From positions 1 through 54,716 of the forward strand of contig QHYZ01000075.1 of assembly GCA_003225295.1 (NCBI GenBank): a stretch of DNA of 54,716 nucleotides. The letters are read 5' to 3'. Shown piece by piece: positions 1-54,716 of this stretch. The notes under the pieces are model-generated. The model did no database searches, was not told the DNA's origin, and worked only from the letters and a program-made list of their open reading frames with translations. The DNA is from Acidobacteriota bacterium. GTDB lineage: Bacteria; Acidobacteriota; Terriglobia; Acidiferrales; UBA7541. How positions within the stretch are numbered: the first letter of the stretch is position 1; every line of letters begins with the position of its first letter. A program made the translations under genes and the position numbers.

Positions 1-969
1 TAAAGCCGTGCCCGGTCGGAAGACGGACCAGAAAGACAGTGAGTGGATCGCGGATTTGCTGCAGCACGGATTGCTGCGCGGGAGTTTCGTGCCCCCGCAA
101 CCAACACGTGAACTTCGCGACCTCACGCGGTATCGCGTGAGTTTGGTACAGGAGATCAACCGGATTGCGAATCGCATTCAGAGAGTACTGGAGGATGCCA
201 ACATCAAGTTGGCATCGGTAGCGACCGATGCTTTGGGTGCTTCAGGGAGAGCGATCTTGGAGGCGATGCTTGCTGGGAAGCAAGACGCTGCCCAGCTGGC
301 AGAGATGGCCCAAGGGAAACTGCGGAACAAGATCCCGGAACTGAAATTGGCGCTCGAAGGTCGCGTGACCGAGCATCATCGATTTTTGCTCCGACAGCTC
401 TTCGAGCACCTGCGCTTCACGGAATCGAAGATGCAGCAGATTGAGGAAGAGATCGAGAGGCGCATGTGCCCTTTGAGGATAAGGTCATTCGGCTGTGCAC
501 CATTCCTGGAGTCGACCGGGTGACCGCCTGGGGATTGCTGGCGGAGATCGGATTGAACATGGATCAGTTTCCCTCCTCGGCGCACCTCGCTTCCTGGGCC
601 TGTCTGTGTCCAGGGAGCTTTGAGAGCGCCGGGAAACGACTGAGCGGGAAGATGCGCAAGGGCAATGTGTCGCTGCGGCGTTGTTTGTCGCAGGCGGCCT
701 GGGCCATCTCGATGATGAAGAATAACTACCTCTCGGCGCTGTATCGGCGCATTGCTGCTCGGCGGGGAGCCAAGCGTGCGGTCATGGCGGTAGCTCACGC
801 ACTGTTAGTTATTGCCTATCACATGCTGAAGCGTAAGGAAGACTACCGAGAACTCGGTGCGGATCACTTTGACCGGATCGACGTGAACCGAATCCGCCGA
901 TCCTTGGTCAACCGACTGGAACGTCTGGGCCACAAAGTGACCTTGGAGCCACTCGCTCAGACCGCCTGA
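1..969 (+). mobile_element. IS110-family transposase, 5' end outside window, frameshifted
   Basis: IS110 transposases are DEDD recombinases that move elements without long terminal inverted repeats. The reading frame enters from the left edge: codons from base 2 read K-A-V-P-G-R-K-T-D, the usual block holding a catalytic Asp, followed by W-I-A-D-L-L-Q-H-G. It runs to a stop at 523. The C-terminal transposase_20 domain (C-T-I-P-G-V-D, later S-W-A-C-L-C-P-G) continues in another frame from about 466 to 969. The two frames join cleanly near 464-468 if one base is missing, so this is a single gene broken by a one-base deletion. No terminal inverted repeats or target duplications were seen, as expected for the family. 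It is either recently inactivated or a sequence error; the N-terminal part of the element is not in the window. Confidence 0.9.
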
Positions 970-1386
970 ATCTATTTTCGTAGGAGTAGTTCGCGCTGAT
1001 TCTTAGCCCGACTCCTGCTCCCCAGCCCGATTGTCACTGATTTCAGTAAGTGGCCTTTTTCTGCCACTCCTCAGAAAATCTGGGCACTGCTTCAGGCTAA
1101 TTCCTGCGTCCGGCAGCTTCGGGTCTTCTGCTTTCCCGGCTCCTCCCTTACACCATTGGGTTCGCTCCCATAAAGCAGCCGCTCGCTTTGGCAAGAGATT
1201 TCCGAGTAGGATGGTCCGTTTTGGCGAGGCACATCTTTGCGCCTCACTGGCCCCTCCCGGAACGAAGGCCTGTGACGCCGAAGGCGGGGCGTTTAGGACG
1301 GGGTGGAGGGAGGGCCAGTGAGGACGATGTACCGTGGTGCGATCTCATGAGGCCCTGGCGCACTTGTGGCTTAAACAAGCAAGCGA
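970..1386. other. Gene-free stretch between IS110 and permease relic
   Basis: About 417 bases without a credible gene. Open frames here have no recognisable domain or convincing ribosome binding site. A G/C-rich patch around 1250-1320 can pair with itself but has no T run. It may include the right end of the IS110 element. Confidence 0.4.
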
Positions 1387-2144
1387 CTATTCGTAACGTA
1401 GAGCGACTATGGGATCGACGCGGGTTGCGTGGCGAGCGGCGATGTAACTCGCAAACAAAACGACCGCTGCTGACAAGACTGACACGCTTGCGTAAGAAAT
1501 GGCATCAGTCGGAAGCACACCGACCAAGAAATCTGCCATCAAGCGGGAGACAGCGAAAGCAGCAAGAAGTGCGCAGATCACGCCTACGGTCACAATGAGC
1601 AAGGCATGCCGCAAAATCATTTTAAGTATACCCAGTGGCGCCCCTAAAGCCAGTCCCGAGCTGGAGCGTCTGGGAAGAAGAGTAGTGCTGCGTGAGAGGA
1701 ATGTAGAAGTATGGACCGAAGGCTCCGGTAAAATCGTAGTTCCTACTGTTCTTTACGATTCCAATCACTGCAATAGGATGGCTTGGGTCGTTTCCGGTGC
1801 TGAAGAGCCTCCCAAGGCACCGACGCCCAACGCGACCGTCAAGATGGCGACGGCTGTGAAGGCAGGGGACTTCCGGAGTTGGCGGAAAGCCAAGCGGCAA
1901 TCGGAGAGGACGGAGTGGAGCCAATTCCCAATTCGCTCTTCGCGAACCTGCTCTTTCACTTGCTCGATGCCGCCAAGTTCGACGCGTGCGGCGCGTTGTG
2001 CTTCGTTCGGGAGCATGCCTGCGCGAAGATTTTCTTCAGTGAGCATTTCAAGGTGGGAGTGAACCTCCTGGCCAAGTCCACCTCCACACGCCGAGAGAGA
2101 AAGAGGTTGCGCAGGAAACTTCGGGTCTTCATGAAGAGTGGCAT
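1387..2144 (-). pseudogene. Decayed FtsX/MacB-type ABC permease (acidobacterial ADOP-like)
   Basis: Relic of a permease that is normally about 800 residues long. Starting at the ATG at 2144 (AGGAG seven bases upstream) the N-terminus reads M-K-T-R-S-F-L-R-N-L-F. A frameshift near 2070 moves it into a second frame with Q-E-V-H-S-H-L-E-M-L-T-E-E-N, then the first membrane segment (A-F-T-A-V-A-I-L-T-V-A-L-G). About 1800 it jumps to a third frame with a periplasmic-domain fragment (H-P-I-A-V-I-G-I-V-K, F-Y-I-P-L). Near 1620 it jumps again to the last membrane segments ending R-V-D-P-I-V-A-L-R-Y-E. Two large internal deletions and several frameshifts make it non-functional. The alignment to the family is from memory of its conserved blocks. 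Confidence 0.85.
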
Positions 2145-2263
2145 GGGAAGCTCCTATCGATTTTCTGTAGGAGTAATACTGACCCACATATAGAGCGTCA
2201 ATAGGAAGCAGAGCATGCACTGGACACAAAACCCGCAACTTTTCTCTGGCGCGGCATTTTCAC

Positions 2264-2387
2264 ATTTTCCATTCATTTTCCAATTGGGGCTGCTTTGGAG
2301 TGTATAAGTGCTGCCGTTCCAGCGACTTAGAATTTACTAGAGGAAGCTTGGGAAGCTTCCGTACTACCATTGTACGACGCCCGCTCT
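2264..2387 (+). repeat. Dispersed intergenic repeat, copy 1
   Basis: This block shares a long ordered set of words with 18031-18183 and 51371-51526: ATTTTCC-AT-CATTTTCC, then AAGTGC(C/T)GCC, a TTCAGCG/TCCAGCG word, TTTACTAGA, and finally a hairpin and TTGTACGACGCCCGCTCT. The hairpin here is GGAAGCTT (2342-2349), GGG, AAGCTTCC (2353-2360), a perfect eight-base stem. All three copies lie in the same orientation and none overlaps an intact gene. There is no coding content and no T run after the hairpin, so a terminator is unlikely. The rest of the gap to 2516 holds nothing I recognise. Confidence 0.8.
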
Positions 2388-2516
2388 TAGGGTCTTGTTT
2401 GTAGTCACCATTGCTGTGCGGTGCGGGAATAACTAGTTTGTGCAAACCCAACCCACAGAACGACCCCCAGCGATAGGTGCACCGGTGCGCTTCCGAGCGC
2501 TCTGGGATCAACTAGA

Positions 2517-2834
2517 CTATTTTCGGAGTATGTCGTCGGCCCAGCTCATTGCAGCCATGGCCCGGGGAAACCCGATGGTGGTGATACTTATTACGATCAC
2601 ATGACGAATCTCGGCAGCGGAAATTCCGGCTGTCTTCGCTTGGCGGACTGCGGAGTGCACGGCTCCTTCGGATTGGGCGGCGGCGGCGATTCCTATTTTG
2701 ACGAGTCGCCGAACGCGGTCATCGAGCGGCCCAGCGCCGTGACATTCATCACCCAGTTTCTGAAATGCCTGCCATATGGGTGCAAAGGATGCAGAAAAGG
2801 ATTTGACCGTTTTGGGTAAACCTGGTCTCTTCAT
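2517..2834 (-). CDS. Carboxymuconolactone decarboxylase / AhpD-fold family protein
   Basis: A 105-residue all-helical protein of the CMD/AhpD superfamily, recognised from the D-D-R-V-R-R-L-V-K-I-G-I-A-A-A block and the following helix with A-V-H-S-A-V-R-Q-A-K-T-A-G. The redox-active CxxC of true AhpD is absent: the position reads S-E-G-A-V-H. It is therefore unlikely to be a peroxidase-reducing thiol enzyme and its reaction is open. The start at 2834 is chosen because GAGGAGA lies eight bases upstream; longer in-frame starts have no such site. It follows the ArsR-type regulator gene by 125 bases on the same strand, so the two may be co-transcribed. Confidence 0.8.
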   Translation of the reverse strand: MKRPGLPKTVKSFSASFAPIWQAFQKLGDECHGAGPLDDRVRRLVKIGIAAAAQSEGAVHSAVRQAKTAGISAAEIRHVIVISITTIGFPRAMAAMSWADDILRK

Positions 2835-2959
2835 GAGTGGTCTCCTCGTTTCAGCCTGGCCATTTTCCCGGTGCGGAAGATGTGGATGCTGCTGAAGTAT
2901 CTTTGCTTCTATCACAAAAACACGCACCGTCGCGTACCCAGCGGTCTCAGAATTTGACC

Positions 2960-3436
2960 TTAGATGTGCAGACTCTGTGTTTTGCGCACTTGGGCCTTCA
3001 GAACTTGCCGGATGAAGTGGCACGCTTGCCGGACTTCAGGAAGCGCTAGAGAACAGTAGACTTGCCTGCCCTTCTTCTCCGTCACGACGACGCCTGCGGA
3101 ACGGAGCGTGGCCAACTGGACAGAAACATTGGCGAGCGGGACTCCCAGCTCGGCTTGGAGTCCGGATACCGTGTAGGCCTTCTTCCCGAGGAGATCTAGC
3201 ATGCGCAGCCGGGTAGTATTAGCGAGCGCTTTGCAAATCCGCACTTGCATCTCGCAAATGCGATTCTCGGCCTTCGCTGTTTCAGCGGCTCCAGCGGGCC
3301 GGGGCCTCTTGAGTGTTGTTTTTCTTCTCACGTTAAGTACGCGGGTCGGCCGCTCCCGGGCGAGGAAAGCCGCGGCTCCCTGATGTGCGTTCAAACTCGA
3401 ACCAACCTTGTGGGCCGTCGATTCATTCTCATGCAT
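2960..3436 (-). CDS. ArsR-family transcriptional regulator
   Basis: A 158-residue winged-helix repressor-type protein. The first ~60 residues are a charged, low-complexity extension. The ArsR domain follows: I-C-K-A-L-A-N-T-T-R-L-R-M-L-D-L-L, the recognition region V-S-G-L-Q-A-E-L-G-V-P-L-A-N-V-S-V-Q-L-A-T-L-R, and the wing with E-K-K-G-R-Q-V-Y-C-S-L. The classical metal site (C-V-C in the third helix) is missing. Cysteines occur elsewhere (R-I-C, R-I-C-K, V-Y-C, A-C-H), so a thiol-based sensor is possible but unproven. AGGAGG five bases before the ATG at 3436 fixes the start. It sits immediately downstream of the molybdoenzyme operon and is the nearest candidate regulator. Confidence 0.88.
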   Translation of the reverse strand: MHENESTAHKVGSSLNAHQGAAAFLARERPTRVLNVRRKTTLKRPRPAGAAETAKAENRICEMQVRICKALANTTRLRMLDLLGKKAYTVSGLQAELGVPLANVSVQLATLRSAGVVVTEKKGRQVYCSLALPEVRQACHFIRQVLKAQVRKTQSLHI

Positions 3437-3475
3437 AACCACCTCCTAGGCAAGATTTCGCGGCGGTCGAATGCC

Positions 3476-4531
3476 TCACCGAATGGCGCTCATCTGACCT
3501 GCAAAGACAAAGATATATCTCACTAACACTCCGCCCACCAGCACAAGCAACGCAGCCGCGACGGCCCAGCCGCGGCTGAAATGTAACTTGTTCGCCGGAG
3601 GGGCGAGTGCGGAGAGTTCACTGACAACGGAGACGGAAGCGCCGGCCGGAGAGGGAGTGGCGACACCCATGCGAGGCAATAACTGAACGTGGGTGAGAAA
3701 CAGCGGCACCACTTCGCGCACTTCGATGGCCCAGGGAAGCACCAGTCCCAAGCCCATGAGAAACACCCAAAACACCATGGTGAACGGCCCCCCCAGCACC
3801 AACTTGAGTGATTCGCGCACGGCTTCAACCGAGAGCTCTCCGTGAATGAAATAAGGAACCACAATGAAGAATTCGAGCGTCAGAAAGCAGACATCCAGCA
3901 GGTATAGCGAACGAAATTGATACATCTCGAATTTCCTCGAACGCATTGCGAGAACTAAGATTAGCAACGCGCATCCCGAAGACAGTGCTGAGAATAGGAA
4001 GAGTTGTGCCACGAGATTTGTGTTCCAGAAGGGACGCGACTGTACCGCTCCGAGAAGTACGCCCGTGTAGATGGCCACCCCTACGCTCACTGGAAGCCCT
4101 GCAATCGCCAGCGGACGACGCCAAGGCGCGACATCCACGTTGAGGATTCCGAGAAACCGCAGGCGCCTCGGCAGCCTTCCGAAGAAGTGCTCTCGCCCGT
4201 CGCGGGATGTCCACCCGTAGGCGTAGATCAGTGAAATGCCGATGAAGAGCATCAACAGCCAAGAACCGATCGACATCGGACTTTCCCAGCGAAAGTGCAG
4301 GAACAGCTTGTAAGCGCGGTACCAGTGCCCTAGGTCAAAGACGAGGAGTGTGCAACCGAGCATTACTGGCCACGAGGCAAGCAGCGCGCCTAAGCGGGCA
4401 ATATGCTCCTGCGCTGAGTCGTCATCCTTGCGAAACAACTCTGTCAGAGCAGAGACGAAATAGAGTCCGGCTGACAACCCTCCGAGGAACAAGTAACTGA
4501 CAATCAGATATTGCCATTCGATCGTCTTCAT
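3476..4531 (-). CDS. NrfD/PsrC-type membrane anchor subunit
   Basis: A 351-residue polytopic membrane protein of the NrfD/PsrC family, the quinone-interacting anchor of complex iron-sulfur molybdoenzymes. The N-terminus (E-W-Q-Y-L-I-V-S-Y-L-F-L-G-G-L-S-A-G) is the typical first helix, and about eight further hydrophobic stretches follow. It would move electrons between the quinone pool and the Fe-S subunit encoded just upstream. The ATG at 4531 is preceded by GAGGAA. The gap to the Fe-S gene is ten bases, indicating translational coupling in one operon. The protein is last in the catalytic set, matching the usual A-B-C gene order. Confidence 0.9.
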   Translation of the reverse strand: MKTIEWQYLIVSYLFLGGLSAGLYFVSALTELFRKDDDSAQEHIARLGALLASWPVMLGCTLLVFDLGHWYRAYKLFLHFRWESPMSIGSWLLMLFIGISLIYAYGWTSRDGREHFFGRLPRRLRFLGILNVDVAPWRRPLAIAGLPVSVGVAIYTGVLLGAVQSRPFWNTNLVAQLFLFSALSSGCALLILVLAMRSRKFEMYQFRSLYLLDVCFLTLEFFIVVPYFIHGELSVEAVRESLKLVLGGPFTMVFWVFLMGLGLVLPWAIEVREVVPLFLTHVQLLPRMGVATPSPAGASVSVVSELSALAPPANKLHFSRGWAVAAALLVLVGGVLVRYIFVFAGQMSAIR

Positions 4532-4541
4532 CGCGGTTTCC

Positions 4542-5093
4542 TCACAGCAGGTAATAGATCTGCGGCCCGGTCCCTGCTTCCCGCTTTTTCAACCGATACT
4601 GCCGCTTTTCCAAAATTTGATGGATTTCGCTTGTCGGATCGTTCAAATCGCCGAATATCCGGACCTTTGACGGACAGGTTTCGACGCAAGCTGGAAGCTC
4701 CCCGCGATCCAGCCGATGTGCACACAGATCGCATTTCTCGACCACGCCCAGGTCTTCGCGGAAGAAACGTGCATCGTACGGGCAGGCAATCATGCAGTAG
4801 CGGCAACCGACGCACTCCGAAGGATTCACAGCGACCACGCCATCCGCACGCTGATAGGAAGCACCTGTCGGACAGACCCGTACGCACGCAGGTGCTTCGC
4901 AGTGGTGGCATTGTTCCGGCTCAAACACTTCCATCAACTTTGGCCAGTCGCCGCGGAGTTCCTCGTTGATCCAATTGCGGCTCTTGCCGAGCGGGACGCC
5001 GTTCTCGGCCCGGCAAGCGACAACACAAGCCTTGCAGTCGATGCATTTCTTGGCGTCAATTGCCAGCGCATAGCGCTTAGTTCGCATCGCCAT
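4542..5093 (-). CDS. Four-cluster [4Fe-4S] ferredoxin subunit (NrfC/PsrB type)
   Basis: A 183-residue electron-transfer subunit. Four cysteine groups are visible: C-I-D-C-K-A-C (residues ~16-22), C-H-H-C-E-A-P-A-C, C-V-G-C-R-Y-C-M-I-A-C-P, and C-D-L-C with a distal P-A-C-V-E-T-C-P, enough for four [4Fe-4S] clusters as in PsrB/NrfC/DmsB. It has no signal peptide, so it probably crosses the membrane by hitch-hiking with the Tat-exported catalytic subunit. The start at 5093 has GAGGTG upstream and lies nine bases after the stop of the catalytic-subunit gene. Confidence 0.93.
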   Translation of the reverse strand: MAMRTKRYALAIDAKKCIDCKACVVACRAENGVPLGKSRNWINEELRGDWPKLMEVFEPEQCHHCEAPACVRVCPTGASYQRADGVVAVNPSECVGCRYCMIACPYDARFFREDLGVVEKCDLCAHRLDRGELPACVETCPSKVRIFGDLNDPTSEIHQILEKRQYRLKKREAGTGPQIYYLL

Positions 5094-5102
5094 CGTGGCA
5101 CC

Positions 5103-7280
5103 TCAAACTTTTCTGACCTTTACGAAGGTCTCGTGGAGTGCTGCTCCGCCCGAGACCGTGTCCCAAGCGGTCTCGATGAGTTGCGCGTCGGAGCCACCAG
5201 AGTTCGCGAGTCGCAGCCATGGCGAACGCTTCCCGTAGCCGTGCTGCATGAAAACGCAGTCAGTACGAATTTTCGGTGTGACTCGCGCTTTGAGCCGGAC
5301 ACTTCCGACTCCACTTGCTACCTCCACCAGACTCGCATCAGTGATTCCTAGCGAATCCGCAGGCTTCGGATGAATCCACAGGGCGTTTTCGGGTGAGAAT
5401 GAGTTCAGCCACGGGTTGTTACTGGTGCTCGCGTGCGTGAAAAAGGCGTGACGGCCCAGCACCAGTCGGAATTTCCCCTCGGGAACTTGCGACGGCTGGT
5501 GGTAGACCGGAAGCGGATCGTACCCCGCTTCGCGCAACCGCTCTGAAAGGAGCTCGATTTTCCCTGATTTAGTGACAAAGCGGTGGTCGGGGCTCAAGGT
5601 TGACCCGTACTTGGGATACTGCGGCGGCGAGTAGACGCCATGCTTCTTCATGTAATCCAGCGGCAAATCCATGGGTAAAGGCTTCACCTGCTCCGCGATC
5701 CACTGCTCCATGGTGTAATCGAAATACTGAGAGAGGTTCAGCCGTTTCGCGAGGCCTTGCACGATTTCGAAGGCCGGCTTCGTGTCATGGAGAGGTTTCA
5801 CGACAGGCTGCCGGTAGAGAACCACGGGACGAATTCCGCCCAGCATCTCGACAGGGTCGAGCCGCTCAAGATACGTCGACTCGGGTAAAATCACGTCGGC
5901 ATACCAGGCTGTATCGCTCATCTGGATGTCTATGACGCCGACGAAATCCATCTGGCGGAGCATCTGTAGAGTCTTTTCCTGCTCCGGGATCGCGCTCATT
6001 GGATCTTGCTTGTAGATCATCCAAGCCTTCACCGGATAGGGCTGCCCCGCCAGAACGTTCTCGCGTAACTTCAGATAGACACCGTCGCCTTTCGCGGCGA
6101 GCGGGAAATTCTTGTCGAGTTCGTCCACGCGAGGCGCGACCGGGTCATCCCACGGCAGGAACATCAATTCGCCGAGTTCCACCTTTGCGTTGGGAACCAT
6201 GCCGCCCTGACGATCCCAGTTACCCACAATGGCGTTCAGAATGGCTTGTCCACGGCGCATGGAAAAATCATCACGAGACCATGAAGAACGTCTGCCTGCG
6301 TAGTAAATCGCCCTGGGCGCAGCGTCTGAGAATTCGCGCGCGATGCGGAAAATGTCCTTCGCTGGGATTTGCGTTTCTTCTGCGGCCCAGTCCGGGGTGT
6401 ACTGCTTCACGTGCTCCGCAAGCTGCTCGAAGCCGCTGCAGTAAGTGGATACGAACTCTTTGTTGTAACGGTTTTCGCTGATAATGACGTTGAGCATCGC
6501 TAGGATGAACGCTAGGTCGGTGCCCGGTTTGATCGGATACCATTCATCCGCCTTGGCCGCCGTCTTCGTGAACCGCGGATCGAGATAAATCAACCGAGCT
6601 TTTCGTTCCGTCGTCGAATCGATGAGATCCATGGTGTCGGGCGTGATGAAGGATTCGAGCCGGTTCGCGCCGGACATAATGATGTAGCGTGCATTTTGTA
6701 CATCGAAAGAAGGCACGGTACCAAACGTCACCGAATAGGCCAAATTCACGGAAGCAAGACACAGAGTGGGATGCCGTACGCTGTTCGGTGAGCCGAACGC
6801 CTGGCTAAGATTTCGAAAGAAAACTTCCTGAAAACTTGCACTGGAAGACCAAAGGGTACCCTGCGGCCCGTACTTTTCCTTAATGGCCGAGAGCTTCTGG
6901 GCGGCAAAGTCGAGCGCTTCGTCCCAACCCACTACTTTCCACTTGCCCTCGCCTCGCTCGCCGGTGCGAATCATCGGATGCTTGATTCGCGCCGTGTCAT
7001 AGAGTTGTTGAATGCCGGCATTTCCACGAGCGCACAGCATTCCCTTGGACTTCGGATTCTCCGGGTTGGGATTCAGCTTCTTGAGCACGCCCTTCTCCAC
7101 TATGGCAATCATGGAGCATTTGTTTACGCACATGTCGCAGGTGGTAGGAATTTCCAATCGTGGCACTACATCCTTGGCGGCTTTCTGCTGTTGGAGGGGC
7201 ACTCGGCACGCTTCGGTCTGCAGCAGCGCTGCTCCGACCGCCCCTCCCGTCGCCATTTTTAGGAATCCTCGCCGATTCAT
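5103..7280 (-). CDS. Molybdopterin oxidoreductase catalytic subunit (PsrA/PhsA-like)
   Basis: A 725-residue DMSO-reductase-superfamily enzyme. It begins with a twin-arginine signal (M-N-R-R-G-F-L-K-M-A). An Fe4S4 site uses C48, C51, C55 and C83. The expected molybdenum ligand position reads H-P-T-L-C-L-A-S with C174, as in polysulfide/thiosulfate reductases and some arsenate enzymes, rather than the Ser or Asp of DMSO or nitrate reductases. The length fits PsrA/PhsA (about 750) better than tetrathionate reductase TtrA (about 1000). With the following Fe-S and NrfD subunits it forms a periplasm-facing quinone-linked complex. The direction of the reaction and the substrate (polysulfide, thiosulfate or other) cannot be read from sequence alone. 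Confidence 0.88.
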   Translation of the reverse strand: MNRRGFLKMATGGAVGAALLQTEACRVPLQQQKAAKDVVPRLEIPTTCDMCVNKCSMIAIVEKGVLKKLNPNPENPKSKGMLCARGNAGIQQLYDTARIKHPMIRTGERGEGKWKVVGWDEALDFAAQKLSAIKEKYGPQGTLWSSSASFQEVFFRNLSQAFGSPNSVRHPTLCLASVNLAYSVTFGTVPSFDVQNARYIIMSGANRLESFITPDTMDLIDSTTERKARLIYLDPRFTKTAAKADEWYPIKPGTDLAFILAMLNVIISENRYNKEFVSTYCSGFEQLAEHVKQYTPDWAAEETQIPAKDIFRIAREFSDAAPRAIYYAGRRSSWSRDDFSMRRGQAILNAIVGNWDRQGGMVPNAKVELGELMFLPWDDPVAPRVDELDKNFPLAAKGDGVYLKLRENVLAGQPYPVKAWMIYKQDPMSAIPEQEKTLQMLRQMDFVGVIDIQMSDTAWYADVILPESTYLERLDPVEMLGGIRPVVLYRQPVVKPLHDTKPAFEIVQGLAKRLNLSQYFDYTMEQWIAEQVKPLPMDLPLDYMKKHGVYSPPQYPKYGSTLSPDHRFVTKSGKIELLSERLREAGYDPLPVYHQPSQVPEGKFRLVLGRHAFFTHASTSNNPWLNSFSPENALWIHPKPADSLGITDASLVEVASGVGSVRLKARVTPKIRTDCVFMQHGYGKRSPWLRLANSGGSDAQLIETAWDTVSGGAALHETFVKVRKV

Positions 7281-7317
7281 GATGCCCCTCGCTCTCTGAG
7301 TTCAGAGTTGCCGAGCC

Positions 7318-7686
7318 TCACTTCCCACAGGTTTCCGGTTGCGGAGAATCCACCGCGTGGTTGTAAAGAAATGTGAGAGCATCGTTCAATTGCTCGGGTG
7401 TCATGTACTTTGTCAGTGGCTCTGTTCCCTTCATGTGCTTCCCTTTCGCGAAGTAGGATTGCCACTGAGCCTGAGTCTTGTTCAACGGCGTGACCTCTCC
7501 TCCCTTCTCACCCTTGATGTGGCAAGACTTGCAGGTTTGCTTGAAGTAGAATTTCCCCTTCGCTTCATTTCCCTTCTGCCCCGCGCGGCTCGTGCTCAAG
7601 GGCACGAGAGCCAGTAATCCGGCAAACACCAACGAAGCGACTGCGAGTACTCCCAAGTTTTTCCCAAGCTTTCTGAAACTTTTCAT
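7318..7686 (-). CDS. Small exported class I cytochrome c
   Basis: A 122-residue monoheme cytochrome. A signal peptide covers roughly residues 1-35 (K-S-F-R-K-L-G-K then a long hydrophobic run). The heme motif C-K-S-C-H is at 52-56, and M85 or M95 may be the distal ligand. AAGGAGGA before the ATG at 7686 fixes the start, excluding a 21-codon upstream extension. It lies between the outer-membrane barrel gene and the molybdoenzyme catalytic gene, so it probably passes electrons to or from that complex in the periplasm. The spacing to the catalytic gene is 37 bases. Confidence 0.9.
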   Translation of the reverse strand: MKSFRKLGKNLGVLAVASLVFAGLLALVPLSTSRAGQKGNEAKGKFYFKQTCKSCHIKGEKGGEVTPLNKTQAQWQSYFAKGKHMKGTEPLTKYMTPEQLNDALTFLYNHAVDSPQPETCGK

Positions 7687-7713
7687 GGCGTCCTCCTTGC
7701 ATTCTGAGTTGGG

Positions 7714-7742
7714 TGAGAGGCCGACGTCCTGCCAGCCTCTCA
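7714..7742. other. Intercistronic hairpin
   Basis: TGAGAGGC (7714-7721) and GCCTCTCA (7735-7742) form an eight-base-pair stem around a 13-base loop, in the short gap between the barrel gene and the cytochrome gene. There is no T run on the transcribed strand, so an mRNA-stability or processing element is more likely than a terminator. Confidence 0.4.
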
Positions 7743-7756
7743 GCCTCAATTAGTTG

Positions 7757-9580
7757 TTAGAACCGGGCGATGATGCCCAGTGAGAACATGTATGCGTTGT
7801 CGTAAGTCGGGAAGCCGAGGATTGGCAGTGAGCCAAGCGGCTTCGGCGCGCCAACGTGCCACCCGGAGCCAGAGTACGCGTACATGTACTTGATGAAGTC
7901 CGCTTTGAAGATGAAGCGTTCGCTAATCCGGTGCGTGAGATAAGATTCATACGCTTCTCCTCGCGTATTCGTCTTCGGTGCGATGATGTCGTCTTCGGCT
8001 TGCGCGAAGTTGAACCAATATTTGCTGCCGTGGTTGAACTCAAAGCCGATCTTCGTCCGTTCGTCGTTTCCAAACTTGTACCGCAAGCCGGCCAACACCA
8101 TAAAGCCGTTGCGATCCACGGGGACTTCAAACGGATCGGACATCAACCCGCCGAAGGGAGTGGTTTCGCCGTTCGGGCGCGTCCCGGAATAATTGGCGCT
8201 GCCATAGAGATCGAACGACCGCAGCGAACGCGTCATATTCACTCCGAACAAATTGATGCCGCCGAGATTCGCCGACGGTGTATAGCGCATGATGACCGGT
8301 GCGTTGATGACATCGCCGGTCAGCGGGTTCCTCGAAAGAACGAGCAGCCCGTTGAAACCATCGGTCACGTTGAAGGCATGCGCATAGGTGGCTTGGAACA
8401 GGGTCTTCTCGGTAGACCAGAGATCCAGATTCGCGCCGACAAAATGCGTGTCCTTCAGCCGGTCTTGAGGCATCTTCATCAGGTTGCCGTTTCCGAAACC
8501 AGACTGGTACCCGATGCCGTAGCAAAGCCGCCAGATCATGTGATCGCTCAGGTTGTAACCGAGGGTGATACCGTCGAATTGATAATCGATCAATGAGCCA
8601 GAGGGAGTTCCGCCGCGAAGTTCATCCTGCCGATAGTTCATCGGCGGACCATATGTGGAGGGTCGGCGGCCGATCGAAAGATAAAACTTCGAATCGGCGA
8701 TCCTGTTCCAACTGAAGTACGCGCGTTCGACGCGAACCTGGTCGGAGTTCGGCACGCCGGTAGTTGTACCGTCCATATTGAAGGTATTCGGCTGACCGTT
8801 GAACACTTGAACTCCAGTGGAATCACCAAACGCTTTATACATGCTCAGTCGTGCGCTGAAGCTGACGTTGTCAGATACGCGCCCGCCGAAATCGAGACGC
8901 AGACGATTTGTGAGCAAGTCTGGCGTGTTGGCTTGGTATCCAGGCACAAACGTGGAAGGCATCAGCAAACCGAACAGTTGTTGCTGCATTTGCGGAGAGA
9001 AGCTGCCCATCGCCTGTTTCAGCTGGGCAAAAGTGAGATTGTTCGTGAATTGCTGGTAGTCCGCATAGTGCGCGGAAATCGTGTTGTTGATTTCATCCAC
9101 GCTCGACGGCATTCGCCCTAGAATGGGAAACGCAAAAAGCGTTTTCACAACCAGGTTTTGCAGTTGCATACCATCGAAGTGCGCTGGAACATGCCCGACG
9201 ATAGTGTGGGCCTCGAAACGGTAATCGCCGGAGAAATTCAGGCGGTCAAGCGCACCCTTCACTTCGGTCTTCGAAACGCGAGTGTCCAATTCTTCGACCT
9301 TCGCTTCGAGTTCCTTTGACGACGAGCTCTCCTGCTTTGGCGCTTGCTGCTGCGCTTGTTGCTCGGCCTGCCGTTGTTTTTCTTGCGCTTCTAGCCGCTT
9401 CTCGAGTTCAGCGAGCGTCTTCTTGAGCTGCTCGATCTCTTGCCGCACGGCGGCCGCGTCACCCCTTGCTGGCGCCGTTGTGGGGGGATTGCCGGCAGGA
9501 GTTTCCGTTGCTGGGGATTGTGCCCAGCCCGAAACTCCGGCCAGGAGTAAACAGATTGTGAGAATTAAAGACTTGGCCAT
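7757..9580 (-). CDS. Outer-membrane beta-barrel protein (DUF3373-like)
   Basis: A 607-residue exported protein. Residues 1-20 are a signal peptide ending G-W-A-Q. A Pro/Ala linker follows, then a strongly charged Gln/Glu-rich coiled coil (about 50-120), then a barrel rich in alternating strands that ends in the aromatic terminus G-I-I-A-R-F typical of outer-membrane insertion. The repertoire resembles DUF3373 proteins often found beside respiratory cytochrome genes, but a specific function is not established. GGAGG eight bases before the ATG at 9580 decides the start. It is first in the leftward operon with the cytochrome and molybdoenzyme, suggesting a porin or scaffold for substrate entry or electron transfer across the outer membrane. 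Confidence 0.75.
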   Translation of the reverse strand: MAKSLILTICLLLAGVSGWAQSPATETPAGNPPTTAPARGDAAAVRQEIEQLKKTLAELEKRLEAQEKQRQAEQQAQQQAPKQESSSSKELEAKVEELDTRVSKTEVKGALDRLNFSGDYRFEAHTIVGHVPAHFDGMQLQNLVVKTLFAFPILGRMPSSVDEINNTISAHYADYQQFTNNLTFAQLKQAMGSFSPQMQQQLFGLLMPSTFVPGYQANTPDLLTNRLRLDFGGRVSDNVSFSARLSMYKAFGDSTGVQVFNGQPNTFNMDGTTTGVPNSDQVRVERAYFSWNRIADSKFYLSIGRRPSTYGPPMNYRQDELRGGTPSGSLIDYQFDGITLGYNLSDHMIWRLCYGIGYQSGFGNGNLMKMPQDRLKDTHFVGANLDLWSTEKTLFQATYAHAFNVTDGFNGLLVLSRNPLTGDVINAPVIMRYTPSANLGGINLFGVNMTRSLRSFDLYGSANYSGTRPNGETTPFGGLMSDPFEVPVDRNGFMVLAGLRYKFGNDERTKIGFEFNHGSKYWFNFAQAEDDIIAPKTNTRGEAYESYLTHRISERFIFKADFIKYMYAYSGSGWHVGAPKPLGSLPILGFPTYDNAYMFSLGIIARF

Positions 9581-9708
9581 GTCTATGACCTCCGTAATTG
9601 GCTTGCGTGCGTCTGTGAATCGGACCCCATGAAAAAGGCCCCTCATTTCTACGAACGAGTCTGCGGGGACTGGTGCTGAAGCCGCAGTGACTATGGATAC
9701 TGTTGCGA

Positions 9709-9722
9709 GTGACGGCCGTCAC
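9709..9722. promoter_or_regulatory. Perfect 14-base palindrome, candidate operator
   Basis: GTGACGGCCGTCAC is its own reverse complement. It lies 129 bases upstream of the barrel gene start, in the intergenic region shared with the divergent sigma-factor gene. The TGAC-N4-GTCA core is the kind of half-site bound by Crp/Fnr-family regulators, though no such regulator gene is in the window. An A/T-rich tract (9724-9755) follows. Confidence 0.45.
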
Positions 9723-9904
9723 ACAGTTATATAGTTATAGATTCTTATAAGTATGCGACCGTCGAACTATAACGAATATGATCGTTACAAGGCCACAAAA
9801 CGCCCGCCGGTGAGAAAATGGCTAGGTCATACAGTCCGTAGCCTCCCACTCAGTGAGGGGCTAATGAATTCTGAGGCCCTAGCTGACGTGCTACAGTTGA
9901 CCCC
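9723..9904. promoter_or_regulatory. Divergent promoter region between barrel operon and sigma gene
   Basis: An A/T-rich segment (9724-9780) with direct short words AGTTATA and TATAAG, followed by GTTACA at 9784-9789, that is TGTAAC on the minus strand, pointing toward the barrel operon. The same hexamer occurs upstream of the OsmC operon (10861). No gene is contained. Confidence 0.3.
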
Positions 9905-10822
9905 GTGCGACCCGAAATCGAGCAGGTGCTGCAACTGATCCAGCGCAAGGACTCTAAGTCTTTGGAAGAAGCGTTGGTGTTGTTACAGAAAACAGTTTTT
10001 TCTTTCAGCATGAAGGTGTGTGGGCAGCGGCAAGATGCCGAAGACACCATGCAGGAAGTGCTTCTCAAATCCGTTCCCAACCTGCCAAAGTTCGACAACC
10101 CCAAGGCTCTGATGGTGTGGCTTTATAAAGTCGCCAAGAACCGCTGTCTGATGAGCAGACGCAAGAGCAAATTTGCTCCCAAGCAAGATCTATCCCTCGA
10201 ACAATTGATGCCCGACCGTCAGGAATTGCAGAAGTTGTCGGGCGGCCCCGACGGAACGCCAGAGACCTCTTTGTTGCATCGCGAGAATGCGAAGCGTCTT
10301 CGAGAAGCCGTGCAGAAACTACCGCCCGACTATCGCCTCATTTTGGTGCTGCACGATATGGAGGAACTGTCCGACGGAGACGTTGCCGAAATCGCAGGCC
10401 TCCGGCTAGGGACAATCCGCGTGCGGCTGCACCGGGCGCGACTCTTCGTACGAAAGGAACTAGCGAAGCAAGATCGGCATCGCATGCGCCGCGAACCGGC
10501 GAAACCCTCCGGAGAAATACACCTCTCCTCCCAGCCGCGCCAACGGCGCTGCAAGGAAATGTTCGCTGAACTCTCAAACTATCTGGATGACGAGCTGGAT
10601 GATTCCCTTTGTGAAGAGCTTGAAAAGCACATGGACAGCTGCGAGCCCTGCAAAGCCTTCCTATCAAGCCTCGAGAAATCGATCCATTTGTGCCGAATAG
10701 CACCAAATGAGTCGCCCGACCCGCGTATCGCTGCGAGACTCAGACGCGAATTGTTATCCGAGTACCAGGGGCTAATGGCGGACGTCACTAAGCGCGACGC
10801 AATCAACATAAAGCGGATCTAG
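9905..10822 (+). CDS. ECF-type sigma factor with C-terminal zinc-finger anti-sigma-like domain
   Basis: A 305-residue protein. Sigma region 2 lies at about residues 20-85 (D-A-E-D-T-M-Q-E-V-L, W-L-Y-K-V-A-K-N-R-C). Region 4 lies at about 130-185 (L-P-P-D-Y-R-L-I-L-V-L-H-D-M-E-E-L-S, then G-T-I-R-V-R-L-H-R-A-R). After a basic linker comes a zf-HC2-like module with the anti-sigma zinc signature H-M-D-S-C-E-P-C (HxxxCxxC). Normally this module is on a separate membrane anti-sigma protein; here it is fused and no membrane segment follows, suggesting a soluble self-inhibiting sigma responding to thiol or zinc state. The GTG start at 9905 is the first after an in-frame stop at 9884. It separates two operons and could control either. 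Confidence 0.87.
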   Translation: MRPEIEQVLQLIQRKDSKSLEEALVLLQKTVFSFSMKVCGQRQDAEDTMQEVLLKSVPNLPKFDNPKALMVWLYKVAKNRCLMSRRKSKFAPKQDLSLEQLMPDRQELQKLSGGPDGTPETSLLHRENAKRLREAVQKLPPDYRLILVLHDMEELSDGDVAEIAGLRLGTIRVRLHRARLFVRKELAKQDRHRMRREPAKPSGEIHLSSQPRQRRCKEMFAELSNYLDDELDDSLCEELEKHMDSCEPCKAFLSSLEKSIHLCRIAPNESPDPRIAARLRRELLSEYQGLMADVTKRDAINIKRI

Positions 10823-10860
10823 GCTTCCTCCAGGCAATCCGAATCCAAGCCGCATTTTCC

Positions 10861-10866
10861 TGTAAC
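10861..10866 (+). promoter_or_regulatory. Candidate ECF -35-like TGTAAC motif upstream of OsmC operon
   Basis: TGTAAC lies 65 bases before the OsmC start and 39 bases after the sigma-gene stop. The same hexamer, in the opposite direction, is found upstream of the barrel operon. A GC-rich imperfect hairpin (GCCCC...GGGGC, about 10898-10917) lies between motif and start. This is a weak short-word match only. Confidence 0.25.
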
Positions 10867-10930
10867 AAATTCTACTTCCTTGCATTTATTGGTGTGGCCC
10901 CGATCTACCGGGGGCTTATGAGAGGCACGA

Positions 10931-11395
10931 ATGGTCACGGCTAAGGTCCTGCTAACTCAACCATTTAAGGCGGAACGGCAGTTCGCCGCGACGACCGGCA
11001 GCGAACACCACATGTTGCTCGATAACGCGGCCGGAGGCACCGGTCCCAAGCCCATCGAGCTAGTCGCGGTGGGGTTGGCCGGCTGCACAGCATTCGATGT
11101 CATCACCGTTCTCCGGCAGAAGTTCCACCAGAAGGTGACAGGCTATGAAGTGCAAGTGGAAGCCGACCAGGCGGAACGCCCGCCGCAAGTGTTTACCTCG
11201 GTCCGCATCCACCATGTGGTCATCGGTCTCGAAATAGACGCAGCTGCAATCGAGGAAGCTATCCGGCTTTCTGAGGAAAAGTATTGCTCGGTGGGAGCGA
11301 TGGTGAGGCAAACGGCTAGTCTGCACACCACCTACGAGATCGTCGAAGAGAAAACGCAGTGGCTCACGCCGACTCCAGCAACTGTACAAGGGTGA
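10931..11395 (+). CDS. OsmC-family protein
   Basis: A 154-residue OsmC/Ohr-superfamily protein. These are small cytoplasmic thiol-dependent peroxidases or related stress proteins. The two conserved cysteines are present: C52 in G-L-A-G-C-T-A and C119 in E-E-K-Y-C-S-V-G. The N-terminal G-G-T-G-P-K-P-I-E-L-V block is typical of the YhfA-like branch. A purine-rich GAGAGG precedes the ATG. It is the first gene of a rightward unit with an efflux pump (nine bases to the next gene), so it may protect against, or chemically handle, the compounds the pump exports. Confidence 0.9.
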   Translation: MVTAKVLLTQPFKAERQFAATTGSEHHMLLDNAAGGTGPKPIELVAVGLAGCTAFDVITVLRQKFHQKVTGYEVQVEADQAERPPQVFTSVRIHHVVIGLEIDAAAIEEAIRLSEEKYCSVGAMVRQTASLHTTYEIVEEKTQWLTPTPATVQG

Positions 11396-11404
11396 AAACT
11401 GTCC

Positions 11405-12856
11405 ATGAGCATGCGCGGGCGACAGGCCGGTGAAAAGAGTCAAAGAAAGCAAAAGACTCTTGTGCGATCAGAAGGCGTATCTCGTTTTGTAGGGAACAGC
11501 TTGTTGATCTTCCTTCTTGTTTTGTCGATTCCGGGTTTGCTCTGCGCACAACAAACACAACAGCCCTCACCGATGACTCTCCAAGAGGCGGTCAACATCG
11601 CGCTAGAAAAGAACCCGGAGCGCAAAGCGGCGCTCGCTGACACAAGGGCCGCTTCAGCTGATGTTAGGGAAGCTCGGTCCTTTCTCCTGCCACGCGTCGC
11701 TTTTTCCGAGACGGCTACCGGTGGGAACGACCCTGTGCACGTATTTGGCAGCAAATTGAGACAGCAGCGGTTCACGACGGCAGACTTCGCGCTGAACTTC
11801 CTGAATACGCCAACGCCGTTCGGCAACTTCGCGACACGCTTTGGCGGTACCTGGAATCTCTTTGATTCCTTCGGGAGCTGGCGCGCGGTCAATCGCGCGG
11901 AGCGCGTGAAGGACGCCGCCGGGCATCAGCTTGAACGCACAGACCAGGAAATCATCTTTCACGTTGTGGACTCCTTCTACGGTGCGTTGCTCGCGAAGAA
12001 ACAACTGGAGATCGCCGAGGCAAGCATGAAGACCGCACAGGCCATCCAGAACAGAAGCAAGGATCGCTTCGAAAGCGGTGTGGTCGTGGAATCCGATTTA
12101 CTGAGCGCCCAAGTACGACTCGCGATCCGCAAGCAGGAATTCATTCGCGCCCAAAATTACCTGGCGCTGGCGCGGGCACAATTGGGCACCTCGATTGGGA
12201 TCTCCACGGAGAAAGATTTCGAACCAGGCGAGGCGCTCGAAGAAAGAAATCTCCCTGCAATGACTCTGGAAGAAGCGGAGAAAAAAGCAGTAGAACTCCG
12301 CCCGGATCTGAAACGCATTCGCTCGGAGGAGGCGGCGCAGCAACACAGCGTATCGGTCGCGAAGTCTTCCTTCGGGCCACGAGTGAACGCGTTTGCGGGG
12401 TGGGAGGCCGACAACCCGACGTTTCTTGCAGGAGGCGGGGGGAATAACTGGCTAGCGGGAATCGAGGTCAAAGTCGATCTTTTCGACGGCGGAGCCAAGA
12501 AGGCAAGGCTTTCCCGAGAGCGAGCAATGCAGGAAAAAGTTGCGGCTGCGAAGGAAATGGCCACCGATGCGACGCGGCTCGAAGTCCGTCGCGCCTACTA
12601 TGAGCTGGACTCCGCGCGTCAGCAGGTGGAAGTCGCTCGCGCAACGATTGCCGCATCTCAAGAAAGTCTGCGGATCAATCAGAACCGCTACGACTCCGGA
12701 CTATCGACGATTACCGATTTGCTCGCGGCGGAAGAAACGGCCCGGCGCACGCAAGCCGAATATTGGGAAGCCGTCTATCGCTATCACACCGGCTACGCGA
12801 ACCTCGAACTGGCCAGTGGAACTTTGAATCCTCAGTCTCCTTTGGTGACGCAATGA
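11405..12856 (+). CDS. TolC-family outer-membrane efflux channel
   Basis: A 483-residue outer-membrane factor. A basic N-terminus and a hydrophobic signal segment (about 30-48, ending L-L-C-A-Q) precede two repeated OEP domains (about 55-260 and 280-470) rich in long coiled-coil helices. Typical words are L-Q-E-A-V-N-I-A-L-E-K-N-P and Y-D-S-G-L-S-T-I-T-D-L-L. It would form the trimeric exit duct for the RND pump encoded two genes downstream. Its stop codon overlaps the start of the adaptor gene (ATGA at 12853-12856), showing translational coupling. Confidence 0.93.
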   Translation: MSMRGRQAGEKSQRKQKTLVRSEGVSRFVGNSLLIFLLVLSIPGLLCAQQTQQPSPMTLQEAVNIALEKNPERKAALADTRAASADVREARSFLLPRVAFSETATGGNDPVHVFGSKLRQQRFTTADFALNFLNTPTPFGNFATRFGGTWNLFDSFGSWRAVNRAERVKDAAGHQLERTDQEIIFHVVDSFYGALLAKKQLEIAEASMKTAQAIQNRSKDRFESGVVVESDLLSAQVRLAIRKQEFIRAQNYLALARAQLGTSIGISTEKDFEPGEALEERNLPAMTLEEAEKKAVELRPDLKRIRSEEAAQQHSVSVAKSSFGPRVNAFAGWEADNPTFLAGGGGNNWLAGIEVKVDLFDGGAKKARLSRERAMQEKVAAAKEMATDATRLEVRRAYYELDSARQQVEVARATIAASQESLRINQNRYDSGLSTITDLLAAEETARRTQAEYWEAVYRYHTGYANLELASGTLNPQSPLVTQ

Positions 12857-13983
12857 ATCGCAGAAATCAAAGACTCACACTTCCAATTATCTTGTGTTTG
12901 GTCGCAAGCGGCGGGCTATCCAGTTGTTCGAACGAGCGCCACACTCCGGCTGCGGCGCCAGAAACGGTGGGCAACGTTTCCGTGATTGTCGCGCAAACGG
13001 CAACCGCACCCGACTGGCTGGAAGCCGTCGGAACGGTGCGCGCCGCGCATACGAGCCAGGTTGCCAGTCAGATGATGAGCGACATCGTCGAGATCTGTGC
13101 GCGTGAAGGCGACCGCGTGCAAAGCGGTCAGGTGCTTGCGGTTCTCAATGACGCGCAGCCTCGCTCCGGAACGGATCAAGCCACTGCTGCCCTGAATGTG
13201 GCGGAAAAAGAAGTCTCGGCCGCCGATTCGGACTTTGCTCTCGCCGAAGCAACACTGAAGCGCTACCAACAACTGTACGAGAAGAAATCGGTCAGTCCAC
13301 AGGAATTTGACGAGATCAAAGGGCGCTACCAGTCGGCCGAAGCTCGCCGCGATATGGCGCGTGCCGGGCAAGCACAAGCAAATGCAGGTCTAATGCAGGC
13401 TCGGACTTCGCTTGGATATACGCGCATACACGCGCCGTTTGCCGGGTTAGTGACGGAAAAAAAGGCCGATGCGGGCACATTGGCCTCTCCCGGCATGCCC
13501 ATGTTCACCATTGAAGATACGCGAAGCTACCGGCTGGAAGTGGCCGTCGATGAAAGCGACCTCCGCCTTGTCCAAGTTGGGCAGATCAGTCCAGTGACGA
13601 TTGACGCGCTAGGGAATGTCCCACTGTTCGGTAAAGTCGTTCAAATCGTTCCGGCAGCCGATCCGGCCAGCCGCAGCTTCCTCGTGAAAGTTGCATTGCC
13701 CGCTGATGGGCGTCTCCGGTCTGGGCTCTTCGGGAGAGCCCGATTCCCACGCGGTGAGCGGCCGACGCTGCTCGTTCCACGCACCTCGTTAGTGGAGCGC
13801 GGCCAACTCCAGGGAGTTTACGTGCTCGACGCAAACCAAATCGCGGGATTGCGTTACGTCACGATTGGCAAGAGTGCAGGAGAACAGATTGAAGTTCTCT
13901 CCGGACTACAAGGCGGCGAAAAGCTAGTTGCGGTAGCGGGAGATCGCGACCTGAGTGGCAAACGAATCGCAATACGGCCATGA
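12853..13983 (+). CDS. RND efflux periplasmic adaptor (membrane fusion protein, lipoprotein)
   Basis: A 376-residue HlyD/AcrA-family adaptor. The N-terminus is a lipoprotein signal with a Cys in G-G-L-S-S-C-S. A lipoyl-like half motif (V-C-A-R-E-G-D-R-V form: [13 protein letters not shown]), an alpha-helical hairpin (about 100-165) and a beta-barrel region with the signature [12 protein letters not shown] are visible. Start 12853 is taken because ATGA couples it to the TolC gene; an in-frame longer start exists but would overlap TolC coding deeply. The 3' end overlaps the pump gene by ATGA at 13980. Confidence 0.92.
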
Positions 13984-16900
13984 GCGACACGTCTCCCAAA
14001 CCGGGCAACTCCACTCACGTCCTGCGACTGGCGGGCCAGATTGCGCACCTCTTCATTCAGTCCAAGCTGACACCGCTGGTCATCGTTGGGGCTCTCCTTC
14101 TGGGAACATTCAGCATCCTGCGGACGCCGCGCGAGGAAGAACCGCAGATTGTCGTCCCCATGCTGGACGTCTTCGTCCAGATGCCGGGGGCGTCAGCAGA
14201 AGAAGTAACGCAACGTGCCACCGTGCCCATGGAAAAGCTAATCCGTGAAATACCGGGAGTCGAGTATATCTACTCGATCAGCCACCCCGGCCTGAGCATG
14301 GTGATCGTGCGCTTTTATGTGGGCACAAAAGAAGAAGATGCGATCGTCAAGACCTATAACAAACTGTATTCGAACTTCGACCGCATCCCCCAAGGAGTCT
14401 CGCAGCCGATCATCAAGGCGCGTTCAATAGACGATGTTCCGATTCTGGCTCTGACGCTCTGGGGCAAGAACTACGACGCCTACCAACTGCGGCGCATCGC
14501 GGGAGAACTGGAGCATTCACTCAAACAACTGGATGACGTTTCCGAAACAACGATCATCGGCGGGCAGCCCCGAAAATTGCGCGTCGTCTTGAATACCCAA
14601 CGGCTCGCAGCTTACGGACTGACTCCTGGTTCCGTTGTCATGCAACTCGGAGCCGCGAATACGCGGAGTCAAGCGGGGAGTTTTGCGCGTGGCAACGAGG
14701 AGTTTCAGGTCGAAGCTGGCAACTTCTTTACGCTCCCGGAAGAACTGCAACAAGTCGTCGTGGGCGTTCATGTTGGGCGGCCCATATACCTGCGGGATGT
14801 GGCGGAAAAGATCCTAGACGGCCCAGCGGAACCGGACAGGCACGTCCTGTTCGCCAACGCCAAAGGAACTACTGGAAGCACGGCGAATGCAGAGTACCCA
14901 GCCGTAACGATTACCCTGGCCAAGCGCAAGGGCGCGAACGCCACGCTCATTTCTGAGAACGCTCTGCAAAAGATTGACTCTCTTCGAGGCAACACGCTGC
15001 CAAACGATTTGAATATCACCGTCACGCGCAACTATGGGGAAACGGCAAAGGACAAATCGGACGAACTCCTCAAGCATCTCTTCCTCGCCACGCTTTCCGT
15101 CACACTACTGATAGCACTGGCATTGGGCTGGCGCGAATCAGGCGTCGTGCTTCTGGCCATTCCCGTAACCCTCGCACTGACTCTCGCTATCTTCTACTTG
15201 CTCGGGTACACGCTCAACCGCGTGACGCTTTTCGCACTGATCTTTTCGATTGGCATCTTGGTGGATGACGCCATCGTCGTGGTCGAGAACATCGTTCGCC
15301 ATTTCCGGCTGCCCGAAAATCGTGGCCGCTCACTTGCTGACGTTGCAGTTGAAGCCGTGGACGAAGTTGGTAACCCAACGATTCTGGCCAGCTTCGCAGT
15401 GATTGCGGCCATTCTCCCGATGGCCTTCGTGCGCGGCCTGATGGGGCCGTACATGCGGCCGATTCCAGTGGGCGCTTCAGCGGCGATGATGTTTTCCTTG
15501 ATCGTTGCTTTCGTGGTTTCACCCTGGGCCGCTCTGCGCCTGCTGCATCATTACGCCGATCGTCCCAAGTCCGGGCATGAGGCCGAAGGCTGGACGACGC
15601 GGCTCTATCGCCGCTTGATGAATCCACTGATTCAGAATTCAGGACGGAGGTGGTTCTTCCTCAATGGTGTGGTGCTGCTGCTGCTGGCAGCGGTGGCGTT
15701 CATTCCGCTCAAGTGGGTGCAGGTCAAGATGCTCCCCTTCGACAACAAGAGCGAATTTCAGGTGATCATAGACATGCCCGATGGAACCCCACTGGAGCAG
15801 ACGACACATGTAGCCCAGGCTTTGGGGAGCTACTTGGGTGAGCAACCGGAGGTCATCAATTACCAGATCTACGCAGGAACCTCGGGACCCTACAACTTCA
15901 ACGGGCTCGTGCGACGTTATTTCTTGCGGCGTCAACCGAACCAAGCTGATATCCAGGTGAATCTTCTCTCTCGACATGACCGCAAAGCACAGAGCCGCGA
16001 AATCGCGCGCAGATTACGACCCGAGTTGGACAAAATTGCCGTGCCATTTGGCGCGCGCATCAAAGTCGCCGAGGTTCCACCGGGTCCGCCAGTGCTGCAA
16101 ACTCTCGTTGCTGAGGTGTATGGGCCGGACTACAAAGGTCAGACGGAACTGGCGGCAAAGATAAAGAAGATTTTCCAAGAGACTCCCGGTGTAGTGGACG
16201 TCGATTGGTACGTCGAAGATCCGCAGAACAAGTACGACATGAAAGTGGATCTCGACAAGGCTGCGCTGCAAGGCGTTTCAGCAGCCGAGGTTACCCGAAC
16301 GGTCCAGATAGGCCTGAGCGGGGCCTCAGCGGGGCTGCTGCACGATCCCGCATCGCGAGAAGATGTCCTTATCGAAGTGCGCTTGTCTCGACCAGATCGT
16401 TCCGGCATCGAGGATCTTGAAAACCTGAAGTTACCTGGACCCTCGGGCGCACAGGTTTCCCTTCGCGAGGTTACCAACATACGGGAGACCGCGATTGATC
16501 AAAGCGTTTATCACAAGAACTTGCGACCCGTCGTGTATGTTACCGGGGACGTTGCCGGAATCGTGGAGAGTCCTGTGTACGCGATCGTTCAGATGAACGA
16601 GTCAATCAATAAACTCCAACTGCCAAACGGCGGCCACGTAAAGCTCTATTCGGGCACCATCCTTCCGGAAAGCACAAGCCATTACGCCATGAAATGGGAC
16701 GGTGAGTGGCACATCACGGTCGAGGTATTTCGTGACCTTGGTCTGGCCTTCGCGGCCGTTCTGGTGCTGATTTACGTCCTAGTGGTCGGTTGGTTCAAGT
16801 CGTTCAAGACACCTCTCGTGATCATGGCCCCGATTCCGCTAACGCTCGTCGGCATCTTGCCAGCTCATGCGCTGATGGGGGCATTTTTCACCGCGACTTC

Positions 16901-17252
16901 GATGATTGGTTTCATCGCTGGCGCGGGAATCATCGTTCGAAACTCAATCATTCTTGTGGATTTCATCGAGCTACGCCGGTCGCACGGAATGTCTCTGGAA
17001 CAAGCCGTGGTCGACGCAGGAGCAGTTCGTTTCCGTCCCATGCTGCTAACGGCCGCGGCTGTCGTTGTCGGTGCGAGCGTGATTCTGTTTGATCCGATCT
17101 TCCAGGGACTGGCGATTTCACTGATGGCCGGGGAGGTCGCCTCGACGGTGCTCTCTCGAATGACTGTTCCGGTTCTTTATTACCTGAGTGAACGCGGCGG
17201 CGCAAGAGCTTCGCCACCCGTTGGCGAGGATCTCGTGCCTGCAGCAGATTGA
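13980..17252 (+). CDS. RND efflux pump inner-membrane permease (AcrB-like)
   Basis: A 1090-residue proton-driven pump with the two-fold repeat of six membrane segments and large periplasmic loops. The fourth membrane helix carries [13 protein letters not shown], the double Asp of the drug-efflux (HAE1) proton relay, rather than the pattern of heavy-metal pumps. In helix 10 the AcrB Lys position reads [13 protein letters not shown], that is Arg in place of Lys. The length is slightly above AcrB (1049). It is translationally coupled to the adaptor gene. The substrate is unknown; the neighbouring OsmC and the respiratory operon hint at thiol/sulfur or electrophile stress, which is inference. Confidence 0.93.
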
Positions 17253-17268
17253 AAAAGGAGGCAATACC

Positions 17269-17457
17269 ATGACCCTAGAACGTTACCTTAGACTGATTGC
17301 GGGTGCTTTTGTCCTTGTTTCCCTGGCTTTGGGATACTGGGTAAGCCCCTACTGGTTTCTCTTCACAGCTCTCGTAGGCTTGAACCTGTTTCAATCGGCC
17401 TTTACGAATTGGTGTCCAATGATGACATTTCTTCGCAAAGCAGGGGTCAAGGCATAG
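17269..17457 (+). CDS. DUF2892 small inner-membrane protein (YgaP-type domain)
   Basis: A 62-residue protein consisting of two hydrophobic helices with the DUF2892 pattern: L-R-L-I-A-G-A-F-V-L at the start and the closing N-W-C-P-M-M-T-F-L-R-K-A-G. In other bacteria this domain is fused to or sits beside rhodaneses, linking it loosely to sulfur handling. AAAAAGGAGG precedes the ATG at 17269, an excellent ribosome binding site. It is 16 bases after the pump gene, so it is probably the last gene of the efflux operon. Confidence 0.88.
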   Translation: MTLERYLRLIAGAFVLVSLALGYWVSPYWFLFTALVGLNLFQSAFTNWCPMMTFLRKAGVKA

Positions 17458-17538
17458 GCTTAACTGACAAGAGCAAGTCGTCCTCTGGATTCACGAACCT
17501 GTGTTCGGTAATGAGCACTCTGAGGGGCCAAGTCGAGC

Positions 17539-17894
17539 ATGAAGACTGTCTTGCAAGTGGAGTTCTCTCCGAGCCTGCTGTCGGAGAGAGCGGCCTCCTA
17601 GAGCGCAATGGGTATCGGGTAATTCCCGCTCTCGGCTCCTCGGATGCGCGAAGCCTTGGGGTTCTAGCCCTTCCAATTGGAGTCGTAGTCATTGGGCATG
17701 GTTCGCCGTGGTTGGAACGCGATGGTTTGGTCGCACATTTCGGGGAAGTTTTGTCGGGAGTCCCGATCGTCGCGCTACTCCGTTCCAGTGACGATCCATT
17801 CACAGAGGCCGACCTCAATTGCAGAGCGGATAATCCGCCGCTCTGGGAAAGAACGGTTGCGCAGGCCCTCGGAAGAAGTGACCGACTTCATTGA
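17539..17894 (+). pseudogene. Receiver-like domain gene broken by a frameshift
   Basis: From the ATG at 17539 the frame reads K-T-V-L-Q-V-E-F-S-P-S-L-L-S-E-R-A-A and hits a stop near 17600. One base earlier or later the frame continues as L-L-E-R-N-G-Y-R-V-I-P-A-L-G and on to 17894. Joining them needs one inserted base, so this is one gene with a single-base deletion. The rest resembles a short response-regulator receiver in which the phospho-acceptor strand reads V-V-V-I-G-H-G, with Gly instead of Asp. Such degenerate receivers are, to my recollection, common in Acidobacteria. Even intact it would not be phosphorylated conventionally. No output domain follows. Confidence 0.6.
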
Positions 17895-18030
17895 TTTCTA
17901 TGCAGCTGCTTGGAAGGCAGGTGTTCTAGCAGATGCGCCCAAGGACGGTGGGCTTTCGACCGACGGCCCGTTCTCCAACCGGCTTAGCTCAGTCGTCAAG
18001 TCGCTTTCTGTCAAGTTTTTTTTGCCTGGC

Positions 18031-18183
18031 GCTCAATCGAGTAGGCTAGGGTCCGTTCCATTTTCCATCATTTTCCAATTGCCAGGAATCTTGCTTTAGT
18101 TAAGTGCCGCCAGTTCAGCGAGTTAAGGTTTGCTAGAGGAAGCTTGGGAAGCTTCTATACTGCCATTGTACGACGCCCGCTCT
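18031..18183 (+). repeat. Dispersed intergenic repeat, copy 2
   Basis: Second copy of the element at 2264-2387 and 51371-51526, same orientation. Shares with copy 3 the upstream words CTCAAT and AGTAGGCTAG, and with copy 1 the 3' block from TTGGGAAGCTTC through TTGTACGACGCCCGCTCT with only a few changes. The hairpin is GAAGCTT (18139-18145), GGG, AAGCTTC (18149-18155). It separates the efflux region from the amidohydrolase/oxidoreductase region. The short gap to 18300 holds nothing else recognised. Confidence 0.8.
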
Positions 18184-18299
18184 ACTGCATTAGATTGTAC
18201 TCAGTCGTGCAATACAGAAGATGCAACATGTTACGCTGCTGTCCCCTTCTCCTACGTATAATGATAATTGTCCTCTCCAACATTCAAATTGGCTTCGCT

Positions 18300-20024
18300 C
18301 TACAGGTCCTTGTCTCGATAGGTGTCCTTTCCACCCATCACGGTCAGGAGTACTTTTGTTTTGAGAATATCTGCATGGTCCGCGGTAAGAATGTCCTTGG
18401 ACAGCACAACGAAGTCCGCCAACTTTCCCGGCGTCAGTGAACCTCGTACGTCCTCGTCAAAACTAGCGTACGCTCCGTCACGCGTGAAATGCCTTAGAGC
18501 GGCTTCCACTGAAATGCGTCCCGCTGGGTACCAGCCACCCGCGGGCGTGCCTTCCGGGGTCATGCGTGTCACTGCGCAATAAATCGCTGGCAACGGAGCA
18601 AACGAGAAGACCCCCCAGTCACTGCCAAACGCTTGCACTACCCCTGCGTCGTCAAAATCCTTGAAGGAATCCGCGTGTGAAGCTCGCGCCGGACCAAGCA
18701 GTACCGCAAAATTCTTCAATACCGTGGCGTCCGGATTGGCGAACATGGCCTGCGTCGACGCAATAACACCAAGCTGTTTGAAGCGCGGCAGATCGGAAAG
18801 CAATGGAACTTCCGCGTGCTCCACGCGATGCCGCCTCCCCGTCGTCCCGTTCGTCTTAGCCGCATACTCAAACGCATTCAATGCCATGTTGATGGCCTTG
18901 TCTCCGATCGCGTGCAATAGGACCTGAAATCCTTCTTTGTCGTAGAGAGCTACGGTCCTGTTCAAGTCGTCCTGATCCCAGAAAGGGATTCCGGTGCCAC
19001 CGCCCACATACGGCTCAAACATCGCCGCCGTCCTTGCGTCCACCGTTCCGTCAAGAACTCCTTTGATGGCTCCAAACTTCAGCATTGGCCCCTTAAAGGT
19101 CTCTCGGAGTCTTCTGTATTTGGCCAAGTCGGCCTCGGTCAAAGCCGTTTCCAGTTTGTGATTTCTGGGAGCTCCTCCATCTTTGGGCAAAATGAGAGGA
19201 GCAAAACGAAATCGCAGCTTCAAAGCCCCCTCACTGAAAGCCCGCTCGTAGACGCCAAACGTGCGAAGGCTTGTAACCGCGTCTTGCACGGACGTCAGAC
19301 CGGCTTCTGCTGCTTCATTCATGTGCTGCATCAAGGCTTGATAGCGGTCATCGGCTGATTCAGGGGGGATATGGCTGCCAATAAGTCTTTGCGCAGCTTC
19401 TTTGAATTCGCCCGTGGGTTCGCCGTTCGCGTTCTTCATAAGATGTCCGTTCGGCGGGTCTGATGTGGCGCGAGTAATTCCGGCGATTTCCAGGGCCTTG
19501 GAGTTGGCAAGGCCCATGTGCCCGTCGCGTTCACTCACGTACACGGGACGATCGGAAATCACTTCATCGATGTATTTCTTGTCAACCGTTTCGTTTGGAA
19601 AGGCCGAGTAACCCCAGCCATGCCCCGTGATCCAGGGAAGCTTGGGATGAGCTTTGGCAAAATCAGCGAGGCGCTGCTGAAACTCCTTCAGCGTCTCTGT
19701 CCCGTGCAGGTCCACTTCATTAACGGACTGCCCCGGAAAATGGAGATGGGAATCCTGAAATCCAGGAACAACCAGGCGACCCTGCAAATCGATGACTGCT
19801 GTGTCCGCTGTTGTGGCGAGCGCATGTACTTCCTCATTCGAACCGACGGCCATGATCTTGTCGCCGCTTATGGCTAGGGCTTGTGCTTGCGGCCTGGCGT
19901 CGTCTGCGGTCCATATTTTGCCATTCACGAAGATACGATCGGCATGCTGGCGAGCTGTCTGCGCCGAAGCACCAACAATTGCGGACCCCAAGACAAGAAA
20001 CAAACCGAGCAATCTATTGCCCAT
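18300..20024 (-). CDS. Exported amidohydrolase, YtcJ-like (Amidohydro_3)
   Basis: A 574-residue metal-dependent hydrolase. Residues 1-22 form a signal peptide (ending A-S-A-Q). The N-terminal beta-sandwich reads I-F-V-N-G-K-I-W-T-A-D-D. Metal-site blocks are P-G-F-Q-D-S-H-L-H-F (HxH), H-A-I-G-D-K-A-I-N-M, R-V-E-H-A-E-V and F-G-S-D-W-G-V; the domain ends L-T-P-G-K-L-A-D-F-V-V-L. The family hydrolyses C-N bonds of amides and cyclic ureides, but no substrate can be assigned. AAGGGGG precedes the ATG at 20024. It is the last gene of the leftward unit that includes a TonB receptor, two SpdH-like oxidoreductases and an agmatinase-like enzyme. Confidence 0.9.
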   Translation of the reverse strand: MGNRLLGLFLVLGSAIVGASAQTARQHADRIFVNGKIWTADDARPQAQALAISGDKIMAVGSNEEVHALATTADTAVIDLQGRLVVPGFQDSHLHFPGQSVNEVDLHGTETLKEFQQRLADFAKAHPKLPWITGHGWGYSAFPNETVDKKYIDEVISDRPVYVSERDGHMGLANSKALEIAGITRATSDPPNGHLMKNANGEPTGEFKEAAQRLIGSHIPPESADDRYQALMQHMNEAAEAGLTSVQDAVTSLRTFGVYERAFSEGALKLRFRFAPLILPKDGGAPRNHKLETALTEADLAKYRRLRETFKGPMLKFGAIKGVLDGTVDARTAAMFEPYVGGGTGIPFWDQDDLNRTVALYDKEGFQVLLHAIGDKAINMALNAFEYAAKTNGTTGRRHRVEHAEVPLLSDLPRFKQLGVIASTQAMFANPDATVLKNFAVLLGPARASHADSFKDFDDAGVVQAFGSDWGVFSFAPLPAIYCAVTRMTPEGTPAGGWYPAGRISVEAALRHFTRDGAYASFDEDVRGSLTPGKLADFVVLSKDILTADHADILKTKVLLTVMGGKDTYRDKDL

Positions 20025-20102
20025 GCATTCCCCCTTTAGAACTGCGACACCACACTTCCGACACCCGCTCAGACCGCTCTGGCGGGCGTTCTGCGTGGCG
20101 CC

Positions 20103-21071
20103 CTAGTGGAAAGCGGCGCCCAGCGTGTCAATCAGCAGCCGGATCGCGGTCTGCTCGGTACGTGTGCTGCCATCGCGCATCGGATTTACTTCCACAATAT
20201 CCATCCCCACCAAACGTCCTTTCGACGTCACGCCCTTCAGCAGCCCGTCTATCTCGGAGAAGTTGAGGCCGTCCGGTTCTAGAGTTCCAGTGCCTGGTGC
20301 AAGCGTGGGATCCATCACATCCACATCAAGCGTGATGTAAATGTTTCCGCTGTCCGGAATCTGTGAAAGGACCCACTCGACTCCTTTGCGATGAATTTGC
20401 TCTCCCGTGATGATCGTGGTGTGATCCTTGCGAGCATTCCCCATCGCTTCCTCATCGTTGGCTAGCCCCCGTTGCCCAAGTTGAATCACCTTTTTCACAT
20501 TCGGAAGCCCTACCGCCCGGTTTACCCAAGACGCGTGATCGAGATTTCCGGGCGCTCCGTTCCATGTATCGAGGTGGGCATCAAAGTGGATGACGGTAAC
20601 CGGGATGTTGACGGCGCGTAGTATCGGGAAGGTGATGCTGTGATCTCCCCCCAATACAATCGGAAAGGCTCCCTTGGAACGAATCTTCCGTACCATTTCG
20701 GTGATCTTGTCGCCCGTCTGCGATGGAACGGTAGGCATTATGGGCACGTCGCCGACGTCCACCCAGTGTTTGCCTTTGAGAACCGTGCTGTCCCGGTCGA
20801 TGTAGTAGAAGCCTTCAGTGAGATCGTGATTGTATTCTTGAGAACTCTCGCGCATGCCGCGGGGACCGTACCGCTCACCCGGCCAGCCCCAGGTTCCTTC
20901 GTCGAAGGGAACGCCGAGAACCGCGAAATCCGCATGCACGTCGTCCAGATTCGCAACGTAGGGCGCCCCCAGAAACGTGCGGACACCCACAAACGTCGGC
21001 ACTGCTTGGCAGAACGCTGCTGGCGTACAAAAACACACTAGCACCACCAGCGCCACTACTGTTCTGGGCAT
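20103..21071 (-). CDS. Exported agmatinase/arginase-family ureohydrolase
   Basis: A 322-residue ureohydrolase with all metal-binding motifs: G-G-D-H-S (H144), F-D-A-H-L-D (D164, H166, D168) and L-D-V-D-V-M-D-P (D249, D251). This layout fits agmatinase, guanidinobutyrase or related enzymes that release urea from guanidino compounds. It has a clear signal peptide (P-R-T-V-V-A-L-V-V-L-V-C-F-C-T-P-A-A-F-C-Q), unusual because these enzymes are normally cytoplasmic. GGAGG nine bases before the ATG at 21071 supports this start, and it places the signal exactly at the N-terminus. In the operon it lies between the SpdH-like genes and the amidohydrolase. If it makes putrescine from agmatine, the neighbours would act on polyamines. 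Confidence 0.88.
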   Translation of the reverse strand: MPRTVVALVVLVCFCTPAAFCQAVPTFVGVRTFLGAPYVANLDDVHADFAVLGVPFDEGTWGWPGERYGPRGMRESSQEYNHDLTEGFYYIDRDSTVLKGKHWVDVGDVPIMPTVPSQTGDKITEMVRKIRSKGAFPIVLGGDHSITFPILRAVNIPVTVIHFDAHLDTWNGAPGNLDHASWVNRAVGLPNVKKVIQLGQRGLANDEEAMGNARKDHTTIITGEQIHRKGVEWVLSQIPDSGNIYITLDVDVMDPTLAPGTGTLEPDGLNFSEIDGLLKGVTSKGRLVGMDIVEVNPMRDGSTRTEQTAIRLLIDTLGAAFH

Positions 21072-21160
21072 ATGTTTCGGCCTCCGGTTCACATCCACGG
21101 TCTTCCCTTGCCACAACACCCGGCCCCGACAAGCGTTTGGTCTTATTCAACTCATACGGT

Positions 21161-23068
21161 TCACAGGTCCCCCTGGGCGGAAATCTCACGCACGGCACGG
21201 TAGGCCTGGTCGATGGCAATGTTGGTGTAAGCGTGGCCGTCGGCATCCGAATTGGCGATCTTGATTCGGCCAAACGGTTTTCGCCCGATCACACAGGGAC
21301 GTTCAGAATCTGGTCGGTCAAGCGGTTCAAACAGAGGGTTGTATTCGTAAGCGTATCCGTGTGGCCAGCGGTTCACGGTGATGGCTTGAATGTCCCGCGC
21401 AGGATCGAAATCGGTGGTCACAAGCATTCGCGCGAGCTGATCACGGATATTACGTTCAAAGGTCTCGAACGTAGTGGCCAGGAGGTCGGCGCGTCCGGCT
21501 CGGTATTGGTCCTTACAATCCAAGCCAGGACGGCAGGGCGTTCGCATCAAATGGAGAAGGCAGGATTCCTCCGGCGAGCTGGGAAACTTGTAATCTCCGA
21601 TGGAAACGGGAAAATCGAGAGAAAAGGAGGAGAAATAGCCGCCGGGGCAATAGATGTTGTTCAGGCCCAGTTTGTGAAAGGGCTTCCAATTTCGAATCTG
21701 CACGTTGGTATAGACGAGGGGAATCTTCACCGCATAGGCAAGCGCTTCCTTCTGTTTATCGGACATTTCGGGGCATAGATACGGAATCACCATGTTGTAG
21801 CAAGCAAGGATGCATTGCGCCGCTCGGGCCTTGAGTGCCTTGCCGCCGCGGACGTAGGTGACCTCCACCTCCGTCGCGGTTGCTCGATCACCGACGTGGG
21901 CGGCGCGAATTGCCGTGCTATTCAATCGGATACGAACGGGAGAAGCGGGATCGTCGAGTATCGCGTAATTCATTTTCGCGGTGACGATATCCTCCATCGT
22001 TCTTCCCGGAGCGGAGCCTGGTACGAGCGTGCGAACCAGGAGCCGCGCGATCGAGGCGTTACCGTCAGGAAAGTGGAAGATGTACGGCTCGCGCTCTCCA
22101 CGTTCTCGAGGCGGAGCGGGCATGCCCTTGAAGCCCGGGTAACCCATCCCTCTGCAGTTGTCCGCGGAAACGGCGTCAATCCCTACGCCGTAGAGCCCGT
22201 GCGGCGCGGACTGAAAGACCTTAATAACGTCCGCGTGGACTTTTGCAGATCGAAGAAGAAAGTCTTTATAGCTGGTCTTGATCAGCTTGACGCGCTTCTC
22301 TTCGGCGGACAGACTCGGCAAATAATCGACGGCATCGTTTTCCAGGCGGGCCAAGTCCTGGCGCGCGGCTTCATCGATCGGAATTTGAGTGATGGCTTCC
22401 GGAGTCGAGTGAAGGCCGGCGCCGGGCACGAGCCGATCCGCACCAAACGTCTCCTTGTCGAAGAACGTTGCACGCTTCAAATTCATGGACTTGTACAAAT
22501 TCTGGTCGAAGTATTTGTAGAACCGCTGTACGTCGATGCCGATTTCTTTAAGCAGGCCAATGGCTTCGGGGCTATAGTGCCCGGGCCCTTCGATTGATTG
22601 AGTGCCTCCATATCCGATCAGGAGACGGTCGCCGGCGCGAAACTCATTCCGCTTGGCGTGGCCGCCAAAATCATCATGATTATCGAGGATAAGAATCCTG
22701 GCTTTGGACCCGAAAGACTTGCGGAAGAAGTACGCGGCAGAAAGGCCGCTCATTCCGCCGCCTACCACGACGAGGTCGAAAGTCTCCTTTTCCTCCTGGG
22801 CTTCGGGCCATTGCTTGCGATCGCGCAGTGAGTGAGCAACTTCGAACGATCCCGGGTGGCTGCCGCGCAAACCAGTTTTGGATGGTGGATAGTAGTGGGG
22901 GTCTTTTTCGGGCGCGAAGGCGGTGTCAGGCACGCGAATTACGTCAAGCAGGACCGGGTCGGTACCAAGCAAGGAGAAGCCCACGGTAATCCCAACGCCG
23001 TTCAGAAAGTCTCGGCGGGTAATATTCGAGCTCATTCCCAAGTCACGATCGCGTCTTTTCCTGCTCAT
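21161..23068 (-). CDS. SpdH-type FAD-dependent oxidoreductase, paralogue 1
   Basis: A 635-residue flavoprotein with a Tat-like N-terminus (T-R-R-D-F-L-N-G, residues 17-24). The dinucleotide fold follows: V-V-V-G-G-G-M-S-G at ~100-108 and the acidic-end block L-D-N-H-D-D-F-G-G-H-A-K-R-N-E-F (128-143). Conserved later blocks are F-P-D-G-N-A-S-I-A-R-L-L-V-R and the C-terminal N-R-W-P-H-G-Y-A-Y-E-Y-N-P. The pattern matches what I know of spermidine dehydrogenase SpdH, a FAD/heme b enzyme that cleaves spermidine; the family call is firmer than the substrate. It lies 11 bases after paralogue 2, in tandem, and GAGGGG precedes its ATG. The heme ligand cannot be located with confidence. Confidence 0.75.
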   Translation of the reverse strand: MSRKRRDRDLGMSSNITRRDFLNGVGITVGFSLLGTDPVLLDVIRVPDTAFAPEKDPHYYPPSKTGLRGSHPGSFEVAHSLRDRKQWPEAQEEKETFDLVVVGGGMSGLSAAYFFRKSFGSKARILILDNHDDFGGHAKRNEFRAGDRLLIGYGGTQSIEGPGHYSPEAIGLLKEIGIDVQRFYKYFDQNLYKSMNLKRATFFDKETFGADRLVPGAGLHSTPEAITQIPIDEAARQDLARLENDAVDYLPSLSAEEKRVKLIKTSYKDFLLRSAKVHADVIKVFQSAPHGLYGVGIDAVSADNCRGMGYPGFKGMPAPPRERGEREPYIFHFPDGNASIARLLVRTLVPGSAPGRTMEDIVTAKMNYAILDDPASPVRIRLNSTAIRAAHVGDRATATEVEVTYVRGGKALKARAAQCILACYNMVIPYLCPEMSDKQKEALAYAVKIPLVYTNVQIRNWKPFHKLGLNNIYCPGGYFSSFSLDFPVSIGDYKFPSSPEESCLLHLMRTPCRPGLDCKDQYRAGRADLLATTFETFERNIRDQLARMLVTTDFDPARDIQAITVNRWPHGYAYEYNPLFEPLDRPDSERPCVIGRKPFGRIKIANSDADGHAYTNIAIDQAYRAVREISAQGDL

Positions 23069-23079
23069 GGACGGTCCCC

Positions 23080-25068
23080 TCAGGCGCTGTTGGCAATCCC
23101 CTCTTTGATGGAAACAACTTCTTGGACGGCCCGATAGGCCTGGTCAATGGCCGTGTTGGTGTAGGCGTGACCGTCGGAGTCCGAATTGGCGATGGTGATC
23201 CTGCCGAATGGTTTGCGGCCTAGGACGCAGGGGCGCGCTGACACGGGCCGGTCCTGCGGCTCGAACAAAGGGTTGTATTCATAAGCGTAGCCGTGCGGCC
23301 ATCGGTTAACCGTGATCGCTTGGATGTCTCGCGCAGGATCAAACCCCCCAGCGGCAAGCATGCGGCCTAGTTGATCACGAATTTTCCGTTCGAAGGTTTC
23401 AAACGGCGTCGTGAAAAGTTCGTAGCGCCCGGCTTTGAACTGATCCTTGCAGGGGAGGCCGGGGCTGCAAGGAGTGCGGACCAGGTGCAGGATACAAGGC
23501 TCTTCGGGCGAACTTGGAAATTTATACTTTCCGATCGAAACCGGGAAATCCAAAGTCGTCGAGCAGAAATAGCTACTGGGCGCGTAAATGTAACTTACAC
23601 CGAGCTTTTGAAAAGCCGTCCAATTGCGGATTTGAACATTCGTGTAAACGAGCGGTTGTTTTACCGCGTAGGCGAGGGCTTCCTTTTGCTCTTCCGGCAT
23701 CTCCGGACACAAATACGGAACGACACAATTGTAGCAGGCCAAAACGCTATGTGAACCGCGCACCTTGCGTGCCTTCCCATCAGTGACATACGTAATCTCG
23801 AGTTCTTTCGCTGTCGATGGTTCTCCGACATGTTTTGCCGCTATCCCAGTGCTGTTCAGACGGATGCGCACAGGATTCCGCGGATCGTCCAAACGCGCGT
23901 AGTTCATTTTTGCCGTGACAATGTCCTCCATCGTGTGTCCGGGGGCGGAATCCGGAATCAGAGTGCGCACCAGCAATCGTGCTATGGACGCGTTGCCATC
24001 CGGAAAGTGAAAAATGTATGGTTCTTCTTCTCCCTCCCCTTCCTGAGCCTCAGACCTTCGGCGCGGAGTGGCCTTCACTCCCTTGAACCCCGGGTACCCC
24101 ATACCTCGACATGCCTGTGCCGAGACGGCATCGATGCCCACACAATAAAGGTCATGAGTGGATGATTGAAAAACCTTGACTACATCTGGATGGACCGTCG
24201 CGAATTGCAGAAGGAAATCTTTGTAGCTCGTCTTAGTCAGCTTTGCGCGCGTCTGGTGGGGATCCAGGTCTGGAAGGTAATCGATCGACTCCGTCTGTAG
24301 ACGCAAGATGTCCTTGCGCGCGGCCTCCGCGATCGGTATCTGCGCGAGTGCTTCCAGAGTTACGGTTTTGCCTCCGGAATATGTTTCGTCGTAACCAACA
24401 ATCACATTCGGCCACAGCAGATCCTGACCGAAGGTTTCTCTATCAAAGAAGGTCGCGGACTTCAGGTGCATCGATTGGAACAGTTTCTGGTCGTAGTATT
24501 TGTAGAATCGGTGAGTGTCGATACCCAACTCCTTCAGCAGGCCAATCGATTCCTTGCTGTAGTGGCCGGGTGCTTCGATGGATTGTGTACCGCCGTATCC
24601 CAGCAACAGACGATTCCCGGCTCGGAACTCGTTGCGTTTGGCATGACCGCCGAAGTCATCATGATTGTCGAGGATTAGAATCTTGGCCCGAGGCCCGACG
24701 GATTTTCGATAGAAATACGCGGCCGCGAGCCCGCTGATGCCTCCACCCACCACAATTAGGTCATAGTGTTCTTTTGTGTCGATCGCATCGAGGGAAGCCT
24801 TCCCATCCCGCAAGCCGTGAGCTGCCTCAAACGAACCGGGGTGACTCCCACGCATGCCGGTCAGGGCGGGCGGATAGTACCGCGGGTCCTGCGGTGTGAT
24901 ACCCTTCGACAAGAAATATTCCTGGGCTGAGGGATCTGGCCCGGGGTCTTGTCCTAGCAACCTCTCAAACGGCAAGAGCGAACTGCCAATCGTTAGAGCC
25001 ACGCCGTTCAAGAAGTCTCGACGGTCGATCGGGCGTCCTTTCTTCTTGTCGCCATCGCGCTTACTCAC
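23080..25068 (-). CDS. SpdH-type FAD-dependent oxidoreductase, paralogue 2
   Basis: A 662-residue homologue of paralogue 1, the longest of the four. Tat-like R-R-D-F-L-N-G is at 17-23, the FAD motif V-V-G-G-G-I-S-G at ~106-113, and L-D-N-H-D-D-F-G-G follows. It shares with paralogue 1 the Y-G-G-T-Q-S-I-E block and a Y-T-N-V-Q-I-R-N-W segment, so the two are the closest pair and look like a tandem duplication. It differs by an acidic insert (E-G-E-G-E-E-E) near residue 330. Translation starts at GTG 25068 with AGAGGAA upstream. It is 104 bases downstream of the TonB receptor gene. Confidence 0.75.
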   Translation of the reverse strand: MSKRDGDKKKGRPIDRRDFLNGVALTIGSSLLPFERLLGQDPGPDPSAQEYFLSKGITPQDPRYYPPALTGMRGSHPGSFEAAHGLRDGKASLDAIDTKEHYDLIVVGGGISGLAAAYFYRKSVGPRAKILILDNHDDFGGHAKRNEFRAGNRLLLGYGGTQSIEAPGHYSKESIGLLKELGIDTHRFYKYYDQKLFQSMHLKSATFFDRETFGQDLLWPNVIVGYDETYSGGKTVTLEALAQIPIAEAARKDILRLQTESIDYLPDLDPHQTRAKLTKTSYKDFLLQFATVHPDVVKVFQSSTHDLYCVGIDAVSAQACRGMGYPGFKGVKATPRRRSEAQEGEGEEEPYIFHFPDGNASIARLLVRTLIPDSAPGHTMEDIVTAKMNYARLDDPRNPVRIRLNSTGIAAKHVGEPSTAKELEITYVTDGKARKVRGSHSVLACYNCVVPYLCPEMPEEQKEALAYAVKQPLVYTNVQIRNWTAFQKLGVSYIYAPSSYFCSTTLDFPVSIGKYKFPSSPEEPCILHLVRTPCSPGLPCKDQFKAGRYELFTTPFETFERKIRDQLGRMLAAGGFDPARDIQAITVNRWPHGYAYEYNPLFEPQDRPVSARPCVLGRKPFGRITIANSDSDGHAYTNTAIDQAYRAVQEVVSIKEGIANSA

Positions 25069-25172
25069 GGCATTCCTCTGTTCACCAAATGGAGCGGCGC
25101 AATCTGACTCTGGGAAAGAAGAACGTAGGCCGACCGGGTGTGAACGGTCCGCCCGCGCATCGGGTGTAGAAG

Positions 25173-28100
25173 CTAAAACGTCAGCTTTAGCGCCAACTGA
25201 AGGATCCTGGGATCATACGTTCCGGTAATTTCGCCGAACGTTCCGGAGCTAAAAGAGCTGGATGCCGGCGGCCGGAATTCGGTGTGATTGAAAAGATTGA
25301 AGGCCTCGACGCGAAAGATGAGTTTTGCTCGCTCACCTACGAGGTTGGTCGTCTTTTCCAGTGCCAAGTCCATATTGACGCGCCTCGGCCCGCGGAAAGA
25401 GTTTCTCCCGAAGGTGCCGTACGTCGGGGCTGGACATGCTCCCGCCGCCCCCGAGCCTGGAATGGCGGAGCTGAAAAAGCAATCCGGTACAGTGAAGTCG
25501 TTAGGGTCGAACCAGTAATTCCCGGGAGTTCCGTTGAAAGTTTGTACTTGATGCGGATCAAATGTATGTATCGAACTAGTGATCTGATCGGCTCTTACTA
25601 CTCCTTGATCGCCGGCACCAGAGGGACCGGGGGTGCTCGATCGGTGGGACAGACCAGCCCTAACATCGAGGGGAATGCCGGACTGCGCGAAAAGAATGGG
25701 ATACAGACTCCAACTCGTTGTCAACCGCTTGGGCCCGCTCGACCAGAGCCGGGCGAATGGCAGTTCCCAACCGCCGCTGAAGGTCAAGCGCTGCCGGATG
25801 TCGAAGTTGGAGTTGCCGTAGAATTGATGATGATTGTAGGACGCACTTTGCCCGCTACGCGAGTTGAATCCAGATCCATCATCCAGATTGTGGGACCAGG
25901 TATACGCGAGCGTGAAGAACACTTGGCCGAGATAACGCACATCGGTTTCTCTCTTCGAAAGGCTCACCAGCAGGCCGTTATAGTTTGCGTTGTTCAGTCC
26001 GTCAAAGGTGGTCGCATATCCGTAGGTGTTATGCGCAAGTCCTTGCCCTTCGTTCAGGACTCGGTTGTTGGTTCCCGGAATCACGGGGTTTGCGTCGACC
26101 CACGTCAGCAGCCGGTGCGAGGAACTCCCAGCGTAGCCGATTTCGGCCATGAGGCCGTTTGCCACTTGGCGCTGAACACTGAGGTTGTACTGATAAATGT
26201 ACGGGGTCTTGAGGTGGACGTTAACAAAGTTATTGGAAGGCCCGAAACGAGGGAGGAATCCCGCCGCGAAAAAGTCAACATTCGTGGGCGGTGGTATTAC
26301 CGAAGGGAAAGGATCGACGGCGCCGCCGGTCTCGTACGGGTGCGACAGTATGGTGCTTGCCGGGTCCGTGGGCAGCGTAGGGACCATGCTGGGGTCAAAG
26401 AAGAAGTCGGCGCCTCCCGCGAAGGGAGGCTCGTCGGTCGCCCAATCCGACATCCAGCCATTCAGAGTGTCGTAGAACATACCGAAACCGCCGCGTAGGC
26501 TGGTCTGCCCACTCCCAAAGGGATCCCAAGCAAAGCCGAACCGCGGGGCAAAATTCTTGCGGTCCGGGAAATACCAGCCCTTTGGCGCACCCGAATCGCC
26601 TGGGAATACCAGCCCTAGTGGCGCATTCACGAACCTCTTCGACTGAAGGCCCGGGATAATGCTGAAGGTATATCCCTTCGTATCTGTTTCCGGAGTGGTG
26701 TACTCGTAACGGAGCCCCAGCGTCAGGGTGAGGCGCGGCGTAACCTTCCATTCGTCCTGCGCAAATAGCGCGTATTGCCTTTGGTGCTCATTATCCGGAG
26801 CCTTGGAGTATTCGAAGAATTCGTCCGAAGCGCCGAACAAAAAGTCGGCCAGGTCATTTCCGGATCCGATACCGTCCGGTCCGGAGAAGACAAAAGCTCC
26901 GTTGGTCTGGTAGGCATAAACCGTATTCGCCTGGAAAATCGCAAACCGTCCACCAAACTTCCAGTTGTGGCGGCCCCGATTCCAGGTCAGCGTGTCCGTA
27001 AAAGCATAGGTATTGTCAGCCTTCCAGTGAATGTTTGGGTCGAAGCCAAGGGAGAGGCCGCTAGCAAAGTAAAGGTTTGGCGTGCCGAAGGGATCGTCCG
27101 ATTGGATATTTACGCCCAAAGCCGCCACTGTCGGCGGGTGAGATGCCGCAAGTTGCGTCTGGTACCAACGCTGTCCGGTGGCGTGAAACTCGTTCAGCAT
27201 GCTGGGCGAAAGCGTTTTCGTATAGCCCACATTCGTAAAATAGTCCCAGTCCGTTGTATTAGCGGTGAAGCCCGGAACGTTGGCCCCAGAAAACGGATTG
27301 AATACAGGTCTCTTGTTATATCCGACGGTGAGCGAGATGCGGTCGTTCTGCGTCGCATAGAAATCGAACTTACCTGTGTATTGGTATGGATTCTCTGTTC
27401 CCGACCCTAGGGGAAATACTTGTCCAGTTGGGGACGTGGGGATCAAGCCGGCTGCGATACAGTTTTGCGCAACAGGATTGATGGTCGTGGGATCGATGAT
27501 CGCTTGTGCTGCCTTAGCGGGATCTGACTGGTAAAACGGGTGGCTCTGAAGAAACGCGGCCACCCCTGGATCAGGTCCCGAGCCGTTGAAATTCGAGAAG
27601 TCGCCGGTTAGTTGAGCTGGGGTGTAGGTCGTGACGAATCCTAATCCTTGATTCCCCGTTTCCGTCAGTCGCTGCCCCTGGTAGCCAAAGAAAAAGAAGA
27701 ACCGGTCTTTGCCATCAATCAACTTGGGAATCGTAATCGGACCGCCGATCGTGCCCCCAAACTGATTGCGCTTGAGGACCGGGCGGGGGTTGCCCTGTGC
27801 GTTGTCGAAGAAATCGCTAGCGTTTAACGCGTCGTTGCGTAGGTAATCATACAGGCTCCCATGGAGGGAATTTGTGCCCGACTTGGTAACCACACTGATC
27901 GTGCCGCCGCCGTTGCGTCCGTATTCCGCCGTATAGTTATTTTCCAGGAGACGGAACTCCGCGACGTCTTCTGGATTCGGATTAAAGACAACTTGATTGC
28001 TGGTCACCCGATTGTTGACGCCGCCGTCGAGCAGATACGTGACCGAGTCTCCGCGTCCCCCCGCCACGCTGATACCATCGAAGCCGTTCGATCCCCCGTT

Positions 28101-28658
28101 GCTTGTGCCGTAAGTTCCCAGGTCGTCGGCAATCGGAACCACGCCGGGCTGCGTCAGAGCCAGATCCAGCGTATTTCGGCCGTTGAGCGGCAGATTCTGG
28201 ATCGGTGCGCCGGTGACCGTCCCTCCGAGAGTGGCGTTAACGGTTTCCACTTGTGCCGCCTGCGCTTCGACTCTAACCACGTCCGTTAGCGAGCCGACCT
28301 TCATGTGCACATCGATTCTCAGCGCTTGGTTGATGTCCAGGGGTTCCGCTGCCGTCACCACTTTGGAAAAACCCTCATGTTCTGCGCCGACCGAATAGGT
28401 GCCTACCGGGAGCTCCAAGACCTGGTAGTAGCCGTCACCACTGGTGACTGTGTTCCAATGCACGTTCGTGCCGGTATTGGTCACCGTAACCTTGGCACCA
28501 GCGATGGCCGCACCTTGCGCATCGGTTACCGTTCCGATGATTCGGCCAGTGGCGTTTTGCGCGGTTGTAGAATTACAGATAAGCAGAAGTCCGACCAAAG
28601 CCAACAGGAGGTATCGCAAACCGCGACAATCAAGAAACAAAATGCGTGTGCCGATCAT
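25173..28658 (-). CDS. TonB-dependent receptor, Oar-like, with CarbopepD regulatory domain
   Basis: A 1161-residue outer-membrane receptor. A signal peptide (about 1-34, ending S-T-T-A-Q) is followed by a carboxypeptidase-regulatory-like domain (about 38-120, G-R-I-I-G-T-V-T-D-A-Q-G-A). A plug region follows (L-P-L-N-G-R-N-T-L-D-L, F-R-L-L-E-N-N-Y-T-A-E-Y-G-R-N-G-G-G) and a long barrel ending L-Q-L-A-L-K-L-T-F. This class is abundant in Acidobacteriota and imports or binds oligomeric substrates with TonB energy. GGAGGG six bases before the ATG at 28658 fixes the start. It heads a leftward unit with two SpdH-like enzymes, a ureohydrolase and an amidohydrolase, which suggests it supplies their substrate. 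Confidence 0.9.
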   Translation of the reverse strand: MIGTRILFLDCRGLRYLLLALVGLLLICNSTTAQNATGRIIGTVTDAQGAAIAGAKVTVTNTGTNVHWNTVTSGDGYYQVLELPVGTYSVGAEHEGFSKVVTAAEPLDINQALRIDVHMKVGSLTDVVRVEAQAAQVETVNATLGGTVTGAPIQNLPLNGRNTLDLALTQPGVVPIADDLGTYGTSNGGSNGFDGISVAGGRGDSVTYLLDGGVNNRVTSNQVVFNPNPEDVAEFRLLENNYTAEYGRNGGGTISVVTKSGTNSLHGSLYDYLRNDALNASDFFDNAQGNPRPVLKRNQFGGTIGGPITIPKLIDGKDRFFFFFGYQGQRLTETGNQGLGFVTTYTPAQLTGDFSNFNGSGPDPGVAAFLQSHPFYQSDPAKAAQAIIDPTTINPVAQNCIAAGLIPTSPTGQVFPLGSGTENPYQYTGKFDFYATQNDRISLTVGYNKRPVFNPFSGANVPGFTANTTDWDYFTNVGYTKTLSPSMLNEFHATGQRWYQTQLAASHPPTVAALGVNIQSDDPFGTPNLYFASGLSLGFDPNIHWKADNTYAFTDTLTWNRGRHNWKFGGRFAIFQANTVYAYQTNGAFVFSGPDGIGSGNDLADFLFGASDEFFEYSKAPDNEHQRQYALFAQDEWKVTPRLTLTLGLRYEYTTPETDTKGYTFSIIPGLQSKRFVNAPLGLVFPGDSGAPKGWYFPDRKNFAPRFGFAWDPFGSGQTSLRGGFGMFYDTLNGWMSDWATDEPPFAGGADFFFDPSMVPTLPTDPASTILSHPYETGGAVDPFPSVIPPPTNVDFFAAGFLPRFGPSNNFVNVHLKTPYIYQYNLSVQRQVANGLMAEIGYAGSSSHRLLTWVDANPVIPGTNNRVLNEGQGLAHNTYGYATTFDGLNNANYNGLLVSLSKRETDVRYLGQVFFTLAYTWSHNLDDGSGFNSRSGQSASYNHHQFYGNSNFDIRQRLTFSGGWELPFARLWSSGPKRLTTSWSLYPILFAQSGIPLDVRAGLSHRSSTPGPSGAGDQGVVRADQITSSIHTFDPHQVQTFNGTPGNYWFDPNDFTVPDCFFSSAIPGSGAAGACPAPTYGTFGRNSFRGPRRVNMDLALEKTTNLVGERAKLIFRVEAFNLFNHTEFRPPASSSFSSGTFGEITGTYDPRILQLALKLTF

Positions 28659-28961
28659 AATGTGCCCTCCAGATTTCATCACAAGACTGCGCGAGGCTCT
28701 TGTCATGGGAGTTAACCTAGAATTGAAAACCAAAAACGCTTCTGGGCGAGGATATTGCGATGTAGCCATGCGTGCATGAATGGCACAAAGGAAAAGGAAG
28801 GCAGGGGCGAGACGTCACGTTGTGCCGTCGAGTAAGTCGACAGGCACTCGTCAAGGAAGAACGTGTGTTTCATGGAAACCGCCTCAACCCTGAGCGATTC
28901 CTCGAGCATCGCTTGTCCAACCCTGGGCACAGCAAGGACCCAACCTTACTATAATCGTGGA

Positions 28962-28990
28962 ACCTTAGGGAAATCACTGTCGCGTGTCAA
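28962..28990 (-). promoter_or_regulatory. Sigma70-type promoter candidate for the TonB/SpdH operon
   Basis: On the minus strand: TTGACA (28985-28990), exactly 17 bases, then TAAGGT (28962-28967), with the preceding word TTTTCGC. The -35 is consensus; the -10 is weak. A TATAGT 13 bases downstream could also take part. The same -35/spacer/-10 arrangement recurs at 31070-31098. It leaves a leader of about 300 bases before the receptor gene; nothing else was recognised in this gap. Confidence 0.5.
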
Positions 28991-29016
28991 GCGAAAACTG
29001 TGGGCAGAGCAAGAAA

Positions 29017-30963
29017 CTAGGCAAGCTCCTGAACGGCTCGGTAGGCTTGGTCAATCGCCTGGTCGGTGTAGGCCGCGGCTGCGGCGTCGGAGTTGGCGAT
29101 CGCGATCCGCCCCAAGCGTTTCCTCGCAAGGTCGCAGGGTCTTTGTCCATCAGGCCAATCGGGATCCCAAAGTGGGTTGTACTCGTAGGCATAACCATGC
29201 GGCCACCGATTGACGGTGATGGCCTCGATGTCTCTGGCGGGATCGAAACCTCCCGCCGATAAAATGCGCGACAACTGATCGCGGATATTGCGCTCGAACG
29301 TTTCGAATGGCGTCGACAGCAATTCTCCGCGCCCGACCCGATGCTGATCTCGCTCCGAGAGTCCCGGCATGCATGGCGTGCGCGTCATGCGCAGCAGCAC
29401 GGGCTCATCCGGTGTTTGGGAACATTTGTAACCGCCGATGCTGACCGGCTGATCCAGGCCGACGCCAGTGTGATACATCCCAGGAGCGGAAACGCGTTGA
29501 ATTCCCAAGGTGTGAAAGGCCTTCCAGTTCTTGACGGCGACTACGCTATATACCAAGGGAACCTTCGACCCATACCGGAGGGCCTCCTTCTGTGCGTCCG
29601 GCAATTCCGCACAAAGGTACGGTATCATCATGTTCCAGCAAGCCAACACCGTGCCTTTGGCGCGGACGTTGTATATCTTTTTCTCGCGAGCATAACTGAC
29701 TTCTACTTCTTTCGCCGACGCGGGATTGCCGATATGTCGCACCCGCAGTGCTGTACTGCTCAATCGAATCCGCACGGAAATGTTGTTCCTATCAAGCTTC
29801 GCGTAGTCGAACTTCGCCGTGACGATATCTTCGGCCGTATGGCCAGTTGCCGCCTCAGGGATGAGCGCCTTTACGACTGCCCGCGCGATCGAAGCGTTTC
29901 CGTCTGGAAAGTGGAAGTGATAGGGTTCCTTTTCGGGTGTGGCTTCCCCCGTCGCGGTGAAACCCATGCGACGGTAAGGACCCGGCGCGATGCCCATTCC
30001 CTGGAAACCGGGGAAACGAAGGCCCCAACAATCGAGCGCCGAAACTCCGTCGATCCCCACTCCAAACAGTCCGTGCGTCCGGGTTTGGTAGAACGGAATC
30101 ACGCCAGGATTGACTTTGACCAGCTTCAGAAGAAAATCCTTGTAGCTCATTCGAGACAACTTTTCCTTTTTTTCGTCGGAAGAAATTCCTGGTAGATAAT
30201 CGACCTTCACTTCCTGTAGGTGGGCGATGTCTTTCTGGACGGTTTCACTAAGGGGTGTTTTCGCGAGGAAGTCGGACCAAGAAACCGTACCTTGCTTGCC
30301 GAACGGGGCCGGCCCTCCGATCACAAGACGGTCTGTCCCGAATGTTTCCTTGTCGAAGAAGTAAGCCGATTTGAGGCCTTTGTACACCTTGCTGTCGTCG
30401 TACTTCTCTTCGAACTTAGCGGGCTCTATTCCTAGTTCCGTAAGCAAGCCGCGTGCTTCGGCACTGTAAGGAAACGGCGATTCGATCGAAACTGTGCCAC
30501 CGTTGGCGAGCAGCATGCGGCCGTTGACATGAAACTCGTTGCGCTTGGCATGACCGCCAAAATCGTCGTGATTGTCCAGAATCAGTATTCGCGCGGCAGG
30601 ATTCTGTTTGCGGTGAAAATAAGCTGCGGCTAAGCCGCTGATGCCGCCGCCCACGATGACCAGGTCATAGGTCTCCCCGGTTTCGATCGGAGAGCCCGCG
30701 TTGTTCCAGAAATTACCGTCGCGGGCAGAATGAGCGGATTCGAATGATCCGTCATGGCTTCCGCGCATGCCCGTGCGAGTTGGGGGGTAGTAGCCCGGCT
30801 TGTCTTGAGCAAATTGTTCCGCGCCTTCCGCCATCCATTCGAGCCCGGGCAGGAAACCTACAGCCCTGGTCGTGCCTACGGTCATCGCCAGGCCATTCAG
30901 AAAGTCACGCCGCCCGATGGGCCGGTTCATACCCAAATATTTGTCCCTATTCTCATCCGTCAC
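29017..30963 (-). CDS. SpdH-type FAD-dependent oxidoreductase, paralogue 3
   Basis: A 648-residue member of the same family. Tat-like G-R-R-D-F-L-N-G lies at 17-24 and the FAD motif V-G-G-G-I-S-G at ~104-110, with L-D-N-H-D-D-F-G-G-H-A-K. It pairs with paralogue 4 by the N-G-G-T-(V/F)-x-I-(E/D)-S-P block in place of Y-G-G-T-Q-S-I-E. The GTG at 30963 (GAGGG six bases upstream) is preferred over a start 22 codons earlier because it gives the same N-terminal layout as the other three. It appears to be transcribed from its own promoter at 31070-31098 and may run on into the TonB unit, although a 358-base gap with a promoter intervenes. Confidence 0.75.
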   Translation of the reverse strand: MTDENRDKYLGMNRPIGRRDFLNGLAMTVGTTRAVGFLPGLEWMAEGAEQFAQDKPGYYPPTRTGMRGSHDGSFESAHSARDGNFWNNAGSPIETGETYDLVIVGGGISGLAAAYFHRKQNPAARILILDNHDDFGGHAKRNEFHVNGRMLLANGGTVSIESPFPYSAEARGLLTELGIEPAKFEEKYDDSKVYKGLKSAYFFDKETFGTDRLVIGGPAPFGKQGTVSWSDFLAKTPLSETVQKDIAHLQEVKVDYLPGISSDEKKEKLSRMSYKDFLLKLVKVNPGVIPFYQTRTHGLFGVGIDGVSALDCWGLRFPGFQGMGIAPGPYRRMGFTATGEATPEKEPYHFHFPDGNASIARAVVKALIPEAATGHTAEDIVTAKFDYAKLDRNNISVRIRLSSTALRVRHIGNPASAKEVEVSYAREKKIYNVRAKGTVLACWNMMIPYLCAELPDAQKEALRYGSKVPLVYSVVAVKNWKAFHTLGIQRVSAPGMYHTGVGLDQPVSIGGYKCSQTPDEPVLLRMTRTPCMPGLSERDQHRVGRGELLSTPFETFERNIRDQLSRILSAGGFDPARDIEAITVNRWPHGYAYEYNPLWDPDWPDGQRPCDLARKRLGRIAIANSDAAAAAYTDQAIDQAYRAVQELA

Positions 30964-31069
30964 GAGAAACCCTCTTCCAGTTCGAAGATCCAACAAAAGG
31001 AAGTGCGATACAGCAGACGGGACGCCCAATCTCTACTATAAGAATGCAAGGTTTGTCTGCTGTCGAGGA

Positions 31070-31098
31070 ACCTTAGAGAAGTCGGCTTCCGCTGTCAA
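31070..31098 (-). promoter_or_regulatory. Sigma70-type promoter candidate for SpdH paralogue 3
   Basis: Minus strand TTGACA (31093-31098), 17 bases, TAAGGT (31070-31075). The block TAAGGTTCC is identical to that in the promoter at 28962-28990, so the two share more than a generic consensus. Confidence 0.5.
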
Positions 31099-31250
31099 GA
31101 CAAAATCATGACTAGGCGCAACACTGGTTATGGCGACGCTGCCCCCGTTCACAACGTGCCGTCCCGAAATCCGGCAGCCCCTGCCCAAACCTTTTTCATC
31201 CTCCAGCACTCGTCTCACTTCTCCTGTGGCCCCGCCTGGTTGCTTGAAAG

Positions 31251-31710
31251 CTACATCGCGCTCCGCCAAACGATCTTCCCGTCCATCACCGTCATCCAGA
31301 CGCGGATGTCTCTGCCATCGACGAACAACTTGGTACCGCCGAGCCTCAGCCAGTCGTCACCAGAGCCTGTACGCGGGCCGTAATTGATGACGAACTGCTG
31401 AAAAGCTGAGTCTGTTCCGCTGAAGATGATTTGGTAACGCAGGCGCAAGGGCGCCCTTCTTCATGAAGTCTTGCATCACCTCTGCAACGGATTGCTCGCG
31501 GACTTCGTATGAGGGAGGCGGAATAGCGGACAGCCACACCCCAGGCATCTCTTGAATACACCCGGCTGGCTCGCCTGTTTTCGGATCGTGAGAGATGTTT
31601 CCACCGCGCGGAGGGACAGTGTTTCGACCGATTCCCAGACGTGAACGTGCGCGCTCTCGCGCCGGACCGCTGCGTTGTCGGGCCCACCCGCATCCAGCTG
31701 TTGCCGCGTT
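31251..31710 (-). pseudogene. Amidohydrolase relic
   Basis: Fragments of a YtcJ-like amidohydrolase spread over three frames. Near 31610-31690: Q-Q-L-D-A-G-G-P-D-N-A-A-V. About 31560-31620: I-S-H-D-P-K-T-G-E-P-A-G followed by P-P-P-S-Y-E-V-R-E-Q-S-V-A-E-V-M. Next L-R-Y-Q-I-I-F, then G-D-D-W-L-R-L-G-G-T-K-L-F-V-D-G, which jumps directly to the C-terminal D-I-R-V-W-M-T-V-M-D-G-K-I-V-W. The metal-site core between these is deleted. It lies immediately downstream of the aminotransferase gene in the same direction, so the operon once ended with a further amidohydrolase. Confidence 0.75.
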
Positions 31711-31746
31711 GGGGAGTACCTGCCCCCCACTCACCGGCTCCCACGC

Positions 31747-33081
31747 CTAATGCGTGACAGCCTCGTCCATGGACTCCAGTCCTCGATCGATAATTGCAAA
31801 GGCCTCGCGGAGTTCTTTCTCCGTGATGCAGAGCGGCGGATTTGTGAAGAAGGTATTCCAGCGTACCAACGTGTAGAGACCCTGCTCGCGGAAGAACTTT
31901 CCTAAGGCCGCCATTTCTTCGGAGCTGTCGTTGAAAGGCGCCATTGGCTCGCGCGTGCGACGATTACGCACCAACTCCACGATGCCGAAGAGGCCAATCG
32001 AGCGCACCGCGCCGACGGAAGGATGGCGGGACTCTAGGTCGCAAAGCAACAGCTTCATCACGTGGCCCATTTTTCTTGCATTTTCAAGAAGCTGGTCCTC
32101 TTCATAGACGCGGATCGTTGCCAGTGCCGCGGCGCACCCCATCGGGTGGCTGTTGTAGGTGAGCCCGCCGTAGAAGACTTTGTCTTGAAAATGCCGCGCG
32201 ATGTGATGGCGCATTCCGACAGCACCCAGCGGTAGGTAGCTGCTGGTCAGCCCTTTTGCCATGGTGATCAGGTCCGGCACGACCTTCCAGTGGTCTATGG
32301 CGAACCACTCGCCGGTGCGTCCAAAGCCGGACATAATCTCGTCCGCAATCATCAGAATGCGGTGCTTGTTGCAGATTTCGCGCACGCCTTGGATGTAGCC
32401 GTCCGGCGGCACAAGGACTCCATTCGTGCCGGTAACCGGCTCCAAGATAAAAGCCGCGATCGTTTGTGGTCCTTCGAGTTGGATCACTTCTTCGATGTTA
32501 GCCAGAGCTTGCTCGACCGAATCCCAACCCCGTTCGATGCCATGATATGGATCGAAAACACGGATGACGCCCGGAACGCCGGGTTCGGTGGACCATCGTC
32601 GCGGATCGCCGGTGAGGGAGATACTTCCAGCTGTAGCGCCATGGTAAGAACGGTAACGCGCCAGGATCTTGTGGCGTCCCGTGAAAAAGCGTGCGATTTT
32701 GACGGCATTCTCATTCGCTTCCGAACCTCCATTGGTAAAAAAAAAGGTATCGATGTCCCCGGGTGTGATTTCCGCGAGTTTGGCACCCAACCGTGCTCGC
32801 GGTTCCGTGGCCATGAATGGATTGGCATACGCCAGCGTGGAGGCCTGCTGGTGGATCGCTTCGATGACCCGCGGATCGCCATGTCCTATGTTTACACTCA
32901 TCAATTGGCTGTTGAAATCAATGAAGCGCTTACCCTCGGAAGTCCAGAAGTAGATACCTTTGGCTTTCGCTACCGGCAAGGGGTCGACTTTCGATTGTGC
33001 AGACCACTCATACAGAGTGTGCTTCTTTGAGAGGGCCACCATTTCTTCGCCGCTCATCGCGGGTACTACTTTTGTCGTCAC
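31747..33081 (-). CDS. Class III PLP-dependent aminotransferase
   Basis: A 444-residue fold-type I aminotransferase of the class III (omega-amino acid) group. Cofactor residues are visible: F-F-T-N-G-G-S-E-A-N-E-N-A (about 114-126), Y-H-G-A-T, the Asp of I-A-D-E-I-M-S-G-F-G-R-T-G (D247), and the Schiff-base Lys in M-A-K-G-L-T-S-S-Y (K276). The family includes putrescine, GABA, beta-alanine and taurine aminotransferases; the exact amine is not readable. There is no signal peptide, so it acts in the cytoplasm. A GTG start at 33081 has GAGG upstream. It lies 42 bases downstream of SpdH paralogue 4 and would handle amine or aminoaldehyde-derived products. Confidence 0.88.
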   Translation of the reverse strand: MTTKVVPAMSGEEMVALSKKHTLYEWSAQSKVDPLPVAKAKGIYFWTSEGKRFIDFNSQLMSVNIGHGDPRVIEAIHQQASTLAYANPFMATEPRARLGAKLAEITPGDIDTFFFTNGGSEANENAVKIARFFTGRHKILARYRSYHGATAGSISLTGDPRRWSTEPGVPGVIRVFDPYHGIERGWDSVEQALANIEEVIQLEGPQTIAAFILEPVTGTNGVLVPPDGYIQGVREICNKHRILMIADEIMSGFGRTGEWFAIDHWKVVPDLITMAKGLTSSYLPLGAVGMRHHIARHFQDKVFYGGLTYNSHPMGCAAALATIRVYEEDQLLENARKMGHVMKLLLCDLESRHPSVGAVRSIGLFGIVELVRNRRTREPMAPFNDSSEEMAALGKFFREQGLYTLVRWNTFFTNPPLCITEKELREAFAIIDRGLESMDEAVTH

Positions 33082-33123
33082 GTCAAAACCTCGTCCGAAA
33101 ATGTAATTTTGTTGCGAAGTCTA

Positions 33124-35073
33124 TTACTCGCTCACAAGTTCTTGTACGGCGCGGTGCGCCTGGTCGATGGCCACGTCCGAATAGGCGGTCGCACCGGAAT
33201 CGGTGTTGGCAATTGTGATTCTACCGAACTTCTTTCTCCCGACTACATTGGGGCGCTCGGCCTCGGGCCAATCCGGATCAAAGAGCGGGTTGTATTCATA
33301 TCCGTATCCGTGCGGCCACCGGTTCACCGTAATCGCTTGAATGTCATCCGCCGGATCAAAACCACCCGGAGCAAGAATACGGGCGAGCTGGTCTCGCGTC
33401 TTGCGTTCGAAGTCCTCGAACGACGTGACCAATAGCTCCATGCGGCCAGCTATGTGCTGTTCGCGGGCCGGGAGCCCGACCTTGCAGGGCGTGCGGCTGA
33501 GGTGCAATAGAATTGGTTCGTTTGGTGATGTCGGGCTGTGATAGTCGCCGATGTTTATGGGCGCATTCAAACTGATGGACTCCCAGTAGCCGCCGGGTGC
33601 GCTCACACTTTGTATGCCGAGCTTTTGAAATGCAATCCAGTTCCGGATGCCCACGCTGCAATATACCAGAGGCACCTTGACCAGGTAGTGCAGCGCTTGT
33701 TTCTGCTTCTCCGGAAGTTCCGGACAAAGATACGGGATCATTACGTTCCAGCAGGCCAGCACGCATCCTTTTGCGCGGACCTTAGACACCTGTTTCCCTT
33801 GCGCGTAGGTAACTTCCACTTCGCCGGCAGAGGCGGGGCTGCCGATGTTTCTTGCGGCAACCACAGTGCTATTCAGGCGAAGCCGAATGGGAGAACTCGA
33901 GTGATCCAATCGGCCGTATTCCACCCTTGCGGTCACTACGTCCTCAACCGTGTGGCCAGGGACGGCTTCGGGTATCAGATTGCGAACGAGCAGACGCGCG
34001 ATGGAAGCATTTCCGTCCGGGAAATGGTATCTGTACGAACCACCGTTTGCATAGCCTGCTGCGGAGTAGCTCATATTCGCAGCAGCGCCCCGGTCGAGGT
34101 GCATTCCCTGAAATCCCGGCAGCCCAAGGGCCCAGCAGTCCAAGGCCGGCTCGGCGTCGATTCCGACACCCCACTCCCCGTGGGTGCGTGTCTGGTAGAA
34201 CGCGGCTACGCCGGGATCAGCCTTCACGACGTCCAACAAGAAGTCGCGGTAGCTGATCTTCGCAAGCCGTGCTTTCTTCTCCGCCGACGACAAACCCGGC
34301 ATGTAGTCGACCTTTGATTCTTCAATCCTCACGATGTCGCGCCGAACGGCTTCGGACAGGGGCGCATCCGCGAGAAAGTCATCCCAGGAACGGGTTTTCT
34401 CGCTCTTACTGCCCCGACGACCATGTGGTTCACCGACCAAGAGTTTGTCCGAGCCGAATTTTTCTTTGTTAAAGAAAACTGCAGACTGCAATCCTAATGA
34501 GCGGTACAGCTTGTGATCGGTCGTGGTTTCGTCAAGTCTTGGCGGATCGATCCCGAGTTTTTTCAACAATCCGTCGGCCTGCGAACTATAGGGCGTCGGG
34601 CTGTCGATCAGAAACGTGCCGCCGTTACATAACTGCAACTTTCCCCCGAGGTGGAACTCGTTGCGTTTCGCGTGACCACCGAAGTCGTCATGATTTTCTA
34701 GAATGAGAATGCGGGCCGATTTCCCGACACGCTCCTGAAAGAAATGTGCCGCCGAGAGACCGCTGATACCGGCGCCCACGACGACAAGGTCGTAGACTTC
34801 TTTCGTATCGATTGGCGGAGCGGCTGTATTCCAAAACGTGCCGTCGCGGAGACTATGGGCCGTCTCGAACGAACCCGCATGACTTCCCCGCAGGCCGATC
34901 AGCTTCGGCGGGTTATAGTCCGCTTGGCTGTGTGGCTCTGTCTCGGCAGAGCTGCCGGATAAAGTGGCGCCCCCAAGTAAAGTACCGCCCACCATTACCG
35001 CCGCGCCGTTTATGAAATCGCGGCGCGTGATGGCCCGACCCATTCCCAGATACCAGTCTCGGTCATCGTTCAT
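33124..35073 (-). CDS. SpdH-type FAD-dependent oxidoreductase, paralogue 4
   Basis: A 649-residue member. The N-terminus T-R-R-D-F-I-N-G (16-23) is Tat-like, and the FAD motif reads V-V-G-A-G-I-S-G (~98-105), Ala replacing the second Gly of the others. L-E-N-H-D-D-F-G-G-H-A-K-R-N-E-F follows. It is closest to paralogue 3 (C-N-G-G-T-F-L-I-D-S-P). Conserved late blocks F-P-D-G-N-A-S-I-A-R and N-R-W-P-H-G-Y-G-Y-E-Y-N-P are intact, so nothing suggests loss of function. AGAGGA precedes the ATG at 35073. It is in one leftward unit: amidohydrolase, SnoaL-like protein, this gene, aminotransferase. Confidence 0.75.
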   Translation of the reverse strand: MNDDRDWYLGMGRAITRRDFINGAAVMVGGTLLGGATLSGSSAETEPHSQADYNPPKLIGLRGSHAGSFETAHSLRDGTFWNTAAPPIDTKEVYDLVVVGAGISGLSAAHFFQERVGKSARILILENHDDFGGHAKRNEFHLGGKLQLCNGGTFLIDSPTPYSSQADGLLKKLGIDPPRLDETTTDHKLYRSLGLQSAVFFNKEKFGSDKLLVGEPHGRRGSKSEKTRSWDDFLADAPLSEAVRRDIVRIEESKVDYMPGLSSAEKKARLAKISYRDFLLDVVKADPGVAAFYQTRTHGEWGVGIDAEPALDCWALGLPGFQGMHLDRGAAANMSYSAAGYANGGSYRYHFPDGNASIARLLVRNLIPEAVPGHTVEDVVTARVEYGRLDHSSSPIRLRLNSTVVAARNIGSPASAGEVEVTYAQGKQVSKVRAKGCVLACWNVMIPYLCPELPEKQKQALHYLVKVPLVYCSVGIRNWIAFQKLGIQSVSAPGGYWESISLNAPINIGDYHSPTSPNEPILLHLSRTPCKVGLPAREQHIAGRMELLVTSFEDFERKTRDQLARILAPGGFDPADDIQAITVNRWPHGYGYEYNPLFDPDWPEAERPNVVGRKKFGRITIANTDSGATAYSDVAIDQAHRAVQELVSE

Positions 35074-35092
35074 GAACTCGTTCCTCTATGCA

Positions 35093-35626
35093 TCACAAAC
35101 CGTTGCGTCCGTGCAGCGGAACAAACAGCAGTCGTCGCGTGGACAATCTTTCACCCTGCTGTGCTTTCTTTTTGGGAGCTGGAGAATAGTGCAGGAAAAC
35201 AATCTTCCAAACGCCGCCTCGGTTGAAGAAGACGTCTGATTCCTGGTTGTCTTCCTCCGATACTTCTCCCTTCGCGCTACGCGTGCGCGCGCGAAGGATA
35301 TAGCTGGCCACAGCCGTATCACCGCTGGGACCGACCTGGACGTGCAAATCCGAATGGGTGGCAGATTCTACTCGCCCCCCACCCTGAATGAATCGTGTCC
35401 AATCCTTCTGGTAGGTAGGGAGGTCGGTGCGGCCTTCGGGTAACCACTGCGAGAAGTCCGGCGCGTAGTAAGAGAAGTATGCGGGCAGATCGTTGGCAGC
35501 GTAGGCGCCGTTAACCTTATCTTCAAGTTCGCGGATCTGTTGTTCTGGATTCCCCGGCGGCGTTTTCGCCACCAAAGTGAGCAGACCACCGGCCAACAAT
35601 AGAATCACAATCAGCCTGATTTTCAT
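35093..35626 (-). CDS. Exported SnoaL/DUF4440-like (NTF2-fold) protein
   Basis: A 177-residue protein with a signal peptide (K-I-R-L-I-V-I-L-L-L-A-G-G-L-L-T-L-V) followed by a cone-shaped NTF2-like domain: E-L-E-D-K-V-N-G-A-Y-A-A-N-D-L-P-A-Y-F-S-Y-Y-A-P-D-F near the start and V-W-K-I-V-F-L-H-Y-S near the end, the usual first helix and last strand of DUF4440. Members range from small-molecule isomerases to ligand-binding proteins, so no reaction is assigned. The ATG at 35626 with GAGGTG upstream is used rather than a start 32 codons earlier. It is 19 bases from SpdH paralogue 4 and probably acts in the same periplasmic pathway. Confidence 0.78.
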   Translation of the reverse strand: MKIRLIVILLLAGGLLTLVAKTPPGNPEQQIRELEDKVNGAYAANDLPAYFSYYAPDFSQWLPEGRTDLPTYQKDWTRFIQGGGRVESATHSDLHVQVGPSGDTAVASYILRARTRSAKGEVSEEDNQESDVFFNRGGVWKIVFLHYSPAPKKKAQQGERLSTRRLLFVPLHGRNGL

Positions 35627-35703
35627 GTAGCACCTCGCGCGTTTGGAATGCATGTCAAGGACCGAACCAAATCGTGCCACTCGAACTTCCGAACAAGACT
35701 TGC

Positions 35704-37356
35704 TCAAGACTCGTACACCCATTTTCCGCCCGTCATGGTGCGTTCGATGGGAATGTCAACCAACTTCGATGGATCCTCACGGAAAGGATCGCGCCCGAGT
35801 ACAACAAGATCGGCTAGCTTTCCCGGCTCAATCGAACCCTTGAGCCTCTCTTCGTAGGAGGCGTGCGCGCCGTTGATGGTTCCCACCCGGATCGCCTCCT
35901 CTACGGAAATTCGCTGCGAAGCGCCCCAGACGTTGCCGTCCATGTCGGTACGGGTGACTTCGGATTGCAGAGCCATCATGGGAGGAAACTCACCCGGTGG
36001 ATAGTCCGAGGCTTGGGTGGGCCGCAAGCCCGCGTCCAGAAAAGTCCGCAGAGCGAACATGTGCTCCAGACGCTCCTTGCCGTAATACCGCATTTTTTCT
36101 CCGTGGTAGTAGACATACGTCGAGAAAGGCGTGGGAATGACACTCAATGCTTGCATGCGTTTAATGATCGAATCCGTGATCAGCGTGCAATGCTCGATGC
36201 GGAAGCGTGGATCCTTGCGAGGGATCTCGCTGTTCAAGCGTTCGTATACGTTCAAGACTCTTTCGATCGCGACATCACCGTTCGCATGCGTCCCGAGTTG
36301 CCAACCCGCGGCGTAGGCTTTTCGTCCGTTTTCATACAATTCCTCTTCACTTGCAGAAAACGTTCCATAGTCATCTTTAGAACCAATGTAGGGTTGCGAA
36401 AGCCTTGCGGTGCGCCCTGAAACCGCACCGTCAGCGACCTGCTTCATTCCTCCAACGCGCACCCATTCGCTGCCGAATCCTGTGCGGACGCCCGATTCAA
36501 GCATCTTGTCGATGCTTCCGGCGTTGATAAAACAATAGACGCGCATTCCCAGATCACCGGAATCGTGGGCGTCTTGATACGCCTGAAGATCCAGTGGACC
36601 TCCCAGAGCATCGCCCACGGAGGTGATTCCAGTCTGGGTCATCGCTTTGGAAATGAACTTCACACCTTCGCGGTAGTCGTTCCGTGTGAAGCTCGAAGGG
36701 ATGAGCTTTTGAAGCGACGCGCCCGCGCGCTCAATGATCCGGCCGGTGAGATGTCCCGAGGAATCTCGGTCATATTTTCCGCCAGGCGGGTCCGTTATGT
36801 TGTCATCGATGCCCGCCAACTTGAGCGCCATTGAGTTTACAAACCTTTCGTGACCTCCCCGATGCGTAACCAGTACGGGATGATCCGGCACGGCTTCATC
36901 CAGGTCTTTGAAGAGAAGCTTTCGTCCTTCCGACGTTTTCGTGTCGTCGTACTTGAAACCGAGGACCCATTGTCCTGGAGCGGTCTTGGCTGCCCGTTCG
37001 CGAAGCGCCTGCTGAATCGCCTTGATGGAACGGAGATCGCAATCCACGTTTCGCAGGTGCGAGCGGCCGGAGGAGGCAGGGTGCGCGTGGGCATCAATGA
37101 ATCCTGGTAAAACGGTTTTTCCGACCAAGTCGAGTTTCCGGCTTCGGGAACTTGCCAGATGAAGAACCTCGTCGTCCGAACCCACGGCCAGGAAGCGACC
37201 GTCGCTGATCGCGACCGCTTGGGCCCGGGGATTGTGCGGGTCGACAGTCCAAAAATTTCCGTTGTGGAGAACTAGGTCAGGCTCCACGCGTTCCAACGGC
37301 AGAAGGGTGAAAGCCCCAAGTGTTACCAGGAAACTGCGACGCGATGTTTCTATCAT
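35704..37356 (-). CDS. Tat-exported amidohydrolase, YtcJ-like (Amidohydro_3)
   Basis: A 550-residue metal hydrolase with a twin-arginine start (T-S-R-R-S-F-L-V-T-L-G-A). Blocks: L-V-L-H-N-G-N-F-W-T-V-D, the metal pair P-G-F-I-D-A-H-A-H-P, K-Q-V-A-D-G-A-V-S-G-R-T-A, H-A-N-G-D-V-A-I-E-R-V, R-I-E-H-C-T-L-I, and the C-terminal G-K-L-A-D-L-V-V-L-G-R-D-P. Tat export implies a folded or metal-loaded enzyme, unlike the Sec-type signal of the amidohydrolase at 18300-20024. GGAGAG five bases before the ATG at 37356 sets the start. It heads the leftward unit running through the SnoaL-like protein, SpdH paralogue 4 and the aminotransferase. Confidence 0.9.
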   Translation of the reverse strand: MIETSRRSFLVTLGAFTLLPLERVEPDLVLHNGNFWTVDPHNPRAQAVAISDGRFLAVGSDDEVLHLASSRSRKLDLVGKTVLPGFIDAHAHPASSGRSHLRNVDCDLRSIKAIQQALRERAAKTAPGQWVLGFKYDDTKTSEGRKLLFKDLDEAVPDHPVLVTHRGGHERFVNSMALKLAGIDDNITDPPGGKYDRDSSGHLTGRIIERAGASLQKLIPSSFTRNDYREGVKFISKAMTQTGITSVGDALGGPLDLQAYQDAHDSGDLGMRVYCFINAGSIDKMLESGVRTGFGSEWVRVGGMKQVADGAVSGRTARLSQPYIGSKDDYGTFSASEEELYENGRKAYAAGWQLGTHANGDVAIERVLNVYERLNSEIPRKDPRFRIEHCTLITDSIIKRMQALSVIPTPFSTYVYYHGEKMRYYGKERLEHMFALRTFLDAGLRPTQASDYPPGEFPPMMALQSEVTRTDMDGNVWGASQRISVEEAIRVGTINGAHASYEERLKGSIEPGKLADLVVLGRDPFREDPSKLVDIPIERTMTGGKWVYES

Positions 37357-37673
37357 GCTCACTCTCCGTTTCCGTTGGTGAACCATTCTGAATCGTCGCA
37401 TGCCTGCTTTGTGTTTCCGGCCATGTTCTTCTTGTAAATTTGTATATTTCTAGTAAGGTTCTCGGCGCGTGGATTGTGTTGCATACCGTGTGATGTCACG
37501 GGAACCGTCCTTAAAGGGAAGGCCAGCTATCCGCAGGCCGTGATTTTGTCCTTCGCAAGCGGACTGAGGGCTATTTCGCTTGCGTACCGCGCGAGGCGCG
37601 GAACCCGGGAGCAAAGTTTAACGGGTATGACTCTGAAGGTTTGCACGTCGACAATATCACTCCAAGAAGCGGT

Positions 37674-37702
37674 ACGCTATTCCGCACCTTTCGGAATGTC
37701 AA
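37674..37702 (-). promoter_or_regulatory. Sigma70-type promoter candidate for the amidohydrolase/SpdH4 operon
   Basis: Minus strand TTGACA (37697-37702) preceded by the same TTTTCGC word as at 28991, then 17 bases and TAGCGT (37674-37679). It gives a leader of about 310 bases. The rest of the 37357-37777 gap contains nothing I can name. Confidence 0.42.
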
Positions 37703-37777
37703 GCGAAAACAGCTTTTCGGGAGTCTAAGGGAATCGTTTGGCTTGAAGAGTTAGGAACAACTTGGCATCCATCGGAG

Positions 37778-38457
37778 GTGCCCGTGCGGCGACTCGGTGC
37801 AGCACGCTTTGTGATTTTCTCCTGTTCATTTTCCGCTGATGCGCAAGATTGTTCCTACGGACGATCCATGGCCACTACGGACCGGGGAATTGTCGCAACG
37901 AGTCACGTCCTCGCTTCACAGGCCGGAGCGCAGGTCTTGCGACACGCCGTACCTAGCGGTAGTGGATAAAGAGGGGAATATCGCTTCGATGATCCAGAGT
38001 AACTACGATTACTTCGGTTCAGGGGTGGTGGTTAGTGGCATGGGTTTCCCGTTGCGCAATCGCGGAAAATTGTTCGTCTTGGACGCCAACGATCCAGACG
38101 CACTGGCCCCACGCGAGCGCCCTTTCCACACTATTATTCCCACATTCATGGAACGCGGAGATATTCACGTCGGCTTTGGCATCATGGGCGGTTCGAATCA
38201 ACCACTGCCGCACGCCCAATTCGTTTCCAATTTCGCCGACTATGGGAGGAACATCCAAGCCCCATGGGAGGCTCCCCGATTCACCATCCCGGATACGGGC
38301 ACGCGCGCCATCGGTTGCGACATCCTTGTGGAGTGGCGCGTCGCTCGGGACGTTTTTGAAACAGCTTCGACAAAAAGGCCATCAAATGAGAGTTCGCATG
38401 CCCTCTGCGATGAGAAGGGGACAAGCTGTACTTCACGACTTTGAAGCGTCGAATTGA
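37778..38457 (+). pseudogene. Gamma-glutamyltransferase relic with deleted centre
   Basis: A gamma-glutamyltransferase is normally about 550-600 residues. Here the N-terminal block G-R-S-M-A-T-T-D-R-G-I-V-A-T-S-H (about 37860-37910) is followed, within a few codons and one frame change, by the small-subunit start D-T-P-Y-L-A-V-V-D-K-E-G-N (from ~37957). That subunit continues M-G-F-P-L-R-N-R-G-K-L-F and R-P-F-H-T-I-I-P, F-G-I-M-G-G. A further frameshift near 38360 recovers L-K-Q-L-R-Q-K-G-H-Q-M. The large-subunit core is missing. The gene cannot make an active enzyme. Gamma-glutamyl chemistry is one known route for putrescine, but the link here is only contextual. Confidence 0.8.
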
Positions 38458-38544
38458 CTTTGGTGCATCCGATCCTCGCGGATGGTTCAGCCGAACCTGA
38501 ACCGATTCCGTAGGAACGGACTGCTCCTTAGTAGGAGGCAATCC

Positions 38545-39558
38545 ATGTGTCACAGTAACAATAACTTTTCCGCAGCAGCTTTGGCCTCGGTGCTCGCGTT
38601 TTTCGGACTCGCCGCTTGCACGCGTACGTCGCCCAGTCGCCTGGAGGCGTCGCAATCGCAAGCGTCTGGAGTGGTCTCTGCTATCGGGATCGACGCGACC
38701 GAGGCGCAGATCCAGCAGGCGGTCGCGAACGTTCGAGTTGGACGAAAACTCACACCCAAACAGTGGCCAAATGGTTCACTGGTAGCAGTGTGCTTGTCTT
38801 TCGATGTCGACAACGAAGCGCTTTGGAGAGAGCGCCCGCTACCTGTTCCTCTGTCAGAAGGAGAATACGGCGCCACCACCGGCCTGCCGCGTATCCTCGC
38901 GCTTCTCGACCGGCAGCAAGTGCCGGCTTCCTTTTACATCCCCGCCATGAGTGCCATGCTGCATCAGCAAATGATTCCAGAGATCACCAGGAGTGGACGC
39001 CATGAGATCGGAGTCCATGGCTGGGTGCATGAGAGTTACCCACAGGTCAATGATGCCGTCAAAGAGCAGCAATTACTAACCCAGTCCGTCGATTATCTGA
39101 CGAAAGCAGTAGGTAAGCGCCCTGTTGGGTTTCGTGCCCCAAGTTGGGAGTACAGCACGCATACGCTGGAGCAAGTCCAGAGGGCTGGCTTTCTGTATGA
39201 CTCCAGTTTCATGGGCATGGACGAGCCCTACGATCTAGTATCCAACGGCAGGTCGACTGGTTTGCTTGAACTGCCCATCAACTGGATCGCCGATGACTAT
39301 CCATACTATGAACCCAAAGCGGCGGGCTCCCTGCCCTCTCCTGATGCGGTGTTCCGCGTTTACAAAGCCGAATTCGACGGCGCCCTCCAGGAACGCGGGC
39401 TGTTCATTCTGACGATGCATCCGCACATCACCGGGCACCGCTCCCGAATTGCGCCGCTCGAGAAGCTGATCACCTACATGAAATCCAAGCCCGGCGTGTG
39501 GTTTGCGACTCTCGAGCAGATTGCAACTTACGTGAAGAAGTCGGGTGAAGGTCAATAG
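38545..39558 (+). CDS. Lipoprotein polysaccharide deacetylase (NodB-homology) family protein
   Basis: A 337-residue exported protein with a lipobox F-G-L-A-A-C (C25). The NodB domain begins S-L-V-A-V-C-L-S-F-D-V-D (D87, D89) and contains H-G-W-V-H (H158, H162), giving the Asp-His-His metal site, then G-F-R-A-P-S-W-E-Y-S and a late T-M-H-P-H-I-T-G-H. The S-F-D-V-D...H-G-W-x-H pattern is nearer to the peptidoglycan-deacetylase/PuuE-allantoinase branch than to classical chitin deacetylases, so an amide-hydrolase role on small ureides is also possible. GTAGGAGG lies just before the ATG at 38545, excluding a 21-codon extension. Confidence 0.87.
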   Translation: MCHSNNNFSAAALASVLAFFGLAACTRTSPSRLEASQSQASGVVSAIGIDATEAQIQQAVANVRVGRKLTPKQWPNGSLVAVCLSFDVDNEALWRERPLPVPLSEGEYGATTGLPRILALLDRQQVPASFYIPAMSAMLHQQMIPEITRSGRHEIGVHGWVHESYPQVNDAVKEQQLLTQSVDYLTKAVGKRPVGFRAPSWEYSTHTLEQVQRAGFLYDSSFMGMDEPYDLVSNGRSTGLLELPINWIADDYPYYEPKAAGSLPSPDAVFRVYKAEFDGALQERGLFILTMHPHITGHRSRIAPLEKLITYMKSKPGVWFATLEQIATYVKKSGEGQ

Positions 39559-39674
39559 GGACCAAGAGGAAGATCATCACCATTCAACTCGATCCGGAAC
39601 CATGAGAAGCTTCGCCGCAACGAGGTCCGGGTCCCACAAACTGATTTGCCAAGTTGCCCACAAACTTTCCGCTT

Positions 39675-39703
39675 GACAGCCACTCGCTCTTTACATAACT
39701 TTG
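39675..39703 (+). promoter_or_regulatory. Sigma70-type promoter candidate for the second TonB receptor
   Basis: TTGACA (39675-39680), 17 bases, TAACTT (39698-39703), preceded by TTTCCGC. It lies 260 bases before the receptor start. A TATAGT follows at 39712, like the extra TATAGT near the promoter at 28962-28990. The remainder of the 39559-39962 gap holds no recognised gene. Confidence 0.42.
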
Positions 39704-39962
39704 CATAACTATAGTAGGGTTATGCCCCGTGAGTGGGCAGGTCCTGAACGGTGCAGACTTGAGGATGGCCGGGGTAGGCCGATTCCAATGGACGCCGCGC
39801 TGCTTGAGTTCTGCTGTTCGGTGGACAAGTTCGCGAGCGCCATCACTGCGCTCTCTTACACTGTTCCTTCTGGACCGCCTCTTGAATCTTCCGTTTCCGC
39901 CAAGAGACACACAGTTGTGACTCCGATCCTTCCGCAATGATTCAATTTAGAGGAGACTTCAC

Positions 39963-42900
39963 ATGAGGCACTGGAAGGTATTTTTGGCATCGGCCCTGAT
40001 TCTGGGCTTCGCTGACTGCGTGCCCGCGCAGACCGGGCTGACCTCCCTGCGAGGTACTGTCACCGATCCGGCGGGAGCCCTGGTGCCCGGAGCCCAAGCG
40101 GAGCTCAAGAATAATGCGACTGGTTTCCACGCAACCACCAAGACCGACTCGAATGGAGCGTATGAATTTCCGCAGATTGCTCCCGGCCGGTTCACCATCA
40201 CGGTAACCATGACAGGCTTTGCTGCCCAGTCTAAACAAGCGGAACTCCTCGTCAGCCAGCCTGCGACCATCAATTTCATCCTCTCGATTCAAGAATCCAA
40301 GAGCGTTGTTGAGGTGACCAGCGAAGCACAGACGATCAACGCCACCGATGCGAGCATCGGAAATTCTGTCAGCAACGCGACCGTCGAGTCGCTACCCATG
40401 GAAGGACGAAATGTTCCCGATTTGCTGAGCCTCCAGCCGGGTGTGCTCTACCTCGGTCAGAAATTTAACAACATCAGCAGTTCCAACCGCGACACGGATA
40501 GCCGCAGTGGAGCGGTCGCAGGGGCGCGCTCAGACCAGTCGAATGTCACCCTGGATGGAATCGATAACAACGACCAGAGACAGGGTTATGCTTTCACGGG
40601 GGTTTTGCGCTCTACACTCGATTCCCTCCAGGAGTTCCGGGTAACGACGTCCGATGCCAACGCCGATAATGGGCGATCCTCAGGCGCACAGGTCGTGTTA
40701 GTGACCAAAAGCGGCACTAACCAACTTCACGGGAGTGCGTACGAGTACAACCGGACCAATTTCGGGCATGCCAATGATTTCTTCAACAAGACAGCACAAT
40801 TGCAAGCTGGACTGCCGAACAAGGCTCCGGCCCTCATCCGTAACACGTTCGGGGCATCTCTTGGCGGCCCCATCAAGAAGGACAAGCTGTTCTTCTTCCT
40901 CAACTACGAAGGCCAGCGAACCGCCGAGAACAAGCAGGTGACGCAAACCGTTCCGACGCAGTCATTGCGAGATGGCAATCTCAAATATCTTGATACCAAT
41001 GGGAAGGTCGTCACTCTCTGCAGCAGTGCTTCGATTTCGAAAAATGCATGTCCGAATGCCAGCCCCAAGGATGACTTGGCTTCTATGGATCCGAATTGCC
41101 AAGCAGCAGGGACGTGTCCATGGGGGGCCGGCGCGAATCCTAACTCCCTCACCACTTTCAGCGCCTATCCTTTACCGAACACCTTTGGCGGTGACGGGCT
41201 CAACACAGGAGGCTTCACCTTCTCCGCCCCAAACCCAATAACGTTGAATACATATCTCGCGAAGGTTGACTACGAACTTTCGAGTCACATGCATCTATTC
41301 GTGCGTGGCATTCAGCAGGGCGACCGAATTTCGGGTGCCCCACAGTTTGCCGGGGACCCTCCGAGCTCAGAGATTACGGACACTTCGAAAGGCATCGCCG
41401 CGGGGTACCTTTGGACCATTGGAAATAATCGGATCAATAATTTTCGTTACGGCTACATTCGGCAGGGATTGAACGTCACCGGTGCTGGAACTGCCTCTTT
41501 CTCCGATTTTGCTGGACTTAGTCCGCTAACAGGAGAGAGTCGAAGCACTCTTCTGAACGTGCCCGTGCACAACGTTGCTGAAGACTTAACCTGGATGAAG
41601 GGCAAGCACACCCTGCAATTTGGTGCGAATTGGCGCCTCATTCACAACAACACTTCATCCAATGCGATCTCTTTCGATTCCGCCGCGAGCGGGGCGGGCA
41701 ATATTAGTCAAGCGGCGATTGCCGGGACGGGGCAGAGTTTTGATCCTGCGGCGTTCGGTTATCCGACCGTGTCCGGGGGCTTCGGCACCAGCTATGATAA
41801 TGCTGTAACGGCGATCGCCGGCCTTTTGTCAACCATTAACGCCAACAACAACTATCAGGTCTCGCGCGATGGCACACAGGCCACGCTGGTGCCGGTCGGG
41901 ACTGTGATCCCTCGTCAATTCAAGGCGAACGAATTTGAATGGTATGCAATGGATTCGTATCGTTTGCGGCCAAACGTGACGGTCACTTTCGGCTTGCGGC
42001 ACAGCTTGCTGCAAACGCCCTACGAAATGAATGGCCAGCAGGTCGCGCCCACGATTGACCTGCACCAATGGTTTGAGAATCGGGCCATCGCCGCAAAGCA
42101 GGGTCTTGGCAACCAGCCCGAGTTTTCATTCGCGCCTTCCGGTCAGGGTCGGGGCGGCAAACCCTACTGGCCCATAAACAAGGACAACTTCGCTCCGCGT
42201 TTGTCGGTTGCCTTTTCCCCTGGGTTTAATGACGGTCTCTTAAAGGCCATATTCGGGGGTCCAGGCAAGAGCTCCATTCGAGCCGGCATCGGGATGTATT
42301 ACGACCATTTCGGCGAAGGTATTGTAGACGGCTTCAGCCAATTCGGCTCCTTCGGATTGACCAGCACTCAAGCAGCGCCGTCAAACATCCTCACCCCTGA
42401 CAACGCGCCGCGTTATACGTCCAGGACGACTGTGCCGGTCAATGTCTTGGCTCCCCCGGCAGTGAGCGTCAGCTATCCGGCAACTCCTCCGGACGACCCG
42501 AATGGTGCAGGATTTACTTTCAATTCCAACGGAATCGATGGCCGTCTCAAGACGCCTTACTCCATCGCCATGGATTTGTCGGTTCAACGCCAACTTCCGG
42601 GTGGGTTCACGTTTGAAGGCGCCTACGTGGGGAGGCTGGGGCGTCACCTGCTGCAGCAGCTCGATCTGGCTGCGGCGACAGATCTTGTGGACCCGAAGTC
42701 GGGCATGGATTACTACACGGCCGCCACGCTCATGACGAAATTCGCCTTGGCGCACGGCGAAGACCCGAGTGCGGTGATTGCGCCGATTCCGTTCTTTGAG
42801 GATCTGTTCCCGTCGGCCGCCGCTGGAGGTTTCAGCGCCACGCAAAACATTTACACGGGATCCGGCGGGAGCTCGGCGTGCCCTATTTCATTTTCGGGAT

Positions 42901-43910
42901 TCAGATGGGCGAACCGGCCAGGCCGGGAAATCGGCGCCCCATTCCGGTTGGGCCTGTTGGACACGACGTTGGCCCATGGCGGCGTCAGCCCGGTCTGCGC
43001 CCTTCTCCCAGCGGTGCCGTTCTGGGATCCCCAATTCTCTTCGCTCATGGCTTGGTCCTCCATCGGAATCAGCAGCTATCACGCGGCCCAGTTCATTTTG
43101 CGTCACCCAATGGCTCACGGTTTGCTTATGGACTTCAGTTATACCTTTGGGAAATCGATGGATATGGGATCGGATGCAGAGCGGACCAACTCACAAGGAA
43201 CGACTTCCACGACGTCAAGCGGCCTTGGGCCGGGAAGCACAACACGGAGTTTTATTGCCAATCCGTGGAACCCCAGACTGAATTACGCACCATCGGATTT
43301 CGATATCCGCCACGCAATTACCACCACTTGGGTTTACCAATTACCCTTCGGGCGCGGCCAGCTGCTGGGCAGCAAAGCCAGCACCGGGCTCGATGCTGTT
43401 ATCGGAGGATGGCAATTGTCGGGTCTTGGGCGGTGGACGAGCGCTTTGCCTTTCAGCGTGGTCGACACGCGTGGTTTCACAAACAATTTTCTTTTCAACG
43501 ACTTCATGGTGAAGACGGCTCCAGTTAAATCCGGCCTCTTCCACGATCCTTCGACGGGTGCGCCCATCGCTTTTTCTGATCCCGCAGCAGTTGTAGCCGG
43601 GGTCTCGATCACAACGGGTGTTCCAGCGACCCTCACTCCCCTGCGCTTTGCGTTTCCTGGCGAGGCCGGAACCCGCAACGCTTTCCGGGGTCAGGGCTTC
43701 TTCGGGATAGACGCCAGCTTGGCAAAATCCTGGAAGGTCACTGAACGCATGAATCTGAAATTTGCCTGGGATGTCTTCAACATCACCAATTCTGTGCGTT
43801 TCGACACCAATTCGATTGACAACGGTTCCGACGACGGCGGTTTTGGCTTGTATAGCGGCACGCTGACAAACCCGCGCGTTCAGCAATTCTCGTTACGGCT
43901 GACGTTCTGA
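39963..43910 (+). CDS. TonB-dependent receptor, Oar-like, with CarbopepD regulatory domain
   Basis: A 1315-residue outer-membrane receptor. The signal peptide (about 1-23, ending V-P-A-Q) is followed by the carboxypeptidase-regulatory-like domain (S-L-R-G-T-V-T-D-P-A-G-A-L-V-P-G-A, about 27-110). A plug with L-P-M-E-G-R-N-V-P-D-L-L and V-T-L-D-G-I-D-N-N-D, then a very long barrel ending V-Q-Q-F-S-L-R-L-T-F. GAGGAG precedes the ATG. It is convergent with the MerR-XRE-cupin regulator gene and divergent in direction from the SpdH units. It is clearly distinct in sequence from the receptor at 25173-28658. The ligand is unknown; colocation suggests the same nutrient group. Confidence 0.92.
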   Translation: MRHWKVFLASALILGFADCVPAQTGLTSLRGTVTDPAGALVPGAQAELKNNATGFHATTKTDSNGAYEFPQIAPGRFTITVTMTGFAAQSKQAELLVSQPATINFILSIQESKSVVEVTSEAQTINATDASIGNSVSNATVESLPMEGRNVPDLLSLQPGVLYLGQKFNNISSSNRDTDSRSGAVAGARSDQSNVTLDGIDNNDQRQGYAFTGVLRSTLDSLQEFRVTTSDANADNGRSSGAQVVLVTKSGTNQLHGSAYEYNRTNFGHANDFFNKTAQLQAGLPNKAPALIRNTFGASLGGPIKKDKLFFFLNYEGQRTAENKQVTQTVPTQSLRDGNLKYLDTNGKVVTLCSSASISKNACPNASPKDDLASMDPNCQAAGTCPWGAGANPNSLTTFSAYPLPNTFGGDGLNTGGFTFSAPNPITLNTYLAKVDYELSSHMHLFVRGIQQGDRISGAPQFAGDPPSSEITDTSKGIAAGYLWTIGNNRINNFRYGYIRQGLNVTGAGTASFSDFAGLSPLTGESRSTLLNVPVHNVAEDLTWMKGKHTLQFGANWRLIHNNTSSNAISFDSAASGAGNISQAAIAGTGQSFDPAAFGYPTVSGGFGTSYDNAVTAIAGLLSTINANNNYQVSRDGTQATLVPVGTVIPRQFKANEFEWYAMDSYRLRPNVTVTFGLRHSLLQTPYEMNGQQVAPTIDLHQWFENRAIAAKQGLGNQPEFSFAPSGQGRGGKPYWPINKDNFAPRLSVAFSPGFNDGLLKAIFGGPGKSSIRAGIGMYYDHFGEGIVDGFSQFGSFGLTSTQAAPSNILTPDNAPRYTSRTTVPVNVLAPPAVSVSYPATPPDDPNGAGFTFNSNGIDGRLKTPYSIAMDLSVQRQLPGGFTFEGAYVGRLGRHLLQQLDLAAATDLVDPKSGMDYYTAATLMTKFALAHGEDPSAVIAPIPFFEDLFPSAAAGGFSATQNIYTGSGGSSACPISFSGFRWANRPGREIGAPFRLGLLDTTLAHGGVSPVCALLPAVPFWDPQFSSLMAWSSIGISSYHAAQFILRHPMAHGLLMDFSYTFGKSMDMGSDAERTNSQGTTSTTSSGLGPGSTTRSFIANPWNPRLNYAPSDFDIRHAITTTWVYQLPFGRGQLLGSKASTGLDAVIGGWQLSGLGRWTSALPFSVVDTRGFTNNFLFNDFMVKTAPVKSGLFHDPSTGAPIAFSDPAAVVAGVSITTGVPATLTPLRFAFPGEAGTRNAFRGQGFFGIDASLAKSWKVTERMNLKFAWDVFNITNSVRFDTNSIDNGSDDGGFGLYSGTLTNPRVQQFSLRLTF

Positions 43911-44011
43911 TCGAAATAGAAATCTTCAACGGCCGCCGAGCATCTCTCGTGCCGGGCGGAGCCACTCGAACAGGGAGAGGCAAATTCCGATTTGGTCCGC
44001 CTAAGAATGGA

Positions 44012-44842
44012 TCAGAACGTCGGCGGTGTGTTGACCCAGATTATGACGACTTCCTTTTTGCCCGGGTTATACCATCGATGGCCGCGATTGCTTTCGAACC
44101 AAAAACTCTCGTTCTCATGAAGGACATAACATTCCGCTTCGTCGAGCCAGATTTCCAGTTCACCTTTCAGCATGTAGATCCAGTCTTCACCCTGGTGCGT
44201 ATAGGCTCCGTCGCTCCCGGTTGCAGGCGGAACTCGCATCAGCATCGTCTCGAGCATCTTCGTCCCCGTGGAAAGAAGCTCCATGCGAACTCCCGATTGC
44301 GTCTGAATCGACTGGCGTTTGCCAGGGCGGACAATGCGGTCGGGCTGTTTCGGAACGTCATAGAGCTCCAAGACAGTCGTGCCATAGGCACCAGCCAATC
44401 GCGAAAGGGTCGAGACGGAAGGCTTGGCATGGGAAAGTTCGACGGAGCTCAGGAACCCTGCAGAAACTCCTGCGTGTTCTGCGGCTTCTGCCAAACTCAG
44501 GCCCTGCCTTTTGCGCAATCTTCGCAGCTTGGGTCCGAAATCGGGGACTTTACGGCCATCGGTACTCGCTTTGACGGGCAGACTTTGGGCCATGGCCTCT
44601 TTGATTCCAGGAACGTTGAGTCTTTTGACGTCATGGAGGTACTTGATCCGCTTTAGGACCTCAAGGAGTTCGGGGGTGTACAACCGAAAGCGGCCCGAAC
44701 TGCGCGCCGGGGTCACAAGTCCAACGCTTTCCCAGAGTCGCAGAGTGGAGGGGCTCATGCCGAGAATCCGCGCGGTTTGTCCGACGGTAAGGAAGCGGAG
44801 GTGTTGTTTATCGTCGTGCCGCGCAATCGTCTTTTTCTTCAT
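44012..44842 (-). CDS. Regulator with MerR-type HTH, XRE HTH and cupin domain
   Basis: A 276-residue protein with three domains. A MerR-like HTH (about 16-85) reads L-T-V-G-Q-T-A-R-I-L-G-M-S-P-S-T-L-R-L-W-E-S-V-G-L. An XRE HTH (about 104-160) reads L-R-K-R-Q-G-L-S-L-A-E-A-A-E-H-A-G-V-S. A C-terminal cupin (about 195-272) has H-Q-G-E-D-W-I-Y-M-L-K-G-E-L-E-I-W and G-H-R-W-Y-N-P. XRE plus cupin is the architecture of PuuR-like regulators of putrescine use; the added MerR HTH gives two DNA-binding heads. The start at 44842 is natural for the MerR domain, but a GTG 15 codons upstream (44887) cannot be excluded; neither has a strong ribosome site. It may regulate the neighbouring TonB/SpdH units. 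Confidence 0.88.
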   Translation of the reverse strand: MKKKTIARHDDKQHLRFLTVGQTARILGMSPSTLRLWESVGLVTPARSSGRFRLYTPELLEVLKRIKYLHDVKRLNVPGIKEAMAQSLPVKASTDGRKVPDFGPKLRRLRKRQGLSLAEAAEHAGVSAGFLSSVELSHAKPSVSTLSRLAGAYGTTVLELYDVPKQPDRIVRPGKRQSIQTQSGVRMELLSTGTKMLETMLMRVPPATGSDGAYTHQGEDWIYMLKGELEIWLDEAECYVLHENESFWFESNRGHRWYNPGKKEVVIIWVNTPPTF

Positions 44843-45018
44843 GGAATTGTCGTCCGGATTTTGGCGACATCGCCTCGATCCGTTCACTCGCCCTGACTCG
44901 TGTGCCTTGATGTTACCAATCTTGTGGATTTTTCAACAAGTACGAGCGTTTTTGAACGCGCAAGTGCAGATTGAAATTGTTTGCAACCTCGGAAATTTGG
45001 AATTGAGAGAGGTGTCAG

Positions 45019-45260
45019 ATGAAGTCTTATAAGTATCTCGCAGCGGCTGGACTCATCGTGACATTGTCCCTGATCGCCACACTCGCTGTGGCTGACGAGG
45101 CAGTGGAGCATCTTGTATAACGACAGAATCTTCACCGCAGAACCCGACCATCCCTACGCCGAAGCCGTGGCTATCCGAAACGACAAAATCGTTGCGGTCG
45201 TGTGGATGTTGAGAAGGCGGTCGGCAAAGCAGAGCTCGAGGACGGCAATATTCATCCCTG
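45019..45260 (+). pseudogene. 5' fragment of an exported amidohydrolase
   Basis: From the ATG at 45019 a signal peptide is read (M-K-S-Y-K-Y-L-A-A-A-G, hydrophobic run, A-V-A-D-E) that ends at a stop at 45118-45120. In a shifted frame the mature N-terminus of an amidohydrolase follows at once: I-L-Y-N-D-R-I-F-T-A-E-P-D-H-P-Y-A-E-A-V-A-I-R-N-D-K-I-V-A, in two pieces of that length or less. A third frame gives V-E-K-A-V-G-K-A-E-L-E. The catalytic barrel is absent. This is the fourth amidohydrolase trace in the window and the second decayed one. Confidence 0.7.
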
Positions 45261-45616
45261 ACAACTCCCATCTCCGATTGCCGCCGTGACGAAAAACATG
45301 CATACCAGCTTGTGGAAGCGCGCGGGCTCTTAAGACTAGGCGCCAGAATTCATGCAGTACATTGGTTTCACGAAGTGGAGAACCTCGTCTTCCCGGGAAT
45401 ATATGACCGTTCAGAATTGATTCGCCCGCGCATTGGCCGGTATAAAGTTTTGCGGGTTCCAGGTTGTTTCGAAGTTGGCGACATCCATCCTGAATTCGTC
45501 TGCCACTGGCCAAGGGGGAATTTTTGCCATAGCAGGAGCCTTTTCTCTCAGGTGCGCCATCGAGGAGTTGAAAGATTCACAAAAATTCGATTTACTCGTC
45601 GAAAGAGGAGAACCTG
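45261..45616 (+). other. Gene-free stretch before the rhamnosidase gene
   Basis: Open frames here show no domain I can name. A segment A-I-E-E-L-K-D-S-Q-K-F-D-L-L-V-E-R-G looks protein-like but has no assignable family, and could be another relic. The last bases carry the ribosome site AGAGGAGA of the next gene. Confidence 0.35.
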
Positions 45617-48025
45617 ATGCGAACCCAACAGCTGGTGCGTATGCTCGTAGTTGCGGTATTCGGGTTGATCAACCTGAGAGTTGCGGGGGCACAACTTCCC
45701 ACTGATGTTCGAAAACAAATGTGGAGCGCCCAATGGATCACCTCCCCGGAGGGCCCACAACGTGACCAATCTGTATTGCACTTTCGGAAGTTCATTGAGC
45801 TTGCGCAACAGCCGGAGCACTTTACCTTGCACGTGAGCGCGGACAATCAATTCATTCTGTATGTTAATCAGCAGCTCGTGGGCCTTGGCCCATCGCGAAG
45901 CGATTTGGGCCATTGGAGATATCAGACCTATGACATCGCGCCGTTCCTGCGTCCGGGCAGAAATGTCTTGGCCGCCGCAGTCTGGAATTTTGGCATGCTT
46001 ACTCCGCTGGCCCAGGTCAGCGATCGTACCGGTTTTCTTCTTCACGGAGAAGGCGAAGTGGAGCGGATAGCCGACACTGATCCAACGTGGGAAGTGGAAG
46101 AAGAGAATGGCGTTACGATACTGCCCACGCCAGAGGCGCTCCGAAGGCACTATTATGTTGCCGAGCCCGCGGAGCGCATCGATGGAACCGTGTTCAACTG
46201 GGGTTGGGCCACGGCCGAGTCCGGCACCGGTGGGCGTTGGAAAAAGGCGTGGCCGATTGGGTATGCCACTCCGGTTGGTGCAGTGTTGCAAGAAAACAAC
46301 TGGCAGCTTGTGTCAGACCCGCTGCCTCCCATGGAGATGACATTGACTTCGGCCGGACGCGTTGTAAGGTCGACAGGCATCGACATCCCCACCGGTTTTC
46401 CAGCGAATGCATTTACCGTGCCAGCTCATTCAAAGGCTACGGTTTTGATCGATAACTCGCATCTGACCACAGCATATCCCGAGTTGACTGTGAGTAGTGG
46501 TCGCGGAGCCACCGTTCGCCTCACCTACGCCGAAGCCTTGATCGACGATCATGGTAAGAAGGGCAACCGTAACGAAATCTTCGGCAAGCAAATCCAAGGA
46601 ATTTTTGACGAGTTCCTCACGGATGGCGCGAGGAATCGCACTTTCATGCCGTTGGGCTGGAAAACATGGCGTTACTTGCAACTTGATATCGAGACTGGCG
46701 ATCAACCCCTGGAAGTAGAGAAGCTCCGGACCTGGTTTACCGCCTATCCGTTTGAACAACGCGGACACTTTGAGTCAGACGACGATTCGCTGAATCCGAT
46801 TTGGGAGATCGGTTGGCGAACTGCCCGCCTGGACGCACACGACACCTATATGGACACACCTTACTACGAGCGAATGCAGTACGTTGGGGACACTCGAATT
46901 CAGGCCCTGATTTCTTATACCGTGGGCGGTGATGACCGGCTGCCGCGCCAAGCCATTCAAGCCTTCGGTGATTCCCGCATTCCAGAGGGCATCACTCGTA
47001 GTCGGTATCCCTCGTCCATGAGGCAAATCATTCCGACTTTCTCATTGCTGTGGGTCGGCATGGTGCACGATTTCTGGATGTACCGCTCTGATCCTGACTT
47101 CGTTCGCGCACAGCTTGCCGGCACGCGGTCCGTTCTGGATTGGTTCCTACAACGCCAACAGGCAGACGGCCTGCTGATGAAGATTCCCTGGTGGCCCTTC
47201 GTAGATTGGGGTACGGATTTCGACTTTGGCGTGCCGCCGCACGATGACGATGGTGGATCTTCCGTTATGACGCTGCAATTTATCGAGGCGTTGTGTTATG
47301 CGGCGGAGATTGAATTTGCGTTAGGCGACAAGATCAGGGCCGGACTCTATCGCAGCGCCGCGGAGCGCGCTTCGCAGGCGGTATACAAGCTTTGCTGGAA
47401 TCAGCACTATGGTTTGCTGGCAGATACGCCCGCACAAAAACATTACAGCCAGCACGCGAACATTCTCGGCGTCTGGCTCGACGTGATTCCCCGCGAGCAG
47501 GAGAAGGATGTGCTTACGAAAATCCTTTCGGTGAGTGACGGATACACGGCAACCGGACCCGTGCCGCCTCTCACCAAAGCCACTTATTATTTCCGTTTCT
47601 ATCTCGCACGCGCGCTTGACCATGTGGGGATGGGAAACCAGTACCTGCAATTGCTTGGGCCATGGCGGGCGATGGTATCGCTAGGCTTGACAACGTGGGC
47701 TGAGCAGCCGGAACCCACGCGCTCAGACTCACATGCCTGGAGCGCGCATCCGAACTATGATTTCCTGACCATCGTGGCTGGCATTCGTCCAAGAACACCT
47801 GGTTTCGCGACGGTCCTGGTTGCGCCTCATCTAGGATCACTCAAACATCTTTCGGCTGCGGTCGCGAATCCAAAAGGAATGATAGAAGCCGAATATACAG
47901 TTGAACATTCTCGCGTTAAAGCAATCATCACTTTACCGGCCGACGTTTCCGGCGAGCTGCTATGGAACGGCAAGACTTCAAGCCTTCATGCAGGCAAACA
48001 GGAGTTGCAACTGCCATTGGAGTAA
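45617..48025 (+). CDS. Exported GH78-like alpha-L-rhamnosidase
   Basis: An 802-residue glycoside hydrolase. A signal peptide (about 1-25, ending V-A-G-A-Q) precedes an N-terminal carbohydrate-binding beta-sandwich (M-W-S-A-Q-W-I-T, H-V-S-A-D-N-Q-F-I-L-Y-V-N). The middle beta domain is followed by the (alpha/alpha)6 barrel with D-T-P-Y-Y-E-R-M-Q-Y-V-G-D-T-R (about 411-430), the position of the catalytic acid region in GH78, and T-T-W-A-E-Q-P near 690 with S-H-A-W-S-A-H-P. The C-terminal beta-sandwich ends near 800. Active-site words deviate from the commonest D-C-P-Q-R form, so the sugar specificity may differ. AGAGGAGA before the ATG sets the start. Confidence 0.82.
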   Translation: MRTQQLVRMLVVAVFGLINLRVAGAQLPTDVRKQMWSAQWITSPEGPQRDQSVLHFRKFIELAQQPEHFTLHVSADNQFILYVNQQLVGLGPSRSDLGHWRYQTYDIAPFLRPGRNVLAAAVWNFGMLTPLAQVSDRTGFLLHGEGEVERIADTDPTWEVEEENGVTILPTPEALRRHYYVAEPAERIDGTVFNWGWATAESGTGGRWKKAWPIGYATPVGAVLQENNWQLVSDPLPPMEMTLTSAGRVVRSTGIDIPTGFPANAFTVPAHSKATVLIDNSHLTTAYPELTVSSGRGATVRLTYAEALIDDHGKKGNRNEIFGKQIQGIFDEFLTDGARNRTFMPLGWKTWRYLQLDIETGDQPLEVEKLRTWFTAYPFEQRGHFESDDDSLNPIWEIGWRTARLDAHDTYMDTPYYERMQYVGDTRIQALISYTVGGDDRLPRQAIQAFGDSRIPEGITRSRYPSSMRQIIPTFSLLWVGMVHDFWMYRSDPDFVRAQLAGTRSVLDWFLQRQQADGLLMKIPWWPFVDWGTDFDFGVPPHDDDGGSSVMTLQFIEALCYAAEIEFALGDKIRAGLYRSAAERASQAVYKLCWNQHYGLLADTPAQKHYSQHANILGVWLDVIPREQEKDVLTKILSVSDGYTATGPVPPLTKATYYFRFYLARALDHVGMGNQYLQLLGPWRAMVSLGLTTWAEQPEPTRSDSHAWSAHPNYDFLTIVAGIRPRTPGFATVLVAPHLGSLKHLSAAVANPKGMIEAEYTVEHSRVKAIITLPADVSGELLWNGKTSSLHAGKQELQLPLE

Positions 48026-48213
48026 GCATCTATCCTGGCCAACACGCTTCAGCAAGGAGTACGAAATTGTGTGTGACGACAGAGGAGGCGAAGTAGTTCG
48101 CGGATATCTACAGCGCTCATATTGTATCGCCGATCGTCGAAGGACCAGAGATCTGGCTGCGGCGCATCGCGAAACTCGATAATGAATAGCAGAAGATCCA
48201 GCCCCAGCTTCAG

Positions 48214-48318
48214 GTGATTCTTATTTTGTCGGACCAAGCTAGGCCCGTTACGGGGCAGACTCTTTCCGTGGATCGATTCCGCGATATTCCCGCCCTGAAG
48301 CCCGTGGTCCGCAGCTAA
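48214..48318 (+). pseudogene. C-terminal relic of a short-chain dehydrogenase
   Basis: The frame reads V-I-L-I-L-S-D-Q-A-R-P-V-T-G-Q-T-L-S-V-D and stops at 48318. The S-D-x-A-x-x-V-T-G-Q block is the conserved C-terminal strand of classical short-chain dehydrogenases. No Rossmann fold or catalytic Tyr-Lys was found upstream, so only the tail remains. Upstream bases to 48026 are otherwise unassigned. Confidence 0.4.
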
Positions 48319-48521
48319 GCGGCTACGGCAGCGTTGTTCGCTCCACCCGCACAGTCCAGAATGATGCGGGCGCGAAAGGCCAGGGATCGCGAACTCCCTG
48401 GTGGCCGTAGCAGTTGCCGCAAGGTTATCTCCTGCTCTGGACTGACAACGAGCTCGTGTTTCGGAGGAGTCCTCGTGGTTTCGACATTATCCACGAAAAC
48501 CCCTTTACGCCATTTGCACAA
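48315..48521 (-). mobile_element. IS630-family transposase N-terminal relic
   Basis: A 68-codon frame with E-L-V-V-S-P-E-Q-E-I-T-L-R-Q-L and L-A-F-R-A-R-I-I-L-D-C-A-G-G-A-N-N-A-A-V-A, the start of the helix-turn-helix domain of IS630/Tc1-type transposases. It ends before the second HTH and the DDE catalytic core. No terminal inverted repeats were found. It lies between a dehydrogenase tail and the enolase-superfamily gene, and marks a past insertion that has decayed. Confidence 0.65.
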
Positions 48522-48556
48522 GCCGTTTATGACTCCTCAGACTGGTTGGGTATTTC

Positions 48557-49927
48557 CTAACTCCAGAGGCGGTCCCAGGAGCGTTCGTTGTCCCACTGCG
48601 GAGTGGGTTCGAAATAGCCGGTGCCGGGCGCCAGGTGCTGGCGAACTACGTTTTCGTTTAGGGTTACGCCGAGGCCGGGCCGGTCTGGTACTTCGATCCA
48701 GCCACGATTGACGATTGGCGTTTTGGCTCCTTCTTGCACAATGGATGACCACCAGGGCACGTCGAGGGAGTGGTGTTCGAGGGCCAAGAAATTCTGCGTG
48801 GCTGCGGCGCAGTGCACGTTCGCCATGCAGCAGACCGGCGTCCCAGCAAAGTGCAGAGCCATCGGCACGCCGTATTCTTGGGCCATGTCTCCGATTTTGT
48901 GAGTTTCCAGGATGCCTCCAGCGGTGGCGAGGTCCGGCTGAATCTTGCTTACCGCGTGCTTCTCACACAGCACCTGAAACGGTTCCTTCAAATAAATATC
49001 TTCGCCAGTGAGAATGGGGGTGGGGCTCTGTTCAGAAATTTGCTTGAGCAGGTCAGTATAATTCCAGGGAATGACATCTTCGATCCACGACAAGTTGTAT
49101 TTTTCATAGGCCTTGCCCAATCGGATGATGGACTTCACGCCAAGATGCCCGAGGTGGTCCATGGAAAGGGGAATTTCCATTCCGACGGCTTCGCGCACGG
49201 CGGCGACATATTGCTCGAGCATGGTTATGCCTTTGTCGGTGACTTCCATTCCGAGCAGAGGATGAGGCAGCTGATTCGCTTCCCATTGATTTAGGTCTGT
49301 AGGATTGGTGACCGTACCGGGAGTGCCTGCAACCATTTCGACTCCCAAATCCATCTTGAGCCAGGTGAGGCCCATGCCTTCCTTTCGCTCCTTCATCCGC
49401 TGCGCGTAGACCTTGGGATCGTCAGATTCCGTGGTGTCTGCATAGAGCCGGATCTTGTCGCGGAATTTGCCGCCTCCCAGCAGCGCGTAGACAGGTGCGT
49501 TGTAAACCTTTCCGGCGATGTCCCACAGCGCCATTTCGATGGCGCAGACGCCACCGCCTTGCCGGGCATGTCCACCAAACTGTTTGATCTTGCGGAAAAT
49601 TTTGTCAAGTTTCAGCGGGTCTTCACCGAGAATGCGGCTTTTCAGGAACAATGCATAGGTCGCGCTTGCTCCGTCCCGGACTTCGCCGAGGCCGTAAACA
49701 CCCTGGTCGGTATCGATGCGAATAAGGGGACAAGGACTTGGGCCGGGTTTCACAACAGTCGCAACGCGAAGATCTGTGATCTTCAGCTTGGACGGGCCCG
49801 AGTTGGTATTGACGGACCTGGGAAAGGCTTCCGTCCGCTCCCCCGCCAACACCAAACCGCCCAGCGCCATTGCTGATGTTTTCAGCGCTGCGCGACGATC
49901 GAACGTGTTTCCGCCGTTGTTTTCCAT
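48557..49927 (-). CDS. Tat-like exported enolase-superfamily (mandelate racemase/muconate lactonizing) enzyme
   Basis: A 456-residue protein. The N-terminus (F-D-R-R-A-A-L-K-T-S-A-M-A-L-G-G-L-V) is a Tat-like signal. The capping domain reads I-T-D-L-R-V-A-T-V-V. The barrel shows L-K-M-D-L-G, and the metal triad is probably the Asp of S-M-D-H-L, the Glu of W-I-E-D-V-I-P-W and the Glu of L-T-G-E-D-I-Y-L; M-A-L-H-F-A-G may supply a catalytic His. The pattern is that of acid-sugar dehydratases or mandelate-racemase-group enzymes; the sugar cannot be called. AAGGACA precedes the ATG at 49927. It is divergent from the RraA-family gene 231 bases away. Confidence 0.87.
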   Translation of the reverse strand: MENNGGNTFDRRAALKTSAMALGGLVLAGERTEAFPRSVNTNSGPSKLKITDLRVATVVKPGPSPCPLIRIDTDQGVYGLGEVRDGASATYALFLKSRILGEDPLKLDKIFRKIKQFGGHARQGGGVCAIEMALWDIAGKVYNAPVYALLGGGKFRDKIRLYADTTESDDPKVYAQRMKERKEGMGLTWLKMDLGVEMVAGTPGTVTNPTDLNQWEANQLPHPLLGMEVTDKGITMLEQYVAAVREAVGMEIPLSMDHLGHLGVKSIIRLGKAYEKYNLSWIEDVIPWNYTDLLKQISEQSPTPILTGEDIYLKEPFQVLCEKHAVSKIQPDLATAGGILETHKIGDMAQEYGVPMALHFAGTPVCCMANVHCAAATQNFLALEHHSLDVPWWSSIVQEGAKTPIVNRGWIEVPDRPGLGVTLNENVVRQHLAPGTGYFEPTPQWDNERSWDRLWS

Positions 49928-50158
49928 GGCGCGGTGTCCTTTTCAATCCGTGGAGGTTTTTGCTTTTGTCTTATCGGCTTGGCTACCGAACCGCATCATC
50001 TCAGAGAATATACGCCCAAAACAAGAATTGCCGTTTGACAAATCGTCATTCTTTTGAGAGTTTCGGGCACAACGAAAGATTGCCGCCTGCTGGCACGAGT
50101 GATAGTACTCGTCTTGTTTGTCGAGTCGTGGTCTTTCTACGTTTGGAGGTAATTTTTT

Positions 50159-51097
50159 ATGAAGACCGTGCATGACTCCTGCACTCGAATAGTGATTTCA
50201 GCAGTTCTTGGACTGTGCGCAATGGTCCTGCTGACGCCCAGTCCCCTTCACGGGCAGTTGTTGACATTCTCCAAGCAGGAGTTAGCCGACTACACGGCAC
50301 AGAGCAACTTTGAACGTTTCCCCGACGGCCGGCCCAAGATCCCGGAGGATCTGATGGAAAGAGCGCGCGAACTCTCCTCGGAGGAAGTCTGGGCTGTTCT
50401 TGAAGAAAAGGGGTTCCACAACCAGTACGCCGATGGATTTCAGATACTGCATCCTGAAACACCACTGGTCGGACGAGCATTCACTGTTCAGTTCATGCCC
50501 GAGCGCCCGGATGTGCATAAGATTGCTTCGGCCAAAGCCAAAGAACGCGGTATCGGGCCGCTGACCAATCAGACGGCCATCGACATGCTCCAACCAGGCG
50601 ATGTGTTGATCGTGGACCTGTTTGGCAAGAAGGTGAACGGGACCATAGTGGGTGACAATCTTTTCTACTACGTGATGAAAACTACCCATAGTGGAGGCCT
50701 GGTCGTCGATGGAAGCATTCGGGATCTCAACGGAATTTCGCAGATTGATATGCCCGCCTATTTCAAAGCTGTCGACCCAACGCCTATAGGGAATGTGATG
50801 CTGACGGGCATCAATGTTCCCGTGCGAATCGGCGGCGTTACCGTAATGCCGGGTGATCTGGTTGTGGGTGACCGCGAGGGCGTGTATTTCGTTCCGCCGC
50901 AGCTGGTGAAGGAAGTTCTCGACCGTGCTGATGAAATCCGGATTCATGACGAATGGACGAAGAAGAAATTTGACGAAATGAAATACAAGTCGCACGAAAT
51001 TTATTCCACTCCGGCCGACCCGAAATTGCAGGAGGAATATAAGGAATATTTGAAGAAGCGCTTGGAGGAAATTCAGAAACATCGCAGTCCCAAGTAA
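50159..51097 (+). CDS. Exported RraA/HMG-aldolase-fold family protein
   Basis: A 312-residue protein with a signal peptide (about 1-33, ending L-H-G-Q-L-L) and an RraA-like domain (about 100-270). Signature blocks are P-L-V-G-R-A-F-T-V-Q, L-Q-P-G-D-V-L-I-V-D and G-L-V-V-D-G-S-I-R-D, the last being the conserved G-x-R-D-type site that binds the divalent metal and oxo-acid in 4-hydroxy-4-methyl-2-oxoglutarate aldolases. A lysine-rich C-terminal extension (about 280-312) is extra. Cytoplasmic RraA is about 160 residues; export is unusual. TTTGGAGGTAA precedes the ATG. With the divergent enolase-superfamily enzyme it suggests extracytoplasmic sugar-acid or keto-acid processing. Confidence 0.82.
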   Translation: MKTVHDSCTRIVISAVLGLCAMVLLTPSPLHGQLLTFSKQELADYTAQSNFERFPDGRPKIPEDLMERARELSSEEVWAVLEEKGFHNQYADGFQILHPETPLVGRAFTVQFMPERPDVHKIASAKAKERGIGPLTNQTAIDMLQPGDVLIVDLFGKKVNGTIVGDNLFYYVMKTTHSGGLVVDGSIRDLNGISQIDMPAYFKAVDPTPIGNVMLTGINVPVRIGGVTVMPGDLVVGDREGVYFVPPQLVKEVLDRADEIRIHDEWTKKKFDEMKYKSHEIYSTPADPKLQEEYKEYLKKRLEEIQKHRSPK

Positions 51098-51104
51098 AGA
51101 AGGC

Positions 51105-51353
51105 ATGAACATCGACTCGCAGAGTCACTACCGCGTAGCAGGCACAAAGGGCTGGCTGGAAATGGGGCCCGCCACCGTCTACCGGGGGTTGCGCATGAGA
51201 GTCCATCACGACGGCGTTACCGAAGAAAGAAGTCTGCCCGTGCTTGAAACAATTCAGGCGCTAAGTCGGAAACTCAATTTTTTCGCAAGAAACGCGCAAC
51301 TCCCGAGAGAAACCAGATCGCCAGCTTCGCCCTCAAGTCCTCGTTGGCGGTGA
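51105..51353 (+). pseudogene. C-terminal relic of a Gfo/Idh/MocA-family oxidoreductase
   Basis: The frame begins H-Y-R-V-A-G-T-K-G-W-L-E-M-G-P-A-T-V-Y-R-G-L, the closing beta-sheet motif of Gfo/Idh/MocA sugar dehydrogenases, without any NAD-binding domain upstream. Beyond about 51270 the frame is no longer family-like. It follows the RraA-family gene by seven bases, so a sugar dehydrogenase may once have been part of that unit. Confidence 0.6.
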
Positions 51354-51370
51354 AGTTTCATGAGCCCCGA

Positions 51371-51526
51371 CACTCAATAAAGTAGGCTAGAGCGCGTTCC
51401 GTTTTCCATCATTTCCCAAAAGACCGGGAATTTTGCTGCAGTTAAGTGCCGCCAGTTCAGCGTGTTAGGATTTACTAGAAAAAGCCTGGCCAGCTTCTAT
51501 ACTGCTACTATGCGACGGCGCCCTTT
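51371..51526 (+). repeat. Dispersed intergenic repeat, copy 3
   Basis: Third copy, same orientation as copies at 2264-2387 and 18031-18183. CACTCAAT, AGTAGGCTAGAG, TTTTCCATCATTT, GTTAAGTGCCGCCAGTTCAG (20 bases shared with copy 2), then TTTACTAGAA and a worn version of the hairpin (AAAGCCTGGCCAGCTTCT) are aligned in order, ending near GCGACGGCGCCC. The hairpin is the least conserved part in this copy. It lies between a sugar-dehydrogenase relic and the propeller gene. Confidence 0.78.
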
Positions 51527-51655
51527 CTGTCCCTAAGCTACCAAATCGAAATGGGACCGCAAGGACGGGCCGAGCGTGCTATACCATGGGCTTGAGGGCC
51601 CGGGGTTGCAGTGCGGTGGCGCAAACCCGGATGGGAAGCGAGCAGGGAGGTGCAC

Positions 51656-52678
51656 ATGGACAGAAACAGTGGAATTCTCTTCAGCTCCGCAGTATTCGTG
51701 CTGGGAGTTGCTCTCACTTCGCGGGGGGCAGCGCCAGCAGCGGAAGTGAGCGATCTCAAGGTCACCATTCGTGAATGGGACGTGCCTACCAAGGGCGCCC
51801 ACCCTCATGATCCTGCGGTCGGACTGGACGGCGCGTTGTGGTTCACGGAGCAGATGGCCAACAAGCTGGGACGGCTTGATCCCACCACCGGCCAGTTCAA
51901 AGAGTATTCGCTCGTTGAAGGGAAGAATTCAGGTCCGCACGGCCTGGTAGCGGACAGAGACGGAAACATCTGGTATACCGCAAACTTCGGCGGTTACATC
52001 GGCAAGCTCGATCCGCGAACGGGCAAGGTGACGGAATACCAGATGCCTGATGAAAGCGTGGATGATCCTCACACTGCCGTCTTCGACGCCCGGGGGATCC
52101 TCTGGTTCACGGCGCAAGGTGGGAACGCGGTAGGCCGGCTCGACCCGCGCACGGGAAAGATCGAATTGAAAAAGGTGCAAACCGAGAGCGCGCTGCCCTA
52201 TGGGATCCAGATCGATAGCAAGGGAATACCGTTTTTTTGTGAACTCGGCACAAACAAGATGGGCAAAATCGACCCGGCGACGATATCTATCACCGAGTAC
52301 AAGTTACCGGAGGGAGCGCGGCCGCGGCGCCTGGCAATTGCGGCTGACGACTCAGTTTATTTCACGGATTTCAAGGGAGGGAATCTGGGCCGGCTCGATC
52401 CCGCAACCGGCACCGTAAAGATGTGGGTTTCACCCGGTGGTCCCGACTCGGGCCCCTACGGCATCGCAATCACGCCGGACGGAAAGGTCTGGTACAGCGA
52501 ATCGGGAGTCACGCCCAACACGATCATTCAATTCGATCCGCAGACCGAAAAATTCGCGCGCGCCTCCATTCCTTCGGGGGGCGGCGTGGTGCGCAATATG
52601 GCGGCAACGGCCGACGGGCGGGTGTATATTGCTTGCAGTGGCGTGGACAAAGTCGGCGTAGTAGAACGCGCTCGCTGA
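51656..52678 (+). CDS. Exported virginiamycin B lyase-like beta-propeller protein
   Basis: A 340-residue protein with a signal peptide (about 1-30, ending A-P-A-A-E) and repeated propeller blades of the Vgb/SMP-30 type. Recurrent words are G-L-D-G-A-L-W-F-T-E, G-N-I-W-Y-T, G-I-L-W-F-T-A and N-(K/A)-(L/V)-G-R-L-D-P, about seven in number. True streptogramin lyase linearises the antibiotic ring, but most homologues are of unknown function, so resistance should not be inferred. GGGAGG five bases before the ATG at 51656 sets the start, removing a 15-codon extension. It is followed 46 bases later by the zinc-finger gene on the same strand. Confidence 0.87.
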   Translation: MDRNSGILFSSAVFVLGVALTSRGAAPAAEVSDLKVTIREWDVPTKGAHPHDPAVGLDGALWFTEQMANKLGRLDPTTGQFKEYSLVEGKNSGPHGLVADRDGNIWYTANFGGYIGKLDPRTGKVTEYQMPDESVDDPHTAVFDARGILWFTAQGGNAVGRLDPRTGKIELKKVQTESALPYGIQIDSKGIPFFCELGTNKMGKIDPATISITEYKLPEGARPRRLAIAADDSVYFTDFKGGNLGRLDPATGTVKMWVSPGGPDSGPYGIAITPDGKVWYSESGVTPNTIIQFDPQTEKFARASIPSGGGVVRNMAATADGRVYIACSGVDKVGVVERAR

Positions 52679-52724
52679 ATGCCCTCTTCCCTGCTGCACC
52701 GAATTTCGTGCCGTGGAGGATGCG

Positions 52725-52901
52725 ATGAATGCAACAGCCGTTAAACCCAAAGCACAACTCTGTCAGGCAGTTTCGCGCGTCGATGAACCCTGTGACCGAA
52801 GCGCCCAGCAGTATTGCGAGCGCTGCGGCCAATGGTATTGCCGGGCTCATTTCCCTGACCCGGACTGGCATCCTTGCGCACCCGAACAGGGTGCGGGCTG
52901 A
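52725..52901 (+). CDS. 58-residue zinc-finger protein
   Basis: A 58-residue protein rich in metal-type ligands. C at residue 13, then D-E-P-C-D-R-S, Y-C-E-R-C-G-Q-W-Y-C-R-A-H-F and H-P-C near the end. The Y-C-E-R-C...Y-C-R-x-H pattern resembles short treble-clef or AN1-like fingers found in small bacterial proteins. GGAGGA precedes the ATG. No signal peptide, so it is cytoplasmic. Function is unknown. Size and composition make this a gene easily missed, but the ribosome site and cysteine spacing support it. Nothing is recognised from 52902 to 53065. Confidence 0.72.
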   Translation: MNATAVKPKAQLCQAVSRVDEPCDRSAQQYCERCGQWYCRAHFPDPDWHPCAPEQGAG

Positions 52902-53065
52902 ATCGCTGCTGATTTCGCCTTTGCACGGGCCATTGGCGATTGCACAGCAGTCGCCCCGCGAATTCTTGACGTGAGCGCGCACCTCCGTTAGCGTCAAAGG
53001 GTGCTGAGTGCCGACCCGCGCCGTCTCGGCGTCGTCGCGCAAACTATCCCAGCTGAGAGAATCCA

Positions 53066-53860
53066 TTGGCCAACGCGATCATCACCCTCACGACTGACTA
53101 CGGTACCAACGACCATCTGGTTGGCACGCTGAAGGGCGTAATCCTGAAGATCAATCCTGACGTAACCATCGTGGACATCACGCACAACGTCACGGCGTTT
53201 GATCTGCTCGACGGAGCCCTGGCCATTGGCTCCGCATATTCTTACTTTCCCCCGAAAACAATCCACGTCGTAGTTGTGGATCCTGGTGTGGGAACCGAAC
53301 GTCGTCCGCTGCTGGTCAGCGCTCATAATCAGTATTTTGTCGCGCCCGACAACGGCGTGCTATCTGTCATTTATGAACGTGAGAAAGACAGTCTGGTCGT
53401 TCGGGACGCAAATGTCGAACATTACTACCTGCAGCCGGTGAGCAAGACCTTTCATGGACGAGACATCTTCGCCCCCGTCGCGTCTTGGCTTTCCAAAAGC
53501 TGGCAGACCCCCAGCATGGGGGATGAGATCAGCGACTATAAAAAGTTCGTCATTCCCCGCCCCAAGGAGTCGGGCGGGGCCATGAAAGGCGCGGTTATGC
53601 GAACCGATGCCTTCGGCAATCTGATCACCAATTTCCGCTCGGAAGATTTGCCGGACTCGGTGCTGAACGGCGGCGCCGTCAAACTTCAGGTGGGAACCCA
53701 TCAAGTGACGCGACTTGTGGATACATTTGCGCGCGGCAACAACGGCGAGCCCGTTGCTTATGTGGGTTCGAGCGGATATCTCGAGATTGCCGTGAATAAG
53801 GCCAACGCCGCCCGCGCCTTGAGCCTGGGCCGCGGTGCTCCGGTGATTCTGACCAAGTAG
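53066..53860 (+). CDS. SAM hydrolase / SAM hydroxide adenosyltransferase (DUF62)
   Basis: A 264-residue protein of the DUF62 family, which includes SAM hydroxide adenosyltransferases (SAM to adenosine and methionine) and the fluorinase and chlorinase enzymes. Blocks are L-T-T-D-Y-G-T-N-D-H-L-V-G, V-V-D-P-G-V-G-T-E-R-R, A-P-D-N-G-V-L-S, the F-H-G-R-D-I-F-A-P-V-A core and G-N-L-I-T-N-F near the C-terminal domain. The D-x-x-R/H trio typical of the hydrolase branch (D, R, H) appears present, so hydrolysis is more likely than halogenation. It uses a TTG start at 53066 (GAGAGA upstream); no ATG gives a complete N-terminus. Confidence 0.9.
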   Translation: MANAIITLTTDYGTNDHLVGTLKGVILKINPDVTIVDITHNVTAFDLLDGALAIGSAYSYFPPKTIHVVVVDPGVGTERRPLLVSAHNQYFVAPDNGVLSVIYEREKDSLVVRDANVEHYYLQPVSKTFHGRDIFAPVASWLSKSWQTPSMGDEISDYKKFVIPRPKESGGAMKGAVMRTDAFGNLITNFRSEDLPDSVLNGGAVKLQVGTHQVTRLVDTFARGNNGEPVAYVGSSGYLEIAVNKANAARALSLGRGAPVILTK

Positions 53861-53912
53861 TGAGCTGCCATCGTCCGGTCACGCGTTTGAGTTTTCACAC
53901 ACCAAGAACAGC

Positions 53913-54134
53913 TCAGCGGGAAAACTCCTGTGCGGCCATCTGCGAGCGGGTCCGCGGATCGAGCCAATCGCGCCAGGCATCACCGAGCAGATTGAATGAA
54001 AGCACGGCCGTCATGACCGCTAAGGCTGGAAACACGACCATGTGTGGGGCGTCAAAGAGGTGGCCCCGCGCATCATTGAGCATTGCCCCCCAGCTAGGAA
54101 CGGGCGCGAGCACGCCGAGGCCAAGGACGCTGAG
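53913..54134 (-). pseudogene. C-terminal fragment of a DppC/OppC-type ABC permease
   Basis: Reading leftward, [23 protein letters not shown] is the conserved EAA-loop-to-helix block of dipeptide/oligopeptide permeases, followed by the last membrane helix ([18 protein letters not shown]) and a D-P-R-T-R end. The N-terminal two thirds are missing: upstream bases encode the tail of a different transporter. The fragment has been joined to that gene by deletion. Confidence 0.8.
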
Positions 54135-54183
54135 CCTGCCTCGCGCGTCGACCGGGCAGCGGCTTTGCTTTACGAAGACTTTC

Positions 54184-54716
54184 CTAGGCATCGGCCGGCG
54201 CCGGTTGCTTCCGCCTGTGCCAGTAACCCAATGTCGCGAACAGAAGGACCGCAGGCACGCCGGTCAGTCCGCAAACGATAAAGAAAATGCCGTAGGCGTG
54301 AATGAGGCCGTGCGTGGCGCTCAGGCTTTCGACGGCAGCACCGGAAAATCCCTTCAAGATCTTTCCCAGCCAGGCATAGGTTGAACTCAAGAGCGCATAC
54401 TGCGTGGCAGTGTATCCCAAATTGGTGAGGCTCGACATGTACGCGATAAGTGCAACGCCGGCAAAGCTGATACCGAAGTTGTCACCTGCCATGACGAGGG
54501 CGAAGAGAGGAATGCCCGCGCCCACGAACGCGAGAGTGGCATACGCGGCAACCGCGACTGAGTGCAAAATGCCCCCGATGACGAGCGCGCGCATGTGGCC
54601 AAGCTTCAGCGAGCAGAATCCGCCCGCGGCGATGCCTGCAAACGTAGCGATGAGTCCGATTGAGCCGCGCACCGCTCCGACTGTTTCCTTCGAAAGACCG
54701 ATGTCATGGTAGTAGG
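54184..54716 (-). CDS. AmpG-like MFS permease, C-terminal part (gene continues past window end)
   Basis: The frame enters from the right edge ([13 protein letters not shown]) and ends at 54184. It contains five or so membrane helices: [26 protein letters not shown], and [18 protein letters not shown], the last a hallmark of the AmpG/PAT group. AmpG imports anhydro-muropeptides for cell-wall recycling. The stop lies about 50 bases from the DppC homology, and a rearrangement junction lies between them. Confidence 0.82.

Follow-up and report, generated by a model that had tools for sequence, protein, structure and literature searches.

Spermidine dehydrogenase (SpdH) of Pseudomonas aeruginosa oxidizes spermidine to 1,3-diaminopropane and 4-aminobutanal, and P. 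aeruginosa has a single spdH gene. In the portions of the literature available, SpdH activity is described for spermidine and spermine only. The accessible text of one report names His54 and His562 as the heme b ligands of the enzyme (PMC12564564), and the titles of its PDB entries (7d9f-7d9j) name the mutants D282A and Y443A, Asp282 being the residue mutated in 7d9i. In a polyamine-oxidase tree, the bacterial clade, 30–75% identical to SpdH, includes acidobacterial members (PMC7576179); multi-copy arrays, position-282 subtypes and gene neighborhoods go unmentioned in the available sections of that paper.

Here a window of 54,716 nucleotides (the whole stretch of DNA that was analyzed, contig QHYZ01000075.1 of an Acidobacteriota bacterium) was found to carry four SpdH-family genes on the minus strand, in contrast to P. 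aeruginosa clustered together beside receptors and hydrolases: S1 (21161–23068, 635 aa, a Tat flavohemoprotein), S2 (23080–25068, 662 aa), S3 (29017–31029, 670 aa) and S4 (33124–35073, 649 aa). All are full-length open reading frames (ORFs) and none has an internal stop; the listed start codon of S3 is TTG, and its true start probably lies further in. In phmmer searches against PDB sequences (E ≤ 0.001), run with S1, S3 and S4, the only matches were the four P. aeruginosa SpdH sequences, with best E-values of 2.2e-163, 3.9e-158 and 3.9e-155, respectively, a sequence resemblance far beyond chance. In the alignment, S1-S4 share 46–48% identity with P. aeruginosa SpdH (45.9% for S2, which was compared by alignment). 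The N-terminal Rossmann FAD motif (PF13450) is above cut-off in all four. A twin-arginine motif, RRDF[L/I]NG, judged by eye, lies near each N-terminus, and a TatC gene was found in the genome. An AlphaFold2 model of S4 (pLDDT 83.2) aligned over 557–568 residues with the SpdH entries at Z 41.4–41.9 vs about 21 for monoamine/putrescine oxidases, so that S4, as modeled, has the SpdH fold. A different FAD family is ruled out by the SpdH-only PDB matches of S1, S3 and S4 together with this fold comparison. The original prediction of four SpdH-type FAD oxidoreductases is thus borne out by matches, alignment, motifs and fold; the motifs that it listed, seen here as L[D/E]NHDDFGGHAK and NRWPHGY, are common to the four proteins, and its pairing of S1 with S2 (YGGTQS) and of S3 with S4 (NGGT) was confirmed.

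Both heme b ligand histidines are kept in all four copies, as H79 and H570 in S1 (aligned with His54 and His562), H84 and H592 in S2, H100 and H611 in S3, and H73 and H588 in S4; among the 132 family members in the alignment, one is present in 130 and the other in 131. The histidine of an RGSH motif was rejected as a heme ligand because the numbering places His54 in FEVAH. Tyr443 is likewise kept in the four proteins. Unlike P. aeruginosa SpdH, the window copies carry an Asp282 equivalent only in S2 (D306), the position being Gly in S1 (G291), S3 (G320) and S4 (G299); we infer the importance of Asp282 from the existence of the D282A structure entry. Position 282 is Asp in 43, Gly in 75 and another residue in 14 of the 132 family rows, with Asp282 carried by 1 of 12 S3-group and 2 of 8 S1-group members. 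Five other positions, 325, 445, 447, 469 and 496, are at least 75% fixed within each of five groups and show at least three residues between groups, a pattern given by none of 50 random regroupings; these break relatedness, and their outcome indicates no more than the distinctness of the groups. These positions separate S1/S2, S3 and S4 into three residue sets, S1 being the same as S2 at all five, and each group retains its own residues from genome to genome and from family to family.

The four genes share 58.1–66.0% DNA identity and 54.3–70.2% amino-acid identity in pairwise comparisons. These values rule out collapsed assembly copies, a possibility that the original prediction had itself named as one that would overturn it. 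Against their orthologues dN/dS was 0.05–0.19 overall (0.19 for S1 vs L063, 0.085–0.115 for S2, 0.05–0.11 for S3 and 0.07–0.14 for S4), and the four genes are under purifying selection. In the phylogenetic tree, built from ORFs of at least 600 aa with SH-aLRT as the sole support measure and with the long branches L013, L135 (6341), L142 and L081 (9983) removed, S1 and S2 fall within a 14-row clade and S3 and S4 within a 40-row clade (SH-aLRT 99 for each). The S2 clade and the wider S4 clade extend into Proteobacteria, and S1/S2 and S3/S4 both represent old lineages. Recent local duplication is ruled out by the trees. Of the earlier proposal of at least two duplication rounds, the two pairs in separate clades stand; the splits are not local duplications, because the groups are common to other genomes and the S2 and S4 types also occur in Proteobacteria.

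The array lies in a co-directional minus-strand run (18300–37401) longer than the coordinates first given. In coordinate order its first gene is an Amidohydro_3 hydrolase, AmhA (18300–20024; counterparts of 84% in G307 and 95% in L063), followed by an arginase-family ureohydrolase, Agm (20103–21119; 86% for its counterpart in G307), called agmatinase-like since it scored 155.7 bits and did not reach the TIGR01230 agmatinase cut-off of 174.3. Between S2 and S3 lies a receptor with a CarboxypepD_reg domain and an outer-membrane barrel (PF25183), TonB1 (25173–28769), and between S3 and S4 a class III aminotransferase, AT3 (31747–33081), whose best PDB sequence match is a taurine:2-oxoglutarate aminotransferase, which makes a non-polyamine amine possible. 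Beyond S4 come a DUF4440/SnoaL-like protein (35093–35722) and a second Amidohydro_3 hydrolase, AmhB (35704–37401); the PDB relatives of AmhA and AmhB are mostly uncharacterized. All the partner types originally named beside the array are thus present, though not all are exported: by eye, signal peptides were seen in AmhA and Agm, a probable one in the SnoaL-like protein and a twin-arginine-like N-terminus (SRRSFL) in AmhB, but none in AT3. Outside the run there are, on the plus strand, a gamma-glutamyltransferase remnant (37808–38510) matched near both ends with its middle missing, the window holding no complete TIGR00066 gene, and a second CarboxypepD_reg and barrel receptor, TonB2 (39963–43910), relatives of which adjoin SpdH genes in L049, L079, L095/L161 and G307. 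A minus-strand regulator (44012–44887) combines MerR HTH, Xre-type HTH and cupin domains and is distantly PuuR-like (64.8 bits vs the NF007408 cut-off of 211, not reached); its relatives occur in L049, L095, L159 and G307. A tRNA scan found none.

The arrangement also occurs in other genomes. Overlapping pieces with the same gene order were found in the close relatives L063, L046 and L095, and G307, from another family of the same class, has a four-copy SpdH cluster with the same partner types. An intact gamma-glutamyltransferase above the TIGR00066 cut-off is present in G307 and L079; in L049 the gene is truncated and is still counted in the partner tally. In L066, permease, PuuD-like (180.5 vs a cut-off of 266, below it) and DAO-family genes lie beside S2 and S4 types, and on a Duffyella plasmid a c-type cytochrome adjoins an SpdH-type gene. 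The related islands with gamma-glutamyltransferase, the L066 genes and the window regulator resemble the Puu-type gamma-glutamyl polyamine pathway as described in part in the available sections of PMC9397018, from which the present system differs in that its PuuR and PuuD matches are below cut-offs and its SpdH-type enzymes carry export signals. Arrays pairing Asp282 with other types were not in excess of chance (10 of 17 observed vs 8.24 expected, P 0.205) in a test of 17 clusters and 43 genes that entered L066 and L068 as one cluster and omitted both L088 and C357, a G418 contig with two copies. The de-duplicated partner tally held 65 single-copy rows, among them L095, a piece of a multi-copy cluster; the single-copy rows of a first tally had included three duplicated contigs, along with three pieces of multi-copy clusters. 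Both tallies covered loci of at least 9 kb other than the window itself and, being probed with window proteins, favor near relatives. The neighbor grouping covered 83 loci and gave at least 30 groups, most of them unnamed. The homologue scans scored at most three candidates per genome and so give no copy counts.

On balance, these features point to an extracytoplasmic (periplasmic) amine-catabolism island whose SpdH-type flavohemoproteins have probably divided substrates among them. Such a division had been proposed from the outset and is favored by the Asp282/Gly split and the group-specific positions; retention of Asp282 in only one of four copies points to different amines as the substrates of the copies. 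The likeliest spermidine/spermine-type enzyme is S2; S1, S3 and S4 have most probably diverged to other amines. We infer the transport, reaction order, substrates and electron acceptor of the island as follows: the outer-membrane receptors would import amines or amine conjugates; the exported agmatinase-like enzyme and the two Amidohydro_3 proteins, ancestrally with gamma-glutamyltransferase, would release free amines; the four Tat-exported enzymes would oxidize C-N bonds with FAD; electrons would pass through surface heme b to respiratory cytochromes; and the products would be processed inside the cell, with the class III aminotransferase among the enzymes involved. More tentatively, the Gly282 groups of S1, S3 and S4 may represent undescribed periplasmic SpdH-type specificities for amines freed by the neighboring hydrolases from gamma-glutamyl, guanidino and N-acyl conjugates, so that soil acidobacteria might feed electrons from several extracellular amines directly into respiration. 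Points weighing against an amine-catabolism island with divided substrates are the agreement of S1 with S2 at five positions, the chance-level mixing of Asp282, Asp282 in some S1- and S3-group members, the sub-threshold scores of the Agm, PuuR-like and PuuD-like proteins and the taurine-enzyme match.

It is rather unlikely, though conceivable, that all four are spermidine/spermine dehydrogenases, kept in several copies for dosage, pH range or regulation, with residue differences neutral to specificity. Tyr443, the heme ligands and the motifs shared by the four, the fold of S4, the variability of position 282 in the family and the five positions common to S1 and S2 all fit such redundancy, which has to be set against group-specific residues that persist across genomes and families and against old lineages under purifying selection. 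We also regard as improbable an island serving another amine class (such as taurine-like amines and other short ones, gamma-glutamyl amides or plant amines) with none of the four mainly a polyamine enzyme. The three copies lacking Asp282, the nearest PDB relative of the aminotransferase and the mostly uncharacterized relatives of the hydrolases would agree with this, but S2 keeps both Asp282 and Tyr443, and the window or near relatives hold genes that resemble those for agmatinase and the Puu pathway. An assembly artefact or a set of decaying duplicates might be suspected in an assembly of 385 contigs with a gamma-glutamyltransferase remnant adjoining the array; it is highly improbable given copies that are 54–70% identical in amino acids, evolve at dN/dS 0.05–0.19, lack internal stops and show the same gene order in overlapping segments from other genomes.

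The enzyme family itself is known, and what is new is the split at position 282, the old shared lineages and the recurring arrangement. A literature search of limited scope found no published account of the array or its subtypes, in agreement with the original statement that no such system had been described. The array offers natural subtypes that differ at the residue mutated in the crystallographic work and at the five other group-specific positions, so that assays and residue exchanges could be used to test substrate recognition. SpdH is already used in an electrode-based spermine sensor, according to the accessible text of PMC12564564, and subtypes with other substrates would widen such use. 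For the organisms themselves, the array would mark extracellular amines as a source of both nitrogen and electrons for abundant and poorly understood soil bacteria.

The open reading frames S1 (21161-23068), S2 (23080-25068), S3 (29017-31029) and S4 (33124-35073), all on the minus strand, encode proteins of 635-670 aa in which a motif check found the motifs named in the original prediction. The FAD Rossmann motif PF13450 scored above its Pfam cut-off in all four, and none of their NCBIfam matches was at or above cut-off. The proposed relationship to Pseudomonas aeruginosa spermidine dehydrogenase (SpdH) was confirmed for S1, S3 and S4 in a sequence search (E <= 0.001), these three matching SpdH sequences alone in the PDB with best E values of 2.2e-163, 3.9e-158 and 3.9e-155, respectively. 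In alignments, aa identity to SpdH was 47.5% for S1, 45.9% for S2 and 47.3% for both S3 and S4. An AlphaFold2 model of S4 (pLDDT 83.2) matched SpdH with Z values of 41.4-41.9 over 557-568 residues, about twice those for monoamine and putrescine oxidases.

The heme b ligands of SpdH are His54 and His562 according to PMC12564564; in computed SpdH numbering these are the His of the FEVAH stretch and of NRWxHGY, respectively. The His of the RGSH motif was ruled out as a ligand since this numbering places His54 in FEVAH. Both ligands are conserved in the alignment of S1-S4 and almost throughout the family (His54 in 130/132 and His562 in 131/132 aligned members). The stretch RRDF[L/I]NG lies close to the N-terminus of each of S1-S4, and TatC is encoded in the window's genome; a twin-arginine signal in SpdH itself is noted in PMC11107197.

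In the window, ten co-directional genes run from 37401 down to 18300 in the order AmhB (Amidohydro_3 hydrolase), Snoa (DUF4440/SnoaL-like), S4, AT3 (class III aminotransferase), S3, TonB1 (TonB-type receptor), S2, S1, Agm (agmatinase-like) and AmhA (Amidohydro_3 hydrolase). The four-gene neighbourhood, which was to be sought in other genomes, recurs there in part, as overlapping pieces and as a four-copy contig with a copy of the D27 clade instead of S2. Locus L063 carries TonB1-S2-S1-Agm-AmhA in the same order with 89-95% identity. Locus L046, from the window's genus, retains the order S2-TonB1-S3-AT3-S4-Snoa, the place of S1 being taken by an amino-acid permease that is truncated where the contig stops, and L095 (apparently the same contig as L161 of G003, also of the window's genus) retains AmhB-Snoa-S4-AT3. 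The four-copy contig, from G307 (another family of the same class), carries S4, S3, D27-type and S1 copies with TonB1, a second receptor (TonB2), AmhA (84%), Agm (86%), Amidohydro_3 genes, Snoa, an intact gamma-glutamyltransferase and a MerR-Xre-cupin regulator. Three-copy versions were found in L079 and G325. In the alphaproteobacterial L066, a receptor (grouping with a TonB-type protein of L081), a permease, a PuuD-like gene and a DAO-family oxidase are enclosed by three SpdH-type genes, two of the S4 type and one of the S2 type; a second alphaproteobacterial contig, L068, resembles it in having S2-type and S4-type genes. These two contigs suggest transfer between phyla.

Other features flank the island. 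A gamma-glutamyltransferase remnant (37808-38510, plus strand) matches the L079 protein over residues 31-72 and 387-577, with the middle gone; the match in L049 is limited to residues 447-571. A regulator (44012-44887, minus strand), distantly PuuR-like, combines MerR HTH, Xre-type HTH and cupin in a single chain and has relatives near SpdH genes in L049, L159, L095 and G307. A putative NrfD-like membrane protein and twin-arginine molybdopterin-type oxidoreductase, judged from their N-termini, lie at 3476-7280 (minus strand), and two ORFs at the contig start (1-969) resemble pieces of an IS110-type transposase.

Partners were tallied, after removal of duplicate contigs, at 17 loci with at least two copies and 65 single-copy loci, using window proteins as probes and hence with a bias toward near relatives. 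TonB-type receptors (9/17 multi-copy versus 7/65 single-copy loci), Amidohydro_3 genes (7/17 versus 1/65), gamma-glutamyltransferase (5/17 versus 0/65) and Snoa (4/17 versus 1/65) were more frequent at multi-copy loci, whereas the aminotransferase showed no enrichment (3/17 versus 7/65). SpdH-type matches occurred in 35/89 genomes of the window's family (E <= 1e-40) and, with at most three candidates scored per genome, in 70/399 of the class (E <= 1e-60) and 31/396 of the phylum (E <= 1e-100). Twelve chosen genomes had one to six match places each, fragments included; G307 has six full-length genes. Besides S1-S4, the window's genome has distant relatives on C299 (80604-82484, 30% identical) and C327 (37992-39629, 27% identical over 353-596, broken by a stop).

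The proposed pairing of the copies was recovered in the tree, where S1 and S2 fall within one clade of 14 rows and S3 and S4 within another of 40 rows (SH-aLRT 99 each). Proteobacteria are represented in the S2 clade by an alphaproteobacterial sequence and in the wider S4 clade by several sequences, so the splits between copies predate the window's genome. Pairwise, S1-S4 share 54.3-70.2% aa and 58.1-66.0% DNA identity. With dN/dS against orthologues of 0.188 (S1), 0.085-0.115 (S2), 0.052-0.112 (S3) and 0.069-0.139 (S4), all four look functional.

By their sequences and titles, PDB entries 7d9i and 7d9j hold the engineered SpdH variants D282A and Y443A. Tyr443 is conserved in all of S1-S4; position 282 is Asp in S2 only and Gly in the others. 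Across the 132-row tree this position (43 Asp, 75 Gly, 14 other) needs 15 changes, versus a mean of 48.5 with shuffled labels. Asp282 occurs in 6/6 members of the S2 clade and 30/30 of D27, mostly from loci with one copy seen; the S1 clade has six Gly and two Asp, S3 eleven Gly and one Asp, and the narrow S4 clade Gly in 9/9. The exceptional S3-group member (L154 of G325, 10720-12729) adjoins a D27-type copy. The Asp282 copy of G307 belongs to a clade other than S2, and on a Duffyella plasmid an SpdH-type gene encoding Asp282 is followed by a c-type cytochrome gene. Positions 325, 445, 447, 469 and 496 reach at least 75% fixation within every one of the five groups (S1, S2, S3, narrow S4, D27), with at least three residues between groups; 50 random regroupings gave no such columns, which demonstrates group distinctness alone. 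We did not find these putative SpdH-type subtypes described in the literature.

A division of substrates among the copies has to be weighed against the identity of S1 and S2 at all five of these positions, where S3 and S4 each differ. Arrays combining Asp282 with other members were not in excess (10/17 observed versus 8.24 expected, P 0.205), so the idea of one Asp282 copy per array is without support. Further points against the preferred reading are that Agm, the PuuR-like regulator and the L066 PuuD-like protein each fall below curated cut-offs and that the top PDB match of AT3 is a taurine enzyme. In the literature searched, which took in few subscription papers, no title or abstract start described clustered SpdH genes or the present neighbourhood; this is weak evidence of absence. 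The island is real, recurring and of a known enzyme family, and its predicted function is most likely the periplasmic catabolism of several amines, with substrates divided among the copies.
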